IMG/VR virus record: IMGVR_UViG_3300006654_000138
Location: 1 to 57,370 of that record
Source of the DNA: a virus
Direction: 5' to 3' (one strand)
DNA: 57,370 nt
Below are positions 1 to 57,370 of this stretch, one piece after another. The position numbers were made by a program, and so were the translations under genes. The notes beneath the pieces are model-generated. The model was not told the DNA's origin and ran no database searches. It saw only the letters and a list, made by a program, of their open reading frames with translations. Numbering within the stretch: position 1 is the first letter of the stretch; every line of letters begins with the position of its first letter.

Positions 1-99
1 TAACAGGATTCCCGCGACTATCGGTTATTTTGCCAAACGATATAGGGCCAAGCTGGCCTTCTTGAATGGATGCGTTTCTGATAAATGCGGTATCAATGT
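1..99. repeat. 99-bp direct repeat, copy 1 (window start)
   Basis: Bases 1-99 are identical to 56756-56854, and the match ends at 99/56854. The repeat starts exactly at base 1. This is what one sees when a contig built by a k-mer assembler begins at a graph node that also lies inside the same contig. The minus-strand reading frame through both copies is the same, so the tail gene of 922..1 can continue into 56755..56019. Confidence 0.9.
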
Positions 100-922
100 A
101 GGTCTTTCCGCCGGTCACAAAGAATGGATGACGTTCATCGCCAAACTGATTGGCTATCGTAAAGCGGTCTGCCAAGACAGCGAAGTCGCTTTGCTGCCCA
201 GTATTGAAGATGGTAAAGCCAGAAACGTACCCGTTGTTGGTCACCGACAGCGTATAACGGTCGCCTAAATCACTGATTGTTTCCTGAAAGCCATCAAGCC
301 TATTTTTAAAAGCAGGCGTCAACACCTCTTCGTTTACCTGGCCAGAAAGCTTATCCAGCAAAAAACCAATATCCGGAATGACTTCGGCATAGGTACCGCT
401 AGTGCTGTTGGCTGGCCCTTCCATGTCCTCCGTGCTGGTAAAGGTGATCCAGTAGTAAAACCCAACGCCATCCTCCTCAACCTCTCGGATATGATCGGTA
501 TACATCATCCCAGTATCGCGGCCTATCATCTCCGCATTAGCGAAGTTGTCGGTCTCGCTGCGATAGATATTGGTAAAGGCATGATTAAGATACTGGTCAC
601 CGGGAATATCCCAGGACAGCACAATATAGCCAAAGCTTCCGATAGCGTTAAAGCCTGTTGGGCGCGGCGGAATCAGCGTTGAACCAGGCGGGTCGTTGTC
701 GATGGCCTCGTCATCAGCGGGGCCAAACTCCGTCATGCTGCCTGGCCTGAGGCGGGCTAGCCCTGCATCCACCAAGTCGCGAATCGTCAGCTTGCGATCC
801 ATAGGATCACCGCGCACGCCGTCACCGGTTTCAGTGATTTCCTTAAGCGCTTCGAGAAGCGGGCGCAGCTTCGGGTCGGTCTTGGGGTCAATCGGGGGCA
901 GCGTCTTACGTCGATTATTCAT
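1..922 (-). CDS. Tail tip / central fibre protein, J-C-terminal-like (cut by window edge)
   Basis: A minus-strand frame opens with ATG at 922 and stays open to base 1 (307 codons). The ribosome binding site GAGG lies in a small hairpin just upstream (926-937). The first 80 residues are polar. A fibronectin-III-like stretch with a FGYIVLSWDIPGDQY segment follows, and then a segment resembling the C-terminal part of lambda J-type tip proteins (SGQVNEEVLTPAFKNRLDGF, RFTIANQFGDERHPFFV). In such proteins this part mediates host recognition at the tail tip. If the 99-bp repeat joins the ends, the protein continues to 56019 and totals about 552 residues. It follows the 555-residue structural gene with a 23-nt gap in the late operon. 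Family assignment is by motif resemblance only. Confidence 0.75.
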   Translation of the reverse strand, partial: MNNRRKTLPPIDPKTDPKLRPLLEALKEITETGDGVRGDPMDRKLTIRDLVDAGLARLRPGSMTEFGPADDEAIDNDPPGSTLIPPRPTGFNAIGSFGYIVLSWDIPGDQYLNHAFTNIYRSETDNFANAEMIGRDTGMMYTDHIREVEEDGVGFYYWITFTSTEDMEGPANSTSGTYAEVIPDIGFLLDKLSGQVNEEVLTPAFKNRLDGFQETISDLGDRYTLSVTNNGYVSGFTIFNTGQQSDFAVLADRFTIANQFGDERHPFFVTGGKTYIDTAFIRNASIQEGQLGPISFGKITDSRGNPV

Positions 923-925
923 GCG

Positions 926-937
926 AGCCTCACGGCT
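926..937 (-). promoter_or_regulatory. GTGA-loop hairpin over the RBS of the tail tip gene
   Basis: On the minus strand the sequence reads AGCC-GTGA-GGCT, a perfect 4-bp stem with a GNRA-type GTGA loop. The GAGG used as ribosome binding site for the ATG at 922 is part of the loop and 3' arm. It is one of eleven related hairpins in this window, and its stem differs from the common CGCC/GGCG form by paired changes. Confidence 0.5.
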
Positions 938-945
938 AGGCGTTA

Positions 946-2613
946 TTAAATGAGCTCTCCCGGCGACGTTGAGACTTGCACGGAGTGCACTTCGTGGCTG
1001 CCGGACACTTCAATTTCCCAGTTTCGCGACAGCGTGTAGCCTGCGGGCAATCGGAAGAGATGTGCGTCGATCACCTCATGCTCAAGAACCATCTCTCCAT
1101 CGGCAATCACGCGAAGCGTTACCGGATACTGGCTAGCAATCACCTTGGCACAGCTAAACCCTGCAGCGCCTGGCGGTATTTCGTGTAGTCGTGACCGCCA
1201 TGTATACGTCATGGCCTCACCCTCACCCCAGGCTGAAACGCTGCCGCCTTGGATAAGATACAGTATGTCGCGCGTGACATCGTAGTAACCACCGCTTGCG
1301 CTCAGGTCGTAAAACTCCACGCCCTGGCCCAGCGTGAGCGCAAAGCAGCCACCGCTGTAAAACGCTAGATAGCGGCCATCGTGGCGGTACGCGTGAATGG
1401 TGCTAGGGTTTAGTGCTTGCCACTGCTCGCGAGTAAATAGCTCTCGCGTTACCACTCGGGCGCCGTCACCACCAGCCGCCACAATACCATCCGGAGAGGC
1501 GTAGAGCGCAAAGCCGCCCATGTCTACCAGGGAGCGCTTGGCAACGCAGGATTGGTTAACGTCAAGCTGCATTTGCGACATAGCGGCTGGGCTCGAGCCA
1601 GTCACCAGCCAGGGCTGCCCGGTAGTCACAACGACCAAGCCGACGCTGATCGATGCGATACCGACAATAGGATCATCGAACGCCAGCTGGTAACCCACTG
1701 GCCAGGCGTGGGGTCGATAGGCTTCGCTAAACGCTAGGGTGCTATCAAAGAACCCTGCCAATATGCCGTTAGGAAGCTGCGTTAAGCCGGTTAACTGTGC
1801 AGGCGGCATGTCCCATTCCAGGCTTTGCAGTGTAACGCCCAGCGCTGCTGAATTAACGCCATCGGTGTAACTCGCTGCCGACGCGTCTACCTCGGCCACC
1901 ATTTGGTACTGCCCGCCGCTCTCTGCGCGGTAAATCCTTTTGGCGACAATATCAAAGTTGCCGCTCGGAATGCTGGGCAGGCTTACCTCAACCGAGCCGC
2001 CTGCTGGAATATCTTCGCCACTGTCCCAGCGCGAAATAAAGCCAGACGGATTGCTTGGCGGGCCTTCCTCACCAAAGCGCGTAACGCAGGTCACTACATA
2101 AACGGTTTCCAGCGAGGTTCTTGGCGGGAACGTGATCTCTTCAATCACATCGCCTTGTTCGTTGCGGATAGGCTCGGGAGGGACACGATCAGATGGCGTG
2201 GCAACGCTGGGCGCTTCACTGGGTGCTGGTACGCCCAACTGATACCAGCTAGAGGGGTATGGCCCACTCCCGCCGGTTGCCATATCGAGCGATGACATTT
2301 TAGGCGGACCCTGCCCTGTCCAGTACACCCGGGCATAAGCATCGCTGGCAATCGGCGAGCGAACCACGTCAACATCATAAGACTGCCCCCAGGAAAACCA
2401 GAATCCATCGCCATCGCTACCCACGTCATAGTGGTACAAGTTGGCGGGGCTGGTAACGCCTGGCAGTGATACCACCGTGGAAGGGGCTTTCTCAGGCCGC
2501 AGCGTGCCGCGCTTCAGGTAAACATTGCGCGCTACCTGCGCGTTATTCTCAGGCAGCAGGCGAGGATCAAGAATCGGTAGCTCGCCACGAAAGGCGCTAT
2601 GCTGGATCTTCAC
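946..2613 (-). CDS. Podovirus virion structural protein (555 aa)
   Basis: The start is GTG at 2613, preceded by a strong GGAGGT site. It overlaps the end of the upstream DUF4376-like gene by 17 nt. The N-terminus (LLPENNAQVARNVYLKRG) matches a recurrent opening of podovirus structural proteins found near tail fibre genes, in which a set of values is read per virion component. The rest is beta-rich with many Ser/Gly/Tyr residues and no membrane segment. Position between the DGR cassette and the tail tip protein argues for a tail or baseplate-like role. The exact function is not visible; it could be a tail stabilisation or adaptor protein. Confidence 0.7.
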   Translation of the reverse strand: MKIQHSAFRGELPILDPRLLPENNAQVARNVYLKRGTLRPEKAPSTVVSLPGVTSPANLYHYDVGSDGDGFWFSWGQSYDVDVVRSPIASDAYARVYWTGQGPPKMSSLDMATGGSGPYPSSWYQLGVPAPSEAPSVATPSDRVPPEPIRNEQGDVIEEITFPPRTSLETVYVVTCVTRFGEEGPPSNPSGFISRWDSGEDIPAGGSVEVSLPSIPSGNFDIVAKRIYRAESGGQYQMVAEVDASAASYTDGVNSAALGVTLQSLEWDMPPAQLTGLTQLPNGILAGFFDSTLAFSEAYRPHAWPVGYQLAFDDPIVGIASISVGLVVVTTGQPWLVTGSSPAAMSQMQLDVNQSCVAKRSLVDMGGFALYASPDGIVAAGGDGARVVTRELFTREQWQALNPSTIHAYRHDGRYLAFYSGGCFALTLGQGVEFYDLSASGGYYDVTRDILYLIQGGSVSAWGEGEAMTYTWRSRLHEIPPGAAGFSCAKVIASQYPVTLRVIADGEMVLEHEVIDAHLFRLPAGYTLSRNWEIEVSGSHEVHSVQVSTSPGELI

Positions 2614-3211
2614 TGCCTACCTCCCAGCTAATAGCGTCGATCTCCGCCTGGGTTGTCGCTGCATCTACAGCGTCTTTTCTCGCCCAGCTTCGCGCGTATA
2701 TGCCTTCGATGTGAGCAAGCGCGGTCATAGCCATGGCGTCCATCTCGCGAGGCTCTAACAGTCGCGTTTCGTTGGATAAGCCACGAAACGGCATTGGCGT
2801 GTTGTCACCTGCCGCTATTTGTCGCTGTGCCTTCGCTGACAACCCTATAAGGTTGATCTGATCTTGCGGGCGCGTCTGAACGACATCGTCGCCGTTATCA
2901 AACTGGTAGAGCATCCCTGCCGCAAAGGCGTCATCACGCGCAGCGTTTAAGTCGGCCTGCTTACGATTACGCTCCGCCTCAAGCAGTGCGACCGCATCGG
3001 CCTCTAGCTCAACGCTCCCCAGCTTTTGCCCACCGCCGCCAGGATAGACCGGGCGCGGCTCGCCGGGCTTCTGCACGCCCGCCCACAGTCCAGCGGGGGT
3101 AGCGTAAGCGTGAACAATGGCATCAACGGCTAACGCAGGCAGCGGGATTTGCTGCCCATCGTGCTCAAGGGCGCGCCCGTCAGGCGTAGTGACAATCTGC
3201 AAATTCGACAT
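2597..3211 (-). CDS. DUF4376-like tail fibre accessory protein
   Basis: The start is taken at ATG 3211 with AGAGAG upstream; a TTG two codons earlier is the alternative. The N-terminal 70 residues form a small domain (VTTPDGRALEHDGQQIPLP), followed by the DUF4376-like segment AARDDAFAAGMLYQFDNGD and a helical tail. Proteins with this domain usually lie next to tail fibre genes in phages and may take part in fibre assembly or capping. It overlaps the RT gene by 32 nt, so it is translated from the same message as the retroelement. Confidence 0.65.
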   Translation of the reverse strand: MSNLQIVTTPDGRALEHDGQQIPLPALAVDAIVHAYATPAGLWAGVQKPGEPRPVYPGGGGQKLGSVELEADAVALLEAERNRKQADLNAARDDAFAAGMLYQFDNGDDVVQTRPQDQINLIGLSAKAQRQIAAGDNTPMPFRGLSNETRLLEPREMDAMAMTALAHIEGIYARSWARKDAVDAATTQAEIDAISWEVGSEDPA

Positions 3212-4226
3212 CGGCAAAATCTCTCTTCAGAGTGAGTTGGTCCACTAGGTGGTTAACGGTATTCCAGCTATCGCAGTGCTTGGCGTAAGCCAGGAAGGCG
3301 TGTAGATGTTGCTGCACTTCGTCCAGGCTTGCGTCACCTCGGGCATAACGGCGCTGTAGGATTTTCAGGCGGCGCTTAAAGCGCTGAATGTTGCGCTTGC
3401 GGGGCAGTATGTGGGTGGCCCATATGCGATAGCCGCACCAATCCACGCCCGCGCTGGCAGGGCGTACTTGGGTTTTAGGGTTGAGTGATAGACCGCGCCG
3501 CTCTAGCGCCGCTTGCAGCTGGTGTAGCCGCTGCCAGGCTTCGGCTTTGCTTGGGCAAACGATCACTATGTCATCCATATAGCGCACGTATTGCCCTGCG
3601 CCGTGGTCGTCGGTCATTTCATGGTCGACACCATCTAGGGTGGCGTTAGCGTTTAGCTGACTGCTAAGCGCGCCCACCGGTTGTCCGATGCCGTCATCAT
3701 GGCCATAGCCGCGTATCATGGCGCGCCACAGTTGCAGTGTGCCTGGGCAGTCAATCGTCTGAGAAACGCTATCTAGTACGGCATCATGGGGCAGCGAGTT
3801 AAAAAACTTGCTTACGTCTGCCTGTACGACGTACACACTATCCCAGCGCCGCTTAGCTTTTCTGAGCATGCGTTGCAGAGCAAGCACCCCTGCTTGGGTG
3901 CCCTTTCCCTTGCGACAGGCGTAGCTGTGATAGATAAACCTGCGCTCAAATAGTGGTTCTACCAAGTCCACCACGGCGTGATGCAGCACCCGATCTTTAA
4001 ACGGTGGGGCTTGAATCATCCGCATTTTAGGCTCCAGCACCACAAACTCTCTGGCGCGGCCCGGTTGCCATGTTTTGTGAACCAAGTGGTTGTGAAGGTT
4101 TAGGAGGTTTTCTTCCAGGTTGGCGGTGTATTTCACCACCTCTGGCCGGTAGCGCTTGCGCTTTCTGGCGGCATGATAGCCGCGCATGAGGTTATCGAAA
4201 TCAATAATGTCTTGATAAAGCGACAC
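3180..4226 (-). CDS. brt: DGR reverse transcriptase
   Basis: This is the retroelement reverse transcriptase that copies the template RNA into mutated cDNA. Residues counted from the GTG at 4226 show motif 3 QADVSKFF (Asp137), the DGR-specific motif 4 VGALSSQ (184-190, in place of the QG motif of other RTs) and the catalytic YMDD (216-219). The opening LYQDIIDFDNL is typical of the family, and the length of 348 aa is normal. GTG 4226 has AAGGA seven bases upstream; the in-frame TTG at 4253 has no such site. It lies 3' of the template repeat in the target-avd-TR-RT order known from Bordetella phage BPP-1. It encodes no maturase or nuclease domain, as is usual. Confidence 0.95.
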   Translation of the reverse strand: MSLYQDIIDFDNLMRGYHAARKRKRYRPEVVKYTANLEENLLNLHNHLVHKTWQPGRAREFVVLEPKMRMIQAPPFKDRVLHHAVVDLVEPLFERRFIYHSYACRKGKGTQAGVLALQRMLRKAKRRWDSVYVVQADVSKFFNSLPHDAVLDSVSQTIDCPGTLQLWRAMIRGYGHDDGIGQPVGALSSQLNANATLDGVDHEMTDDHGAGQYVRYMDDIVIVCPSKAEAWQRLHQLQAALERRGLSLNPKTQVRPASAGVDWCGYRIWATHILPRKRNIQRFKRRLKILQRRYARGDASLDEVQQHLHAFLAYAKHCDSWNTVNHLVDQLTLKRDFADVEFADCHYA

Positions 4227-4261
4227 CGCATTGTCCTTATGCAGTTTGTGCAAAATGAAAC

Positions 4262-4280
4262 GCGGCCACCCGTAGGCCGC
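4262..4280 (-). other. Hairpin between TR and RT (proximal)
   Basis: The minus strand reads GCGGCC-TACGGGT-GGCCGC, a perfect 6-bp stem. It lies 36 nt before the RT start and is followed by a broken T-rich stretch. It shares its loop sequence with the hairpin at 4340-4361. It is probably part of the DGR template RNA spacer rather than a terminator. Confidence 0.5.
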
Positions 4281-4339
4281 CGCGCTCTATTGATGTTTCG
4301 CCGTGAAGCGAGGAAAGCCGCCCCGAGGGATGTGGCACT

Positions 4340-4361
4340 GCCCGCCAACCCGTAGGCGGGC
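4340..4361 (-). other. Hairpin between TR and RT (distal)
   Basis: The minus strand reads GCCCGCC-TACGGGTT-GGCGGGC, a perfect 7-bp stem starting 25 nt beyond the 3' end of the template repeat. In BPP-1 the RNA just 3' of TR is needed to bind Avd and RT and to prime cDNA synthesis. This paired structure sits where such a spacer should be. Confidence 0.5.
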
Positions 4362-4385
4362 GGTTTCTGGCCGGTAAAGCGGTCG

Positions 4386-4496
4386 CTCGCGAGACGCGCC
4401 CCGATGTTGCTGTTCGAGTTCGACGCCGAATTGTTGCAGTTCACGTACCAAAGCCCGGCATTCGCGCCATTGCTCCAGTTGCCGCCGACGTAGGGG
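4386..4496 (-). repeat. DGR template repeat (TR)
   Basis: This is a non-coding copy of the 3' end of the target gene and matches 4952-5062 over 111 bp. The only ten mismatches are at 4408, 4413, 4414, 4420, 4434, 4435, 4461, 4462, 4480 and 4491. Each is T on the plus strand, that is adenine in the template RNA. AAC/AAT codons are heavily over-represented, as in known TRs, which maximises coding diversity when A is replaced. The GC-rich end (GGGGCGCGTCTCGCGAG on the minus strand) is unchanged and would act as the initiation-of-homing element. Confidence 0.95.
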
Positions 4497-4528
4497 CACA
4501 TCGAAATAAGCGACTTCCCTTTCTTGCT

Positions 4529-4942
4529 CTACTTGCTATAGCCCTGCTTGGCCCGTTCGTGGCGCAGCCAGCCGCCAAGAATAGACCCCAGAGCGCTTAT
4601 GTGTTCTGCCCAATCTCTATATTGGCGACCTGAGATATAGCCGTACCGCTCGGCCTTGCGCACCTTGCGGCGTAGTATCTCTATCTCAATATCCAAGTCG
4701 GTGAGGGTGGTTTTCTTCTGATAGCGCTTCCATGCAGTAAGCGTGATTCGCTCGATGCGCTCAATACACAGCCGCACCTCCGCGCTGAGCAAGTGTCGCT
4801 CACTTTTCGGAAAATTCACCAGGGCTCGACGACTGTAATCTTCCAGCTCTTCCACCTTAGTGAGCATGCCCTCAAAGGGTCGAAGGTGTTGGTACGGGGC
4901 GCTACCGCGCCCCTGAGCTTGACGCTGATTTGCCTGACTCAT
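4529..4942 (-). CDS. avd: DGR accessory variability determinant (Avd)
   Basis: The 137-residue protein is basic and mainly helical. The segments EELEDYSRRALVNFPKSERH and RKVRKAERYGYISGRQYRDW match the Avd family, a four-helix-bundle protein that forms a pentamer, binds the template RNA and the reverse transcriptase, and is essential for mutagenic homing. The start ATG 4942 overlaps the TGA of the target gene (ATGA), giving translational coupling. A longer frame to 5017 only re-reads the variable repeat in another phase. The 3' end stops 32 nt before the template repeat. Its coding sequence also carries the DGR target-site hairpin at 4896-4913. Confidence 0.9.
   Translation of the reverse strand: MSQANQRQAQGRGSAPYQHLRPFEGMLTKVEELEDYSRRALVNFPKSERHLLSAEVRLCIERIERITLTAWKRYQKKTTLTDLDIEIEILRRKVRKAERYGYISGRQYRDWAEHISALGSILGGWLRHERAKQGYSK
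4896..4913 (-). other. DGR target hairpin/cruciform 3' of VR
   Basis: The minus strand reads GGGGCGC-GGTA-GCGCCCC: a perfect 7-bp GC-rich stem with a four-base loop that fits GRNA. It starts 38 nt beyond the variable repeat, inside the start of avd. Hairpins of this size, loop type and place are known cis elements that raise target-site recognition in the BPP-1 and related DGRs. Confidence 0.75.
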
Positions 4943-6822
4943 GACACGACCCTCGCGAGACGCGCCCCGATGTAGCTGACCGAGTACGACGCCGAATTGC
5001 CGCAGTTCACGTACCAAAGCCCGGCAGCCGCGCCATTGCTCCAGTAGCCGCCGACGCAGGGGTAATACTCCCCAGCATCACGCCACCGCACGTAGTCCGG
5101 CAGCGTGGCGGTGCTGTCGTTACTGGTTGAATAGGTGTCGGGGATAAATTCTAGCGGGGCTGAATTGCGGAACGTGATGGGGTAAGTGGCGGCACCAGCG
5201 TTAGGAACGCTCTCGCCCGTACTTTGCCACGCGCCGTTATAGTCACGCCGCTCAATGACACTATTGAGCGTACGGGCTCCGTCCATCCACTGATAGACGT
5301 TACCCCATAGCCCAACGATGCCGCGATACGTCGCTTGGGCTACGTCAGCGGCATCGACAGCGGCGGCGCTGGACTGATTAACGCGGCCCTCGCCCGTTTT
5401 CGTTTGGCTATCCATCGTCGCGTTTTCGACCAGGTATAACCACTGAATGGCCAGCCACATGTCGTAGTGGTGCAGCCTAAAGCCAGCGACGCCGCCCACG
5501 TTACGGGCCTCGGCATCTGCCAGGAACTGCGTCAAGCTGCGCGATGCCGTTGGCGTAACGCCCGGCACAGACTGCAGCTTGCCGCCGCTGAGCGATGCCT
5601 GATATTTGCCGTACTGAAACGCGGGCACCTCGACGCCATCTAGCAGAAACGCAGGATGCACCTCATACCCCGCCAGCGGTTGGTCGCTAATCCACCACGC
5701 GGGGTCGCCGCCTGCGGTGCCGCGCTTTACGTAGAATTTCGGCACTTCGACCATAGCCTGACCATCCACCGTGACATCTTGCATGCCGCCAAAAATAGGA
5801 TGAGCGTTAAACCAGGAGGCGCTAGGAGTGGCAATGGTTGCGCCGGTATCGTCGATATGATCCCACGTACCGCCAGGGCCGCCCGTGGCGCGCAGCGCGA
5901 CGCCAATAACCTGGGCAGCCAGCACGGTCACTGTTTCGCTATAGGTGGCTGTCGAGGCGCCAAGGCTGTCCACTGCCTTCACGCTAAACGTGATAGCGAT
6001 ATCGTCAGTAACATCGGGCGCCGTGACTTCTACAATCTCTCCGCCAGCAATGCCCGACGTCTTGGCAAAGGTGAACGCGCCTGTGTCAGTGATCGTGTAG
6101 CTGATCGAATCGCCGTCCGGGTCGGTCGCGCCACTAAAAGAAACTTGGAACGTGCTGTTCTTGCCGGTCTGGGTGGGCGCGCTTATCACAACAGGGCCTT
6201 CCGGCACGCGGTTGGCAACTACATCAGCCGTAACGGTCTCGGGTGCGCTGGCATTGCCGATGTCGTCAAGCGCTCGCACGGTTGCTGAAACGACACCTCC
6301 TACTGGCTGATCCACCGCTCTGGAGAGCGTGGCCGCGCCGCCAGCTGCCGCCACTGCTTCGGTACTGCCGTCCCACCACGTCACCTCAAACGACGCGATA
6401 CTGCCACCGCTCTGGCGACTAATGGCCGTGGCATCAATCGACCAAGTATCGATATCGCGAATTTCAGGCGGTGAAGTGAGCGACTGCATCACCGCAAGCG
6501 TATCTGCAGGCTTCTCGGCCAGGCTGCCCGCTGTCATGCGCAGCTCAACAGGCGTGCCAGGGTCATAGGCGAATGCCACCGTACCCTCTTGGCTGCGCTC
6601 AACTGTCATTGTATTGGATGAGAGCGCGGTCACCTTAACGATCTCGTGGTCAAATTCACGGATGCCGTCACTCGCAAACTCCCAGCGATAAAGCGTCGCG
6701 CGGTACCAATCACCGCCCGGATCTGGGAAAGAATGGCCCGCCTCAAGGGGCAGGCTTTGATCCCCTGCCGTGACAGGAGAAGCTAGCTTGCCGCGAGCGT
6801 TGTTCGCGTAAATTTCCGGCAT
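4939..6822 (-). CDS. DGR target: tail fibre-like receptor-binding protein with variable C-terminus
   Basis: The 627-residue protein starts at ATG 6822 (GAGAG upstream). Residues 1-115 form a phage-fibre-type N-terminal domain, about 115-310 contain two Ig/cadherin-like beta modules (TDPDGDSISYTITDTGAFTF), and 310-627 form a C-type-lectin/FGE-like domain with WLAIQWLYLVENA, GIVGLWGNVYQWMDG and the terminal VGGYWSNGAAAGLWYVN. The variable repeat encodes residues about 588-623. Seven codons there differ from the template: one Tyr to Cys and six Asn to Tyr, Ala, Gly or Val. By analogy with Mtd of BPP-1 it should be the tail protein that binds the host receptor. It overlaps avd by four bases. Confidence 0.92.
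   Translation of the reverse strand: MPEIYANNARGKLASPVTAGDQSLPLEAGHSFPDPGGDWYRATLYRWEFASDGIREFDHEIVKVTALSSNTMTVERSQEGTVAFAYDPGTPVELRMTAGSLAEKPADTLAVMQSLTSPPEIRDIDTWSIDATAISRQSGGSIASFEVTWWDGSTEAVAAAGGAATLSRAVDQPVGGVVSATVRALDDIGNASAPETVTADVVANRVPEGPVVISAPTQTGKNSTFQVSFSGATDPDGDSISYTITDTGAFTFAKTSGIAGGEIVEVTAPDVTDDIAITFSVKAVDSLGASTATYSETVTVLAAQVIGVALRATGGPGGTWDHIDDTGATIATPSASWFNAHPIFGGMQDVTVDGQAMVEVPKFYVKRGTAGGDPAWWISDQPLAGYEVHPAFLLDGVEVPAFQYGKYQASLSGGKLQSVPGVTPTASRSLTQFLADAEARNVGGVAGFRLHHYDMWLAIQWLYLVENATMDSQTKTGEGRVNQSSAAAVDAADVAQATYRGIVGLWGNVYQWMDGARTLNSVIERRDYNGAWQSTGESVPNAGAATYPITFRNSAPLEFIPDTYSTSNDSTATLPDYVRWRDAGEYYPCVGGYWSNGAAAGLWYVNCGNSASYSVSYIGARLARVVS
4952..5062 (-). repeat. DGR variable repeat (VR)
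   Basis: This is the 3' end of the target gene, 111 bp, matching the template repeat at 4386-4496. The coding-strand changes are TAC to TGC, AAC to TAC, AAT to GCT, AAC to GGC, AAC to TAC, AAC to GTC and AAC to TAC, all at template adenines. The 3' boundary lies 10 bp before the target stop codon. Unchanged positions include the scaffold residues Trp, Gly and Cys of the lectin-like fold. Confidence 0.95.
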
Positions 6823-6823
6823 G

Positions 6824-7120
6824 TTAAAATTCTCTCACGATGACAAAAAATTCATCTTGGCGGACACGGCCTTCTCGCGTCCGCGTCGTTATCTCTATCT
6901 TATAGCGCTCGCCATCCGCACCGCCAGACAGCCAAACTTTCACGCGCTTGTTGTCGTAGTCACGCGTCACTGACTCGACCATCAAGCCCTCCGGCGATGC
7001 CGTCACTTCCGGCGCGACATTTTCCGAAAGGCCGTCGGATTCGGGCATCCACTCGCTGTAATCAATGTCGTAATCCCACTCGTCAGCGGGCTGCATCGTG
7101 AACGTGCCTAAAATAGCCAT
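6824..7120 (-). CDS. Hypothetical tail-region protein (98 aa)
   Basis: An acidic 98-residue protein that starts at ATG 7120, overlapping the upstream stop by one base (TAATG). It ends one base before the start of the DGR target gene. The C-terminal half alternates beta-like segments (YKIEITTRTREGRVRQDEFF), like small phage proteins that accompany fibre genes. No catalytic motif or membrane segment is visible. Its position immediately before the target gene suggests a connector or chaperone for the fibre, which is inference. Confidence 0.7.
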   Translation of the reverse strand: MAILGTFTMQPADEWDYDIDYSEWMPESDGLSENVAPEVTASPEGLMVESVTRDYDNKRVKVWLSGGADGERYKIEITTRTREGRVRQDEFFVIVREF

Positions 7121-8316
7121 TAAAAAACCACCATTGTCCGATTTTCCGCAGGCACCACCATGGCGCGCGACTCGAAAGGCGCGACCATCTGGCGAGCAGG
7201 GGGCGCTTGATTCGTTAGATTGACGCTCAAGCGATTGCGCATAACCGACCCCACCCCATCGAAGGTAACGCTCAAGTAGTAGATGCGGTTGGCGTAGGCG
7301 TAGGCAGTGCCTTCCACGCTGGCATCAGCTGCTACAGGTCGTATGCGCCAAGGCGTGGCCGTTAGTGATGCGCCACTAACAACGAGGGTTTTGCGGGGCT
7401 CAACAATCAGCGACCAGGGGGCTGTTACAAATGCTTTCGCATCGAGCGTAGAGACGCCTGCTGACGTTCGCGTAGGGTTTGCCGTCAGGGCTGACTGAGT
7501 CGTGAACGTGCACTTTTCATAGTTGAACGCCCACCAAACAGCCGTTAGCTCAGCGGTAACGATGCCTTCGTTTACCTGCGCGCCGCGCCCTGGCAAAGCC
7601 GACGCATCAAACCAAGACGCCACTAAGCCGTCCGTATTTCCGCCCGCCATGCGGTCGCCGCCGACAGTTAGACGGGTAACAACATCTAGGGCAGACCACC
7701 CGGGCTGGATGCCGTTTAGGTGGGGCTCTGCAAAGAAGGCGCTGTACGGCACAAAATCAGTAATGCCGCCAGCGAATATATCTCCATCAAACGACGCTGT
7801 TGCTGTTGCCAGCAGGCCGCTTTCCCCGGGCCGCTCTCGCGTTGCAAATATCTCGCCGGTAGCGTTTACCTGAATCTCAGCGACGCCAGGGCGAATGCCC
7901 CAAGCCTGAACCGGACCAATCTGCGCCGACGCCTGCATGTCAGAGAAGAAGGCGTAGCGAATGGCGTCAGCACCCAAGACAGCCTTTGCTTCAATGCCCG
8001 CGACGCCAGCCCGAATAACTAGGTGCTCAGGTTCTAAGCTGCCCGTCGCCCATATCTCGGCGGTGGCCAAGTCCCATGGCCGCGAAACATCAAAGATGGC
8101 CGCTGGGTAGATCAGTGTTGAGGCTGCGCGCTCAGCTACCGCTCGTGGCTCATGGATGCCAGCCTGAACAGGCGCATCCGTTGCGCCATACTGGGTGCGC
8201 AACGGCTCCGCATTTCCGGTAGATGAAACCGCCAGCACAGCCGATGCCAGCAGGACGCGAACACCCCCAGAGCCAGCATTGTATGCTGCCCCATTGAAAC
8301 GGGAGCCGTTAAACAT
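7120..8316 (-). CDS. Probable tail/fibre structural protein (398 aa)
   Basis: The protein starts at ATG 8316. It is rich in Ala, Gly and Val, with repeated beta-like segments that read as a string of similar modules (LVIRAGVAGIEAKAV; QAWGIRPGVAEIQVNA). It closes with a short repeat of the type RQMVAPFESRAMVVPAENR, a C-terminal ending common in phage tail proteins. No enzyme motif is seen. It is translationally coupled to the 98-aa gene and lies within the tail gene block, so a structural role is likely. The precise part of the virion is not identifiable. Confidence 0.7.
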   Translation of the reverse strand: MFNGSRFNGAAYNAGSGGVRVLLASAVLAVSSTGNAEPLRTQYGATDAPVQAGIHEPRAVAERAASTLIYPAAIFDVSRPWDLATAEIWATGSLEPEHLVIRAGVAGIEAKAVLGADAIRYAFFSDMQASAQIGPVQAWGIRPGVAEIQVNATGEIFATRERPGESGLLATATASFDGDIFAGGITDFVPYSAFFAEPHLNGIQPGWSALDVVTRLTVGGDRMAGGNTDGLVASWFDASALPGRGAQVNEGIVTAELTAVWWAFNYEKCTFTTQSALTANPTRTSAGVSTLDAKAFVTAPWSLIVEPRKTLVVSGASLTATPWRIRPVAADASVEGTAYAYANRIYYLSVTFDGVGSVMRNRLSVNLTNQAPPARQMVAPFESRAMVVPAENRTMVVF

Positions 8317-8327
8317 TACCTATCCCC

Positions 8328-8753
8328 TTAATCGAGACGCAGGATAAGCGCGCCTGAGGCGAACGAAATAACGTCACCCACTTCGAGGGTTTTCGGCGTC
8401 GTTAGCGCTTCGTGATACAGCAGGTTGCCCGCCACATCGGAATCATAAATACCGATATGGGTGATGGTGATGGTGTGCGCCGGGTTCGCATTCTGAACAG
8501 CATCAAACGTAATGCTCGCGGCGTTATCCGTCCGCGTGCGCCCTTCGACATCAACACTGGGGCTAGACCAATTGCCCGTTTGCTTTCTCAAATACCATGT
8601 TTCGCCCACCTCGTTGGTGGTGACGTTGTCGTCGGTAGGATCGGCGATGAAGAGCGCAAGGTGTAGATCAGACACAGCAGGGGCAGTGAAGTTATCACCC
8701 CGTAGCGTGGCATTAATCATGCGCTGTTCAAGATAGTTCGACATTGCTCCCAT
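8328..8753 (-). CDS. Tail fibre-like protein (141 aa)
   Basis: The start ATG 8753 has GAGGT at the right distance. The opening SNYLEQRMINATLRGDNFTA followed by LHLALFIADPTDD is a hallmark of a widespread small phage tail protein family whose members begin with a helix and then give a beta sandwich. The C-terminus (THIGIYDSDVAGNLLYHEAL) fits the same family. It sits between the head-tail adaptor genes and the fibre genes, consistent with a tail component. Confidence 0.75.
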   Translation of the reverse strand: MGAMSNYLEQRMINATLRGDNFTAPAVSDLHLALFIADPTDDNVTTNEVGETWYLRKQTGNWSSPSVDVEGRTRTDNAASITFDAVQNANPAHTITITHIGIYDSDVAGNLLYHEALTTPKTLEVGDVISFASGALILRLD

Positions 8754-8785
8754 GGGGGTTACCTCTCGGCAAGTGGGGAGTGGAT

Positions 8786-9340
8786 TTAGACAAAGCGCCG
8801 CATCTTGACGCGCGCGCCACCTCGGGCATAGCCGAGTCGGGATTGCTGCTTAGCATCGGTAATGCCTGCCAAGAAGCGTCGTTGGTAGTAGCTGGCTAGC
8901 TCAGGGTCTCGCCAGGACTGGGGCAGTAAGAGCAATCGCCATCGCGCGCCGTCGGCGATAGGCTCACCCCAGCGCGACAGCACCACATCGGCTGGAAAAT
9001 CACCTCGCTTTGGTCGGCACGCCAAGCGACCGCTTATCACTGCCTGGCTGGGTGTCTGGCTAAACACGATCTCAGTGGGCGACCGCTGCTCGAAGCCTTC
9101 GCCTTGCGTGACCATTCGGCCATCCATAGTGAGCGACACAATCCGAATCGCCTCTCCTGTGGGAGCGACTATTAGCGGGTAGTCAGAGTCGGCGCCATAA
9201 ATCACCGGGCCTTCTTCCGTTACCCAGGCGTCAGCTTCGGTGCAGAACTCGCGCGACGCCCAGGAGAGCATGTCCCGTATCGTCGCTCGTGGCGCGTCTG
9301 GCACCTCAAGGGCCGCGCTGTCGATTAGCTCATCCAGCAT
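8786..9340 (-). CDS. Head-tail connector-region protein (184 aa)
   Basis: The ATG at 9340 is preceded by GGAGG with eight bases spacing; an upstream ATG at 9355 without a clear site is the alternative. The frame overlaps the end of the DUF6682-like gene. The protein has a helical start, then a beta region with DGRMVTQGEGFEQRSPTEIV, and a basic C-terminus. Podoviruses carry a similar pair of genes, an adaptor followed by a protein of about 190 residues, after the coat gene. I infer a tail tube or head-completion role from position; no motif proves it. Confidence 0.65.
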   Translation of the reverse strand: MLDELIDSAALEVPDAPRATIRDMLSWASREFCTEADAWVTEEGPVIYGADSDYPLIVAPTGEAIRIVSLTMDGRMVTQGEGFEQRSPTEIVFSQTPSQAVISGRLACRPKRGDFPADVVLSRWGEPIADGARWRLLLLPQSWRDPELASYYQRRFLAGITDAKQQSRLGYARGGARVKMRRFV

Positions 9341-9980
9341 CTTGCCCGCCTCCATTAGGTGAGGTCATCGCATCGCCCTGTGTTTTCATACCGATGCCTT
9401 CCATTGCAGCGCGGTAGTGCATTTGCGCGCGACTTAGATTGGCTGGGTTTTCAGCATCTTTTGAAAAGGCGCGATACAACACAAGATCAAGCAAGGCCGG
9501 GGCGTAACGCTCACTCACGCTCAAGCTGCTCGCCATATCGGCCACCGTATGCGACGCTGGCTTAGCGACGTAGCTCGCCTCTACACGAGCACCTGCTTTT
9601 GCCGGCGGATAGACCCAAAACTCACGAGGCATGCGTTCATCAAACACAAAGAATTCAGTGGCCAATGAAGCGCGCTCGTTCATCCAATTAGGGCGCATAG
9701 TCGCCAGCGTACGGCGCTCTGAAGCGCGAATCGCTCGCCCTTGCTCTGTAGAAAGAACGTCCATAAGGCGCAGCCCGTCAGCGGGTATCTCTTGCCGCGC
9801 ACCCGCCACCAAGCTGATCATGGCTAGCTTGCTGTGGGCATCCGGTCGCTGAGTAGCAACAATGACATAAGCCTCGTTGAGCCATGCCACCAGCTCTTCC
9901 ACTGTCCAGCGAATACCGCTGCCTCGCTCTTGAAGGATGCGCTTAGCGCGATCAATAACGCCGCCGACGGTCTCCGCCAT
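9330..9980 (-). CDS. Phage adaptor protein, DUF6682-like
   Basis: The start is ATG 9980, three bases after the preceding stop. The N-terminal part (IDRAKRILQERGSGIRWTVEEL, then WLNEAYVIVATQRPDA) matches the phage adaptor group called DUF6682. These proteins lie downstream of the coat gene and are thought to bridge the portal and the tail. The C-terminal third is helical (YAPALLDLVLYRAFSKDAEN, typical of gp4-like adaptors), and the length of 216 aa is normal. Predicted location: head-tail joint of the virion. Confidence 0.8.
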   Translation of the reverse strand: MAETVGGVIDRAKRILQERGSGIRWTVEELVAWLNEAYVIVATQRPDAHSKLAMISLVAGARQEIPADGLRLMDVLSTEQGRAIRASERRTLATMRPNWMNERASLATEFFVFDERMPREFWVYPPAKAGARVEASYVAKPASHTVADMASSLSVSERYAPALLDLVLYRAFSKDAENPANLSRAQMHYRAAMEGIGMKTQGDAMTSPNGGGQDAG

Positions 9981-9983
9981 GAC

Positions 9984-10304
9984 TTACACCTCTTGCATGT
10001 AGCGGTTTTTAGCCAAGGCAGCCGTCCACGGGAAGGTTCGCCCGTTCTTTAAGTGTTTGAGCATTCGGCCCTTGTACTTCGGTTTTTCAGGCTCGACAGC
10101 TTCGCTCGGCGCTTCACCAGTGCCTAGCTCGCCCTCTTCCGTTACACCTTGCTCTGCTAACGTTTCAGCGGCTTCAAGCAGCTCGGCGCGGATAGTCTCG
10201 ACGCCTTGGCGCTTATTGATCTCAACGCCCAGTGTTTCGGCTAGCGGCTCAAAATCATCTTTGGTTACCGCTTCTTCAATCTGCTCAATCAGTGATTTAG
10301 TCAT
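9984..10304 (-). CDS. Hypothetical protein downstream of coat gene (106 aa)
   Basis: An acidic, helical N-terminal part is followed by a proline/glutamate linker and a basic C-terminus (KYKGRMLKHLKNGRTFPWT). The start is ATG 10304. It is separated from the coat gene by an intrinsic terminator with a UUCG loop. Small proteins of this build often follow the coat gene in podoviruses. The short C-terminal motif resembles one in head-joining proteins, but I do not recognise the family with certainty. Confidence 0.65.
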   Translation of the reverse strand: MTKSLIEQIEEAVTKDDFEPLAETLGVEINKRQGVETIRAELLEAAETLAEQGVTEEGELGTGEAPSEAVEPEKPKYKGRMLKHLKNGRTFPWTAALAKNRYMQEV

Positions 10305-10321
10305 GCGTATTTCCTCGCGGA

Positions 10322-10349
10322 AAGTAAAACGCCACCCCGAAGGATGGCG
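10322..10349 (-). terminator. Intrinsic terminator after coat gene (UUCG loop)
   Basis: The minus strand forms CGCCATCC-TTCG-GGGTGGCG, an 8-bp stem with one G-U pair and a UUCG tetraloop, followed by TTTTACTTT. It lies 11 nt past the coat stop codon. It would lower downstream expression relative to the abundant coat mRNA and stabilise its 3' end. Confidence 0.75.
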
Positions 10350-10360
10350 ATATGGAGCCC

Positions 10361-11305
10361 TTAGGCGGCACGCTCGGCGTACAGGTGACCCATGGCGTTA
10401 GGGTCAATGACCTCATAGCCAAATACGTTTAGGCCGCGCACTAGCTGGCCGAAGTCCTGCGGGTTAGGCAAGTTCTCCATCTTGGTCATCTGCGACGCAA
10501 AAGTAAGCGCCTTCTTGTGACCGAAGAGGCAGTTAGTAGCCTGCCGTGTGGTGGTGGCGTCGGTGACTTTCGACATGTTGTTGCTGATATACACGTCGAA
10601 GCGGTCGAGCATGCCTACCTTGCCGTTACGGAACACCGAGGTGTTATCCCCCATGTGGCTCGCGTCGCGCAGGTCGGACTTCTTGAGCATGCCATTCATC
10701 CAGGCGGGCAGAACAATCCAGCGACCGTCGTCAGGCACGTTCTGCTCATCCAGCACCGAACCACAATCAACCAGTACATCGAGGATGTTGGTTTTGCTCA
10801 CGGACACCGGCGCACCGGCCGCACCCATGTTGTACCCGCCAGACTCACGACCAGCGGCAGCGCCTGCGTTCTCTGCAGCCGCATCGGCGAACACGTCACC
10901 GAGAATCACCTTGTCGATGGCGATCTTCATCTGCTGGCCAGCATCGTCCGACCAGTTGTCCATCAACTTGATATCGGCTTGATACTCGTCAACGTCGTTC
11001 ACCTCGAAGGCAAAATACTTCGCCTTGTCGATGTGCAGCTCTACTTTGTCGCTGGTCGGCTTCTCATAATTGAGGCCACCACCAATCTCATAGTCGTTGA
11101 TCGTGATAGACGGTGTGGTGCGGATCATCACCGTGTCGCCTTGCGACTTGATCTCACCCTCGTAGTAAGTGTTGGAGATTTCAGCGAAACAGGTTCGCTG
11201 ATACAGCTTTTCAACCATCTTTCCCGACCAGACCTGCGGGATGAACCCGGAGGCGGACGTGCTGGAGTAGTCGGGATGACTTGCGTCGCGTACTGGACCT
11301 GCCAT
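10361..11305 (-). CDS. Major capsid protein, P22-coat-like
   Basis: The 314-residue protein starts at ATG 11305 with AAGAGG upstream. It has the features of the P22-type coat family (HK97 fold): an N-terminal segment SGFIPQVWSGKMVEKLYQRT, a beta strand region GEIKSQGDTVMIRTTPSITI, the helical spine with DIKLMDNWSDDAGQQMKIAI, and the C-terminal P-domain-like GFGQLV/NVFGYEVIDP part. It follows the scaffold gene directly and is flanked downstream by a terminator, as expected for the most abundant late protein. Confidence 0.92.
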   Translation of the reverse strand: MAGPVRDASHPDYSSTSASGFIPQVWSGKMVEKLYQRTCFAEISNTYYEGEIKSQGDTVMIRTTPSITINDYEIGGGLNYEKPTSDKVELHIDKAKYFAFEVNDVDEYQADIKLMDNWSDDAGQQMKIAIDKVILGDVFADAAAENAGAAAGRESGGYNMGAAGAPVSVSKTNILDVLVDCGSVLDEQNVPDDGRWIVLPAWMNGMLKKSDLRDASHMGDNTSVFRNGKVGMLDRFDVYISNNMSKVTDATTTRQATNCLFGHKKALTFASQMTKMENLPNPQDFGQLVRGLNVFGYEVIDPNAMGHLYAERAA

Positions 11306-11321
11306 TGGAATAACCTCTTAT

Positions 11322-11333
11322 CGCCTCACGGCG
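11322..11333 (-). promoter_or_regulatory. GTGA-loop hairpin upstream of coat gene
   Basis: CGCC-GTGA-GGCG on the minus strand, 17 nt before the coat ATG and just upstream of its AAGAGG ribosome binding site. It is a member of the window-wide family described in the findings. Confidence 0.45.
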
Positions 11334-11357
11334 AGAATCGTTGAACCGCCAGCCGGG

Positions 11358-12308
11358 TTAGCGAACCCGGCCTTCACGTTGGGCGGCGAATATGTCGGCT
11401 TCCAGGCGTTGCGCTTCATCGGCGGCATAGCGGCCAGCGGTCTTGTCTCGATAGAACTGGGCAATGTCGGCACCCGTCCACAACTTGCCGCCTTGAGAAT
11501 TCGGCGTTTGCGTTGCTTTCGTGGTGCGCGGCTCCACTTGTTCATCGGGGACTTGGCGCTGCTGCTGCGTTGGCTTCGCCTGGTTCAGATAGAGTTTGAA
11601 AACGTCAGCCACCCCTTTCGCGTCTAGGCTCTGTTGCGCCTGGCTGAGTGCCTGTTGGTACTGCTTACCCGTTTGTGGATTGAGCGTGCTAAGGAATTGC
11701 AGGAACGCGGGATCACTGTTGACCTGTCGGAAATTGGGCACCGCTTGCTCTAAGCTCACCCAAAAGCGTGCTTCAGCGTCTTCGTGCTTCTCGGATTCGA
11801 GACGATCCAGACGCTCCTGCAGCTCTTTGGTGTTACCGGCATCAGTTGGGGCCGCTCCCTTTTGGGTCATGCGCTCAATGAACGTCACCAGGTCTTCGCC
11901 AAACTCCTGCTTGAAGTGGGCGAGCTGGTCGTCAGTGATGCCGCTGCTATCGGGTGCAGGCGCTTGTTTTTCAAGCTCATTAATGCGCCGATCCTTGCCA
12001 GCGACGTGCTGTTTTAGCTGTTCGATCTCTTTGCGCAGCGCTGGAAGCTCACCGTTGTACTTGCCTTGCAGCACTTGAAATCGATGCTGCCAATACAGCG
12101 CATCTTGGATTTCTGGCTTCGGCTCGTCTTTCGGTGGCTCGGCGGATTGCGTATCGGGCTTGTCAGTGTCCGGCTTCTCAGCGTCGCGTGGCGGGTTTTG
12201 CTCACTGTCAGGAGCCTTGGCCTTATTGGCGTCGGGATTCTCTGGCTCGCGGTCAAAGTGCTTAGCGGCAGCGGCAGCTTGTGCCTGTACGGACTGGGGT
12301 AATGACAT
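11358..12308 (-). CDS. Capsid scaffolding protein
   Basis: The 316-residue protein is highly charged and low in hydrophobic residues. An N-terminal Pro/Asp/Lys-rich stretch (about residues 20-70) leads into long coiled-coil segments (ELPALRKEIEQLKQHVAGKD and ERLDRLESEKHEDAEARFWV), with a basic C-terminus. This build, the length and the position between portal and coat genes are those of podovirus scaffolding proteins, which direct procapsid assembly through a basic C-terminal coat-binding end and leave before packaging. Start ATG 12308 with AGGAG upstream. Confidence 0.88.
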   Translation of the reverse strand: MSLPQSVQAQAAAAAKHFDREPENPDANKAKAPDSEQNPPRDAEKPDTDKPDTQSAEPPKDEPKPEIQDALYWQHRFQVLQGKYNGELPALRKEIEQLKQHVAGKDRRINELEKQAPAPDSSGITDDQLAHFKQEFGEDLVTFIERMTQKGAAPTDAGNTKELQERLDRLESEKHEDAEARFWVSLEQAVPNFRQVNSDPAFLQFLSTLNPQTGKQYQQALSQAQQSLDAKGVADVFKLYLNQAKPTQQQRQVPDEQVEPRTTKATQTPNSQGGKLWTGADIAQFYRDKTAGRYAADEAQRLEADIFAAQREGRVR

Positions 12309-12321
12309 TTCAACTCCTATG

Positions 12322-12335
12322 ACGCCTCACGGCGT
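12322..12335 (-). promoter_or_regulatory. GTGA-loop hairpin upstream of scaffold gene
   Basis: ACGCC-GTGA-GGCGT on the minus strand, a 5-bp perfect stem 14 nt before the scaffold ATG. Same family as the hairpins at 11322 and 17861, with one added base pair. Confidence 0.45.
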
Positions 12336-12409
12336 GTCTGTGAGCCGGTCTTAGCCGGGGTTCACGATTCGGGTAACGTGTTCAACCTGCAGTGTTGAGC
12401 GTTGCCCAC

Positions 12410-12437
12410 AAAAAAGCCGCCTCCAAAGAAGCGGCTT
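12410..12437 (-). terminator. Intrinsic terminator before scaffold/coat genes
   Basis: On the minus strand AAGCCGC pairs with GCGGCTT across a 10-nt loop and is followed by a run of six T. It lies between the 74-aa gene and the scaffold gene. Capsid genes beyond it would need either their own promoter or antitermination. Confidence 0.7.
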
Positions 12438-12461
12438 GCTTGTGAGGCCGGACGCATCCGG

Positions 12462-12686
12462 CTACTTAAAGCGCGTGTCGATAACATCACGCGCGGTTTC
12501 TAACTTTTCGATAAGGCCCGCTAGTGCAGTGGCCTCGCCCTGCTTACGCGCTAACTCTGCGCTATCGCGGCATTGCTCCAGCAGGCTGCGACAATCCTCG
12601 CGCTGGGACTTGAGCATTTCCCGCAGGTGCTGGCCCTCTGGGCTGCTGTTGATTCGCGACAGGGCTTTCCACTGCTGCTCGTTCAT
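12462..12686 (-). CDS. Small hypothetical protein overlapping portal 3' end (74 aa)
   Basis: The 74-residue helical protein begins at ATG 12686 inside the last 125 bp of the portal gene, in another frame. Residues 1-30 (MNEQQWKALSRINSSPEGQH, then LREMLKSQRED) resemble a small protein found after portal genes in several podoviruses. A longer frame reaching 12866 is only the shadow of the portal tail. It is probably a coiled-coil structural or assembly factor; function unknown. Confidence 0.65.
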   Translation of the reverse strand: MNEQQWKALSRINSSPEGQHLREMLKSQREDCRSLLEQCRDSAELARKQGEATALAGLIEKLETARDVIDTRFK

Positions 12687-14817
12687 TCTGGCCTCTCTGC
12701 GTTTCGGCAATGAGCTTGGCAATCTGTGCCAGCAGGTGTTGGGCATCCAGCGGTGCCATTTGCTGGGCGATCTGGGTGTCGGCTTGGGTTTCAGCCGCGT
12801 CGGCGCCGTACTTCTGAGCCTGAGCCTGCTTGACGGCCACTTCAGCCTGCGCCTTGGCTTGCTCAATCTGTTGTTGAGCCTCTAGCTGCGCTTGCTGTGC
12901 CTTCTGCTGCTCGGCTAGGTTCTGCTCCATTTGCTCTTGCGTGGGGATCAGGCCTGGCATATCCAGCTTCTCAGCCACGCTATCCAACAGCTTGCGACGG
13001 CCTTCCATACCCACAATACCCATATCCATTTCATTTTGAGTCAGCTGCAGGAACTGCTGGCGTAGCATGTTCGTCTGCTCGCGAATCAGCATGGCAGAGC
13101 TACCACGCGCGACAACGTTGCAATCACCTTTGATGCTCGGGTCTTCGCTGTACTGCATGTTGTAGAGCCAAAGCGCCTCGATCACTCGGCGCAACACACC
13201 GCGGTCAATATGCCGGATGGCGTCTTTGATCCCCTTATTCGCGGATTCCATGAGCATCGATAGGCCACTCGCAGTATTACCAGCACCGCCTACGTTCTCA
13301 TTGCCATAGGTGTAGCGAGGTATGTTGGTCGCATCATCGGCACGGCGCTCAAATTGATCGTAAACAGCGAGCAATTCAGCCGCGTTACTGCTGGGCTGGT
13401 AGAAGCGAACGGCGGCGTTATTACCGGTGACCTGGCTATCTTTGGTACGCCAGATTTTCCACGGATAAATGTTGGTCGGGTCTTCTTGAGGTTGCAGGCG
13501 GTCTTCATACACCTCCACCTGCGGCCCGGAGGAAATAGCGAGGTTGTTCACCAAGCTGCGTGCCGTGGCGTTGCACACGTCTTGAATATCAGCCATCAGC
13601 TCGGGGATAGCTTGGCCCCAGAAGCTGCCTGGCACCGGTTGATAGCTCGCCTTGTGGTACGGCCGACGCTCCAACGGGTCACGGTTAATGCGAACGCGAA
13701 TAACGTGCTGGCCAATCAAGATGGCCTCAATCTCATACTCTGCCAGCGGGTCCTCGATCTCGTCAGGGTTGACGCCCCACTGCAGTAACGTGACGCCCTG
13801 AGCACCGCCGGAGTAGATCAGGCCATCGATAGTTTCACCATGGGTAAGCCACTCATGGCCACGCCCCTCTAGCTCGGCACGCTCGCCATCTGTCCATAGC
13901 CAGTCACGTAATCCGCCTTGGCCGTACTGCTCCAGCACACGACGAATCGACTCTTCATTGAACGACGGCACGCCAATCAGCTGGTTAAGCTGCATCCGGG
14001 TAAAGCGCGCGCGCTCAATGATGAATGCGCCGTCGTCTACGCTGGTGGCGTCCGGGCTGGGGTACATATCGAACGGTGATACCCGCTCAAACTCAGGTCG
14101 GATAGTGGTGCTCTTGACCGGCTGCCAGCCTTCTAGCCATTCCAGCGTAGGCACGCGACGCAGGATTGGTGCTCGCACAAACGCAGCAGGATAAGTGACA
14201 AAGTCGTCCACGAATTGCTCAAACGCCTCAGACCAGCCACCTTCGGCTAGCTGATCGGCAATCACGTCTTCATGGCGTTCGGCAGCTTCCTCGGCCTTCT
14301 CTTGCGCCATTTGCCGCACTTGCTCGCGGGCTTGTTCGATCAGCGAAACCATATCCACCTGCTGGCCCTGCTGCTGCGCCTGCATCGCTTGCTGCTGGAG
14401 CTGCTGAAACACGGGCATTACGTACTCATCGGGCACGTCAGCCACTGGTGTAGGCTGCAAGCCCCACGGCTGCTCATTCGCAGGCATCATAATGTCGCGA
14501 ATCCAAGCACCGGCGGCGCGGCACTTGGTGGCGGTCAACATCATGTAAATCTCAGCACCACCTTCCTTGCGAATCGCCGCTAGCTTGTTGGGGTCGTACT
14601 CGCCTTTACGGCGGCGAAGGCAATCAAGCAAGCGGTACTCGACCTCCTGCTTAGCGGTCTTGGCGGATTCCCATGACCGGCGAATATGCGCACCAAGCGA
14701 CGACTCCATGATCTGGCGACGGCGCTCTTCCTCGGCCTGCATTTGCTGGGCTTCGGCGGCCTGCTCGGCGTGCATCTCAGTCGCCGACTTGTACTGCAGT
14801 AGTCCCAAACTAGCCAT
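12562..14817 (-). CDS. Portal protein, podovirus type
   Basis: At 751 residues this is the size of P22-like portals, which form the dodecameric vertex through which DNA enters and leaves. Recognisable parts are the helical N-terminus with RRKGEYDPNKLAAIRKEGG, the central beta core around PFDMYPSPDATSVDDG and RRPYHKASYQPVPGSFWG, and the segment GNTASGLSMLMESANKGIKD that is conserved in this portal group. The C-terminus is a long Gln/Ala-rich coiled coil like the P22 barrel. Start ATG 14817 overlaps the upstream stop by eight bases; a GTG at 14826 is the alternative. Confidence 0.92.
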   Translation of the reverse strand: MASLGLLQYKSATEMHAEQAAEAQQMQAEEERRRQIMESSLGAHIRRSWESAKTAKQEVEYRLLDCLRRRKGEYDPNKLAAIRKEGGAEIYMMLTATKCRAAGAWIRDIMMPANEQPWGLQPTPVADVPDEYVMPVFQQLQQQAMQAQQQGQQVDMVSLIEQAREQVRQMAQEKAEEAAERHEDVIADQLAEGGWSEAFEQFVDDFVTYPAAFVRAPILRRVPTLEWLEGWQPVKSTTIRPEFERVSPFDMYPSPDATSVDDGAFIIERARFTRMQLNQLIGVPSFNEESIRRVLEQYGQGGLRDWLWTDGERAELEGRGHEWLTHGETIDGLIYSGGAQGVTLLQWGVNPDEIEDPLAEYEIEAILIGQHVIRVRINRDPLERRPYHKASYQPVPGSFWGQAIPELMADIQDVCNATARSLVNNLAISSGPQVEVYEDRLQPQEDPTNIYPWKIWRTKDSQVTGNNAAVRFYQPSSNAAELLAVYDQFERRADDATNIPRYTYGNENVGGAGNTASGLSMLMESANKGIKDAIRHIDRGVLRRVIEALWLYNMQYSEDPSIKGDCNVVARGSSAMLIREQTNMLRQQFLQLTQNEMDMGIVGMEGRRKLLDSVAEKLDMPGLIPTQEQMEQNLAEQQKAQQAQLEAQQQIEQAKAQAEVAVKQAQAQKYGADAAETQADTQIAQQMAPLDAQHLLAQIAKLIAETQRGQNERAAVESPVANQQQPRGPAPAGNAQVPARGLSQPAGAMPR

Positions 14818-15259
14818 TAGCAGCACCCTGCGTTATCGCCTTGTAGATAGCGGCATCGGCAGCGCGCTTGTGGGTACGCATGCGCTGTACGTTGCGGCGC
14901 ATCGGGCCTAGCTGTTTAAAGAGGTCGGTCACGTAGCCAGCGGGATCGTCTAGGAACTCCAATAGCTTGACGTTGAACGTCACGCCCATGTTGCCCTCGA
15001 CCTCAAACTGCAGGCGCATACCAGGCTCTGGCGTGGTCACCTTCTCTTCGATGAGGATCATATCGATTTGCACGTTGCCAACGTCGGGACGGAAACGCTT
15101 GGAGGGAATTGGGATACCGTACTTCATCAGCTCTTGCGCAATACCCATGGCGGCATCGCGGGCAAACTTCTCAATGTCACGGCTTTGCAGTCCCGCGAGG
15201 CGCAATGCTGCCGTGCGCGCCCGCTGCTGTTGCGAGCCGTTCGGTGTGGTGTGGATCAT
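14810..15259 (-). CDS. Hypothetical protein between terminase and portal (149 aa)
   Basis: ATG 15259 with GGGAG five bases upstream is the best start; the longer frame to 15382 begins in an unlikely Pro/Arg/His-rich sequence. The protein has an N-terminal helix, then beta-like segments (VQIDMILIEEKVTTPEPGMR) and a helical basic end. Position suggests a head or packaging accessory role. No known family is recognised. Confidence 0.65.
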   Translation of the reverse strand: MIHTTPNGSQQQRARTAALRLAGLQSRDIEKFARDAAMGIAQELMKYGIPIPSKRFRPDVGNVQIDMILIEEKVTTPEPGMRLQFEVEGNMGVTFNVKLLEFLDDPAGYVTDLFKQLGPMRRNVQRMRTHKRAADAAIYKAITQGAANG

Positions 15260-15279
15260 AGCGACTCCCAGCGGTGGTA

Positions 15280-15519
15280 TCAGGTGTGGGCGGCTAGCCG
15301 ATTGTCGGCAGTGATAGTGCGGCGTACCTGCTCCAGCCAGGAGTAACGGCCATCCAGATCGTCTGGAATTGGTGGGACGCATAGCATGACTCGCTCTTTT
15401 CCGTCCTGCCTGATGTAGTAAATACGAAGCGCTCCATCTTCTTCCCGGGTCGCATCAACGACCCCTTCGATGTCCTGAATAACCATTTGGCACAAGATGT
15501 CTTGCTTGACTGGCTGCAT
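15280..15519 (-). CDS. Small hypothetical protein (79 aa)
   Basis: The 79-residue acidic protein starts at ATG 15519 with GAGAG upstream, 9 nt past the terminase stop. It has alternating beta-like segments (GALRIYYIRQDGKERVMLCV). It ends 20 nt before the next start. An overlapping frame to 15554 is a shadow. Function not recognised. Confidence 0.6.
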   Translation of the reverse strand: MQPVKQDILCQMVIQDIEGVVDATREEDGALRIYYIRQDGKERVMLCVPPIPDDLDGRYSWLEQVRRTITADNRLAAHT

Positions 15520-15528
15520 ATCGTTCTC

Positions 15529-17124
15529 TCAGGTATGAGCGTTCCAGCCGCCACGCGACTCGCGGTTAGCGGAGGTGGTGGGCAGCTGCGCTCTGGTAAA
15601 TAGCGATGAGCGTGCGAGGGTTTCTAGCGCTTTGGCACCGTGGGATGCCCAATCGTGGCGAGGCGTCGATTTGTATACGCCGCGCTTGTCATCCCATTCC
15701 TTGCGATAGTTGTCGAGACATAGCACGCCCTGGTGGCATGCTTCCTCGTCTATCCAGCACATCGGCAAGAACTGGCGCGTGGCCTGCACGCCCTCGGCGT
15801 GATTACTAATGCGTGGCACTGTTTCAAAGTTAATGCCAAAGCCTTTGGCAACATCGGAACGACTCAGGCCAGTGCCTAGCTCTCTAACCGCCAGATCGTG
15901 CGGCCCGAAGTGGCCACCATAGCGGTAGCCCTTCTTGTTCAGCAGGTCAGCGTAATACTCGATGCCTTCTCCCTCGCCTTCGAGGTAGTCCACCAGGTGC
16001 ACTTCACGCCCAACGACCTGAGCAAACCAAATCGCCATAGTGTCGTTCATGCCCAAGTCCCAACCAGTATAAACCGGCAGGCTCGGGTTGACCTGCACCT
16101 CAGACGTGAGGCGCTTGTTCTTCCGTAGATGCTGCATTTGCGTGGCGAAATACGCACCTTCCACCGACTGGCTAAACGCCTCCTCTGGTGTGCTGGGGTA
16201 CTCGCGCTGCATATCGTCTTGCAGCACCTCTGATTTCTTTGCATACCAGGCGCGCTGTCCATCACTAGTCTTGATGCCGTGCTTATGCTCTAGCTGCTCG
16301 AAGTATTCGTTTAGCCGCTGCGGTATCACCACACCTTTAGGGTCGAGCGTATACGCTGACTCTTGCCACCAAGGGAAGAAATGAAACTGGAAGTCCATCG
16401 AAGTTGGGTTGCGGCCTTGATCCTGCAGTTGACGCGCTGACTCGCAATAGCTGAAAAAATAGCCTTCACGACCTTCAGCGGTACTTTCTAGTGTTATCTG
16501 ATTGCCAAGACCAACAGCCTCAAACGCACCGGTAACGATCTCTTGCGCTTTATGCGGATACTGGCGGCATATCTTACCGAACTCGGAAACGTGCAGCCGT
16601 TGGAGCGTACCGCCACGGTATGACGTGCTGACTCGAATAGAACTGCCGTTATCGAACACATACGCACCACTGCCGCTTTTATCGCTAGACGGCTTAGGAA
16701 ACCTCAAGCCGATCATGTCGAAGATAGCAAGCCATGCATCGCTGACATTTTGGTATGCAAACGTGATCTTGTTCCGGAATATATCCTGTGCGTCATCGAG
16801 CTTGTGACAGATGCAGCCAGCGCTGAAATTATCGATGAACAAGCAGTCATCCAGGGCGTCGATCATTTCAAAGGTCGTGAAGCCAAGCTGACGTGCTTTG
16901 AGGATAATGTCGCGGCAATGCCGGTTGATATAACGCTCTCTCTGCGCATCGTTCGGTGTGAACACCTGAACGCGACCATCCTTATCTTTGATCTTGTACA
17001 GCGCGCAGATACGAAACCACTTGAGCGCCAAGGCCTCGACCAAATCAGCCTTTTCAGTCAGGCGGCCTTTCTCAAGTGCGCGCAAGTACGCATTGGCTCG
17101 CTTAACCTCTTCCGCCCTAGTCAT
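15529..17124 (-). CDS. terL: Terminase large subunit
   Basis: This is the packaging motor and nuclease. The ATPase part shows a Walker A-like KARQLGFTT at residues 76-84, a Walker B-like LHVSEFGK at 177-184 and the coupling motif STAEG at 214-218. The nuclease part begins with TGWDLGMND (353-361, Asp356) and ends with a conserved HDWASHGAKAL near residue 503, giving the RNase H-like acidic cluster. Length 531 aa is usual. The start ATG 17124 overlaps the TerS stop (ATGA). Confidence 0.95.
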   Translation of the reverse strand: MTRAEEVKRANAYLRALEKGRLTEKADLVEALALKWFRICALYKIKDKDGRVQVFTPNDAQRERYINRHCRDIILKARQLGFTTFEMIDALDDCLFIDNFSAGCICHKLDDAQDIFRNKITFAYQNVSDAWLAIFDMIGLRFPKPSSDKSGSGAYVFDNGSSIRVSTSYRGGTLQRLHVSEFGKICRQYPHKAQEIVTGAFEAVGLGNQITLESTAEGREGYFFSYCESARQLQDQGRNPTSMDFQFHFFPWWQESAYTLDPKGVVIPQRLNEYFEQLEHKHGIKTSDGQRAWYAKKSEVLQDDMQREYPSTPEEAFSQSVEGAYFATQMQHLRKNKRLTSEVQVNPSLPVYTGWDLGMNDTMAIWFAQVVGREVHLVDYLEGEGEGIEYYADLLNKKGYRYGGHFGPHDLAVRELGTGLSRSDVAKGFGINFETVPRISNHAEGVQATRQFLPMCWIDEEACHQGVLCLDNYRKEWDDKRGVYKSTPRHDWASHGAKALETLARSSLFTRAQLPTTSANRESRGGWNAHT

Positions 17125-17660
17125 CGCTCAGAACGCACCTCTGCTAGCAAGTCTCCTAGGCTCTTGCCAGTAGAAACCTCCACCTTGTCCTTGAATGCCT
17201 GAACCTCAACGTGGCGACCAATCAGCTCTAGGTTCTTCAGCTTATCTGGCATCTTGATTTTACGAACAATAGTTTCAATGTCGCCAGTCATCAGCGTATT
17301 GATATCCAAGCCACTGATAGACGTTCGCCAGACTTTGGGCCACTGTTTTACTGGCAGGGGGGTGCCGTCATCATCCAACAGGTCAGCAATGTCCAGTTCG
17401 TCAATGGACTTAAGGCGACCAAGCATCCACTCAGCATCAATGCCGAACGATTTATCAGCCGCTTCTGACGCCTTATGTTGAAGCTCATTTACCCTTAGTG
17501 CGACATTAGTGTTTTTAAGCAGGGTGGCGGCATTGACATTTACTGTCTGACTGCTCTTTGTCTTAGTGCTATACGCCTTGCGGTACGCCTCGCTCGCGTT
17601 GCCAGTCAAGACGTAATGCTGGGCGAATGCTTCTTGCTTTGGACTTTTCAGCTTCGCCAT
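17121..17660 (-). CDS. terS: Terminase small subunit
   Basis: The start is taken at ATG 17660 (MAKLKSPKQEAFAQHYVL), which gives the typical opening of the Terminase_2 family: a helix-turn-helix (KQEAFAQHYVLTGNASEAYR) that recognises the packaging site, then helical oligomerisation segments. Length 179 aa is normal. The ATG directly follows eight T residues of an intrinsic terminator on the minus strand, with GGTGG in the terminator stem as the only ribosome binding site. It is coupled to terL by ATGA overlap. Confidence 0.9.
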   Translation of the reverse strand: MAKLKSPKQEAFAQHYVLTGNASEAYRKAYSTKTKSSQTVNVNAATLLKNTNVALRVNELQHKASEAADKSFGIDAEWMLGRLKSIDELDIADLLDDDGTPLPVKQWPKVWRTSISGLDINTLMTGDIETIVRKIKMPDKLKNLELIGRHVEVQAFKDKVEVSTGKSLGDLLAEVRSER

Positions 17661-17688
17661 AAAAAAAACGCCACCATCACTGGTAGCG
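17661..17688 (-). terminator. Intrinsic terminator abutting terS start, GTGA loop
   Basis: On the minus strand CGCTACCA-GTGA-TGGTGGCG forms an 8-bp stem (one G-U) followed by eight T and then immediately the terS ATG. It would end transcripts coming from the lysis genes unless they are antiterminated. When read through, the stem can hide the terS ribosome binding site. Confidence 0.75.
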
Positions 17689-17708
17689 CCTCCATAAATA
17701 GATGCCGG

Positions 17709-17872
17709 ACGCTTCACAGCGTGCGGCGGGTGTCGGTAGTGTCGGCGGTGCTTCACAGCATGGCGTGACTACCTCCCCCATCTAACGGTCAGGGGTATCC
17801 GAGACGGATCACCTCCTACGTGGGTGGGGATTCGGTGCAACGCTTCACAGCGTGGCGTGTCGCCTCACGGCG
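17709..17872 (-). repeat. Cluster of four GTGA-loop hairpins
   Basis: In the non-coding stretch 17661-17886 four further hairpins appear: ACGCT-GTGA-AGCGT at 17709-17722, TGCT-GTGA-AGCA at 17749-17760, ACGCT-GTGA-AGCGT at 17840-17853 and CGCC-GTGA-GGCG at 17861-17872 (all minus strand). The paired base changes between copies keep the stems intact. No open frame of credible quality crosses this stretch. Confidence 0.55.
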
Positions 17873-17886
17873 AGAGTCGGTAGCTT

Positions 17887-18105
17887 TTAAAAAAATTGGC
17901 TTAACGGGTAACTGTTTTGAAAGGAAAAATCTTTGTGAATATCCGGCAGATTGCCAATATTTTTAGATTCTATGATGCAGGAAGGGTTATCAATTCTATC
18001 TTTCCACCCTGTCCCATCAGAGAAAAACCACTCACCCTCAATCCTCTCGGCCCTATACCAAAAGCCATCCGATAGCAAAACACGGTAAACACCATCGTTT
18101 TCCAT
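17887..18105 (-). CDS. Small AT-richer hypothetical protein (72 aa)
   Basis: ATG 18105 with AAGG upstream gives 72 residues with an aromatic N-terminal half (GFWYRAERIEGEWFFSDGTG) that looks like a small SH3-like or DUF551-like fold. The base composition is lower in GC than its neighbours, especially at the 3' end, suggesting recent acquisition. A longer frame from TTG 18198 lacks a good start. It lies where spanin genes would be expected, but I see no transmembrane or convincing lipobox signal. Confidence 0.5.
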   Translation of the reverse strand: MENDGVYRVLLSDGFWYRAERIEGEWFFSDGTGWKDRIDNPSCIIESKNIGNLPDIHKDFSFQNSYPLSQFF

Positions 18106-18206
18106 AACACCTTCTTTAGCATTGGTTGAGCACCCTGATGTGAGCGCTAGATCACCCCGTCGTAGACGGTTAGTTAGGGCACTCACCGATAGCCGCAACG
18201 GCTTCT

Positions 18207-18620
18207 TTACTTAGTCTTTATTCGATCCATTAAGCCAGACCCACTCACTGTTTTAGTTATCTTTTCTGCGCTCCTGCCAACTATGTAGCCAGACAAAGCG
18301 TATTGAATTATGTTGAACAAGCTCTGAACTGTTTCAGGAGTGAGATTTTCTGGCGCAACGCCAAACCAGTAGGCGCCCACTAAGCCTGCGAACCATAATA
18401 TAACCAGGGGACGCCAATTACGCTGCAGCCAGCTTTCGCCTTGCGCCTCGGCCAATATGATCTGCATCTGCGCCTTGAGCAGCGAGTCTTGCGACTCGAT
18501 AAGCTGGGACTGGATCTCTTGCTTTAAGCGGTTGGCCTCGTCTTTATCGGTTACCGCTTTATCGATCACGCCGAACAGTGGGCCAGTGATAGCGCCAAGC
18601 GCTTTAGCAACCAGATTCAT
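18207..18620 (-). CDS. Holin, 3TM GTA-type
   Basis: The 137-residue protein has an N-terminal amphipathic part, a charged coiled-coil (DKDEANRLKQEIQSQLIESQ) and then hydrophobic segments after QRNWRPLVILWFAGLVGAYW and around LFNIIQYALSGYIVG. The motif SWLQRNWRPLV is the signature of the GTA_holin_3TM family, holins that release particles by permeabilising the inner membrane. Start ATG 18620 overlaps the upstream gene by four bases. It is the second membrane protein of the lysis cassette. Confidence 0.85.
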   Translation of the reverse strand: MNLVAKALGAITGPLFGVIDKAVTDKDEANRLKQEIQSQLIESQDSLLKAQMQIILAEAQGESWLQRNWRPLVILWFAGLVGAYWFGVAPENLTPETVQSLFNIIQYALSGYIVGRSAEKITKTVSGSGLMDRIKTK

Positions 18621-18937
18621 TTCTTGGCACCCCTCACGCGGTCAGCCAGGGCCAGGAGCATTAGGTCGATACTGCGCGGGCCCGCCCAGCCGCATACCGC
18701 TGCCACGGCAGACGCAGGCCAGCCGGTCAGGTCGAAATAGAGATTGATACCGGCAGCGATAGTAATCATCACCACCAGTGCCGGAGCATCCAGCCACAAT
18801 CGGCGCGTAAAGAAACGTTCACGCTCACCGCTTTTGACCTCGTGAGCGATCTTAGCGAGTAGACCCATAACGACTGCTACTGACGTACCCAACGCCAGCA
18901 GCACCTCCTGTATCAGTCCGGTGTTTCGCCATGGCAT
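18617..18937 (-). CDS. Phage holin-like membrane protein
   Basis: Of its 106 residues, about 10-28 (VLLALGTSVAVVMGLLA) and 50-95 form three likely membrane segments, and both ends carry basic residues. It starts at ATG 18937, overlapping the endolysin stop by one base, and is followed by the 3TM holin. Size, topology and neighbours mark it as a holin or holin partner acting in the inner membrane. Which of the two sets lysis timing cannot be told from sequence. Confidence 0.75.
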   Translation of the reverse strand: MPWRNTGLIQEVLLALGTSVAVVMGLLAKIAHEVKSGERERFFTRRLWLDAPALVVMITIAAGINLYFDLTGWPASAVAAVCGWAGPRSIDLMLLALADRVRGAKK

Positions 18938-19563
18938 CAGGCCACCTCAGTATCAATTTCGGCATACAGCGAAACCGCCATGCTGTCCGCCTGATCGCTT
19001 TCAACTTCGTTGCGCAGATTGACGACGCGCTTAAACCACCCGTATGCGAAGTCCTCTTGTCGTTCGTCTCGCTCAGCCAGCCCGCGACAGAAGGCGATGC
19101 GCACACCGTTGATAGATTCTGCCAGCACGTACAGTCCAGCGCCGCCACGCGCCTTGCGGTAATCGGCAAGCGCGTTCAGCGTGACAGGCCCCACGGCACC
19201 ATCCACATTGAGATCAGGAAACAGCTTGCCGCGACTATTCAGCACGTTAAGCGTGCGCTGCAGCTCTTGCGCCGCTCGGCCTGGGCCAGAGTTAACGCCG
19301 AAGTCAAACAGGTATTCTGCCAGCGTGGCGCTGATCGGCGCGATGCGGTCGAGGCGAATGCTTGTCCAGTAGCGTGCTTCATAGATACGCACGGCCAGTG
19401 ACTTCGGCAGGCTGCGCATATCACCCTGGTAGCCGTTCTCACGCGCTACCGCGACAGTGATGCCGTAATTGGTCGGGCCGCCACGATCAGACGGGTGATT
19501 GACGTAGCCACCCTCTCGATCCATGACCGAGGCGACCAGTCGTTGCTTGAGGGAGGTTGTCAT
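18937..19563 (-). CDS. Endolysin, glycoside hydrolase family 108 muramidase
   Basis: The protein (208 aa from ATG 19563, GGAG upstream) has the GH108 N-terminal signature DREGGYVNHPSDRGGPTNYG at residues 15-34, with the catalytic Glu17. A C-terminal peptidoglycan-binding_3-type region follows (DLNVDGAVGPVTLNALADYR). The enzyme cleaves the glycan strands of peptidoglycan. No signal peptide is visible, so it would depend on the two downstream holin-type proteins. The longer frame to 19650 includes a terminator and is not used. Confidence 0.93.
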   Translation of the reverse strand: MTTSLKQRLVASVMDREGGYVNHPSDRGGPTNYGITVAVARENGYQGDMRSLPKSLAVRIYEARYWTSIRLDRIAPISATLAEYLFDFGVNSGPGRAAQELQRTLNVLNSRGKLFPDLNVDGAVGPVTLNALADYRKARGGAGLYVLAESINGVRIAFCRGLAERDERQEDFAYGWFKRVVNLRNEVESDQADSMAVSLYAEIDTEVA

Positions 19564-19575
19564 GTAGGGCTCCAG

Positions 19576-19587
19576 CGCCTCACGGCG
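19576..19587 (-). promoter_or_regulatory. GTGA-loop hairpin upstream of endolysin
   Basis: CGCC-GTGA-GGCG on the minus strand, 13 nt before the endolysin ATG and adjoining its GGAG site. Same family as 11322 and 17861. Confidence 0.45.
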
Positions 19588-19631
19588 GGGGAAAACAGAA
19601 AAGCCACACCAGAGACTGGCAGGGCCTGAAT

Positions 19632-19661
19632 CGAAAACGCCCCGGCTCAAAGCCAGGGCGT
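19632..19661 (-). terminator. Intrinsic terminator before the lysis genes
   Basis: On the minus strand ACGCCC(T)GGCT-TTG-AGCC(G)GGGCGT forms a long stem with one mismatch and is followed by TTTTCG. It separates the short promoter-proximal unit (20512-19711) from the endolysin. This is the position of a tR'-like terminator that a late antiterminator would override. Confidence 0.6.
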
Positions 19662-19710
19662 AGAATTAGATAGTGGGGATATTATGGTTGGTTCGTGCCC
19701 ATCCTGCAAG

Positions 19711-19911
19711 CTATCCGCTATTCGTGATCTGTTCTAACGCTACTTGCATGGTGTACGACATATCGCGCTCGCGGCGGGATAGATGGCGAAGTGTGCGCGG
19801 CGTCACGCCCAGCTGCTCCGCTAGCTCTTTTTGTGAGCCTGCCGTTTTGGTTGCTGAGGCGATTAAGCCCGGCGCTCTGGCCGGGTCGTAGTGGGTGCGG
19901 GCGTCGATCAT
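19711..19911 (-). CDS. Small helix-turn-helix protein (66 aa)
   Basis: The 66-residue protein contains a clear helix-turn-helix: SQKELAEQLGVTPRTLRHLS at about residues 26-45, of the XRE/YdaS type. It starts at ATG 19911, overlapping the stop of the upstream gene (ATGA). As the last gene before the terminator it could regulate its own unit or late transcription; the palindrome in the promoter at 20558-20586 is a candidate binding site, which is inference. Confidence 0.7.
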   Translation of the reverse strand: MIDARTHYDPARAPGLIASATKTAGSQKELAEQLGVTPRTLRHLSRRERDMSYTMQVALEQITNSG

Positions 19912-20198
19912 GCATTAGCGGCCTTGTTTTTCATCGCAATGTAGCGAGCGCTTTCGATTGCTTCTTTTTGCGCTGCCCGATAAAGATCATTCCGGCATTT
20001 CTTGATGTAACCAATACCTGCAAACATGGCTGATTGGTGTGTTTTGTGCCCGTCGCCCATGATCTGCATTTCTCTTGCGCTGGTCACATTTGCCATTTTG
20101 CTTAGCGCCCAGCAGAAAGTTCCTTTCCGCGTGCCTTCTGTTACGTCAATGAATGTAGATATAAAAGTATTAATATCGTCTTGAGTTACTGCCGCCAT
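19908..20198 (-). CDS. Hypothetical protein (96 aa)
   Basis: The start is ATG 20198 with AAGGAG upstream. The protein is helical and moderately basic, with Cys29 (TFCWALSKMA) and Cys68 (YIKKCRNDLY) but no metal-binding pattern. It sits between the 85-aa gene and the HTH gene in a short unit. No family is recognised. Confidence 0.6.
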   Translation of the reverse strand: MAAVTQDDINTFISTFIDVTEGTRKGTFCWALSKMANVTSAREMQIMGDGHKTHQSAMFAGIGYIKKCRNDLYRAAQKEAIESARYIAMKNKAANA

Positions 20199-20254
20199 GA
20201 TAGAAGCTCCTTTGTGTTTTCAGGCTCTTGTCATTGCCAGGGTTTGGTTTTTTA

Positions 20255-20512
20255 TTAGCAAGCGGCGATGATGTCAGTTTTGCGGGTTTTGATATGATCG
20301 ACCAGCTCACCTTCGTCGGCTTCTTCCACAAATTCGCCCAGACTGCCGCCCCATTCTTCGATAATCTTGGCTGGGGTATCGCTGTCGTTCAGGGCTCTTT
20401 TGATTTCATCCCAGTCGGTTTGCTCGCCGCCATTAGAAACCCATAGCGCTACTAGTTGGGTAAGTGCTTCATCGCGCGTGTTGAAAAGTTGGCCTTGGAT
20501 GTTATAGCTCAT
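20255..20512 (-). CDS. Hypothetical acidic protein (85 aa)
   Basis: ATG 20512 with GGAG upstream starts an acidic helical protein (MSYNIQGQLFNTRDEALTQL opening; WGGSLGEFVEEADEGELVDH near the end). It is the first gene after a strong promoter with an internal palindrome (20558-20586). An acidic, helical small protein in this place could be an anti-restriction or regulatory factor, but no motif supports a choice. Confidence 0.6.
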   Translation of the reverse strand: MSYNIQGQLFNTRDEALTQLVALWVSNGGEQTDWDEIKRALNDSDTPAKIIEEWGGSLGEFVEEADEGELVDHIKTRKTDIIAAC

Positions 20513-20557
20513 GTTATTTTCTCCGCTGCGGTTGGTGTTTGCTGCTTCGATAACCAC

Positions 20558-20586
20558 ATCTTATGGGAAATTATTTCCCCTTGCAA
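20558..20586 (-). promoter_or_regulatory. Sigma-70 promoter with palindromic operator in the spacer
   Basis: The minus strand has TTGCAA (20581-20586), a 17-bp spacer and TAAGAT (20558-20563). The spacer holds a perfect 15-base dyad, GGGAAATTATTTCCC on the plus strand (20565-20579), so a bound protein would block polymerase. It points to the genes from 20512 leftward and lies just past the possible late regulator. Confidence 0.7.
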
Positions 20587-20610
20587 ATATTATTTTTGTT
20601 CGCCTTTAGT

Positions 20611-21225
20611 CTAAGCCGCTTTACTAATCAGCGCAGCCACCGGCGCAAGCGCTGAACACTCCCATGTATCCAGCACATCCAGCAACCGCTCCCAAACGCC
20701 ACCCCAGCAAGCGCGCCCTGATCGTGACCAGCGACCCACATCTACCGCTTCCCCATGTTCTTCTTCAATCCATGCTGCAATGCGCCGAGGATTGTGCAGC
20801 CCTGGTCGGTTATACGGGTACGTAGTCTCAGCGTGGTGGTGAATTGCTGCCGATACTATCCAGCGCAGCTGACGCGCTGCCTCTGCGGTCGGATATTCGC
20901 TCTGCCCCTGCCCTGGCAGCCGCATCTGCATACCAGCGTGCATCAGCGCAGCGTGTAGCCACTCTCGATCCTCTGCTAGTTCATCGCGGGTGAATGGGCC
21001 GAAGCAGTACCGCGCCAATGCCTGCAGGTGTTGCGGCAAGCGCTCAACGACGCTAATAACCTGCCCCGCTTCCAGACCATGCACTATCCGCCAGTCGTTG
21101 TTATTACGCTGCGTCGTCTGTATCTGCGCTCCCATACGCGCAATCTCTGCGGCGTGCTGCATCAAGCTCCCACGCTGTTCGTGATACGCATCAAAAATAC
21201 ATTGCCTCGCTGATATAAAACGCAT
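20611..21225 (-). CDS. Possible late gene regulator (204 aa)
   Basis: The start is ATG 21225, overlapping the upstream stop, with a G-rich site before it; GTG codons at 21228 and 21231 are alternatives. The protein is rich in Trp, His and Arg (QLRWIVSAAIHHHAETTYPY and RACWGGVWERLLDVLDTWE) and has no obvious catalytic motif. It is the last gene of the leftward early cluster, next to a promoter-terminator pair that leads into lysis genes, which is the place of antiterminator Q in lambdoid phages. That role is inferred from position only. Confidence 0.6.
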   Translation of the reverse strand: MRFISARQCIFDAYHEQRGSLMQHAAEIARMGAQIQTTQRNNNDWRIVHGLEAGQVISVVERLPQHLQALARYCFGPFTRDELAEDREWLHAALMHAGMQMRLPGQGQSEYPTAEAARQLRWIVSAAIHHHAETTYPYNRPGLHNPRRIAAWIEEEHGEAVDVGRWSRSGRACWGGVWERLLDVLDTWECSALAPVAALISKAA

Positions 21226-21545
21226 CACCACCCCCTGCCGTTGCGCATTTGTTGCGTTTTCGTTGCGTTATTGCGGATTTGTTGCGTTTTGTTGCCCTGC
21301 CGCGTTGCGCGTTCTTCTTCAACTACTTCATTCCAAACGTCTTTTATCCGTTGCGGTGTTGCGTGCGGGAACTTCTTTACCCACCGCTCATGCACGGCCT
21401 TTCGTTGAGCTTGTGGCGCCTTGAGCATTTGCCGTGCGATGAACCTCACCTCGCATTGACGCGCCCATTCGTGCCATTCAGTTGGATAGCCATTGGTGCC
21501 ACCTAGCGGGCGACCGTCGGGCCATGCTGTAGGGCGCTCAATCAC
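21225..21545 (-). CDS. Phage nin-region protein (106 aa)
   Basis: It begins with GTG 21545, overlapping the RusA stop by eight bases. The central part (WHEWARQCEVRFIARQMLKA and KAVHERWVKKFPHATPQRIK) resembles a small protein found after rusA in many temperate phages. The C-terminus carries a repeat, TQQIRN then TQQMRN, encoded by imperfect tandem DNA repeats at 21240-21296. Function unknown. Confidence 0.65.
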   Translation of the reverse strand: MIERPTAWPDGRPLGGTNGYPTEWHEWARQCEVRFIARQMLKAPQAQRKAVHERWVKKFPHATPQRIKDVWNEVVEEERATRQGNKTQQIRNNATKTQQMRNGRGW

Positions 21546-21897
21546 TGCCCACCTCGTCGATCATCACCAAGCACCCGCCGCCCTTGGTGTTGTCACCCCG
21601 GATAATCGTTAGCCGGTCGATCTGCTCATCGTCTGCCCATACCTGGGCATGGGTGAGAGCATCTAGCAGCGCTTTGCCACCGTAATTATCAATATCCCGC
21701 TTGCGACGGTCTGGCGGGTAAAGCGTCACGCGCACTGACAGGCGCCCCCGTAAAGGTGCATCGTCGTATTGATGGCCAACCATTTCGCCCACTAAGCGCC
21801 TGAACTCGCGGCCCTTGCGTGATAACAGCGTGCGACCTCGCAGATTGCGCCACACGGTGTTGGTGGAAGGCGGGAAGGGAAGCGTTAGTTCGATCAT
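21538..21897 (-). CDS. rusA: RusA-like Holliday junction resolvase
   Basis: The 119-residue protein begins IELTLPFPPSTNTVWRN, the classic start of the RusA endonuclease family. It carries the conserved acidic stretch RRKRDIDNYGGKALLDAL (Asp residues for metal binding) and QVWADDEQI. RusA dimers resolve Holliday junctions produced during phage recombination and help make packageable DNA. Start ATG 21897 overlaps the previous stop by one base. Length is the family norm. Confidence 0.93.
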   Translation of the reverse strand: MIELTLPFPPSTNTVWRNLRGRTLLSRKGREFRRLVGEMVGHQYDDAPLRGRLSVRVTLYPPDRRKRDIDNYGGKALLDALTHAQVWADDEQIDRLTIIRGDNTKGGGCLVMIDEVGSD

Positions 21898-22100
21898 CAG
21901 TCACCCTCCACTTCATGGTGGCGGTCGGCGATTAGCTCATCACACAGCGCAAGCGCGGCTTCTTGGGCTTCTTCTTTCGCGTTTTGCCATGCGTAAAAAT
22001 CGCCCTGCATTTCGCTTACTTGAAAGCGCTCAATTGCAACGCGCTCTGCATGCCGTGCTTTTGCTGCCGCCTGTCCGGTTTTGCTTGAAATAGTGATCAT
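21897..22100 (-). CDS. Small helical hypothetical protein (67 aa)
   Basis: ATG 22100 overlaps the stop of the preceding small membrane gene (ATGA). The 67-residue protein is Ala/Glu-rich and probably one long helix (TGQAAAKARHAERVAIERFQ). It is part of a chain of five coupled genes between DUF1367 and RusA. Function not recognised. Confidence 0.6.
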   Translation of the reverse strand: MITISSKTGQAAAKARHAERVAIERFQVSEMQGDFYAWQNAKEEAQEAALALCDELIADRHHEVEGD

Positions 22101-22219
22101 TGGTCGCAATCCTCAGGCTCGCCATGGTCATCCAGGCCTTTGAAAATAAATGCGGTGAACGCGATTAGCACCGCAGCGCCAATTATCAGCAGGGCGGGGA
22201 TGGTCCATAGGGTGGTCAT
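22097..22219 (-). CDS. Small membrane protein (40 aa)
   Basis: The 40-residue frame from ATG 22219 has one clear transmembrane segment (IPALLIIGAAVLIAFTAFIF, residues 7-26) followed by an acidic tail. Both ends overlap neighbours by four bases (ATGA with the DUF1364 gene and with the next gene), which supports real translation. A longer frame to 22300 is shadow. It could be a small inner membrane protein of the nin region; role unknown. Confidence 0.6.
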   Translation of the reverse strand: MTTLWTIPALLIIGAAVLIAFTAFIFKGLDDHGEPEDCDQ

Positions 22220-22551
22220 AGCTTCACTCCTTTGATGGTCACAACGCCAAGCTCGATCAGGCGTCGCAGCGTGCGCGTCTGAGCCCTGCGCAAGTACCAC
22301 TCACGCGGACCAGCATCGCCATGGGGCCACTTAATGCGCCCATCGATGCAGTCATGACAGGCATGGCAAGCGAACACTGCGGAAATATCGTCGCTTTTGC
22401 GGCTCATGCCGTGGCTTTCATCCGGCAAGTGGGCCAATACGGTCGTCTCAGGATTGCCGTTGCAGACGCCGATGATGCCAAGCGTGCACTGCTCACCCCG
22501 GGCAGCGTTGCGGATATGCTTGGATTCGATACGGGTAGCTTTAAGCATCAT
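22216..22551 (-). CDS. DUF1364 nuclease-like protein
   Basis: The 111-residue protein from ATG 22551 carries the DUF1364 pattern: an N-terminal basic part, CTLGIIGVCNGNPETTVLAH with Cys residues, and FACHACHDCIDGR, a zinc-binding HNH-like cluster. Family members lie in nin regions of lambdoid phages and are suspected nucleases of recombination or DNA processing. Coupled to the DUF1367 gene by ATGA overlap. Confidence 0.85.
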   Translation of the reverse strand: MMLKATRIESKHIRNAARGEQCTLGIIGVCNGNPETTVLAHLPDESHGMSRKSDDISAVFACHACHDCIDGRIKWPHGDAGPREWYLRRAQTRTLRRLIELGVVTIKGVKL

Positions 22552-23054
22552 GCGGCCACCCCAGGCATTGCTTGTGCCATGGATTCGATCTCCTTGGGCG
22601 TGCATTGCGGCCAATACTCGCTAGCGATGTGCGTGCAGATGCCGCGCACAAACTCATAGAACTGGCCTTGCTCCATGCAATCGAATGCCAGTGAGCGAGG
22701 CTGCTTGTTCTCTAGCACCATGCCGAACTCGGGCAGCTCTGTGCGCGTAACGTCGCATTCGACGCCAGACTCGAACTGCAACTTCTTGAGCACTTCGTGG
22801 TGAGTCATGCCCGCGAACTTATCTACGCTATCGGCCATTAATCCGCCCAGCGCGTGCGCTAAGCGGTGAAATTGGATATTACGAGGCCGAGTTAGATCGC
22901 CACGCAGGATGTTGCCGATCTTGATGCCGCGCTCTTTGACCGTATTGGCATCGGCTGCGCCTGCCGGGACGAATGCAGACACCTCAGCACCACTGGCCGG
23001 GTCAATCAATTTGACGGCGCGCAGGTAGATGGGTTGGCGTTTTGGCTTACCCAT
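22548..23054 (-). CDS. DUF1367-like phage protein
   Basis: The 168-residue protein from ATG 23054 contains ILRGDLTRPRNIQFHRLAHA near residue 49, the core motif (RNxxFH) of DUF1367, found in replication-recombination regions of temperate phages. The function of the family is unknown. It overlaps both neighbours, consistent with a compact early operon. Confidence 0.75.
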   Translation of the reverse strand: MGKPKRQPIYLRAVKLIDPASGAEVSAFVPAGAADANTVKERGIKIGNILRGDLTRPRNIQFHRLAHALGGLMADSVDKFAGMTHHEVLKKLQFESGVECDVTRTELPEFGMVLENKQPRSLAFDCMEQGQFYEFVRGICTHIASEYWPQCTPKEIESMAQAMPGVAA

Positions 23055-23289
23055 GCTCCACCTCCCGCTCTTGCTCTTCGACGTTTAAATCATGATCGTC
23101 AATGCGAATCAGCCAGTCCTCGCAAGCCAAGTTTGGAATAGGTTTATCTAGCCGCCATGCTGGATTACCATCAAAAAAATGGTCTTTGTCTTGAGCGCGC
23201 TCAGTTACTTTCATCACTTTGCCGATCATGCTTCTGTCTTTATTCGCATTCACGACTATGGCTAAGCACCCCGGCTCAATAGGCTTCAT
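23047..23289 (-). CDS. Small SH3-like hypothetical protein (80 aa)
   Basis: The frame from ATG 23289 begins PIEPGCLAIVVNANKDRSMI followed by GKVMKVTE, a KOW/SH3-like beta barrel pattern seen in many small phage proteins of the early left region. The rest is acidic. It overlaps the previous and next genes by a few bases. Function unknown. Confidence 0.65.
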   Translation of the reverse strand: MKPIEPGCLAIVVNANKDRSMIGKVMKVTERAQDKDHFFDGNPAWRLDKPIPNLACEDWLIRIDDHDLNVEEQEREVEHG

Positions 23290-23504
23290 AACTCACCCCG
23301 CTTGCGTAGAATCGAGCGGTGCTGCCAGACCGTGTTAATTGCCACGCCCCATTTAGCAGCCACTATCTTGCCCCTGGTTTTCTCTTTCAGGTCGGCAACG
23401 TAATCTTCGTTGTTGAGTATCGACGGGCGGCTTCCGCTTCCGGGCAACGGCTCTGGCTTAGATAGCGCTGCCGTCATTGGTTTGTCGTATTTAGTTAGCC
23501 GCAT
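23286..23504 (-). CDS. Small HTH-like protein (72 aa)
   Basis: Starting at ATG 23504, the C-terminal half (KIVAAKWGVAINTVWQHRSI, residues 46-65) reads as a helix-turn-helix, preceded by a Pro/Ser-rich linker. It is followed with a four-base overlap by the SH3-like gene. It may bind DNA in the replication region; the family is not recognised. Confidence 0.55.
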   Translation of the reverse strand: MRLTKYDKPMTAALSKPEPLPGSGSRPSILNNEDYVADLKEKTRGKIVAAKWGVAINTVWQHRSILRKRGEL

Positions 23505-23552
23505 GACGCACCCCCATAAGCGCGGTGAGGCGATCCCGGAGGATAGATGAGC

Positions 23553-24374
23553 TCATGCGACACCTCGCTGCGTCCGATAACTGCCCCAATCCAGTTTGAG
23601 CGTGGCACCGCCCCCCTCTTGCATCCGGTCAATGATGCGCTTACCCATGTAGTCTTCGAGCTTGTCAGCTTCGAGGTTGCTAATCAGGATCGTCGGCAGC
23701 ATCTGCTTGTAGCGTTCGTTGATAATCTTGAACAGCATCAAGCGCTCCCACTCGGTACCCAGCTGCGCGCCAACCTCATCCAGAACCAGCAGGTCTAAGC
23801 CACCAACGAAAGCGCGGATAGCTTCACGCTCACTTGCTCCCTTCTCCTTGCTGAATGCGCGCTCTTTAATCAAGTCGATCAGCTCGTAAACATCGATACC
23901 CATAACCACACGCCCACTGGCCAGTAGCGCGTTGCCGATGGCATAAGCTAAATGACTCTTGCCAGTGCCCACACTGCCGGTAAAGATCAGCCCGCCACCC
24001 TGCGCCAAGCGCTCATCAAACCTGGTGACGTAGGCACGGCAGACGCTTAGCACGTACTGTTGCTCACGGCTCTGCGCTTCAAAGCCAGTGAGCGACTTGG
24101 AAACAAAGCGCTTCGGGATAAGCGACTCTTCGCGCAACTTCTCAAGCCGCCGACGGCTGCCGGCTTCGCTGGCTTGACTCACTTCGGCTTGGCTAACGCC
24201 CTTGGCGTCTTCCATGACGCACTGCGGGCACCCTGCCCACTGACCGTTGGGCATTTTGGTGTTAGCAAACGCGCCGTGAACGCGACAGTGGTCTGCCCTA
24301 GTGTCAGCGGTGCCGGCAAGCATGCTGGCTAGCTGGCCGCGTACTTGCGGGGTTGTCGTCAATGGTTGCGCCAT
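23553..24374 (-). CDS. DnaC/IstB-like helicase loader (phage P analogue)
   Basis: The 273-residue protein from ATG 24374 (GAGGGA upstream) has a zinc-finger-like N-terminus (CRVHGAF..CPQC) and an AAA+ domain with Walker A GSVGTGKSH (about residue 145), Walker B LDLLVLDEVG and a sensor region ILISNLEADKLEDYMG. This is the DnaC family, which loads the host DnaB helicase at the phage origin. It follows the O-like initiator directly, as in lambdoid phages. An ATG at 24392 overlapping O has no binding site. Confidence 0.9.
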   Translation of the reverse strand: MAQPLTTTPQVRGQLASMLAGTADTRADHCRVHGAFANTKMPNGQWAGCPQCVMEDAKGVSQAEVSQASEAGSRRRLEKLREESLIPKRFVSKSLTGFEAQSREQQYVLSVCRAYVTRFDERLAQGGGLIFTGSVGTGKSHLAYAIGNALLASGRVVMGIDVYELIDLIKERAFSKEKGASEREAIRAFVGGLDLLVLDEVGAQLGTEWERLMLFKIINERYKQMLPTILISNLEADKLEDYMGKRIIDRMQEGGGATLKLDWGSYRTQRGVA

Positions 24375-24376
24375 GG

Positions 24377-25348
24377 TTAATCCCTCGCCCATGCTGGAAG
24401 TTCGAGATCGTTGGTGCCGTAAGAACCCACCGGCATCGGTTGAGCAAAACCCATGCGGCCATCTTGGCGCTGAGGCCTCGCACCGCCTCCACCTTGGCGG
24501 TTAATCAACCACTGAGCTTTCACGCCTTGCCAGCCCGCCAAGATTGCTTCGTCAATCGCTTGGTCTGGCGTCATGTCAGGGATTGCCTCGCTAGCCTTCA
24601 CGGCTTCGCCAAGCGCAAGCATGAGCGCACGCTGGGTAAGCGGTTTTTTCAACGCCTTGCGGTGGTCGATAAACGCCTTGGCGGCTTCGACAGAAACACC
24701 GTTCGGCAGGTCGGCAAGATCAAGCGCCGCCGGTTTTGCTTTGGCAGGCTTCTTGGGTGCGGCGGGTTTTGAATTTTCCGGAGCGGGATCGCTATCCCCT
24801 TCGAACGTAGTGAGAAGGGGTTTGTCTTTCATGTCTTTAGAATCGTTACCATTTTGGTAAGACTCAGACTTACCATTTTGGTAAGAGTCATACCGTTTTG
24901 GGTTAGCCTGTCCGGTTTGGTAAGTCTCGCTAGATTTGGCCTTTTTCGGTGGCGGGGTTTTTCGCTCCGGTACCGTCAGCATCCACTGGTCAGCACGCTT
25001 GTTTAGCGATACTGGTGAACGACTACCCCCATGGCGAATAACCACGTTCTTTTCGACTAAGGAGGCTAGTGTCCTGCTTGCTTTAGTGTCTGGCATACCG
25101 GTTAGCTTGGCTAGCAAACCACCCGTTAAACGTGCTTGCTTGCGGTTCCACCCATACGTCAGGCGAATAACCGCCATTACAACGCGCATTTCTCGCAACG
25201 TCAGTGGTGCCGACATGACCTGCTCTAACAGCTCATTTGCAATGCGAGTGTATCCATCCTCCACTTGTGGCCCCTTGCTCGGCGCTGCCGGTGCCTGGGC
25301 GTCATCACGACGCTCTGGAAACTGGTAAATTTCTGCGGTATCGCTCAT
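24377..25348 (-). CDS. Replication initiator, lambda O-like
   Basis: The 323-residue protein shows the N-terminal winged-helix domain of phage replication protein O (DGYTRIANELLEQVMSAPLT, RVVMAVIRLTYGWNRKQARL). The middle has low complexity with the repeated element SYQNG, which is encoded by DNA iterons at 24846-24924. The C-terminal part should contact the loader protein. As in lambda, the origin is probably inside the gene. Start ATG 25348. Confidence 0.9.
   Translation of the reverse strand: MSDTAEIYQFPERRDDAQAPAAPSKGPQVEDGYTRIANELLEQVMSAPLTLREMRVVMAVIRLTYGWNRKQARLTGGLLAKLTGMPDTKASRTLASLVEKNVVIRHGGSRSPVSLNKRADQWMLTVPERKTPPPKKAKSSETYQTGQANPKRYDSYQNGKSESYQNGNDSKDMKDKPLLTTFEGDSDPAPENSKPAAPKKPAKAKPAALDLADLPNGVSVEAAKAFIDHRKALKKPLTQRALMLALGEAVKASEAIPDMTPDQAIDEAILAGWQGVKAQWLINRQGGGGARPQRQDGRMGFAQPMPVGSYGTNDLELPAWARD
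24846..24924 (-). repeat. Iterons in the O-like gene: probable replication origin
   Basis: Two perfect copies of TTACCATTTTGGTAAG at 24846-24861 and 24870-24885 are followed by two decayed copies at about 24890-24905 (ATACCGTTTTGGGTTA) and 24911-24924 (TCCGGTTTGGTAAG). Each full copy is a palindrome (TTACCA-TTT-TGGTAA). Spacing is 20-24 bp, near two helical turns, like lambda ori iterons bound by O dimers. Confidence 0.75.
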
Positions 25349-25371
25349 AATTACCTCACTAAGTGTTCTTC

Positions 25372-25408
25372 AAAGCCCGGCACGCTCCCCAGCGATATGC
25401 CGGGCTTT
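25372..25408 (-). terminator. Strong stem-loop before the replication genes
   Basis: AAAGCCCGGCA pairs with TGCCGGGCTTT (11 bp), enclosing an inner CGCT-CCCC-AGCG stem. It lies between the 70-aa gene and the O-like gene. The T tract is short, so it may be a pausing or conditional terminator acting as an early left attenuation point. It is symmetric and could work on either strand. Confidence 0.5.
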
Positions 25409-25455
25409 GTCGTTTCAGGACTGCCCTACCAGGGCCTACTATCGAAAAGCCGGAC

Positions 25456-25668
25456 TTACGCCCGACCTCCCTCGATCACGGTTAACGACGGCGCAGCAAC
25501 AACGGATTGCCGTAGCGCGTACAGCTGCTCTTTTACGGCGCTAAGGTTTGCCTCCAGCACTACGTCCTCGACGCTCATACGCCGATGCGCAGCTTCTTGC
25601 CGTGCTGCCTGCAACCCCTCTGCCGACATACTCGCTACTGCGAGCGCGATTACCTGACGATCAATCAC
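25456..25668 (-). CDS. Small helical protein (70 aa)
   Basis: It begins with GTG 25668 preceded by GAGGAG. The Ala-rich protein is almost entirely helical (ALAVASMSAEGLQAARQEAA). It lies between the 108-aa early gene and the replication genes, the place that cII holds in lambda, but no helix-turn-helix is evident. Function unknown. Confidence 0.6.
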   Translation of the reverse strand: MIDRQVIALAVASMSAEGLQAARQEAAHRRMSVEDVVLEANLSAVKEQLYALRQSVVAAPSLTVIEGGRA

Positions 25669-25687
25669 TGCTTACTCCTCGGCCCTG

Positions 25688-26014
25688 TCAGGCCATTGCG
25701 CGCTGTGCCACGCTTTCCAATAAGTGGCGTTCAGCGGTTTTTGCCATTAGCTCGGCTAGGGTTTGGCGGGCACGCTCATCCAATGGGCGCCCGTTGGCTA
25801 AGTCGTCTAACAGCTGCGCTTGATGAATGCGCCGCGCTTCCAGGGCTTCCAGAGACAGCTCATGAAGTAACGGCGCGATGCGCCCGCCAGTGGTCATTGC
25901 CGCCGCGCGCTCAATGTCCTCTAGCTCAGCATCGGTGAAGCGCACTTTCACGACGTTGGTTAAGTGTTCGCCTTCTTGCTTACGGCGACGATCATCATTC
26001 AGGTATCGAGTCAT
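25688..26014 (-). CDS. Possible ribbon-helix-helix early protein (108 aa)
   Basis: ATG 26014 has AGAGG upstream; the frame to 26080 overlaps the cro stop and is not used. The segment NVVKVRFTDAELEDIERAAA (about residues 20-39) looks like a ribbon-helix-helix strand plus helix, followed by helices rich in Leu, Ala and Arg. It is the second gene of the PL transcript after cro. A role as a DNA-binding regulator is inferred. Confidence 0.6.
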   Translation of the reverse strand: MTRYLNDDRRRKQEGEHLTNVVKVRFTDAELEDIERAAAMTTGGRIAPLLHELSLEALEARRIHQAQLLDDLANGRPLDERARQTLAELMAKTAERHLLESVAQRAMA

Positions 26015-26045
26015 GGAATTACCTCTGTACCGTGGGAATATCGCG

Positions 26046-26057
26046 GCCTTCACAGGC
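26046..26057 (-). promoter_or_regulatory. GTGA-loop hairpin between cro and the next gene
   Basis: GCCT-GTGA-AGGC on the minus strand, perfect 4-bp stem, 13 nt after the cro stop and 32 nt before the next ATG. It is the only family member found in the early left operon, with a stem sequence unlike the others. Confidence 0.4.
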
Positions 26058-26069
26058 AGGCGGTTGGTG

Positions 26070-26246
26070 TTAAGCGGCAATAGGGTCAGCTTTCAAAGCG
26101 CCATCGGTAAGTCGCTCAAGCTGGTACTGCCGCAGAAGTGGGACTTCTTCGCCCCACATCGTTACAGCGGAAGGAGAGATTTTGAGCGCTTTGGCAAGCT
26201 CAATCTTTTTCCCGTCGAAATGCTTAATGGCGTCTTCGGTTTTCAT
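26070..26246 (-). CDS. cro: Cro-like repressor, P22 Cro family (58 aa)
   Basis: This 58-codon frame (ATG 26246) reads MKTEDAIKHFDGKKIELAKA and then LKISPSAVTMWGEEVPLLRQ, a helix-turn-helix with the same length and layout as P22 Cro, including the C-terminal YQLERLTDGALK. It is the first gene of the leftward transcript from PL and diverges from the cI-like gene. It should bind the shared operators and turn down repressor synthesis in lytic growth. Confidence 0.88.
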   Translation of the reverse strand: MKTEDAIKHFDGKKIELAKALKISPSAVTMWGEEVPLLRQYQLERLTDGALKADPIAA

Positions 26247-26271
26247 CGGGTTGTCCTCTATTGATGAAATT

Positions 26272-26300
26272 ATTTAAGCATGCTGAAAGTAAACACGCAA
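26272..26300 (-). promoter_or_regulatory. Leftward early promoter PL (cro operon)
   Basis: The minus strand has TTGCGT (26295-26300), a 17-bp spacer and TTAAAT (26272-26277). The 16-bp repressor operator at 26273-26288 covers the -10 region and spacer. The layout matches the rightward promoter at 27481-27509, operator included. Confidence 0.75.
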
Positions 26301-26336
26301 GCATACTGAAATGCAGTTCAGTTAAGCTTGCTGAAA
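26273..26336. promoter_or_regulatory. Left operator cluster, three repressor sites
   Basis: Three copies of a near-palindrome lie at 26273-26288 (TTTAAGCATGCTGAAA), 26296-26311 (CGCAAGCATACTGAAA) and 26321-26336 (GTTAAGCTTGCTGAAA), spaced 23 and 25 bp. The first covers PL. The third touches the repressor start codon, so the repressor can limit its own synthesis. Confidence 0.8.
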
Positions 26337-27061
26337 TGAGCATTCAAGAAAGAATCAGCCTGGCCATTAAAGAGAGTGGCCAAACCAAAAGCGCGATCGC
26401 CAAGGCGTGCGGCGTCAATCCGTCTGCAGTAACGCAGTGGCTGAACGGCGATACAAAAGCCCCTACGGCAGAGAGACTGCTGAAATTGGCCCGTGCCACA
26501 CGCGTCTCTTACACATGGCTGGTTGAGGGTAAAGGGCCCATGCAGGAGATCCTCGAGCCCCGAGCTGGCTACTCTGCTGACTCGAACGAGCTACAGTTTC
26601 ACGACACGGAGATCGTGGAGGGCAGCACCCCCCTGTCTCCCGATGAAGTCGAATTGCCCTGCTTCCGCGAAGTCGAGTTCTCCGCTGGCGATGGCCGCAC
26701 CCAGGTCGTAGAGAATGGCGGCCATACAATGCGCTTCCCGCTGGCAAAGCTCGCTGCTCGCAATGTCTCCCCTGACAATGCGGCATGTGCGACAGCCACG
26801 GGCACGTCAATGATGCCCACGATTGCAGATGGCTCCCCTATCGCCATCGACAAAGGCACGCGACACATCATTGACGGCAAGATTTACGCACTCGATCACG
26901 GCGGCATGCTTCGCATCAAACGCCTCTACAAGCTACCGCTAGGACGTGTGCGCCTGGTCAGCGACAACAGTGACGAATACCCTGAAGAAACACACAGCCT
27001 AATGGGACCGGACGCCCCTAAAATTATTGGCAGAGTGTTTTGGTGGGAAGTATTCGATTGA
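26336..27061 (+). CDS. cI: LexA/cI-type prophage repressor
   Basis: From ATG 26336 the protein has 241 residues. Residues 18-38 form a helix-turn-helix (KSAIAKACGVNPSAVTQWLN). A linker leads to an S24-type autoprotease domain with the Ala117-Gly118 scissile pair (FSAGDG), Ser158 (TGTSMMPT) and Lys195 (LRIKRL). It should keep the prophage silent and cleave itself when RecA is activated by DNA damage. The start lacks a Shine-Dalgarno sequence and overlaps an operator, so the maintenance mRNA may be leaderless. An upstream frame to 26261 covers operators and is not used. Confidence 0.92.
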   Translation: MSIQERISLAIKESGQTKSAIAKACGVNPSAVTQWLNGDTKAPTAERLLKLARATRVSYTWLVEGKGPMQEILEPRAGYSADSNELQFHDTEIVEGSTPLSPDEVELPCFREVEFSAGDGRTQVVENGGHTMRFPLAKLAARNVSPDNAACATATGTSMMPTIADGSPIAIDKGTRHIIDGKIYALDHGGMLRIKRLYKLPLGRVRLVSDNSDEYPEETHSLMGPDAPKIIGRVFWWEVFD

Positions 27062-27078
27062 AGTTTAAGGAGAAATAG

Positions 27079-27393
27079 ATGCTGCTTGAGTGGACCGCCT
27101 TTAGGTGCTGTATGTGGATCATCAATGTACATGCAGGCAACTTTCGTGGCTCCTGGCAGATCGTGAGGCTGATTCTTTCCTTGGCCTCAATGGCAGGCTT
27201 CGCATTTGCCGTCGCCTTTTTGGGAAAGCTGGCTTTTAACTCTCAATGGGTAGAATTGGCCAGCTCCATCGCTATAGCTATTGCAGTACTGCCGGTGATG
27301 AGCTTTATTTTCTCGAAGCTGGGCGAGTCAGCGCTTTTGGTATCCCCTCTTGCTGTAGTTTTAGCCACCTATCTAGCATTTTCTCTATGGTAG
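27079..27393 (+). CDS. Membrane protein co-transcribed with repressor (104 aa)
   Basis: It starts at ATG 27079, 17 nt after the repressor stop, with AAGGAG upstream, and ends before an intrinsic terminator. It has three or four hydrophobic segments (LILSLASMAGFAFAVAFLG; SIAIAIAVLPVMSFIF; ALLVSPLAVVLATYLAF). Genes placed behind cI are expressed in the lysogen, and small membrane proteins there often give superinfection exclusion or other phage defence. That function is inferred; no known family is recognised. Confidence 0.75.
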   Translation: MLLEWTAFRCCMWIINVHAGNFRGSWQIVRLILSLASMAGFAFAVAFLGKLAFNSQWVELASSIAIAIAVLPVMSFIFSKLGESALLVSPLAVVLATYLAFSLW

Positions 27394-27412
27394 CAACTGC
27401 TTAGCACCGCTC

Positions 27413-27437
27413 AACCGCCGTTGAAGGCGGTTTTTTT
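27413..27437 (+). terminator. Terminator after repressor-membrane protein operon
   Basis: AACCGCC-GTTGAA-GGCGGTT followed by seven T. It insulates the lysogenic operon from the PR early operon that begins about 45 bp later. Confidence 0.85.
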
Positions 27438-27447
27438 ACGACTTTAA

Positions 27448-27507
27448 TTTCACCATGCTTAAATTTTTTCAGCAAAAATCTTGACGGGCCATTTCAGCAT
27501 GCTTAAA
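27448..27507. promoter_or_regulatory. Right operator cluster, repressor sites
   Basis: TTTCACCATGCTTAAA at 27448-27463 matches the operator at 15 of 16 positions. TTTCAGCATGCTTAAA at 27492-27507 is the exact reverse complement of the PL operator. A weaker half-site, TTTCAGCA, starts at 27467. With the left cluster this gives a mirror-image set of operators around the repressor operon. Confidence 0.75.
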
Positions 27508-27509
27508 TT
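27481..27509 (+). promoter_or_regulatory. Rightward early promoter PR
   Basis: TTGACG (27481-27486), a 17-bp spacer and TAAATT (27504-27509). The consensus operator fills the spacer. This starts the long plus-strand early transcript to the integrase. Confidence 0.8.
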
Positions 27510-27555
27510 GTATCACAGGAACACAGCGCAGCGTGTTCAGGGCCTCACAGGCCGC

Positions 27556-27567
27556 CGCTCTTTAACA
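27556..27567 (+). promoter_or_regulatory. boxA-like antitermination element in the PR leader
   Basis: CGCTCTTTAACA matches the bacterial rrn boxA (TGCTCTTTAACA) at 11 of 12 positions. It lies about 50 nt after the predicted start of the PR transcript. It is preceded by a GGCC...GGCC hairpin (27541-27553) and followed by hairpins at about 27614-27627 (CAGGC-ATAC-GCCTG) and 27660-27682. It would recruit NusB/NusE and allow reading through the many downstream terminators. Confidence 0.65.
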
Positions 27568-27631
27568 AGTTATAGCCTGCCCCGCCGTAGTGGATTGCAT
27601 CTGCGAGAGCGCGTCAGGCATACGCCTGCCT

Positions 27632-27646
27632 GAGGCTGTCGAAGTA
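27632..27646 (+). repeat. 15-bp direct repeat, copy 1, before HNH gene
   Basis: GAGGCTGTCGAAGTA occurs here and again at 28153-28167 right after the HNH gene. Between 27394 and 27714 the only other elements seen are the terminator, the operators, PR, boxA and leader hairpins. Confidence 0.7.
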
Positions 27647-27714
27647 TCAGGTCATCTTACAGCGCCTTCTATGAGGGCGCTGATGGATGAGTGAGTAACC
27701 GCAAAGGACACCTA

Positions 27715-28143
27715 ATGGAAAACTGCATCGAGTGGCATCGGTACCGGACTCCGAAAGGTTATGGGCAGCGCAGATGGCAGGGGAAAATGCAGTTCGCCCA
27801 TCGTGTTGCCTATGTCGAGGCGCGCGGCCTGGGCATTGAAGACATCGCCGGGAAAGTAGTCCGACACCGCTGCGACAACCCTCCCTGCATAAACCCGGAT
27901 CACCTTGAGCTGGGCACCGTAGCTGACAACAACCGAGACATGGCTGATCGAGGGCGGTCAACCCGAGGCTCGGCAAGCGGGAATTCAAAGCTCACAAGCG
28001 AACAGGTGGCGGAAATCCGCTCCCGATATGTGGCGCGATGCCGTATCAACGGCGGCCCTGCGCTTGCCCGTGAGTTTGGAGTGGGGCAGCAGACTATTAG
28101 CCGTATCGTCAATAAAAAGCGCTGGACTCACTTAGGCGTGTGA
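27715..28143 (+). CDS. HNH homing endonuclease
   Basis: The 142-residue protein from ATG 27715 (AAAGGA upstream) has an HNH_3 core: HRVAYVEARG, then VRHRCDNPPCINPDHLELGT and a DNNRDMADRGR tail (about residues 24-85). The C-terminus has a helix-turn-helix (ALAREFGVGQQTISRIVNKK) for target recognition. Such free-standing enzymes nick or cut DNA at sites lacking the gene and spread by repair. It is the first gene of the PR operon, flanked by 15-bp direct repeats. Confidence 0.9.
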   Translation: MENCIEWHRYRTPKGYGQRRWQGKMQFAHRVAYVEARGLGIEDIAGKVVRHRCDNPPCINPDHLELGTVADNNRDMADRGRSTRGSASGNSKLTSEQVAEIRSRYVARCRINGGPALAREFGVGQQTISRIVNKKRWTHLGV

Positions 28144-28152
28144 AGGCTAACC

Positions 28153-28167
28153 GAGGCTGTCGAAGTA
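28153..28167 (+). repeat. 15-bp direct repeat, copy 2, after HNH gene
   Basis: Exact second copy of GAGGCTGTCGAAGTA. The leader-like stretch 28144-28315 that follows has hairpins GCCCG...CGGGC (about 28209-28225) and GCCTC...GAGGC (about 28241-28255), resembling the leader before the HNH gene. Confidence 0.7.
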
Positions 28168-28315
28168 CCGGAACCATTTTGTTGACGTTAGCAATATGGT
28201 CGAAGAGCCCGTTCACTGAGCGGGCATCGAAATAGGTCATTCGCCTCAATGCGAGGCCGTTAAAGGCGTAGCGAAGGCCTATCCCGATGTTTGATCACGA
28301 TCACAGGAGAGCGGT

Positions 28316-28498
28316 ATGAGCATCACAGTTTCAAAATCGGGAGCCCACCCGGGCTTTGATCACTGCTGTTTCAAGGCATCCAATGGGCACCTAAACGGCT
28401 TTGGCAAAACAGAACAAGCGGCTATTGACGCATTGCAAGAGCGCATCAGCCGCCTTGGCTGGAAAGGCGACCATGACTTAACGGTTAAACCAGACTAG
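28316..28498 (+). CDS. Small hypothetical protein (60 aa)
   Basis: ATG 28316 has AGGAG upstream. The 60-residue sequence (CCFKASNGHLNGFGKTEQAA, IDALQERISRLGW) looks like a small single domain with a beta hairpin and a helix, a type frequent in early phage operons. No function is recognised. Confidence 0.6.
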   Translation: MSITVSKSGAHPGFDHCCFKASNGHLNGFGKTEQAAIDALQERISRLGWKGDHDLTVKPD

Positions 28499-28521
28499 CG
28501 GCTAATCAACAGGAGGTGGGT

Positions 28522-28731
28522 ATGGCAGCAGCAGATTATTACCTTTGCGATAAATGCAGCAGAAAAGCGTTTTACGACGCAAACCTGAATTACGACTTCG
28601 ATAGAGGCACAGCAAAAGACGGCAGCTTCAAGCTTGATTATGTGGGTGATATGGCAGTGCTGTGCGATGACTGCGCAGAAGGCTACGAAGTGGTCATTCA
28701 GCCCAAGAGCAAGCCGAGTTCCGCTGCGTAG
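28522..28731 (+). CDS. Small zinc-ribbon-like protein (69 aa)
   Basis: ATG 28522 with AGGAGG upstream. Two Cys pairs, CDKC near residue 9 and CDDC near residue 52, frame a beta-rich middle and make a zinc ribbon likely. The role is unknown; small zinc proteins of this kind often modulate host enzymes early in infection. Confidence 0.65.
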   Translation: MAAADYYLCDKCSRKAFYDANLNYDFDRGTAKDGSFKLDYVGDMAVLCDDCAEGYEVVIQPKSKPSSAA

Positions 28732-28774
28732 TGCGGGGAATAGCGCCGCCCTTGGCGCTGAGAATACCAAGGGC

Positions 28775-28886
28775 CATCGGGATGGAGTATCCAAAACATG
28801 CAGGCGGTTAGCACTGCCATAAGCAGACCATAAAGGAGAGGGTAGCGCCCTAATTGCTGGTGTGGTTGCCAGCCTCCATCCCGATG
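28775..28886 (+). other. Structured non-coding interval with 13-bp inverted repeat
   Basis: CATCGGGATGGAG at 28775-28787 and its exact reverse complement at 28874-28886 enclose about 86 bp with further pairing potential. The interval 28732-28991 has no credible gene. It shares short blocks with 29199-29320 in the same order: GGAATAGCGC (28737, 29211), GCAGGCGG (28800, 29287) and GCGCC(C)TAATT (28845, 29296). Confidence 0.5.
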
Positions 28887-28923
28887 CTAATACCGGCATC
28901 GTCCGGCGCATCACACTGGCATT

Positions 28924-28948
28924 GCCCGGCACCCCGTCGGGCTTTTTT
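28924..28948 (+). terminator. Intrinsic terminator in early right operon
   Basis: GCCCGGC-ACCCC-GTCGGGC (one G-U pair) followed by six T. Confidence 0.8.
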
Positions 28949-28991
28949 ACCCCAGTTGTAAAGCAATCCTTTACACCTCGATGGAGCGCCT

Positions 28992-29198
28992 ATGTACACC
29001 GACAAGAAAGGCCACGTTTACGAAAGCGACACTGATCTAGACAGCGCAATCTTGTGGTTAGAGCAAGATGCGGCTTATTTGCGCGCTCAGATTGAGAAGT
29101 ACAACGACCGCGCGGTTAAGCAAGCAGTGGCCGATAACGCTAAGCACAGCGCTGAGTATGCCGACCACCTGCGCAGCCTGCGCTCAACCGTCAAGTAA
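28992..29198 (+). CDS. Small helical hypothetical protein (68 aa)
   Basis: ATG 28992 with GGAG upstream. A short beta start (YTDKKGHVYESDTDLDSAIL) leads to a long charged helix. It follows a terminator and the structured interval 28775-28886. No family is recognised. Confidence 0.6.
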   Translation: MYTDKKGHVYESDTDLDSAILWLEQDAAYLRAQIEKYNDRAVKQAVADNAKHSAEYADHLRSLRSTVK

Positions 29199-29320
29199 TC
29201 CTTACCAGTTGGAATAGCGCTGCATCGACGTTATTCCCGCGCTGCTTGGCTCCCCTTCCACTGGCACTGCGAGGGGCGCAGATACAGCAGGCGGCGCGCC
29301 TAATTCTATGAGAGGTGTTT

Positions 29321-29896
29321 ATGAAAATAATCGCAATGGTAATGATGAATGGGCGGTGGGCGTATGTTTTCGATAAGCGGCCAGTTTTTATTCATCGCGA
29401 ACAAGTTATCGATGGTAAGCGTTTCATGGTTGGAGTATGCGGGCCTTTCCGTACCTTTCTGCAGTATCAAAAATCTGGCCCTAATTTTAAGGCGTTCGCT
29501 GGTCGAGAAATGACCGTACGCATGGCTAACGGGGAAGACCGGAAACTAAGAGACGACTGGTGGGATTGCGCAGACCCTGAATCAAAAACAGTGAGCATTG
29601 CCTACAACAGCATTGATCAGCTTAAAGAGTGCTACGTGTTTTATGGCGGCTACGTTGATGCGGAAGCGCTGCAGAAATATGTAGATGAATACGAAACCCG
29701 GATTGATAGCGACAACATTTGGAAGCATGCCGACGGCGGCTATCGCTACCGATACCGAGAGTTTGACGACCTAATCAATATGCCCCGCAGGCTATCCCGC
29801 GAGCTAAACGAAAATCTAAAGCTGCATCGAGATAAGCAGGCGCTCATAAAAGAAGTAAAGCGCCTCTCGGCTTTGGTTAAGGAGCCTGCCGTATGA
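29321..29896 (+). CDS. Hypothetical protein (191 aa)
   Basis: ATG 29321 has AGAGG five bases upstream; GTG 29315 is less likely. The first 70 residues are beta-like with aromatic residues (NGRWAYVFDKRPVFIHREQV), the middle has DDWWDCADPESKTVSIAYNS, and the last 60 are a charged helix (LNENLKLHRDKQALIKEVKR). No catalytic motif is clear. It is expressed early in the PR operon. Function unknown. Confidence 0.65.
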   Translation: MKIIAMVMMNGRWAYVFDKRPVFIHREQVIDGKRFMVGVCGPFRTFLQYQKSGPNFKAFAGREMTVRMANGEDRKLRDDWWDCADPESKTVSIAYNSIDQLKECYVFYGGYVDAEALQKYVDEYETRIDSDNIWKHADGGYRYRYREFDDLINMPRRLSRELNENLKLHRDKQALIKEVKRLSALVKEPAV

Positions 29897-29997
29897 CTAC
29901 ACGGTACCTACTCCGCGAACAGCGCGGAAACATCATTACGCCGAGACCTGATAAAGGTCTTTTTTTTGGGCCTGCGTTTAGCGAAAGCAGCGGCTAA
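29893..29997 (+). CDS. Micro-ORF overlapping a terminator (34 aa)
   Basis: ATG 29893 overlaps the stop of the preceding gene (ATGA). The 34 codons (TTRYLLREQRGNIITPRPDK, then GLFFGPAFSESSG) run straight through an intrinsic terminator hairpin and its T tract. Translation of this frame could melt the terminator. It may instead be a chance frame; evidence is limited to the coupling and the open frame. Confidence 0.35.
   Translation: MTTRYLLREQRGNIITPRPDKGLFFGPAFSESSG
29944..29967 (+). terminator. Intrinsic terminator in early right operon
   Basis: AGACCT-GATAA-AGGTCT followed by eight T. It lies inside the 34-codon frame that is coupled to the upstream gene. A second hairpin (TCCGCG...CGCGGA, 29912-29928) precedes it. 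Confidence 0.75.
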
Positions 29998-30039
29998 GCG
30001 CCTTGGCTACCCGCCCCAGTTAATCAATAAGGTGACGCG

Positions 30040-30288
30040 ATGAAATGGAATAAAGCGAGCGAATCAACGCCTAACCAGGGCGAGCGCGTACTGCTGGCGA
30101 TCGCTTACGAAGAGTGCCCGGTAGTTGGTTACTGGGGCGAAGGTGAATACGAAGCCTGCACCGTAAATATGGATGTTGACTGCTGTGCATTCTGTTACGG
30201 CGGCATGGTTGATCGAGCTTTTAAAAGCAGTGACGTGACCCACTGGATGCAAATACCGGAGGTTCCCAATGAACAAGAAAACGCTTAG
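30040..30288 (+). CDS. DUF551-like protein
   Basis: The 82-residue protein begins WNKASESTPNQGERVLLAIA and ends VTHWMQIPEVP, the frame pattern of DUF551, a short family common in early regions of temperate phages. Function unknown. The 3' end overlaps the next gene by 20 nt. Confidence 0.85.
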   Translation: MKWNKASESTPNQGERVLLAIAYEECPVVGYWGEGEYEACTVNMDVDCCAFCYGGMVDRAFKSSDVTHWMQIPEVPNEQENA

Positions 30289-30502
30289 CGCAATCGCGCT
30301 GATGTTTTTGGGCCTGAGCATGGTGCTAGCGGCCAATCTTGGCGCGGCTGACAAAGAGAGCCTGCACCGGACGTATTGCGCTGAGGTAGCCGTCTGGGCT
30401 GCTGAGGAAGCGCGAGGCGTTGAGCCATTGGACCGTGTTGGTCACCCCGATTATCGCGGCATTGCTGCCGAGATTTGCCCAGGTCTACGTCCTGCTGATT
30501 AA
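30269..30502 (+). CDS. Small exported or membrane-anchored protein (77 aa)
   Basis: An N-terminal signal-like segment (NKKTLSAIALMFLGLSMVLA, residues 2-21, with AANLGAAD after it) precedes a soluble part with two Cys residues (CAEVAVWAAEEAR; ICPGL). This suggests export to the periplasm or an inner-membrane anchor. The coding start ATG 30269 lies inside the DUF551-like gene. Role unknown. Confidence 0.65.
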   Translation: MNKKTLSAIALMFLGLSMVLAANLGAADKESLHRTYCAEVAVWAAEEARGVEPLDRVGHPDYRGIAAEICPGLRPAD

Positions 30503-30512
30503 GGAGAACCAC

Positions 30513-30767
30513 ATGAACATGGCTTATGCAGTACCCGACAAAACCGCCGTGCGGTATCCGCAGTTCTCGCCAGAAGCCGACAAAACACCCACCGATTGCA
30601 TCGAGGAAGGCGAGCTTGCTGCCTGTGATTCGCTGATCCGGTGGGCGCAGCAGCCCGAGAACGAACACTACCTGATGGACATCATGTTTGAGCGCAACGC
30701 TACAGCTATGCGTGATGTGGCTATCCAGGCATGGGATGCGCAGGTGCGCAAGGGGGAGTGGTCGTGA
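30513..30767 (+). CDS. Hypothetical protein (84 aa)
   Basis: ATG 30513 follows AAGGAG. The protein is acidic and helical in its second half (CDSLIRWAQQPENEHYLMDI). The frame from 30420 is a shadow of the preceding gene. Coupled to the next gene by GTGA overlap. No family is recognised. Confidence 0.6.
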   Translation: MNMAYAVPDKTAVRYPQFSPEADKTPTDCIEEGELAACDSLIRWAQQPENEHYLMDIMFERNATAMRDVAIQAWDAQVRKGEWS

Positions 30768-30940
30768 GCAACTGGAGACTCACAGGCAAAGCAGGCTGGG
30801 ATGAAGAGACAGGCGTGGCGGTTTACTACGTCACCAAAGACAGCACCAGCTTGAACGTCAATGACCACGTTGAGCTAGGCAAGCTGCTGGCAGAAGCGCA
30901 AAACCAAGAGCCGAGCCGCAAAACTAAGCCGCAAAACTAA
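30764..30940 (+). CDS. Small hypothetical protein (58 aa)
   Basis: It starts with GTG 30764, overlapping the previous TGA, with GGGGGAG upstream. The sequence (SNWRLTGKAGWDEETGVAVY) forms a short beta-rich unit and then a helix. It ends 69 nt before the bet-like gene. Confidence 0.55.
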   Translation: MSNWRLTGKAGWDEETGVAVYYVTKDSTSLNVNDHVELGKLLAEAQNQEPSRKTKPQN

Positions 30941-31009
30941 AAAGCCCACTCCTGCGCGAACAGGTAGCGGGCCGGATCGACGTCTGAAGAAGATCATCAA
31001 GGAGTTTAT

Positions 31010-31873
31010 ATGAGCAATGCAGTAGCAGCAACACAATGGGCTGAGCAATACCCCATGCTGGCCCAGCGTGGCATCGACGAATCAACGTGGAACGCCCTTT
31101 GCTCCACGCTGTACCCAGGCGCCCGCACTGACTCGATCATCATGGCGATTGATTACTGCCGCGCCCGCCAGCTCGACATTATGTTGAAGCCGGTTCACTT
31201 GGTGCCCATGCAGGTCAAAGACGCCCAAAGCGGCAAGAAGGATTGGCGCGACGTGCCGATGCCGGGCATTGGCCTTTACCGCATCCAGGCGGATCGCTCC
31301 GGCAACTACGCCGGCGCCGACGAGCCGGAGTTCGGCCCCACCGTTGAGCGAGAGTTTCAGGGGCAGGACTTCAACAAGAACCCCATCACGGTGAAGGTGG
31401 CTTACCCCGAGTGGTGCAAGTACACCGTCTACAAGATCGTGTCGGGCATGCGCGTTGCCTACACCTCAAAAGAGTATTGGATTGAGAACTACGCCACGGC
31501 AGGAGCTTCTTCCGAAGCACCTAACGCGATGTGGAAGAAGCGGCCCTTTGGGCAACTAGCCAAGTGTGCAGAAGCCCAAGCGCTGCGCAAGGCATGGCCT
31601 GAGATTGGCTCGGAGCCAACCGCCGAAGAAATGGAAGGTAAGCATTTCGCCCATGCCGAGAAAGACATTACCCCGCAAGCCCAGCCTCAACCCCAGGCGC
31701 TACCGCACTACCCGGCAGAGTCTTTTGAAAGCAACTTCCCGAAGTGGCAAGGCCTGATCGAGGCGGGCAAGAAAACGCCAGAGCAGATCATCTCGATGGT
31801 CAGCAGCAAGGCTGAGCTAACCGAAGAGCAGAAAGCCGCAATCCGCAATGTGGCGAGCGAGGAGGCAGCATGA
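31010..31873 (+). CDS. bet: Recombination protein Bet (RecT/Red-beta family)
   Basis: The 287-residue protein shows the RecT/Bet core: ALCSTLYPGARTDSIIMAID, YCRARQLDIMLKPVHLVPMQ, GLYRIQADRSGNYAG and KRPFGQLAKCAEAQALRKAW with a conserved WPE ending. It anneals single strands produced by the partner exonuclease. Residues 215-287 are a Pro/Gln linker and a helical tail. It forms a recombination cassette with the YqaJ-like nuclease, now split by an HNH gene. Confidence 0.93.
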   Translation: MSNAVAATQWAEQYPMLAQRGIDESTWNALCSTLYPGARTDSIIMAIDYCRARQLDIMLKPVHLVPMQVKDAQSGKKDWRDVPMPGIGLYRIQADRSGNYAGADEPEFGPTVEREFQGQDFNKNPITVKVAYPEWCKYTVYKIVSGMRVAYTSKEYWIENYATAGASSEAPNAMWKKRPFGQLAKCAEAQALRKAWPEIGSEPTAEEMEGKHFAHAEKDITPQAQPQPQALPHYPAESFESNFPKWQGLIEAGKKTPEQIISMVSSKAELTEEQKAAIRNVASEEAA

Positions 31874-32439
31874 GTAAAGCCAGCCCTCCTTTGATAGAGG
31901 TATTAGATGCCGCTGTTTTTCTGGATGCAGAAAAAGGCCTCCTCTACTGGAAAGAGCGGGAAGCGTCAGCTTTTTCTAGCGGCAGGCATTCAGCTAAGCA
32001 AGAAGCTGCTAGATGGAACTGTCGCCATGCTGGAAAGCCTGCTTTCAATAGCATTTCCAGCAGCGGTTATTTTCATGGCCCGTTTTTAGGCAAATGGCTA
32101 AAAGCTCATCGGGTGGTTTTTGCTTTGTATTACGGCAGATGGCCGGAGCTTTGGCTGGATCATATCAATCACGTCAGAACTGACAACCGCCCGCAAAATT
32201 TGCGTGAAGTTGATGAAAACGGGAATGCCAAAAACGCATCAATCAGATCGGACAACACTAGCGGGCACCCAGGCATAACCTTTGAAAAAAGAAGCGGAAA
32301 GTTTGTATCTCGAATATCTCATAAAGGGAAAAGGATTTTTTTAGGCAGAAGCGATAGCTACATAGAAGCGCTGCATTTAAGGCTAAGCGCTGAAGCTCGC
32401 ATGGGTTACCACCAGAATCACGGAGGCACTTCGCCATGA
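31870..32439 (+). CDS. HNH/AP2 homing endonuclease between bet and exonuclease
   Basis: The 189-residue protein has the HNH core LKAHRVVFALYYGRWPELWL, then DHINHVRTDNRPQNLREVDE (about residues 77-118), and a C-terminal AP2-like DNA-binding beta sheet (GHPGITFEKRSGKFVSRISH). It overlaps bet by ATGA at its start and the exonuclease by ATGA at its end, so it sits in the operon without disturbing either gene. AT content is higher than in bet and exo, a sign of transfer. Confidence 0.88.
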   Translation: MSKASPPLIEVLDAAVFLDAEKGLLYWKEREASAFSSGRHSAKQEAARWNCRHAGKPAFNSISSSGYFHGPFLGKWLKAHRVVFALYYGRWPELWLDHINHVRTDNRPQNLREVDENGNAKNASIRSDNTSGHPGITFEKRSGKFVSRISHKGKRIFLGRSDSYIEALHLRLSAEARMGYHQNHGGTSP

Positions 32440-34106
32440 AAGTTATTGAAAACATGATTCAAGGTACGGAAGAGTGGCGCTTCTTGCGCGCTCAACGCTT
32501 TACAGCAAGCGAAGCCGCTGCCGTCTTCGGGCAGCACAAGTACATGAGCCGAAATGATCTTTTAAAACTCAAGCATACGGGTGTTCAGCCGGAGGTTAGT
32601 CAAGCGCAGCAACGAATATTTGACGCTGGGCACAAGGCTGAAGCAGAGGCTCGAGTCATCGCTGAAGAAATCATCGGAAGTGAGCTATACCCATGCACGG
32701 TAGAGGATGATAGCCAGACATATCTAGCGTCAATGGATGGCCTGGAAATCATGGGAGAAGTTGGATTCGAGCATAAATTGGCTTCCGTATCGCTGATCCA
32801 GCAAGTTGAGGCCAAAGACCTAGAAGATCATTACAAGTGGCAAATGGATCATCAGATGATGGTTTCGGGCGCAGAGCGAATACTATTTGTCGCTTCTGAT
32901 GGCACTCGCGACCGGTTTGCTCACATGTGGTACGAGCGAGACGAAGATAGGATAAAGCAACTAATCGCAGGCTGGGCGCAATTCAAGGCCGACCTGGAAG
33001 CCTTTCAGCCCCAAGAACAGAAAGTGGCACCGCAAGGCGAGGCGCCGGACAAGCTGCCCGCGCTCAGCATTCAAATGACCGGCGGCGTGCAGGCGTCGAA
33101 CTTGCCGTACTTCAAAGCCAAAGCGCTGGCGATGATCGACAGCATCAAGACGGAGATGGTCACCGACAAGGACTTTGCCGACGCCGAGAGCACCGTCAAA
33201 TTCCTGCAGAAAGGCGAGAAGCAGCTGGAGGAAAGCAAGCAGCGCGCCCTTGAGCAAACCGCCAGCATTGCGGAGCTGTTCGATACCATCGATGAGCTGC
33301 GCGAAACGATGCGGCAAAAGCGCTTGTACCTGAACAAGCTGGTGAAAGCCGAGAAGGAAAACCGGCGCATCGAGATTCAGCGCAATGCGGCTGCAGCGTT
33401 TGATGCCTTTCTTGCCAAGCTGGAGTGCCCAATCGTGCCCGCGCACAGCCTGGATATTGTAGGCGCGATGAAGGGAAAAAAGACCATCGCCACCCTGCAA
33501 GCTGCCGCCGATGACGAGGTAGCCCGCGCCAAGATCGAATGCCAGCAGCTTGCTAATGAGATCAACGGCAATAAGGCCCTACTAAATGCCGAGCAAGGTG
33601 ACTACGCCTTTCTGTTCAGCGATTGGCGCGAACTGATCCAGAAGCAGCGCGATGACCTGCAGGCGGTGATTACGTCACGCATCGCACAGCACAAAGCCGC
33701 CGAGCAAGCCAAGTTTGACGAAGAGCGCGAACGCATCCGGCAGGAGGAAGCCGCCAAAGCGCAGCGCGAAGTGGAGAAGCAGAAGCGCGAAGCGGCAGAG
33801 GCCGAAGCCAAACGCCAAGCCGAGGAAGCCGAGGAAGCCGAGAAGCGCAAACCTGAACCGCAACCAGAGCCGGAACCTATGCCCGCCGCTGCCGAGCATA
33901 AGCCGTTGGACACCAGCCGCCTAAGCGCCGCCGCTGATAACTTCCAACGCGGCAGCCAGGTGAAAGCACCGGAGCAGGTGACCATTAGCCGGAAAGAGTA
34001 CGACCGGTTGCTAGAAGCCGAGGCCAAGCTATTAGCCCTGCAAGCCGCAGGCGTGGATAACTGGTCAGGGTATCCCGAAGCCATGGCCCAACTGAACGCA
34101 GCCTAG
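32436..34106 (+). CDS. YqaJ-like recombination exonuclease with coiled-coil extension
   Basis: Residues 1-190 carry the YqaJ/lambda-exonuclease fold: IQGTEEWRFLRAQRFTASEA, an acidic site around DAGHKAEAEARVIAEEI and MDGLEIMGEVGFEHKLASV, then HYKWQMDHQMMVSGAE. Such nucleases chew one strand for Bet annealing. The remaining 360 residues form a long coiled-coil region (about 215-430) and a very Glu/Lys/Arg-rich helix, resembling DUF1351-type proteins normally encoded separately, so this may be a fusion. 556 aa is far longer than the bare nuclease. Confidence 0.88.
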   Translation: MKVIENMIQGTEEWRFLRAQRFTASEAAAVFGQHKYMSRNDLLKLKHTGVQPEVSQAQQRIFDAGHKAEAEARVIAEEIIGSELYPCTVEDDSQTYLASMDGLEIMGEVGFEHKLASVSLIQQVEAKDLEDHYKWQMDHQMMVSGAERILFVASDGTRDRFAHMWYERDEDRIKQLIAGWAQFKADLEAFQPQEQKVAPQGEAPDKLPALSIQMTGGVQASNLPYFKAKALAMIDSIKTEMVTDKDFADAESTVKFLQKGEKQLEESKQRALEQTASIAELFDTIDELRETMRQKRLYLNKLVKAEKENRRIEIQRNAAAAFDAFLAKLECPIVPAHSLDIVGAMKGKKTIATLQAAADDEVARAKIECQQLANEINGNKALLNAEQGDYAFLFSDWRELIQKQRDDLQAVITSRIAQHKAAEQAKFDEERERIRQEEAAKAQREVEKQKREAAEAEAKRQAEEAEEAEKRKPEPQPEPEPMPAAAEHKPLDTSRLSAAADNFQRGSQVKAPEQVTISRKEYDRLLEAEAKLLALQAAGVDNWSGYPEAMAQLNAA

Positions 34107-34128
34107 CCCCTCACGCAGGGGCTTTTTT
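34105..34128 (+). terminator. Intrinsic terminator after exonuclease gene
   Basis: AGCCCC-TCACGCA-GGGGCT followed by six T, straight after the stop codon. Confidence 0.85.
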
Positions 34129-34191
34129 ATGCCCTGACGATTCACCCACCTGGGGCCAGTGGCTCCAACCTACCGCAAGAGGCAACACGTA

Positions 34192-34569
34192 ATGGAAATC
34201 AACCCGCAAGCATTCACCATGATGCTGGCCAAGCTGCGCCGTGGCCAAACGCTGGAAGAACTATCGGAAGCCTTGGTTGAAGCGCAGGAGCGCTGCAAAG
34301 ACACGGGCAAGATGGCTGAGATCACGCTGAAGGTGAAGATCAAGCCAGAGAAAGGTATGCCCGGCATGTTCATGCTGTCCGATGAAATTAAGTCGAAGCT
34401 GCCCGAGTTTGATCGCGGCGCAAGCGTCATGTTTGAGGATGCCAACATGCAGCTGCAGCTAGAGGATCCGCGTCAGCAGAAGATGGACCTTCGCGAAGTA
34501 GAGCTACAGAAGCGTGAAGCCAAGCAGCTCGCTGAAGAAACCAAACCCACCCAACTGAAGCAGGTGTAA
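34192..34569 (+). CDS. Recombination-operon hypothetical protein (125 aa)
   Basis: ATG 34192 with AGAGG upstream. The segment GKMAEITLKVKIKPEKGMPG and the long Gln/Glu-rich tail match a small protein that usually sits between the recombination genes and DUF2303 in phage operons. Function unknown. It is followed by the DUF2303-like gene after 3 nt. Confidence 0.7.
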   Translation: MEINPQAFTMMLAKLRRGQTLEELSEALVEAQERCKDTGKMAEITLKVKIKPEKGMPGMFMLSDEIKSKLPEFDRGASVMFEDANMQLQLEDPRQQKMDLREVELQKREAKQLAEETKPTQLKQV

Positions 34570-34572
34570 GTA

Positions 34573-35379
34573 ATGACAGAGCTAAACCAAACCTTCGTTG
34601 CTGACGCTATCGCCGCCGGTACGCAAATGGCTGGATTTGATCCAGAAAAAGACGAAGCGGTCATGCTGCCAGAAGGCTACCGCATTGAAGACCTTGAGCA
34701 GTATCGCAAAGCACCCCGGATCACAGCGCAAACGGTCACCATCCATAACGCCACCGACTTCACCATCTACGTAAATCGCTTCAAGAACGAAGCTACAACG
34801 GTGTACGCAGACCTGTCGAACACACGCTTCACCGCTGTGATTGATCATCCTGAAAAAGATGCGCCTGCTTGGGGCAGGCATCGCGCCACCTACGCCTGTC
34901 CGCACTCACGCAGCTGGGAAACGTGGTCGAAAGCAGACGGCAAGAAGATGACGCAGCATGACTTCGCTAAGTTCATCGAAGACAACCTGCCGGACGTTCA
35001 AGAGCCCAGCGGAAGTGACATTCTTATGGTGAGCCGCACGCTGGAAGCCAAAAAGAAAGTCGACTTCCAAAGCGGCGTTCGCCTGGATAACGGCGAGGTG
35101 CAGATTACCTACAACGAGGAAATTCAAGGCACGGCTGGCAAAGGGACGATTGAAATTCCCGAGGTGTTCAAGCTGGGCATTCCAGTATTTGAAGGTGGTG
35201 ACCACTACGCGCTAGATGCCCGGCTGCGCTATCGCATTGGTGACGGCCAGCTGGTGATGTGGTTCGACCTACTGCGCCCTGAGCGCCTGCTAGAAGATGC
35301 GTTCTCGCAGACCATGGCCAGCATCAAAGAAACGCTGGGCGATGACGTGATGATCCTCCACGCCGACGCGCCGCGCTAA
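34573..35379 (+). CDS. DUF2303 protein
   Basis: The 268-residue protein shows the DUF2303 pattern: an N-terminal part with AVMLPEGYRIEDLEQYRKAP, the central YVNRFKNEATTVYADLSNTR, DHPEKDAPAWGRHRATYACP, and the C-terminal FKLGIPVFEGGDHYALDARL. The family is common in recombination regions of temperate phages and has no proven activity. Coupled to the 125-aa gene. Confidence 0.9.
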   Translation: MTELNQTFVADAIAAGTQMAGFDPEKDEAVMLPEGYRIEDLEQYRKAPRITAQTVTIHNATDFTIYVNRFKNEATTVYADLSNTRFTAVIDHPEKDAPAWGRHRATYACPHSRSWETWSKADGKKMTQHDFAKFIEDNLPDVQEPSGSDILMVSRTLEAKKKVDFQSGVRLDNGEVQITYNEEIQGTAGKGTIEIPEVFKLGIPVFEGGDHYALDARLRYRIGDGQLVMWFDLLRPERLLEDAFSQTMASIKETLGDDVMILHADAPR

Positions 35380-35395
35380 GCACTCACCCACAACG

Positions 35396-35415
35396 AGGCC
35401 CTGCGGGGCCTTTTC
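35396..35415 (+). terminator. Intrinsic terminator after DUF2303 gene
   Basis: AGGCCC-TGCG-GGGCCT followed by TTTTCTTTT, ahead of ATG 35429. Confidence 0.8.
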
Positions 35416-35428
35416 TTTTGGAGGGCTT

Positions 35429-35809
35429 ATGGCTACGAAACCTCCCTGGACACTAGCTGATTACGCTTACCTTAAGCGCCACTACCCAACTAGCACACCC
35501 ATTGACGACATAGCCGCCTTCTTGAAAAGGCCTCGTGAGCAGGTTTGCGTACGCGCCAGGGCGCTCGGCCTGGTCAGGCCCCGTCACTGCACTGAGCTAG
35601 CGGTGAGGAACTTTGAGCAGCAAAAGGGTAAGCCGCTGGTTGAGGTGGCAAAGCATTACATGGCCAGACGTTTATCACGAACAGAGCTCGCCGCTGACAT
35701 AGGCATTTACTACGGCACGCTCAAGCGCTTGCTGCCAGCAGAGCTATGGCAGTCGTGGCCACATCAAACGGTTGGCAGGCAGCTAGCCTGCGAGCAGCGA
35801 AGAGCCTAG
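35429..35809 (+). CDS. HTH-containing hypothetical protein (126 aa)
   Basis: Two helix-turn-helix-like stretches are seen: PIDDIAAFLKRPREQVCVRA (about residues 27-46) and RTELAADIGIYYGTLKRLLP (about 85-104), the first of the SANT/homing-endonuclease-associated kind. It is flanked by terminators on both sides and may be transcribed only under antitermination. Possible regulator; function unknown. Confidence 0.65.
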   Translation: MATKPPWTLADYAYLKRHYPTSTPIDDIAAFLKRPREQVCVRARALGLVRPRHCTELAVRNFEQQKGKPLVEVAKHYMARRLSRTELAADIGIYYGTLKRLLPAELWQSWPHQTVGRQLACEQRRA

Positions 35810-35827
35810 CCCCGAAAGGGGCTTTTT
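35808..35827 (+). terminator. Intrinsic terminator with GAAA loop
   Basis: AGCCCC-GAAA-GGGGCT followed by T5, overlapping the stop codon of the HTH gene. Confidence 0.85.
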
Positions 35828-35844
35828 ACTATCTGGAGATCATT

Positions 35845-36024
35845 ATGCAGTCACTATTCGGAATCATCTTTTTTATCGGTATCGCGCTAGCCACTTTTGG
35901 CGCTTATATCCAGCACTTCGTTACAGCCATTAATGAAGAAATGTGGGTGCTGCTAGTGCTGGGCGCTGTGATATTTCCGGTAGGCGTGCTGCACGGCTGG
36001 CTGGTGTGGTTCGGTGTGCTGTGA
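35845..36024 (+). CDS. Small membrane protein (59 aa)
   Basis: From ATG 35845, two hydrophobic segments are visible (FGIIFFIGIALATFGAYI and MWVLLVLGAVIFPVGVLHGW), giving a likely two-pass inner membrane protein. The stop overlaps the next start by GTGA. Role unknown. Confidence 0.65.
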   Translation: MQSLFGIIFFIGIALATFGAYIQHFVTAINEEMWVLLVLGAVIFPVGVLHGWLVWFGVL

Positions 36025-36224
36025 GCCAGATAGCCCGCGCACCCACCGGCCACCGCTGCGGCGAATGCCATCAAAAGGCCGTGCTATCTGACGCCCAGGT
36101 TAGAGCAATGCGCCACGACCGAGAGCGCCACGGCATGAGCTATCGGCGCTTAGCGTTGAAGTACGGCTGCGGCGTGAGTACGGCAAGAGACATTACAAAC
36201 TACGTGACGCGGTATAGCGCATAA
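36021..36224 (+). CDS. Small HTH protein (67 aa)
   Basis: It starts with GTG 36021, coupled to the membrane protein gene. A Cys pair (CGEC) near the N-terminus precedes a helix-turn-helix (SYRRLALKYGCGVSTARDIT). This pattern is common in HTH domains of phage HNH enzymes and regulators. A remnant of a homing endonuclease is possible. Confidence 0.6.
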   Translation: MSQIARAPTGHRCGECHQKAVLSDAQVRAMRHDRERHGMSYRRLALKYGCGVSTARDITNYVTRYSA

Positions 36225-36233
36225 GGAGGCTGA

Positions 36234-37010
36234 ATGAGGCTATCGAAAAAACAGTCACAGCTTCAAAATCAAGTGATGGAGCTTGTGCACTCAGACCGAA
36301 GGCTTGGCGAGAATGAGCGATATTTCATCCTCGAAAACTACCAAGAATCAGCGGGCGCCCTTAACAGTTTAAGCGGCGCCTTTTTTACGCCTGAGGGATT
36401 GGCCCGCGACTTTGCGATAGAGGTCAGCGATGGCGTATCGATTATTGATCTTTGCGCTGGGATAGGCCGCCTGGGCTTTGCTTTAGAGCAGAAAGCGACG
36501 CGCTTGGTCTGCGTCGAGTATTGCGAGGCTTACATTGAGGTTGGCAAGCGAGTGCTGCCGGATGCGGAATGGATACAAGGCGACGTGTTCGACAAGGAGC
36601 TGTATCGCGGGCTGGGCTTCTTTGATTGGTCAGTCTCGAATCCGCCGTTTGGGAAAATCAAGACAGGCAATTACGAAGGAAATTACCGCGGCGGTCTATT
36701 CGAGTACAGAGTGATCGAAATGGGCTCGCGAATATCCAGCTTCGGCGCCTTTATCATTCCTCAAGAGTCCGCATCTTTTCGCTACTCGGGTGAGCGCTGC
36801 TATCGCGAAGAGATCAATGACCGGTGCCGAACATTCATGAAGCAAACCGGCATCACGCTCGGCAACAACTGCGGCATCGATACCACTGTTTATAAAAATG
36901 ATTGGCATGGCGTTAGCCCAAAGGTCGAGATCGTCACCTGCGAATTCATAGAGAAGCCTAGCAGCGAACAGCAGCTAGACATTTTCGCTGATAGCGAAGA
37001 GGCAGCATGA
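36234..37010 (+). CDS. DNA N6-adenine-type methyltransferase
   Basis: The 258-residue protein has the AdoMet-binding motif IIDLCAGIGRLGFALE (about residues 69-84), the substrate motif SNPPFG (about 137-142), and a preceding FFTPEGLARDFA typical of class I DNA methylases. SNPPF is the N6-adenine or N4-cytosine signature. It probably modifies phage DNA to resist restriction or alters host promoters. No restriction partner is seen next to it. Confidence 0.85.
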   Translation: MRLSKKQSQLQNQVMELVHSDRRLGENERYFILENYQESAGALNSLSGAFFTPEGLARDFAIEVSDGVSIIDLCAGIGRLGFALEQKATRLVCVEYCEAYIEVGKRVLPDAEWIQGDVFDKELYRGLGFFDWSVSNPPFGKIKTGNYEGNYRGGLFEYRVIEMGSRISSFGAFIIPQESASFRYSGERCYREEINDRCRTFMKQTGITLGNNCGIDTTVYKNDWHGVSPKVEIVTCEFIEKPSSEQQLDIFADSEEAA

Positions 37011-37208
37011 ATGAAACCCACAACCAAACGCTGCCCAAAGTGCGGCAGTGAGCGCCTACGGCTGTTTCGCTCAATCAATCTGAAACAGTGCGACGAGTGC
37101 TTGCATGAATTCGACTGGCACTTAGCGCCTGGGCAGAAACCGCTAGTCGGCCCAAGCCGCGACCGCTACATCATTACTGGAGATAACCATGCTGATACCC
37201 GTACATAA
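37011..37208 (+). CDS. Small zinc-ribbon protein (65 aa)
   Basis: CPKCGSERLRLFR (residues 8-20) and CDECLHEF (about 27-34) form a zinc ribbon like those of transposase InsA or TFIIS-type domains. ATG 37011 directly follows the methylase stop. It overlaps the next gene by 20 nt. It may bind nucleic acid; function unknown. Confidence 0.65.
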   Translation: MKPTTKRCPKCGSERLRLFRSINLKQCDECLHEFDWHLAPGQKPLVGPSRDRYIITGDNHADTRT

Positions 37209-37398
37209 CGGCACCGCTGCCGAACGCGAAGCAGTGATTGACGACTTTCTTGATCACGTTTTATCGCGCTGGGAAGATTGCGAGCATGAAAAAGAGGCCG
37301 CGCTAGCAGAAAACGACGCACTGGCGATTGAGAATGCCAAGCTGCGGCTTGAGGTAGCCGAGCAGGCTAAGCAGTTGGCTAGCATGAGGGCGGCGTGA
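37189..37398 (+). CDS. Coiled-coil hypothetical protein (69 aa)
   Basis: A short acidic protein with a C-terminal coiled coil (NDALAIENAKLRLEVAEQAK). ATG 37189 lies inside the preceding gene. The stop overlaps the next start (TGATG). No family is recognised. Confidence 0.6.
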   Translation: MLIPVHNGTAAEREAVIDDFLDHVLSRWEDCEHEKEAALAENDALAIENAKLRLEVAEQAKQLASMRAA

Positions 37399-37649
37399 TG
37401 GGCATTAAGCAGAGAACAATCAGTGAGGTTACTTGCGATATTTGCGGTAAAGAGTGCGGTGAGAGCGACGGGGTTATTAGGGCGCGAGTAAATAGCGGCG
37501 ATGGTCGTGACGTTGGGCCTGCTTATATCACTGCCGAACTGAGATTCAGCCAGCCGTATGGTGTTACCAACGGGCTTATATGCCCAGCGTGTAAGCTGAA
37601 ATACCTTGAAACCTATGTTGCTAAGCTGCGTGAGCAATTAGAGGGCTGA
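37398..37649 (+). CDS. Cys-rich hypothetical protein (83 aa)
   Basis: Two Cys pairs, CDICGKEC near residue 13 and CPAC near residue 65, suggest a treble-clef or zinc-ribbon fold, with a beta-rich middle (GPAYITAELRFSQPYG). It starts at ATG 37398 in the coupled chain of small genes. Function unknown. Confidence 0.6.
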   Translation: MGIKQRTISEVTCDICGKECGESDGVIRARVNSGDGRDVGPAYITAELRFSQPYGVTNGLICPACKLKYLETYVAKLREQLEG

Positions 37650-37654
37650 TCAAA

Positions 37655-38182
37655 ATGACACCAATGGAGCGAATAGAGGGCGAACTGAACGAGGCACATA
37701 AGCGCATTGCCGAGCTTGAGTATTTGCTGGCACGCCAGGCTAAAGCCGCCCAACAGGGTATGGATGCGGTCAAGTCGGTGGCAAGTTACGAATTGAAACA
37801 AGCCAAGCGGCTGCGTGCTGAATGCAGTCCGGAGGCGTTGGAAAGCGAGCGGGCGGCTAATGCGCGGCTGACTGAGCTTGTTACCCAGCTGGAGCAAGAG
37901 CGTGACGCCCTGGCGGTATATGTGGAGCGGTTGCGTAATGCATGCCAAATGGCATTCCAGACCCCGTTAGATGAGCATTATTCAAAAGGAGTTAACGTTG
38001 CATTGCATCATGCTATTGAGTCAACGGGAGAAAACAACCTCGCCCGCCGCGACCTGATTAAGCAGGCGGAGGCGCTGGAAGAGTTTGCCGAAGGCCTACC
38101 CAAGTTTGGTCACATGGGGGTAGAGAAAGCCTTACTGATAAAGTCGCGGGCGCTTCGCCGACAGGCCGAGGCCCAGCAATGA
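37655..38182 (+). CDS. Coiled-coil early protein (175 aa)
   Basis: Residues 1-100 are strongly coiled-coil (ARLTELVTQLEQERDALAVY). The C-terminus contains QAEALEEFAEGLPKFGHMGV and ALLIKSRALRRQAEA. Proteins of this layout are common and variable in temperate phages, often as modular early genes. Role unknown. Its stop overlaps the next ATG. Confidence 0.65.
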   Translation: MTPMERIEGELNEAHKRIAELEYLLARQAKAAQQGMDAVKSVASYELKQAKRLRAECSPEALESERAANARLTELVTQLEQERDALAVYVERLRNACQMAFQTPLDEHYSKGVNVALHHAIESTGENNLARRDLIKQAEALEEFAEGLPKFGHMGVEKALLIKSRALRRQAEAQQ

Positions 38183-38370
38183 CCCACCAGCCCAAGGGCA
38201 GCCTCTGCATGGCCTGCCGCCACACCTTCGACGACTGTAGCCACCTCCCGTTTTCCACCATGCCCGCCATGAGCAAAAGCGCGGGCCGCGTCATCGTGCG
38301 CTGCACGGAGTTTGAGCATGCTCGATCAGCTACCCAACGCCCGCCGCATCGTCGCGATGTCAGTGCGTAG
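38179..38370 (+). CDS. Small Cys/His protein (63 aa)
   Basis: ATG 38179 is coupled to the coiled-coil gene. The sequence has CMACRHTFDDC, then VIVRCTEFEHA, a short Cys/His pattern repeatedly seen in phage early proteins, possibly binding zinc. Function unknown. Confidence 0.6.
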   Translation: MTHQPKGSLCMACRHTFDDCSHLPFSTMPAMSKSAGRVIVRCTEFEHARSATQRPPHRRDVSA

Positions 38371-38423
38371 GCGCATACCCAATACGCCTGTGTGGCGGCT
38401 ATCGACACGACTGTTTAAAGACT

Positions 38424-38444
38424 ACCGCCGTTGAGCGGTTTTTT
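38424..38444 (+). terminator. Intrinsic terminator in early right operon
   Basis: ACCGC-CGTTGA-GCGGT followed by six T, before the gene at 38461. Confidence 0.75.
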
Positions 38445-38460
38445 ATTGGATGGAGGTTTT

Positions 38461-38637
38461 ATGGGACACGTAAGAGGCCCCTTTCTTGAATACGAGTGCA
38501 CTAAGTGCGGAGCAACTATCCAGGAAAACGCGCCACGCAATCAAGAGCGTTTAGTTGATCGCATAGCTGACGCCAACGCTAACCCAGACGAGAGAGTTTG
38601 CGCCTCTTGCTGGGATCCTGGTGATAACAATCTTTAA
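38461..38637 (+). CDS. Small zinc-binding-like protein (58 aa)
   Basis: ATG 38461 has GGAGG upstream. CTKCGATIQ (about residue 13) and CASCWD (about residue 49) make a two-pair Cys zinc site. Function unknown. Confidence 0.6.
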   Translation: MGHVRGPFLEYECTKCGATIQENAPRNQERLVDRIADANANPDERVCASCWDPGDNNL

Positions 38638-38648
38638 CGAGGTGAATC

Positions 38649-39017
38649 ATGACTAGCACAGCATTTGATGACCAGTTTGCAGTATGCACGCCGGAGGAAG
38701 AAGAGGCGTTTCGGGCTATCGAGGCACGGCAGCGGGAAGCGGAGATTGTAAGGCCAAGCCAGCGGGAGCGTTTTGAGCGCTGGTTTAGCGATCAAGGTAA
38801 GTGGCCGCAGGCGGTAGAGCGCAGCGGTGAAGGCTACAAGCTAATGCAGGCTCAGTCAGCGTGGGAAACTTGGAAGATTGCATGCCCTGAAGGCTGGCAA
38901 GCCGTGCCGGTAGAACCGACGGATGAAATGCTTGATTCTGCGCCATACCCAGGATGCGCGGCTATAGAGACGTGGAGAGAAATGCGATCAGCCGCACCAG
39001 AACCAGGTGACGCATGA
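38649..39017 (+). CDS. Hypothetical acidic protein (122 aa)
   Basis: The protein starts at ATG 38649, 12 nt after the previous stop. It contains RFERWFSDQGKWPQAVERSG and AWETWKIACPEGWQAVPVEP, segments typical of variable phage early proteins in which the second part serves as a conserved C-terminal module. No catalytic motif is visible. Function unknown. Confidence 0.65.
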   Translation: MTSTAFDDQFAVCTPEEEEAFRAIEARQREAEIVRPSQRERFERWFSDQGKWPQAVERSGEGYKLMQAQSAWETWKIACPEGWQAVPVEPTDEMLDSAPYPGCAAIETWREMRSAAPEPGDA

Positions 39018-39041
39018 AGCCGCTAACAAGCAACGATTAAC

Positions 39042-39067
39042 AGCCGCCCAAGAGGCGGCTTTCTTTT
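39042..39067 (+). terminator. Intrinsic terminator before xis-int
   Basis: AGCCGCC-CAAGA-GGCGGCT followed by TTCTTTT, 16 nt before the excisionase-like ATG. It would separate the early cluster from site-specific recombination genes. Confidence 0.8.
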
Positions 39068-39082
39068 GCCTGGGAGAAAGCC

Positions 39083-39415
39083 ATGGGCGAAATGCTAATG
39101 AGCCGTGATGAAGCGGCTAAAGAATTGTCGTGCCACCCCGCCACCATTTCCAAGTGGGTGAATAGCGGCACGCTGCCAGGGCTAAAGATCGGCGGCAAAA
39201 CCTACGTCAACAAGCAAGCACTCAAAGCGATGATTGCCGGAGATGCAGCGGTCAGCCACACTACCGATGCACCCGGCGCGATAACGGGAGGTAAGCCATG
39301 CCGTATAAGCGCCCAGACTCACCGTTCTGGTGGGTCTACCTATCCCCGCCGGGAGGCGGCGAGCCAATTAGACGCTCTACTCGGACGACCGACAAGCAAG
39401 CGGCTGAAGCGCTAG
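39083..39415 (+). CDS. Excisionase-like MerR-family HTH protein
   Basis: The first 60 residues (SRDEAAKELSCHPATISKWV, then GLKIGGKTYVNKQALKAMI) form a winged helix-turn-helix of the MerR/excisionase kind. It lies directly before and overlaps the integrase gene by 118 nt, the common xis-int arrangement. It probably bends attachment DNA and sets the direction of recombination. The last 40 residues are read in the integrase overlap and may be of little importance. Confidence 0.75.
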   Translation: MGEMLMSRDEAAKELSCHPATISKWVNSGTLPGLKIGGKTYVNKQALKAMIAGDAAVSHTTDAPGAITGGKPCRISAQTHRSGGSTYPRREAASQLDALLGRPTSKRLKR

Positions 39416-40392
39416 AGGGGAAATGGAAGGCGCAACTTTACCGCCAGTCCTATTGGGACGAAGCCCCTGAACGCAGCTTTGCCGAAGTCGCCACCGAGTA
39501 CCTGCTGGCCAGTCAGGACAAGCGCTCATTGGCCGATATCAAGATGCGCACCGGCAAACTCTACGACTTCTTTGGTGCCGACAAAGTAATGGGCAAGCTG
39601 GAAGGCGCAGACGTTCGCGCCTTTATTGCCTTTCGGCAAAGTGAAGGCGTCGGGCCTGCCACCATAAACCGAGAGCTGGCGATACTCGCGGCCATGATCA
39701 CCCACGCGGTCACGCATTTAGAGTGGCCGCTACCCAACCCTGTGAAGGGCCGGATGCTGAAAGAGCCGCCTGGGCGCGTGCGCTGGATTACCCGCAAGGA
39801 AGCGGACACGCTGATCGAGAAAGCCAAAACCACCCGCGAAGGCGAGCGCTTGGCCGACTTCATCGAGCTAGCCCTGCACACCGGCGCACGCAAAGGCGAG
39901 CTATTAAAGCTTGAATGGCGGCGCGTGAATTGGGAACACGCACTGATAACCCTGGAGCCAGAAGATAGCAAAGCTGGTAAGCGCAGAACGATACCGCTCA
40001 ACGAGTCGGCCGTGGCCGCGCTCAAACGGCGGCACCGATACGCGCAAACCTACTGCCCTTCTTGCCCTTGGGTATTCTGCAAGCGTGACGGCAGCCGATA
40101 CGTCTACCCTAACCCGGTATTCAAAAAGGCGTGCGCGCTGGCGTGCATCAAAGACTTCACCATTCACGACTTGCGGCATACCTGCGCAAGCTGGCTGGTG
40201 TCGGAAGGCGTACCGCTGGCCGATGTAAAGGAAGTGTTGGGGCATTCCACCATCAACATGACCGAGCGTTATGCGCACCTAGCACCCCATCGAGCAAGGG
40301 ACGCGGTAGCCAAGCTGCAATCACGTTCTCATCACGTTAAAGAACCGGTTGATAATATCGAGGCATTGCTGGGGAGGAAAAAGAAAGCCTAG
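39298..40392 (+). CDS. int: Tyrosine integrase
   Basis: The 364-residue protein starts at ATG 39298 with GGGAGG upstream. It has an N-terminal arm-binding part, a core-binding domain (about residues 60-150) and the catalytic domain with Arg198 (HTGARKGELL), His290 and Arg293 (HDLRH), His316 (LGHST) and the nucleophile Tyr325 (MTERYAHL). It integrates the phage at the tRNA-Ser gene whose 3' end lies 43 bp downstream. Length and spacing are typical of phage integrases. Confidence 0.95.
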   Translation: MPYKRPDSPFWWVYLSPPGGGEPIRRSTRTTDKQAAEALEGKWKAQLYRQSYWDEAPERSFAEVATEYLLASQDKRSLADIKMRTGKLYDFFGADKVMGKLEGADVRAFIAFRQSEGVGPATINRELAILAAMITHAVTHLEWPLPNPVKGRMLKEPPGRVRWITRKEADTLIEKAKTTREGERLADFIELALHTGARKGELLKLEWRRVNWEHALITLEPEDSKAGKRRTIPLNESAVAALKRRHRYAQTYCPSCPWVFCKRDGSRYVYPNPVFKKACALACIKDFTIHDLRHTCASWLVSEGVPLADVKEVLGHSTINMTERYAHLAPHRARDAVAKLQSRSHHVKEPVDNIEALLGRKKKA

Positions 40393-40400
40393 AAACGAAA

Positions 40401-40424
40401 AAAGCCCCGTAAGAACAGGGCTTT
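40401..40424. terminator. Bidirectional terminator between integrase and attP
   Basis: AAAGCCC pairs with GGGCTTT across a 10-nt loop. On the minus strand it is followed by T-rich sequence (TTTTTTCG), so it can end transcripts from the 40.9-kb end of the late operon as well as the integrase message. Confidence 0.65.
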
Positions 40425-40434
40425 AGAATCGAGG

Positions 40435-40492
40435 TGGCGGAGGGACAGGGATTCGAACCCTGGATAGGCTATTAACCTATGCCGGTTTTCAA
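40435..40492 (-). other. attP core: 3' part of tRNA-Ser(UGA)
   Basis: The minus strand reads through the anticodon loop CTTGAAA (anticodon TGA at 40491-40489), the variable arm (GCATAGGTTAATAGCCTATC), the T arm (CAGGG-TTCGAAT-CCCTG) and the acceptor end with CCA. The 5' half does not complete a cloverleaf, so this is not a whole gene. Phage integration there would restore the host tRNA. Only one copy exists in the window, as expected for a circular phage form rather than an integrated prophage. Between 40393 and 40711 nothing else is seen but the terminator and an 8-bp hairpin at 40646-40665. Confidence 0.88.
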
Positions 40493-40645
40493 GACACCCA
40501 AACCATACCCCGCCTGAATATAAGCAACTGATATTTATATAGTTATCTGCTGGGTGCAACGTGAATTTGCTATATCAACGGCGCATAACGTGCTGTTACT
40601 CACGTCAGCAAAGGTGACGCGCTCACAAACTCCTCACAGAGCTTT

Positions 40646-40665
40646 CAAGCATGCCGCCATGCTTG
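40646..40665. other. Palindrome with repressor half-site cores
   Basis: CAAGCATG-CCGC-CATGCTTG, a perfect 8-bp stem before the membrane protein gene. Each arm contains AAGCATG, the core of the repressor operators at 26.3 and 27.5 kb, but the arms are spaced 4 bp further apart than in those sites. Confidence 0.35.
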
Positions 40666-40711
40666 AGTGTTCTGCTACCATATAAAAACACCCTTCTGCG
40701 TGGAGAGCGCT

Positions 40712-40927
40712 ATGCCGCTTGGCGACCTACTCGGCATTGCCGTTACCTTACTTATGCTAGGCGGTTTAGTTATGACGCAACTAAACGGCGGCCTTGGTAT
40801 GTGGCTGGCCGTTAGCTGGGTTGGCATCCCTGCCTTCTTTTTGGTGGCTGGCCTGCTGGTCAACCACCATTCCCTCCTGTTTGGATTGGCTATCGCCATG
40901 GGCATCTATGCCTTTAGGCGTCGTTAG
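40712..40927 (+). CDS. Small membrane protein, possible moron (71 aa)
   Basis: From ATG 40712 (GGAGAG upstream) the protein has three hydrophobic segments (LLGIAVTLLMLGGLVM; MWLAVSWVGIPAFFLVAGLL; LLFGLAIAMGIYAF). It is encoded on the plus strand between attP and the end of the late operon, with its tail overlapping the polyvalent gene by 14 bp end-to-end. A lone gene at this place is often expressed in the lysogen. Superinfection exclusion or host modification is possible; no family is recognised. Confidence 0.65.
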   Translation: MPLGDLLGIAVTLLMLGGLVMTQLNGGLGMWLAVSWVGIPAFFLVAGLLVNHHSLLFGLAIAMGIYAFRRR

Positions 40928-43900
40928 CCAGCCGCTGTTGCTCTACCTCCCTTCCCAATACTTCAACAATGCGGTTGCGTACCGTGCGTAAGCGCTCAAG
41001 CTCGCGACGCTTATAGTCTGGATCCATCTCTGCACTTTGGCGTACTTGATCCATTCGCTTGTTAATGTCGGATAGATCGCCACGCGCGTCCTGCAGCTGT
41101 TTGCGCAAGCGAAGCAAGTCACCCTTGTTTTGCGCGAGCTCTCTCGCTTCCTCTATTGCCCCCATCTCTTCCATTTTCCGTAAGTCTGAATACACGCGGT
41201 CGGCTTCTTGCAGGCCTTTATAGAAAACATCCATGTAGCGCGTCGAGTAAGCAGGCGTCTCTAAGTCACGATAGAAACGACGGATAGGCCTTGATTCCGT
41301 CCAGCGTCTACTAGGTGCTTGCTGCCCATTCGCGCGACGCCAGAAAGTGTCGGCCATACCTGCCGCATAACCGCCAACGCTTCCCAAGTAACCATTCACT
41401 AGGTAGTCAATCTGCAGCGGCGAGAGGGCCAGCATGCTGTCATTGCCAACAGCGTTCTCAAGGCCGCCTGACAACCAGCGCGCTGGCATAGTGGTGCTAG
41501 ACCGGAAACGCAAGCTAGGCGATAACTTCTGATCAAAATACGGCTCAATAGGCCGATCACGGAAGGGGTCGCGGTTGGCGTAAATATCAAGCAAGGGCGC
41601 GGCTGCCTGCGGCACCGGACTAAAGCTAAACGTCTGGCTAATCATGTGCCATAACCGCTCCTTGAACAGGTCGCCGCCTGCAGTGTCGTCAATGAACTGC
41701 TGTGTGACGCGCTCCGCCATAGTAGAGATAGCGCCAACTTCAAACGGTTTAGGAATGAAGTAGGCATCATCACCGTTGCGAATGTACCAATAGGTGTCCT
41801 TCTGCCATTCTGGTAACGCCTGGTACTCCTCGTCATCGTTGTTTTGCATCAGCAGGCCAATAGACGCCACCATTAATGCACCGGTCACGATAGAGAAGCG
41901 CTTAGCGCGCACCTTGTCAGAGTCGCTCCCTTTGCCGAAGGTTGTTAGAAGCGTTGGTTTAAAGCCATCGCGGTACAGCTTATCGGTGCCCTGAATGCGT
42001 GCATTCAAGAACGGCACGGTATCAATGAGAAACCGAGTCATAAACCAACTGCCATGGCTGGAGAAGTCCATTAGGTCACGCGCCTGGAAGGCGGCGTATA
42101 GCTTCCCTTTGTCAAGGTTGGCTTGGTATACCTTGGCGCGGTTAATGTTCTCGGCAAACTCGGTGGCTTCATTCCAGCGACGCCATAAAAACTTACCAGC
42201 CTGCAGTGCGGCGGCTGGGTCGTTAATCACCTTGGCGCGGCGAAGGTTGCGGTTTAGCTGGGCTTTCAGTTCGTCGCTACGGTCGCCGTATAGGTGGCCG
42301 AAGTTAAAGGATCCACCGCTGGCAATCATTTGCGCGCGGTTGCGCTTGTTAGCGTAGTAACCGGCGCCGCGCACTGCGTTCCATAGTGGGTTCATACCTG
42401 CTGGCGTTACCGCCGCTGATTGCAGAGAATCGCGGATGGTATTCGCGGCCACAAACTCAGGCGTGACCGTGACCATGTTGGTAAGCAGGCGCTTAAACCA
42501 GCGCATGGCTTTCATGCCGGAGCTATCCATAACGGCTTTCATGCCTGCATCCGTCATGTTTACCAACGCCTTGTACACTAGGTCATCGCTGATCTCGTAG
42601 AACACTTGTTTGCCGTCGCGCAGAATGAACGTCGAAGATTTGGGGTCTCGGCTCGACTCGCTGACTTCGCCCGCTATGCCTACCGCCATCGCGTTCTCAA
42701 TGGCCTGCGTGGCCGCTTGGTTTTTCAGGGATGCCGACAGCAGATGGTGGTAATTCATCAGCGTGTTTTCCAGCAGGTCGCCAATACGCATATCAGCACC
42801 TTTAAGCCGCTGGTAGGCACGCTGCCGCGTCAGGCCTGCCGTGGAAGCTGGCCCTTGTATATCGTGGGTGTTCTCATCTAATACGCGATAGAACGGCACG
42901 TAAAACTCTTCCGCCCAAATCTCGCGTTGATCGCGGGTCAGCGACGCCCACTCCTGCATGATGTTGTCGTACTGCTGGTCTGGCGTGTTCAGTGCATCCG
43001 GCTGCACAGTGTCGTTGACGTAGGTGTCTAGCCACTGTTCAAGCTCTTGGCGCGCCTGCGCATATATAGCCTGGGCGTTGTCGAGCATGTCGCCGTCGGC
43101 ATCATTGCGCATGGAGACATCGGCACGCTTTAGCTGATTCACCAGTGCTTCCGGAGCGCCGTACTGGCGAGCGATCACGAGCGCGGCCTCTGGCTCGCTC
43201 ATCGCTTTGCGCAGCAAGCCAGACTGCTCGGCAATGCTCAGCACGTCGTCACGGATGGCTTGGAATTGCTCGAAGACTTTGGGATAAAGCGTGCGGCGCG
43301 CCTCACCATTTTTGGCGCGACCGTTATTCAGCTCCATCAAGCCGCGAATATGACGCTCTTCAAAATAGTTTTCACGACCTTGCTCCCGCAGCTTTTCAGC
43401 ACGGTTACCGGCGATCCAGCCCATAAAACGGCTTACCTCGGCAGCATCGCCAAGCTGGGCCAGCACTTCGTGCAAGCTGTTTTTCTCGCCCTCCTGTAGC
43501 TCAATGACCTTTTGCTCTGGGTTAAGGCGAATGCGTCCGCTATGAATCAGCGTATGCAACGCGCCCTGTGCTGCCGGAGCCATGCGCGCCAATATCCAAC
43601 TGGATGATGCCGTGCTGGATTCGATAAAGTCGCGACCTAGCGCTTTTTCATCCAGCTCTTTCAGGGCGGCGTACTTATCTACCAAGCCAGCGCGCAGCTT
43701 AACGGCGGCACGATCCCAAACTTCGCGCACCTTAGCCATGGCTGAGCCGGTCGCGCTAAGCGGGCCGATCATATCCAGTGCTTCGGCCTGGTCAGCATCG
43801 AGGTCTTTGAACTCGTCAGAGACACGACTTTGGTCAACACGACGACGCATAGCAAACGTCATATTGTCGGCATTGCCCTGGTCGGCTTCTGCCTGCAAGC

Positions 43901-46900
43901 GTCGCAAGTAGTCGCGTGACTTCTCGCCTAGCTCCAGCACATCAGTAGTCGTCCAAGGAATTGCGGGGAACGCGCGACGTAACAGCTCCTTTATTTTCGC
44001 AACGGCGCGCTGCCATGCCGCAGGCCGGTGCCCTTTCTCAATAAGGTTGGCAACCATCTCTTCGGCAATCGTGACTTGATCGTCAGGGTTGTTACGGTCA
44101 AGGAAGGGATAGTCACGCAGCACTTCATCACGCGCTTGGCGGCCAATCTTGCTGTGTGGCAAACGGTTGTAGAGCTGACGCATCACCGGCACCAACTCGT
44201 CTCCCAGCACGTCGCGCACGCCTTTATGGCCTACGGCTTCGTGAATGGCTGTCTTAACGGCTTGGTCTACGCTGTCGTTATTGGCCGCAATGACATACAG
44301 GCGGTTGCCTTCATAGAAGCCGCGAACATCAAGCGGGTTGACCCCATTTAGCGCCATTTTCAGCAGCGACATAGGCGGCAACTCAGTTGTATTCGCCACC
44401 ACCTCAAAGTCGCCCAGCTGTTCACTCATGCCCTCAAGCGCTGCCGCCACATCCTCAGCCGTCGGCGGTGCCTCTGGGCGGTCGGACTGAGGGTTAACGG
44501 AGTAACGCTGGTCTGATAATGAGCCGCTCGCGGCATCAATAAATGCTTGCCTCTGCCCGGCGCTCTCAAATTGGAACCCTGGGATGGCGCCGTCACGTTT
44601 ATAGCTGGACCAGTAACCGCCGTTCGCCTTGGCAATGTCGCGCAATGCGTTAAAGGTCTCGCGCTCAACACGACCATTCATCTTGGCCACAAACAGCTCA
44701 ATGCCTTTTTTGGCGTGCATGGTTTGCGCTGTCTCAAAGCTCACGCCTTGGCCCGACAAGTTTGCTGCCGCCGCGTCTACTTGCGCCTCTGTCGGTGGCT
44801 CTGGGCGGTCGCGGCCTATATCAACGCTTTCCATGCGGTCAAACAGGCTGTTGATAGAGTCGGCATTGCTCAAGTCAATTAAGCGGCTAGGTGCTCCACC
44901 CTCATCGTCAGCACGCTTATCTAAAACAACGATACGCGTGGCCACCTTAGTTGCGGCACGCTCAAAGGTGGAAGTTGGCAGCTTGATATCAGCCGCCATG
45001 CTGACTCCTTCCGTTTCCTCAAACCACTTGTCAAAGCGCTTATCGGCAGCAGGCCCCGTAGGGATCAACGCCACCACACGGCCGCCTTGGCGCAGGTGTG
45101 TCTTGAACGCGCGGTCCAGGTGCGCAATCGCCGTTGAGCCACCAAGCCCAAACGGCGGATTCATTACAATGCTGTCGTACTTGTTGGATTTCGCCAGGTC
45201 TTCAAACGTCGTCTCATAGACCTTGGCATCCCCCGCAGCTAGGCGAAGGCGAGACGCCAGCTCATAGGACGGCTCAACTAGGTGCGTCTGCGCTGTTTCG
45301 GGAATCCAGCGCGCAATCGCGCCATGGCCTGCGCTCGGTTCCAGAACATCATCACCGGCACGAATACCGGCCCACTCCACCATCTTGAGCCCCACCGGTT
45401 CAGGCGTCGCAAAGTAGTCCTTGCCTTCGCGGGATTTATTGCGAGCATTGCGCTTCTGCTGACCGTAGTAGAACGACCTAGCGCGGTCGAAGTCGGTCAT
45501 TTCTGCAGCGGTGCGATCAAGCTCTTTACCGCCAACCCCTTCACCCTCCATGCCTGCCGGGTAATTATCCGCGTCTTGATACGCTTCGATAATGTTGTCT
45601 TTCAGCGCGCGCGCCAGATTGCCCATGGCTAGGTTTTCAGCAGTACCAGCTCGCTCGGCCAACTTGCTGGCCACCATGGAGCGCTCCATGGAAAGGCCGG
45701 TGCTCATGTAGCGCATAATGGCGTCGGACTGAACGCCCACACGGTAGATACGCCCTTCGATCTGAATCGCCGCCGTCGGCTTCACCGGAAGGCCTAGGTT
45801 TAAAAGTACGCGCTGGTGTTTTCCAGCGGTGTCGTGAAGGGAAATGCCAGCACCGCCTGCGTCGGATTGCACCGCGATAACATCGACACCACTACCATCG
45901 CGATTAAACCGCTCTACGTTCTTGGCGCGCTCAGCCTTACCAATGGTGCCGTTAAACTCTACTAGCTTGTCGCCAAACGCCTTGCTTAGCGCATCGCGAG
46001 GCGAAGGCAAGCCGGAAAGGTCAAGGTTATAAAGGTCTGGTCGCTCCGCTTCGAGGCGCTTAAATATACTGGAATCCCCCTCGCCTGCCATCGGTCGGAA
46101 AGGGTGGAAGCCGCCGCCTTGATTGTAGTCGTGAAACACGACCACTTTGCGGCCTTGCTTTAGGTGCTGCTCAATGTAAGGAATCGCATGCTTAGCCTTG
46201 ATAGATTCCAGCAAGTAGGCACGATTGAGGTAGCTAAAGCGCTTGCTGATTCGCTCTGATAGTTCAGCCCATGCCGACGCTTCTGCCTGAGCGGCATCAT
46301 CGCCTTCACGCGCCTTGTCGCGCGCAGTGCGGGCACGATCCTGTAACCATTCAAGGCCTTCATCAATGCGGGTGCCGATACCGTCGGCCACCAGTTGGAA
46401 GCGGCGGTCATAGTCCTGATCCACTTCCAGCATTCGTGCGCGCATAGCGCCTTCACGCTTCAGCTTTTCATTAAACTCACGCTCCATCAGGCCAATGTCG
46501 ACCTCTGGCCCCGGCGCATTGAGCTTGTTGTAGCGCATCTGGTAGCCAAAGTTCTGCATGAAGAAGCTTTCGCGGGCATCGCCTTCGTTATAGCTGCGCA
46601 CACGGTCTTGCTCTGGCTGGCCTTCGGCATAATCAAACAAATAGCCGTTAGCCCACTCTACTGATTTGCGATAGGCAAACGGTGTCGCCGATAAGAAGGC
46701 AGCCCGCGTGTCGCGCGCTTCCCACTTACTCGCCTGAGTTTGTTCAATGTCTTTAGCTAGCTGGTCAAGCTCGTCGGCTACCTGCTTTCGCTCCTCCGAC
46801 AGCCGCGTCTCTCTATTGGCATCCTCACCTCGTCCACTATCAAGGGACTGTACGCGAGCGGCCTCTGCCTGCGATCTCAGTGTTTCTAGCCGTTCAACCA

Positions 46901-49900
46901 GGTCAGGCCGCTGCATTTCAGCTAAGCGCCGCGCCGAGCCAGGGTAGCCAGTGAGTGCGCGAAGCGTAGAAAGCGCTCCGGTTTCCTGGAACTCGTCACG
47001 CTGCAGCAGGTTGTGGGCTTCGTCGGCAATGATTAAATCCCACTCGCGCTCAGCCAGGCTATTGTTCTGCCTCATGTTGGCGTAAGTGGTGATAACAGCG
47101 CCCTCACCGCCATTGTCGCGGGTGTCGCGCAGCTGCTTAATACCTAGATCAACATTCTCGCCAGCCGTCATCCAGTCGCGCGCAATCTTATCACTAGGCA
47201 CCACAATCAAGATATTGGGGCGACCCATTAGTGCGTGACGCTTGGCAACGCCTAAGCCTGAGTAAGTCTTGCCGGTGCCGGTGCCGTTAGCGAATAGAAC
47301 GCCACGCCCGTTAGCTTCAAAAAAGCGGCGCTCAGCAAAAGCAACATCTTCTTGCTGAACCTTGAGAAGCTGCGGCAAGGTTTCGGCAATACTATCCAGT
47401 GACGCGGGTACCACATCATCTTGAGCAATCGCTGCGGGTGCAGCCTCACTTACCGCATCGACAGTCTTTTGAGCATGGCGTGTAACTGTTCGGCTTGCTC
47501 GGGCGTCAGTCGGTGCTCCTCCGTCATCACCATCACGGCTTCGTCCGCTGTCGTCACGTCCGGTAGGCTGCCCCGAAGCATCATACTGCCCGTTTCCTCG
47601 ATGAACGCGGTTATCGCTTCCTGCTCGGCCAGTACCGGTGCGATTTTCTGATAAGCGATTGCCACTGGATCGGGCACCCCGTGCGCTTCCAGTGCTTGGG
47701 CTTGATCCTCTAGAGCTTCGTTGAGCTCGTCCTGATCCATCGCGAACAGCTTCTCTGCCCACGTCGTTTTCAGCGGCTGAGACTCCAGTATCTGGTTCAG
47801 TACGCTGGCCGGTACTTGATACATCGGCGTCGCCCTCGTTGGTTAGTGTATTCAGCGCCTCACGCACCGCGCCGGGATCATCCATGCCGGTTACATCGAG
47901 GCCGCTATCTTCCATCATATCGCGGCCACCATTGTACCAAGCACGCAGGTAAGGACGTATTTGCTCTACGTTGGTACCGAGATCACGCGCCATGGTGCGC
48001 GCAAAGTCGGTAAAGCGCCGCGCACCGGCTTCCAGGTGGAAAGCTGCCAGCTCGGTACCTAAAGACAGCATTTCGGGGTCGATGCCGCTATTTAACTGCC
48101 CTAATTTCGCCCGCAAGCGTGCACGAATCTCTTCGGCTCGGTCGCGGCTAACCAGTGTATTGGTATCGCCCCAGGCGCTATCTTGTGATTGCGCTTCGCT
48201 GTCAGGCTCAGGCTGGCTCACCACCTGAGCAAGGGTTGCATTCGCGTTTCGATAAGCCCCCAGCCACTCCCCCTGACTAATAACGGTGGAGCTGCCGCTT
48301 TCCGTATTGGTGATATCCAGGCTGCCATCTTTTCCTATGGCGTTGACCCTGTAGCCGTTTCCAGTGCGTGCGTATCCCACGTCGCTACTCATGGTGATCG
48401 TGTCACCAGGCACGGCACCGCCGAAAGCTTCACTCGCTCGCTGCTGACGTGGGTTTAGCTTGGCAGGCTTTCGCGGCTTGCTTGCTTTGGGGGTGGTTGC
48501 TGGGGGCTCACTAGGCGGCTGCGCTGCTGGCTGTGCGCCAAAAATATCGTTCTGCCCACGCGACGCGGCAATATCAGCAGTACGGTTGCTGCCGCTTAAT
48601 ACAAAGTCGTCAGCATCGCGGTCTGCTTGGGCGCGCTGCGCTTCTTGGTTGCGCTGGTCGGCTTCGGTCTGTTCAGCGGCCTGAACTTCCTGCTCGCGTT
48701 GCGCAAGGCTTTCTTCTGTTTGGGTTTCGAGGGCCAGATCGGAGGTCTGTGAATCAACGGCTGTTTTTAGTGCATCAACGCTGGATTGAACGTTGATTTT
48801 TGAGTCAGGCTGATTGTTTGCTGACACCTGCTGTCCATCAAAGGCACTGTTCACCGCATCAATAAACGCCTGGCCGGTGCCGGTCGTGCCGGTCTTAGGG
48901 ATATCGTCACGACTGCGAATGTCACCAACCGTAGCATCTAGCTCTTGCGCTGCCTGGCGCAGCGCTGGGCTGCCGTAGTATTGCGATATATCAGCATCGC
49001 CCAGCTTGTTAATCCAGCCATCGCTACCAATGCCGGTGAATGGATACCACTGCCCAGGCTTGGTGGCTGCCTTGCCGCCGGCGCCAGTGCTTTGATAGAA
49101 CGGCACGGTAACGCCATTAACGTCTTTCAGCACAACGCGGCGACCGGAGTAATCAACGATAGGCGCCTGGCCGCTCATTTCCTCTGCCGTTTTGGTGCCC
49201 TTGTTCCAACGCTTGCCCCCATAAGGCAACGAGGTAAGGCCGCTAACATTCTGGCCTGCTGGCTTAGTGCTTTCTGCATTCTGCATAGGCGTGTCAGCCA
49301 CAGCAAAACCCCATCCACCCTCTACTTCAACGGGCTGGGCGTTAGGCGTGTCGCGGAAGCGCCTAGACAGTTCAACAGCGCGACGGGTTTGGAAAGGCGT
49401 GCCGTCAGTCTTTAGAGTTACCGCTGGTTCTGCTTGCGCTCCTGCTCCAGGGCGTGGGCGTTGTTCTCCTGAACGCGCTGTTCGTGCGTCGTTGCTTGCA
49501 GGTACTGGTTCACTTCTTCCAGCGTCTTGCCCTGCTTGATCAGCCTGTCCGCTGCTAGGTGCTGGTGTACGTCCTTCGCTCGCTGCTGGGCTGTTTGTGC
49601 CATTTAGTAATGCCTCTTTAAGTTCTCGCGTCACGCTGGCAAGTGTTTCGCCATCCTTCACACGGCGCGCGGCGTCGTTGATCTGCTGGTTAATTTCCGG
49701 CGTGGTCGTCGCCCGCTCTAGCAGTGCAATGGCGTCTGCCGAGGTTTCCTGTAGGGCGTTGTTGCGGTCCTTGGCAATGCGGTTGCCTGCCTGCTCAGCC
49801 GTTTTGGCGTTATCGTTCAGCGTAGCGAATAAGCGCTTGTCGCGCACCAGGGTTTGGCGAAGGCTATCCATTACCTTTACGCGCTCGCCAATAAGCGACT

Positions 49901-52121
49901 CTGCTGGATCATTACCAAACAAGCCGCCTTGCTCGCCTTGGCTTTCGGCAAAGCCTGCTTGGCGCACTTCATTGGCTAGCAACTCGCGCTGATTGTCGTT
50001 GGTCGGCTTCACTCGCTGGAAGACGCCCACGGCGGCAAGCTGTTGGTCGGGGTCGGCAAAAGAACGACCGATAACCGCGCCGTCCTTCTCAGTGATTACC
50101 TTGTTAAGCACCGCACCAAACGGCTCAGTGTCCAGTTTGGCAATGTCGGCACCGTCGCGCACAAGCTGAGTACGCGGCAGGTTACTCTCGCGTATCACCG
50201 TATCGATATCGCCTTCGCTATTACGGAACACCTTGGCGGCATCCATTGCGGTGGCGCTACCTGCAGCAATGTTCGCCTCGGCGGCCGCACGGCGTGCATC
50301 CTCAACAGTAACGCCATCGGCTTCTCTCAATACAATGGCGTTCACGTCAGGCTGCTGCAGCTGACGAGCCAAGTTAATGCGGTGGTGGCCATCAGCCGCG
50401 TACACGCTTCCGTCGGTACGCTCATGCAGGATTAGATTGCCTGCGCGCAAGTCATCCCACTTCTCGATGCCTTCCAGGCGAGTATCCACGCCCTCCTCAT
50501 TGACTTCGGTGCGGAACTGGTAGGCTTCAGGGTCTATTTGAATGCTCTCAACGGGCACGCGACGCGGCATTTTTGTGTCCGGGTCTGCAGAAGGCTGATC
50601 GGGGGCAAGCACTGGTTCTGCCTGCGATACCTCTTGCGGCGCTTCATCCCTCTGTTCATTCTGGCGAGCCACTACCGGCGCTGCAGGCGGTGCTAGCGAT
50701 TCATCGGCCACCTGCTCGCCGTTAATCGTGACCGTGGTGTCGGGCAGGTTGGCATTAGGATCGTAGTCAGCAATGCCATCTTGTGCGGCCTGCTCGCGCC
50801 ACGCTTCTTCCCAGCGGCGCTGGGCATCCATATCCAAGCCTGCTGCTTGCTCTGGTGCCGCTTCGGCTTCTGGCTCAGCGTCAACCGTAGGCTCTGGCTC
50901 TTGAGCAGGCTGTGATTGCGGCTCTCGGTTATCGTACTGCTCATTAATAGCGGCAATATCTTCTGGCGTGCGCTCACGGACGGCATCATTAGGCGTGCGT
51001 TCAGGCGTGGCGTCTAAGCCGCCACCGGCTGCGCCCGCAAGGCCAAGGCCGCCGCCGAACATACCGCCCAATACAGCATCGCCAAACGTACCCTCGCTTA
51101 TATCTTGGTTGCCACCAATGGCGCGGTTGGTATTAGCGCGAGCCATCATGGTCTCGCTTACTTCCTGTAGTGCTTCGGCAGGCGCTTGAAGGCCGACACT
51201 ACCCACTGCGCGGCCTGCGATGCCGCCGCCAATTGCTTTTTGCATAGGGCCAAGCACGTAACTGGTGACCGCACCGCCAGCCGCACCTATGGGCGCACCG
51301 CCCAAGAAGGCTGCCGCGCCTGCGGTTTTGGCAGTCTGCTGCTGGGCTTCATCATGGCTTAGGCCGTTATCACGCAAATCGCGGTATAGCGTTGACGCTT
51401 CACTCAGCTGCGTCTCATCCATCCCCATAACGCGCTCTTCGGCCTCGCTGGCTTGCGAGCCACCGGCCTGCGTACCGCCCATTAACGTCATGGCCACCGC
51501 CACACGCTGCGGCGAGCCTGCGAGCATGGTGGCCGCCTGCGGTGCAAACTGGCCGATTAGGCCAGCCATTTGCGCGGCATAGCCGGTCACGCTGGGGTCT
51601 TCTCCCATGGACCAAGTGCTAGGTTTGAACACGTCGCCTTCTGGCGTGCTGTTCTTCATTACTTCGCGGAAGACCTCGGTCTGGCTGGCGTCAATTTGCT
51701 CCGAACCTTTCTGCATCCAGCCTTCAAACGCCTGGAACGCATCGCTCGGTGCCATGCCGCCAAGCGCGGCATCGCCTTTGTCGATCAGGTCGCCCAAGCC
51801 CAGTTTGCGCAGTCCGGACTCCACTAAATCGCCACCCCAGGAAAGGAAATCGCCCGCACCACCAATGGCAAAGCCGGTGCCGCTGACGCCACCTTCTAGC
51901 GCTTCCAGTCCAAAGTCACTCGCGCGAATGGAGTCAGACGGCTGCTCGGTAGGCGATTGAAGCTGCTCTCGCTGTGGCGCGCGCTCCATGGCCAATCCTG
52001 TTGGCTCTGCTGGCTGTTCACTAGCAGCGGGCGCTTCCTGGCTTGCATAACGCTCCCACGGTTTGGCAGGCGCGGCATTTGAGGGCTGCTGTTGCTGATA
52101 CTTTTCCCATGGTGCTGCCAT
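40914..52121 (-). CDS. Giant polyvalent/internal virion protein (about 3,735 aa)
   Basis: One open frame of 11,208 nt. The start is ATG 52121 (GGAG upstream), overlapping the preceding stop by one base. Domains in order: a Gly/Ala-rich N-terminus with hydrophobic stretches (to about 370); a ParB/sulfiredoxin-like domain (about 518-640, VPVESIQIDPEAYQFR and YAADGHHRINLARQ); a superfamily 2 helicase with GTGTGKT (about 1615), DEAH (about 1700) and QIEGRIYRVG (about 2125), closest to the strawberry-notch type; an N6-methylase-like domain with VLEPSAGHGA and VMNPPFG (about 2320); a zincin-like HEAVGHKG (about 2627); and a C-terminal LPD38-like region. Such polyvalent proteins are injected with phage DNA and counter host defences. 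It is the last gene of the late operon. Confidence 0.92.
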   Translation of the reverse strand: MAAPWEKYQQQQPSNAAPAKPWERYASQEAPAASEQPAEPTGLAMERAPQREQLQSPTEQPSDSIRASDFGLEALEGGVSGTGFAIGGAGDFLSWGGDLVESGLRKLGLGDLIDKGDAALGGMAPSDAFQAFEGWMQKGSEQIDASQTEVFREVMKNSTPEGDVFKPSTWSMGEDPSVTGYAAQMAGLIGQFAPQAATMLAGSPQRVAVAMTLMGGTQAGGSQASEAEERVMGMDETQLSEASTLYRDLRDNGLSHDEAQQQTAKTAGAAAFLGGAPIGAAGGAVTSYVLGPMQKAIGGGIAGRAVGSVGLQAPAEALQEVSETMMARANTNRAIGGNQDISEGTFGDAVLGGMFGGGLGLAGAAGGGLDATPERTPNDAVRERTPEDIAAINEQYDNREPQSQPAQEPEPTVDAEPEAEAAPEQAAGLDMDAQRRWEEAWREQAAQDGIADYDPNANLPDTTVTINGEQVADESLAPPAAPVVARQNEQRDEAPQEVSQAEPVLAPDQPSADPDTKMPRRVPVESIQIDPEAYQFRTEVNEEGVDTRLEGIEKWDDLRAGNLILHERTDGSVYAADGHHRINLARQLQQPDVNAIVLREADGVTVEDARRAAAEANIAAGSATAMDAAKVFRNSEGDIDTVIRESNLPRTQLVRDGADIAKLDTEPFGAVLNKVITEKDGAVIGRSFADPDQQLAAVGVFQRVKPTNDNQRELLANEVRQAGFAESQGEQGGLFGNDPAESLIGERVKVMDSLRQTLVRDKRLFATLNDNAKTAEQAGNRIAKDRNNALQETSADAIALLERATTTPEINQQINDAARRVKDGETLASVTRELKEALLNGTNSPAASEGRTPAPSSGQADQAGQDAGRSEPVPASNDARTARSGEQRPRPGAGAQAEPAVTLKTDGTPFQTRRAVELSRRFRDTPNAQPVEVEGGWGFAVADTPMQNAESTKPAGQNVSGLTSLPYGGKRWNKGTKTAEEMSGQAPIVDYSGRRVVLKDVNGVTVPFYQSTGAGGKAATKPGQWYPFTGIGSDGWINKLGDADISQYYGSPALRQAAQELDATVGDIRSRDDIPKTGTTGTGQAFIDAVNSAFDGQQVSANNQPDSKINVQSSVDALKTAVDSQTSDLALETQTEESLAQREQEVQAAEQTEADQRNQEAQRAQADRDADDFVLSGSNRTADIAASRGQNDIFGAQPAAQPPSEPPATTPKASKPRKPAKLNPRQQRASEAFGGAVPGDTITMSSDVGYARTGNGYRVNAIGKDGSLDITNTESGSSTVISQGEWLGAYRNANATLAQVVSQPEPDSEAQSQDSAWGDTNTLVSRDRAEEIRARLRAKLGQLNSGIDPEMLSLGTELAAFHLEAGARRFTDFARTMARDLGTNVEQIRPYLRAWYNGGRDMMEDSGLDVTGMDDPGAVREALNTLTNEGDADVSSTGQRTEPDTGVSAAENDVGREAVRDGSGRAQRSSRGSSPSTGSARGARSSGNRLSENRTGTGRAGSDNRVHRGNGQYDASGQPTGRDDSGRSRDGDDGGAPTDARASRTVTRHAQKTVDAVSEAAPAAIAQDDVVPASLDSIAETLPQLLKVQQEDVAFAERRFFEANGRGVLFANGTGTGKTYSGLGVAKRHALMGRPNILIVVPSDKIARDWMTAGENVDLGIKQLRDTRDNGGEGAVITTYANMRQNNSLAEREWDLIIADEAHNLLQRDEFQETGALSTLRALTGYPGSARRLAEMQRPDLVERLETLRSQAEAARVQSLDSGRGEDANRETRLSEERKQVADELDQLAKDIEQTQASKWEARDTRAAFLSATPFAYRKSVEWANGYLFDYAEGQPEQDRVRSYNEGDARESFFMQNFGYQMRYNKLNAPGPEVDIGLMEREFNEKLKREGAMRARMLEVDQDYDRRFQLVADGIGTRIDEGLEWLQDRARTARDKAREGDDAAQAEASAWAELSERISKRFSYLNRAYLLESIKAKHAIPYIEQHLKQGRKVVVFHDYNQGGGFHPFRPMAGEGDSSIFKRLEAERPDLYNLDLSGLPSPRDALSKAFGDKLVEFNGTIGKAERAKNVERFNRDGSGVDVIAVQSDAGGAGISLHDTAGKHQRVLLNLGLPVKPTAAIQIEGRIYRVGVQSDAIMRYMSTGLSMERSMVASKLAERAGTAENLAMGNLARALKDNIIEAYQDADNYPAGMEGEGVGGKELDRTAAEMTDFDRARSFYYGQQKRNARNKSREGKDYFATPEPVGLKMVEWAGIRAGDDVLEPSAGHGAIARWIPETAQTHLVEPSYELASRLRLAAGDAKVYETTFEDLAKSNKYDSIVMNPPFGLGGSTAIAHLDRAFKTHLRQGGRVVALIPTGPAADKRFDKWFEETEGVSMAADIKLPTSTFERAATKVATRIVVLDKRADDEGGAPSRLIDLSNADSINSLFDRMESVDIGRDRPEPPTEAQVDAAAANLSGQGVSFETAQTMHAKKGIELFVAKMNGRVERETFNALRDIAKANGGYWSSYKRDGAIPGFQFESAGQRQAFIDAASGSLSDQRYSVNPQSDRPEAPPTAEDVAAALEGMSEQLGDFEVVANTTELPPMSLLKMALNGVNPLDVRGFYEGNRLYVIAANNDSVDQAVKTAIHEAVGHKGVRDVLGDELVPVMRQLYNRLPHSKIGRQARDEVLRDYPFLDRNNPDDQVTIAEEMVANLIEKGHRPAAWQRAVAKIKELLRRAFPAIPWTTTDVLELGEKSRDYLRRLQAEADQGNADNMTFAMRRRVDQSRVSDEFKDLDADQAEALDMIGPLSATGSAMAKVREVWDRAAVKLRAGLVDKYAALKELDEKALGRDFIESSTASSSWILARMAPAAQGALHTLIHSGRIRLNPEQKVIELQEGEKNSLHEVLAQLGDAAEVSRFMGWIAGNRAEKLREQGRENYFEERHIRGLMELNNGRAKNGEARRTLYPKVFEQFQAIRDDVLSIAEQSGLLRKAMSEPEAALVIARQYGAPEALVNQLKRADVSMRNDADGDMLDNAQAIYAQARQELEQWLDTYVNDTVQPDALNTPDQQYDNIMQEWASLTRDQREIWAEEFYVPFYRVLDENTHDIQGPASTAGLTRQRAYQRLKGADMRIGDLLENTLMNYHHLLSASLKNQAATQAIENAMAVGIAGEVSESSRDPKSSTFILRDGKQVFYEISDDLVYKALVNMTDAGMKAVMDSSGMKAMRWFKRLLTNMVTVTPEFVAANTIRDSLQSAAVTPAGMNPLWNAVRGAGYYANKRNRAQMIASGGSFNFGHLYGDRSDELKAQLNRNLRRAKVINDPAAALQAGKFLWRRWNEATEFAENINRAKVYQANLDKGKLYAAFQARDLMDFSSHGSWFMTRFLIDTVPFLNARIQGTDKLYRDGFKPTLLTTFGKGSDSDKVRAKRFSIVTGALMVASIGLLMQNNDDEEYQALPEWQKDTYWYIRNGDDAYFIPKPFEVGAISTMAERVTQQFIDDTAGGDLFKERLWHMISQTFSFSPVPQAAAPLLDIYANRDPFRDRPIEPYFDQKLSPSLRFRSSTTMPARWLSGGLENAVGNDSMLALSPLQIDYLVNGYLGSVGGYAAGMADTFWRRANGQQAPSRRWTESRPIRRFYRDLETPAYSTRYMDVFYKGLQEADRVYSDLRKMEEMGAIEEARELAQNKGDLLRLRKQLQDARGDLSDINKRMDQVRQSAEMDPDYKRRELERLRTVRNRIVEVLGREVEQQRLANDA

Positions 52122-53365
52122 TAGCGCGCTCTCCAATTGTCCGGATTAGCGGGGTCGCCGCCTAAAAATTCATAACCGTCTTCTACGTGGCCGACTTGCG
52201 GAGCGCCTGGCTGAGTGTTTTCCGGCTGCTGGTCTGGCTGTTGTGCCGGCTGTTGATTGGCGGCTTGTTGGCCTCCAGGTCGGTCAAAGGCTTGGCGTGA
52301 GGCCACATCTAACTCCTGAGCTAATTGCTCACGGCGGGCAGATAGCTCTACGCGCGCTTCTTCTGATAAAGAGTACGAGTCCAGCTGTTCATCAACCCGG
52401 TCAAGCTCATCGCCAAGGAAGCTGATATAGCGGGTGTCCATTTGCGAGCTCTCACCAGCCCTGGCGCGCACCGCTTCGTAGGCTTCAGCAAAGGAGGAGT
52501 AAACGCCTCGCCCTACCAGTGCTTCGGCCTCTTGGATACGGCTTGGTGTGCTGCCACCACTGCCCCCTGCTTGAGGCGCACGCCCAATCACCTGCTTCGT
52601 TTCGCCAGTCACCGTATTACGCTGCAGGATAGAGCCGCCCGGCCCTTCAACTTGCTCCCAGCGCTCCTGCGAGTCACCACGCAGCAGGCTGAGCACCTGA
52701 GTCGCACGCTGCTGGGCTTCTGGCGTGCGCATGGTATTGCGTAGCAAACGCATGCCTTGCACTTGCTCCACCAGCTTCTCAACCGGCACATACTTCACCA
52801 AGTCGTCGTCTGCGGTGCCACGCCCTTCGGTCATCGGTGCGCGGTAGGTGTTGCCGTCATCACCCACGACTTCAAGCTCAAGCGCGACGCTTTGGCCGTC
52901 CGGGGCTGGGTACATAGCCACCACACGCTTTTGGCCACCCTCGCCACGGTTAATCTCGGCGCCAAACATCTGGTTGAGCGCTTCCAGGCTTTCGGGGTTA
53001 TTGGCATCCACTGGCGTATTGGGGTCAATGACTGCCATAGCTTGCTCGATAGAGGCATCGGTCTGCGGGTCGAGCGCGGCCCAAAACTTCGGGTACCGGC
53101 GCAGGGTTTCCAGCTCGTCTTCGGCGACGTCCATGCCGGAGCCGATCTTGCCGAGCGTGAACTGTATTTCTTCCATATCGCGCTGCCGCTGCACATCTTC
53201 TTGCTGGGCGCTGAACTGTTGCTTCTGCATGTCGAATTGCTCGGCTTGCATCGCATCCTGTTTTTCAGCGCGCTCGTTCTGGAATTGCTGTTGCTGATAC
53301 TGGTTCATCAGCCCAAAGCCTTGCGCAAAGCCGCTGGCCAAGCCGCGTGTATCGAGTCCTGACAT
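52121..53365 (-). CDS. Internal virion-like protein (414 aa)
   Basis: ATG 53365 begins a Gln-rich coiled-coil N-terminus (NQYQQQQFQNERAEKQDAMQ; residues 20-75), followed by a mixed domain (MYPAPDGQSVALELEVVGDD) and another coiled coil near residue 310. The C-terminus is Gln/Pro-rich. Its composition resembles internal core proteins of podoviruses that are ejected with the genome. Coupled to the giant gene by TAATG. The function is inferred from build and position. Confidence 0.7.
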   Translation of the reverse strand: MSGLDTRGLASGFAQGFGLMNQYQQQQFQNERAEKQDAMQAEQFDMQKQQFSAQQEDVQRQRDMEEIQFTLGKIGSGMDVAEDELETLRRYPKFWAALDPQTDASIEQAMAVIDPNTPVDANNPESLEALNQMFGAEINRGEGGQKRVVAMYPAPDGQSVALELEVVGDDGNTYRAPMTEGRGTADDDLVKYVPVEKLVEQVQGMRLLRNTMRTPEAQQRATQVLSLLRGDSQERWEQVEGPGGSILQRNTVTGETKQVIGRAPQAGGSGGSTPSRIQEAEALVGRGVYSSFAEAYEAVRARAGESSQMDTRYISFLGDELDRVDEQLDSYSLSEEARVELSARREQLAQELDVASRQAFDRPGGQQAANQQPAQQPDQQPENTQPGAPQVGHVEDGYEFLGGDPANPDNWRAR

Positions 53366-53374
53366 AGTGACCTC

Positions 53375-53614
53375 CTAAAAGATTGAGCTGGCAAGAAAGC
53401 CAACGCCCGCGCCAATCGCAGCGCCTACTGGCCCACCGGCCATCATGCCGATACCTGCGCCGGTGCCGACGGCACTCATCTTCTGGGCGCGCTCGGCCTG
53501 CTTCATCTGCTCTTCTTGCAGCTTGGCTTGACGCTGCTGGCCTGCGAGGTCGCTTAATCCTTGCATGGCCTGGCCTTCCATTTGTTGGCGAAGGCCTAAT
53601 AGTCCGTAGCTCAT
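53375..53614 (-). CDS. Small glycine-rich membrane-active protein (79 aa)
   Basis: The N-terminal 45 residues are a charged helix. Residues 48-79 (GTGAGIGMMAGGPVGAAIGA, then GVGFLASSIF) form a Gly zipper-like hydrophobic stretch able to insert into membranes. ATG 53614 overlaps the upstream stop. Similar small proteins among internal virion genes are thought to help pore formation at DNA entry. Confidence 0.65.
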   Translation of the reverse strand: MSYGLLGLRQQMEGQAMQGLSDLAGQQRQAKLQEEQMKQAERAQKMSAVGTGAGIGMMAGGPVGAAIGAGVGFLASSIF

Positions 53615-54087
53615 TGGTTCATCACCCTGTCAGGAATATTGGAGAGGCCCATGCCGCCCGCCAGAATGGCATTTTGACGGTCTTGGGCAGAGATGCGCGC
53701 TTCGTTGCCTGCGCTCACCATTGAGGCGCTGCGCTCAACGCTGGTGCGGCGCTGTTCTGCCGCTTGCTGCTGTGGCGTTAGGTTGATGCCGAATCCTTGG
53801 CGCTGCTGGGCAAGCCCTTGCTGGCTGCTGTCGAATGCCAAGCCCACCGCGTTACTGGCATTGGCAGCGGCTGCGCCTGGGGCGTTGTTGTCTTGGGCCA
53901 CACGGGCCAGCTCATCGACGTAGGGGGCGAAGCGGTTTCTCCAGTCTGCCCATTGGGCGCGGTTGAGCTGGCCGAGTAGCCGCGAGGCCCCTTGGTCGCC
54001 GCGCATGGCTTGATTGGGGTCGACGCGCTGCTGCGCGGTTTCAGAGGGGGCGTAACTAATCTGCCCTAGCGTGGGTTGGTATTGCAT
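53611..54087 (-). CDS. Internal virion-region protein (158 aa)
   Basis: The protein is Gln/Ala/Asn-rich (LGQLNRAQWADWRNRFAPYV and GINLTPQQQAAEQRRTSVER) and mainly helical, without hydrophobic segments. It shares its style with the 222-aa and 414-aa neighbours, and all are likely ejection proteins or their chaperones. Start ATG 54087. No defined family is recognised. Confidence 0.65.
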   Translation of the reverse strand: MQYQPTLGQISYAPSETAQQRVDPNQAMRGDQGASRLLGQLNRAQWADWRNRFAPYVDELARVAQDNNAPGAAAANASNAVGLAFDSSQQGLAQQRQGFGINLTPQQQAAEQRRTSVERSASMVSAGNEARISAQDRQNAILAGGMGLSNIPDRVMNQ

Positions 54088-54096
54088 AGCACCTCC

Positions 54097-54765
54097 TTAG
54101 AAACCGCCAAAGTAGCCAGCACCCTGACCGGGAGCGACGCTTCCCGTATTGACTTGCTGGTAAAGATCAAGACCTGCAGCTGGCGGGGTACTACCACTGC
54201 TGTTCAAGCCGTAAGCGGCTCCGGCACCGGCAACCTGACCAAGAAGCTGCAAATTAGCGCTGCGTCGATTGAACTGATTCGCCGCTGACTGGCGGGCATC
54301 GGCGGCTGATTGGCTGGCAATATTCGATAAGCCTTGCTGTGCCTGTCCCGCTTGGCCCTGACCAATGGCTACGATATTTTGCAGGCCCTGAATCTGCTGG
54401 TTCTCTTGCTCGAACTGAGCGCGCCCGAGGGTTTCGCCGCCTGCGCTGGCACCGCCAAGAGCAATGCCGCTCATAGCCGACTGATAGCGGCCGCTAGCAG
54501 GGTTAATACCTGCCTGCCCGAGCTGTGCCCCAACCTGCTGGCTTGCCTCGCCTGTGGCCTGCTGCTGGCTCTGCATGGTGCGGCCTGCGATGTAGCTCAT
54601 ATTGCCCGCATTGGTCATATCGCCCACTGATTCCATGTAAGCGTTTTCCAGCGGTGCCAGCTTCTCTTGTGCGAAGTTCCATTTCTCCGCAGCGACCGCT
54701 GCCAGCTCGCGTTGCTCAGGCGTATCCTTAACCGTGTTGTCACCACCACCGCCGTCGCCGCTCAT
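54097..54765 (-). CDS. Internal virion-region protein (222 aa)
   Basis: From ATG 54765 (overlapping the upstream stop as ATGA) the protein has a Gly-rich start, a helical part with EKWNFAQEKLAPLENAYMES, then a long Ala/Gln/Gly region (SGIALGGASAGGETLGRAQF) resembling tail-core proteins of T7-like internal virion modules. The C-terminus ends in Gly and Phe. A longer frame to 54903 is not used because the 54765 ATG is coupled. Confidence 0.7.
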   Translation of the reverse strand: MSGDGGGGDNTVKDTPEQRELAAVAAEKWNFAQEKLAPLENAYMESVGDMTNAGNMSYIAGRTMQSQQQATGEASQQVGAQLGQAGINPASGRYQSAMSGIALGGASAGGETLGRAQFEQENQQIQGLQNIVAIGQGQAGQAQQGLSNIASQSAADARQSAANQFNRRSANLQLLGQVAGAGAAYGLNSSGSTPPAAGLDLYQQVNTGSVAPGQGAGYFGGF

Positions 54766-55247
54766 TGGCTTTCCTCCTCTTCTACTGCTGGCGTCTTGTT
54801 GAGCGATGCCATGTAATCGCCAAGTGTATCTTCGTGAATATGCTGACGAACCGGCACGCTGACCTGATTCATCCAATCGTAACCACCTACCAAGTAGGCG
54901 CACTGGATCAGTACCGTGGCGAGCTGGTCGCGGAGCACAAAGGCAATCGAGCGGTAGTGGTGATTGTCGGTGCGCTCAAGGCACGCGCTATCTCGCCAGT
55001 CTTGTAATGCGCTGGCCATTAGTGGGCGAAGGTAGGGCTCGTGCTGGCGATAGAACGGGTTAGCGGGCAGCTCGATCAGCGCTTCCCAAAACGTGCGGAT
55101 AAGCGTCGCGTCGGTGACCGGATTGTCTTTATCAATCAGGTCATCGAGGGTCTGAGAAATGCGGAAAAGCGACTCACAGAAGGCAGCGGCGCTTTCATTA
55201 TTTTGTAGCACGCTGCGTAAAAACACAGCTTCATCTTGACGGGGCAT
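54762..55247 (-). CDS. Hypothetical late protein (161 aa)
   Basis: ATG 55247 follows GAGGTG, which sits in the GTGA hairpin at 55252-55263. The protein is helical (SAAAFCESLFRISQTLDDLI; FVLRDQLATVLIQCAYLVGG) and acidic at its end. No membrane protein signature is convincing. It belongs to the internal virion block by position. Family not recognised. Confidence 0.6.
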   Translation of the reverse strand: MPRQDEAVFLRSVLQNNESAAAFCESLFRISQTLDDLIDKDNPVTDATLIRTFWEALIELPANPFYRQHEPYLRPLMASALQDWRDSACLERTDNHHYRSIAFVLRDQLATVLIQCAYLVGGYDWMNQVSVPVRQHIHEDTLGDYMASLNKTPAVEEEESQ

Positions 55248-55251
55248 GCGG

Positions 55252-55263
55252 CACCTCACGGTG
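55252..55263 (-). promoter_or_regulatory. GTGA-loop hairpin over the RBS of the 161-aa gene
   Basis: CACC-GTGA-GGTG on the minus strand. Relative to the common CGCC/GGCG stem, the second pair changes from G-C to A-T, a compensated change. Its GAGGTG provides the ribosome binding site, as at 926-937. Confidence 0.5.
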
Positions 55264-55291
55264 GGGCAATTTAAAGGAACAGTGTAGCAGG

Positions 55292-55669
55292 TTACGGCGC
55301 GAGCTGGCCTTGTAGCTCACTGGCAATGCGGTGCATTTCGACCGCCGTCTCGGCTTCACGTATCTGCTTTTTGGCCTTCAGTCGCGCAGATTCAATCTTG
55401 GCGCTCAACGCCTGCCACTTTTGACGGGCCAGCAGCACCGAGTCAACCACCTCTTGATTTGTGACGCCTAGCGCTTCAGCCTCGGCAGCAATCATTGGCC
55501 CACCGCCTGCAAGCGCTTCCTGATGCTTGAGTTCATACGTCATCGACTGACCGGGGCCAGGAGTCAAATGTCGCATACGAGCGTTCTCTGCCCCCTGATC
55601 CACAAGGCCGAGAAAGTGGCGTTCGGCGCTATCACGATCATTAAACGTACTGGCTTTAAGCGTTGCCAA
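55292..55669 (-). CDS. Hypothetical late protein (125 aa)
   Basis: Residues 1-60 have a mixed fold with NDRDSAERHFLGLVDQGAEN, then a helical tail (VLLARQKWQALSAKIESARL). The C-terminal helix resembles those of tail fibre assembly or DUF4376-like proteins. It overlaps the end of the upstream 119-aa gene by 14 nt. Function not clear. Confidence 0.6.
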   Translation of the reverse strand: MATLKASTFNDRDSAERHFLGLVDQGAENARMRHLTPGPGQSMTYELKHQEALAGGGPMIAAEAEALGVTNQEVVDSVLLARQKWQALSAKIESARLKAKKQIREAETAVEMHRIASELQGQLAP

Positions 55670-56015
55670 CCGTCACCTCCAGCTCATGATCTAGATAACG
55701 AACGTGTCCACTAAAGATGATCGTATAAGTGCCCGGAACATCATACTCAATCACTAGCGGTTCATTATCCGCAATAGTTTCCATGCCGTTGGTTTCAACC
55801 TTTACACCAGACGGAACCCCTTCAAAAGTAACGACCAATCCTCTAGTGTTTTGCTGATAATTGAGTGCTTCCTTTCTACAAATAACGCCCAATGTATTGT
55901 CAAAGTAATGAGTTGTGTCCCTTATTTCACTACTACACTCGACATAACGCATCGGCCCAGAAATGATGCTTTCTATACGACCTTCAACTGAAACAAAAGC
56001 ATATCTATTGAACAT
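55656..56015 (-). CDS. Hypothetical tail-associated protein (119 aa)
   Basis: A beta-rich small protein (YAFVSVEGRIESIISGPMRY; VPGTYTIIFSGHVRYLDHEL) that ends in an Ig-like strand pattern. It starts at ATG 56015, 3 nt after the tail tip protein stop. Composition is AT-richer than most of the late operon. Small beta proteins after fibre genes are often caps or fibre tips; this is inference. Confidence 0.6.
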   Translation of the reverse strand: MFNRYAFVSVEGRIESIISGPMRYVECSSEIRDTTHYFDNTLGVICRKEALNYQQNTRGLVVTFEGVPSGVKVETNGMETIADNEPLVIEYDVPGTYTIIFSGHVRYLDHELEVTVGNA

Positions 56016-56018
56016 AAA

Positions 56019-56873
56019 TTACCTCTTAACGGTAAGTGCTTGAATGAAGCGATTAAAGGCACCACCCGAGTTTCCAGTTCGGGACAGTTGTATTTGCACT
56101 ATAGCTGCGCCAGTACCAGCGCCTAACAGATAGCCTCCCGAAAACAAGCCACGTGCGCGCGCAAATACAGTCCCCGAACCGGTGTTATATGCCCTAGCAG
56201 AGTCACTGACGATTGTGTTATAGACCGCAGCCTCCCGATAGTTTATTACCAACCGGGCAGATACAGACGCATCGGCAACTGCCGACGATGAGTCGTCTGC
56301 GCGACAAGAACAACCAAACGTCAGATGTATAGGAGCATTGGCACGACTAACCCAAAGTGTTTGTACGGTAGTCCAGTTAGTACCTAAACTTATCCCAGAT
56401 TCAGTGAAAGAAGCCACAGGCACTGTTACAGCTTGACCCTTGATCTGCAAAGTATCGACGTATGCATCGCCGGTGAATATCTTGTTGCCATCTATCAGCG
56501 TAGAATCGGGGCGCGTCCAGTTATTAATACTACCTACGCCCTGAGCTATATCGCCAGCCGTCGTATTGCCAATCTGAACCGAGTTTCTAATGCGCCCCTC
56601 GTTTAGCTCGAAGTTACCGCTCTGGTATATCGCCCAGCCAGAAACACCTGACCGAAAATTATTTGAAAAAACGTTGCCATAAAACTTTGCTGCTTCAGCA
56701 ACGCTTAAATTATCCGCCTCAATCAGCTCACCCTTTAGCTTGCCTGCAACGGTAGTAACAGGATTCCCGCGACTATCGGTTATTTTGCCAAACGATATAG
56801 GGCCAAGCTGGCCTTCTTGAATGGATGCGTTTCTGATAAATGCGGTATCAATGTGACCGTGGGACCAGACCAT
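56019..56873 (-). CDS. C-terminal part of the tail tip / fibre protein
   Basis: The frame as shown starts at ATG 56873, but only from 56854 downward does it match the tail gene: residues after HIDTAFIRNASIQEGQLGPI are identical to the end of the 922..1 gene. Joined through the repeat, the protein is about 552 aa. This part has KGELIEADNLSVAEAAKFYG, then beta-rich fibre sequence (PDSTLIDGNKIFTGDAYVDT, QKSRTGNSGG-type strands) and ends RFIQALTVKR. DUF1983-like tip proteins often carry such a variable C-terminus that binds the receptor. The first seven codons (MVWSHGH) belong to the other side of the joint. Confidence 0.75.
   Translation of the reverse strand: MVWSHGHIDTAFIRNASIQEGQLGPISFGKITDSRGNPVTTVAGKLKGELIEADNLSVAEAAKFYGNVFSNNFRSGVSGWAIYQSGNFELNEGRIRNSVQIGNTTAGDIAQGVGSINNWTRPDSTLIDGNKIFTGDAYVDTLQIKGQAVTVPVASFTESGISLGTNWTTVQTLWVSRANAPIHLTFGCSCRADDSSSAVADASVSARLVINYREAAVYNTIVSDSARAYNTGSGTVFARARGLFSGGYLLGAGTGAAIVQIQLSRTGNSGGAFNRFIQALTVKR
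56756..56854. repeat. 99-bp direct repeat, copy 2
   Basis: Identical to bases 1-99. Sequence to the left (below 56756) continues the tail gene; sequence to the right (56855 on) has no match to base 100 onward. Confidence 0.9.
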
Positions 56874-57339
56874 GGAAGAAAGCAGAACGATTAGAAGCGG
56901 GATGTGGAGTTTCGAAATCGAAAAGTCAGTGCTAGAACGAGCAGGTCTTACTGCCGAAGATGTCGCTAGGTCTATCAGGAAATGGGACCTTTCTTTGTAC
57001 GGGGTGTATTACGATCCTCAGGACCAGAACATTCTCCAACGAATCCAGTTTCGGTTAGGGTTTCCCATTCGAGGGAAACGACCAAACAGCAACGTTGAAG
57101 AAACGTTTGCCGTTAATAATATGGGCCCTGCATTTTACAGCGAGCAAAATCAGAACCATGGCAACAACTACCCTGCAGAAAGTCTTCTGGGCGTAGGACA
57201 ATCAGGCGTAAGAGCCATGAACAATAATGTACCTATCCAAGTGTCTACCTTTCAGGCGTCTCTTGGTGATATCGTAGACAACTCTTTTTTCTACGATAAA
57301 GAGGTGGTTGTGCAATATATATGTAACCTTCCTCTATGA
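56872..57339 (+). CDS. Unknown ORF beyond the repeat joint (155 aa)
   Basis: A plus-strand frame of 155 residues with no clear ribosome binding site, starting inside an NcoI-like CCATGG next to the joint. The protein is polar and Asn/Gln-rich ([20 protein letters not shown]) and has mixed alpha/beta character. It faces against the late operon, has lower GC and resembles no family I know. It may come from another DNA molecule or an alternative allele joined in assembly. Confidence 0.4.
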
Positions 57340-57370
57340 GGTCTCGCATCTTGCGAAAGAAAAACGTGAG

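Follow-up and report, generated by a model that had tools for sequence, protein, structure and literature searches.

The gene at positions 31870-32439 of the virus DNA analysed here is probably a free-standing HNH homing endonuclease gene that resides in the joint between the genes for a phage annealase and an exonuclease. This DNA, a 57,370-base IMG/VR virus record, is referred to below as the window, and related loci are designated by L numbers. Comparisons with these loci show that, in the window, the HNH gene and the adjoining nuclease half of the exonuclease gene are foreign together, as a single GC-poor block. Across the related loci, the joint is occupied by more than one HNH family.

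The annealase-HNH-exonuclease cassette

The window encodes a tyrosine integrase (39298-40392) and, therefore, it probably represents a temperate phage or a prophage. The cassette consists of three intact open reading frames on the + strand, namely a gene for a RecT-family single-strand annealing protein of 287 amino acids (31010-31873; Pfam PF03837, 5.7e-26; PHROG 2449, 3e-114), the gene for the HNH_3 homing-type endonuclease of 189 amino acids (PF13392, 2.3e-12; PHROG 99, 6e-50), and a gene for a YqaJ/RecE-like exonuclease of 556 amino acids (32436-34106; YqaJ PF09588, 1.9e-10; PHROG 7655). An earlier note on this DNA had named the outer genes 'bet' and 'exo'. These names are kept here for brevity, but RecT-family annealase and YqaJ/RecE-like exonuclease are the better descriptions, and by their Pfam and PHROG matches the two form a RecT/RecE-like recombination pair. 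The same note had described the HNH gene as overlapping both of its neighbours by ATGA and, indeed, both the bet/HNH and the HNH/exo joints read ATGA. The bet and exo frames are complete and uninterrupted, and the HNH gene is a gene of its own, located outside any intron or intein.

Translation of the HNH gene is probably coupled to that of bet upstream and that of exo downstream. A GGAGG inside bet (31861-31865, + strand) is the likely ribosome-binding site of the HNH gene; a G-rich stretch also precedes the exo start in joints lacking the HNH gene, and in these HNH-less relatives this spot would likely serve exo. A second GGAGG, in the 3' end of the HNH gene (32422-32426, + strand), is likely to be a ribosome-binding site for exo that is carried by the insert, and L097 and L133 have GGGAG in the corresponding position. 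The HNH gene supplies the overlaps at its start and at its stop as well as a GGAG-type stretch ahead of exo, so that the three frames stay open.

The exonuclease carries a C-terminal T7 gp5.9-like RecBCD-inhibitor domain (residues 514-550, about 33975-34085, + strand; PF25708, 1.8e-17), such that a single protein may both resect DNA and block the host RecBCD. A PHROG 6234 match is present in the exo of L003 and L083 as well, and in that of neither L133 nor L097. Further downstream, the - strand (40914-52136) encodes a large polyvalent protein in a frame of 3740 aa, which combines ResIII/helicase parts with a methyltransferase-like part and LPD38.

The HNH_3 domain spans residues 78-120 (32101-32229, + strand) and includes H80, D97, H98, N100, N106 and N110, all of which are invariant across the 11 aligned sequences, the window among them. 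It is followed by a presumed DNA-binding, AP2-like domain (residues 132-168; 32263-32373, + strand). The HNH part of the HNH/AP2 designation in the earlier note was thus borne out, whereas AP2 stays below the Pfam cut-off (14.5 bits against 33.3) and is seen as an AP2-like fold in the predicted structure. The respective scores of L097 (2.7e-05) and L133 (1.7e-07) are better, yet still below the cut-off. The structure model, built from an 11-row alignment, has a mean pLDDT of 85.2 and a pTM of 0.67. Foldseek returned no match to it at E≤0.001; the top six matches were all AP2 domains with probabilities of 0.97-1.00, but with E-values of 0.12-0.17. The profile of the HNH family matches PDB 1u3e ('HNH homing endonuclease') at 6e-07 over profile positions 51-123, which makes the likeness one of the HNH domain. 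We take PDB 1u3e to be I-HmuI. Among the best 40 of 2887 phage records, the highest identity to the window HNH protein was 42.9%.

The weaker AP2 score of the window protein compared to its relatives would fit a dead homing endonuclease, kept only since it is harmless to the operon. This we regard as improbable in view of the open frame, the conserved HNH residues and the fact that third codon positions change most. In pairwise comparisons of the three joint HNH genes (window, L097 and L133), 63-67% of the third codon positions differ, compared to 26-40% of the first and 19-32% of the second positions. This excess at third positions fits a constrained protein, and the data are consistent with joint HNH genes that are both old and constrained.

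The replaced block and mosaicism of the exonuclease gene

The HNH gene had been thought to be inserted precisely and by itself. This view did not withstand the comparison with HNH-less relatives. L003 has no HNH match and its bet is 94% identical to that of the window; BLAST similarity between the two ends at 31876 and resumes at 32967, and similarity to L083-L086 likewise resumes at 32961-32967. The replaced block (31877-32966, + strand) thus comprises nearly the whole HNH gene plus the foreign, GC-poor 5' part of exo (exo-N; 32436-32966, + strand), which encodes the YqaJ nuclease domain (about residues 1-177). The remainder of exo (exo-C; 32967-34106, + strand) is shared with the HNH-less relatives according to BLAST blocks and nucleotide identity. 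The identity of the window to L003 and L083-L086, all of which are HNH-less, is only 51-54% in the first 530 nt of exo, whereas it is 81-93% in the next 570 nt. The composition changes in parallel, with GC3 values of 72.5% for bet, 43.9% for the HNH gene, 49.7% for exo-N and 72.3% for exo-C. A lone precise insertion in the window was therefore rejected, as exo-N is foreign too. The possibility that exo-N is merely fast-evolving was also rejected, because the relatives are 75-98% identical among themselves (80-98% among L003, L083, L084 and L086, with L085 at 75-82% to these), while the window is distant from all five, and because the exo-N and exo-C trees disagree, with the window being placed with different relatives in each. 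The left edge of the block is blurred: identity to L003 is 93-98% over a 480-nt stretch of bet but drops to 75-85% in the following 180 nt, which end the gene. The nearest other exo-N sequences, those of the HNH-less loci L105 and L094, are 66% identical, and no close donor of the window exo-N, be it HNH-bearing or HNH-free, was found among the surveyed loci.

A tract of 2034 nt (30959-32992, + strand) that includes the block differs at only 2 positions from L002, with divergent sequence beyond both ends. However, the two records are also alike away from the HNH gene, with no difference over 28495-30461. As other blocks match equally closely, this tract is no specific sign of homing, and we do not claim that the HNH block has recently swept between the window and L002.

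The HNH-bearing locus L133 and the HNH-less locus L112 show the same pattern as the window. Immediately before the joint, the final 120 nt of their bet genes agree at 98%. In exo, 60-nt steps give identities of 48-75% over the first 540 nt, 68% in one further step and 72-98% from there to about 1,380 nt, with a further diverged stretch at about 1,400-1,590 nt. Here too, by nucleotide identity, the HNH gene and exo-N appear to have been replaced together. The L133 exo-N is nearest to that of L103 (85% at the amino acid level), an HNH-less locus, and GC content does not set the L133 block apart. Co-replacement is therefore seen in two lineages, and in a third, L130, the HNH gene is found alone. 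Compared to L225, which is from the same metagenome, L130 is 83-88% identical over the last 180 nt of bet and 33-52% further upstream. Because its exo is 68-95% identical to that of L225 from the first codons onwards, this pair represents a lone precise insertion. For L097, there was no HNH-less relative close enough for a block comparison among the surveyed loci.

It should be noted that exo-N is also exchanged between loci that lack the HNH gene altogether. L106 and L107 are 80-97% identical in bet up to the joint, 42-78% in exo-N and 80-100% in exo-C, and the swap runs from the joint to about codon 180 of exo, the same borders as those of the window block. Therefore, the HNH nuclease need not have caused such swaps, and the co-replacement can be explained by general mosaicism with the HNH gene as a passenger. 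On this explanation the nuclease half of exo is a commonly swapped module, bounded by the joint on one side and by the domain boundary on the other, and the HNH gene, homing or not, is carried along non-causally. We give this close to an even chance. It competes with co-conversion as the cause of the replaced block, not with the identity of the gene. Other HNH-less pairs, in which exo-N and exo-C are of different kin, the discordance of the two trees and the mosaicism of the whole neighbourhood agree with it. Against it stand the L130/L225 pair, in which the gene can be seen to move without exo-N, and the presence in the same joint of at least one unrelated HNH family (L102, see below) and probably of other HNH_3 lineages. 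In the exo-N tree, for which 4 near-copies were dropped to leave 52 of 56 rows and in which counts of the HNH label are uninformative, the window/L002, L097, L133 and L102 fall within one 20-row part and L130 lies outside.

The bet gene is itself mosaic. Compared to the window, L083, L133 and L097 have a core of differing type and a similar C-terminal third (from about residue 175); the conserved piece is the part next to exo.

Occupation of the joint

When viral contigs, phages, genome contigs and genomes were searched with bet, exo, exo-N and the HNH gene, 128 exo loci were obtained, which formed 89 clusters, or distinct joints, at 97% identity. A locus entered the survey if its exo-N matched at E≤1e-10; enterobacterial RecT loci, in which the exonuclease is only about 26% identical and the two genes are in some cases 199-285 nt apart, were not included. 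The HNH test was applied only to the reading frame preceding exo, and some of the upstream frames carry no identification. An HNH_3 gene directly precedes exo in 5 of the 89 joints (window/L002, L097, L133/L113, L130 and L228). In these five, the HNH_3 gene is preceded by an annealase-like gene, which for L228 means that the upstream DNA resembles the annealase genes of other loci. Joints without the gene include those of L003, L083, L085, L112 and L225. The earlier note had considered the case that all relatives carry the gene; what was found instead is a patchy presence. The comparison of the bet-exo joint that it had proposed for locating the target site did provide relatives, with the joint closed as ATGA, but not the site: the joint context (GGAG ... 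GCATGA) and the early part of exo are conserved, and nothing was seen there that separates cut from uncut alleles.

A sixth joint, that of L102, holds an HNH gene of another family (PHROG 374, 3.4e-67), so that at least one such joint is present among the 89. The gene is located at L102:5141-6004, its start not being settled, and its end overlaps exo by 7 nt. Outside the 89 joints, 16 further loci were obtained from 14 of 390 genomes of one order. An HNH gene was found only in the Marinobacterium genome of L097 itself and in none of the 15 others. Scans with the HNH alignment detected 1 locus in genome contigs and 1 in 369 genomes of the class, both from Marinobacterium, and a plasmid search gave 6 weak records. 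The host is shown for one joint lineage, namely Marinobacterium litorale for L097 (strain DSM 23545) and L145.

In a tree of 24 HNH proteins, those of the window, L097 and L133 form one clade (support 100/99), which stands apart from the HNH genes elsewhere and among these 24 is seen only at this joint. The HNH proteins of L130 and L228 are placed apart from this clade, and their branches are very long. The five joint HNH genes are united in none of the 200 bootstrap trees, and the best tree needs 3 changes. We do not claim independent origins for L130 and L228, because of these branch lengths and because the starred branches alone are compatible with a single origin. Still, besides the different HNH family of L102, other HNH_3 lineages probably hold the same joint too. 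Within the clade, the amino acid identities of the HNH proteins (55% for window-L097, 55% for window-L133 and 67% for L097-L133) parallel those of exo-N (58, 58 and 66%), and those of exo-C (58, 46 and 49%) track them less closely, although these are three pairs only. No recent HNH transfer between diverged members of the joint was caught.

Of 12 profile matches (E≤1e-3) in the 789,727 bases of the 89 loci, 5 fall in the joint. If the joint is assumed to represent 7% of this DNA, the binomial P is about 0.001; leaving out the window (4 of 11), it is 0.005, or 0.019 for an assumed share of 10%. As the profile was built partly from those joint genes, this enrichment is only suggestive.

The patchy occupation also bears on the idea that the HNH gene is a domesticated part of the operon that aids the phage, for example by processing DNA ends or by cutting the DNA of competitors or the host, and is kept for that purpose. 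An intact, constrained gene within one overlapping operon with the annealase and exonuclease genes would suit this idea. However, the joints of most relatives lack an HNH gene, L102 has a different HNH family in the same slot, and an active homing gene would be under constraint just as well, which makes domestication very unlikely in our view.

The placement of the gene, which the earlier note had called unusual, does not merit this term. The upstream frames, which were called mechanically, overlap the exo start by 4 nt in 61 of the 88 distinct joints that have such a frame, and 3 of these 61 overlaps are HNH-to-exo joints. The L130 HNH gene overlaps exo as TAATG, and that of L228 has the upstream overlap GTGA and a 9 nt gap before exo. 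HNH relatives at other loci (n=11) may be arranged similarly: an overlap with, or direct contact to, the start or stop codons of long neighbouring frames is clearest for L137, L164, L165 and L154, and is absent for L155, L160 and L163. Free-standing endonuclease genes of T4, as discussed below, overlap upstream genes too.

Possible co-conversion and comparison with known systems

How could the HNH gene and exo-N have come in together, if the homing reading that we favour for the gene is right? In a mixed infection, the enzyme would cut or nick the DNA of an HNH-less phage in or close to the joint, with the 5' part of exo as the probable site. The HNH-bearing genome would then serve as the template for repair, which the annealase and exonuclease of the phage itself may carry out, and the repair tract would stop where donor and recipient are similar again, on the left near the end of bet and on the right at the boundary of the nuclease domain. 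With an end at this domain boundary, a cut-resistant nuclease half of exo would be carried along, as in the intronless homing with co-conversion of phage T4. This co-conversion step is proposed tentatively, as a serious possibility that falls short of probable. A wider reading would make the joint a recurrent homing site of unrelated HNH enzymes (the window clade, L130, L228 and L102), each cutting the conserved nuclease half of exo, with repeated rounds of homing, co-conversion and loss as the main engine that shuffles the exo nuclease domain, the HNH-less swaps included. We consider this rather unlikely; if true, a parasite gene would ride on, and remodel, the very enzymes that repair its cut.

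Free-standing endonucleases with distant cut sites and co-conversion tracts have been described for phage T4 (PMC2988022). The T4 HNH gene mobE is located between nrdA and nrdB, its start overlaps the nrdA stop as UAAUGA, it has no promoter of its own, and translational coupling has been suggested; five free-standing endonuclease frames of T4 overlap upstream frames (PMC2988022). The window gene is like mobE in being an HNH gene between two genes of a single operon that overlaps the upstream stop (PMC2988022). It differs by overlapping at both ends, and the likeness is one of gene arrangement. SegF of T4, encoded between soc and 56, targets 56, and SegG, encoded between 32 and 59, targets 32 (PMC2988022). 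These intergenic endonucleases, whose targets are the neighbouring genes, resemble the present case in position. However, they belong to the GIY-YIG type (segF is drawn in both colours in PMC2988022), and their activity has been shown there, whereas the evidence here is comparative only. The gene for I-HmuI lies within a group I intron (PMC2988022), in contrast to the free-standing window gene with its AP2-like end.

Barth, Dunham and Seed (2023) proposed that homing endonuclease genes mark the boundaries of, or drive, genetic exchange between phages (PMC10448857). As in their study, free-standing genes lie beside essential genes, and several classes of them occur in one locus (PMC10448857). 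Their survey differs in dealing with T5orf172 and IPA-HNH genes, found in the vicinity of genes for terminase, ribonucleotide reductase, structural proteins and the replisome, and the term 'exonuclease' has 0 occurrences in that text (PMC10448857). In lactococcal phages, NUMOD1/HNH_3/NUMOD4 homing nucleases likewise adjoin the annealase module (PMC8093625). However, they are located upstream of duf1071-ssb and not within an annealase-exonuclease joint (PMC8093625). Our literature search returned no title or abstract opening describing an HNH gene in the latter position.

Taken against these systems, the window HNH gene adds one more example to a known kind of phage parasite gene, as an ordinary element in an instructive place. 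Judging from its arrangement, placement that is both precise and coupled may well be common in this HNH gene family and no curiosity. One small operon provides a natural set of alleles, comprising a joint without the gene, a lone insert, and an insert with a swapped exo half, and this set allows a test of whether the mosaic domains of phage recombination enzymes are the work of homing endonucleases.
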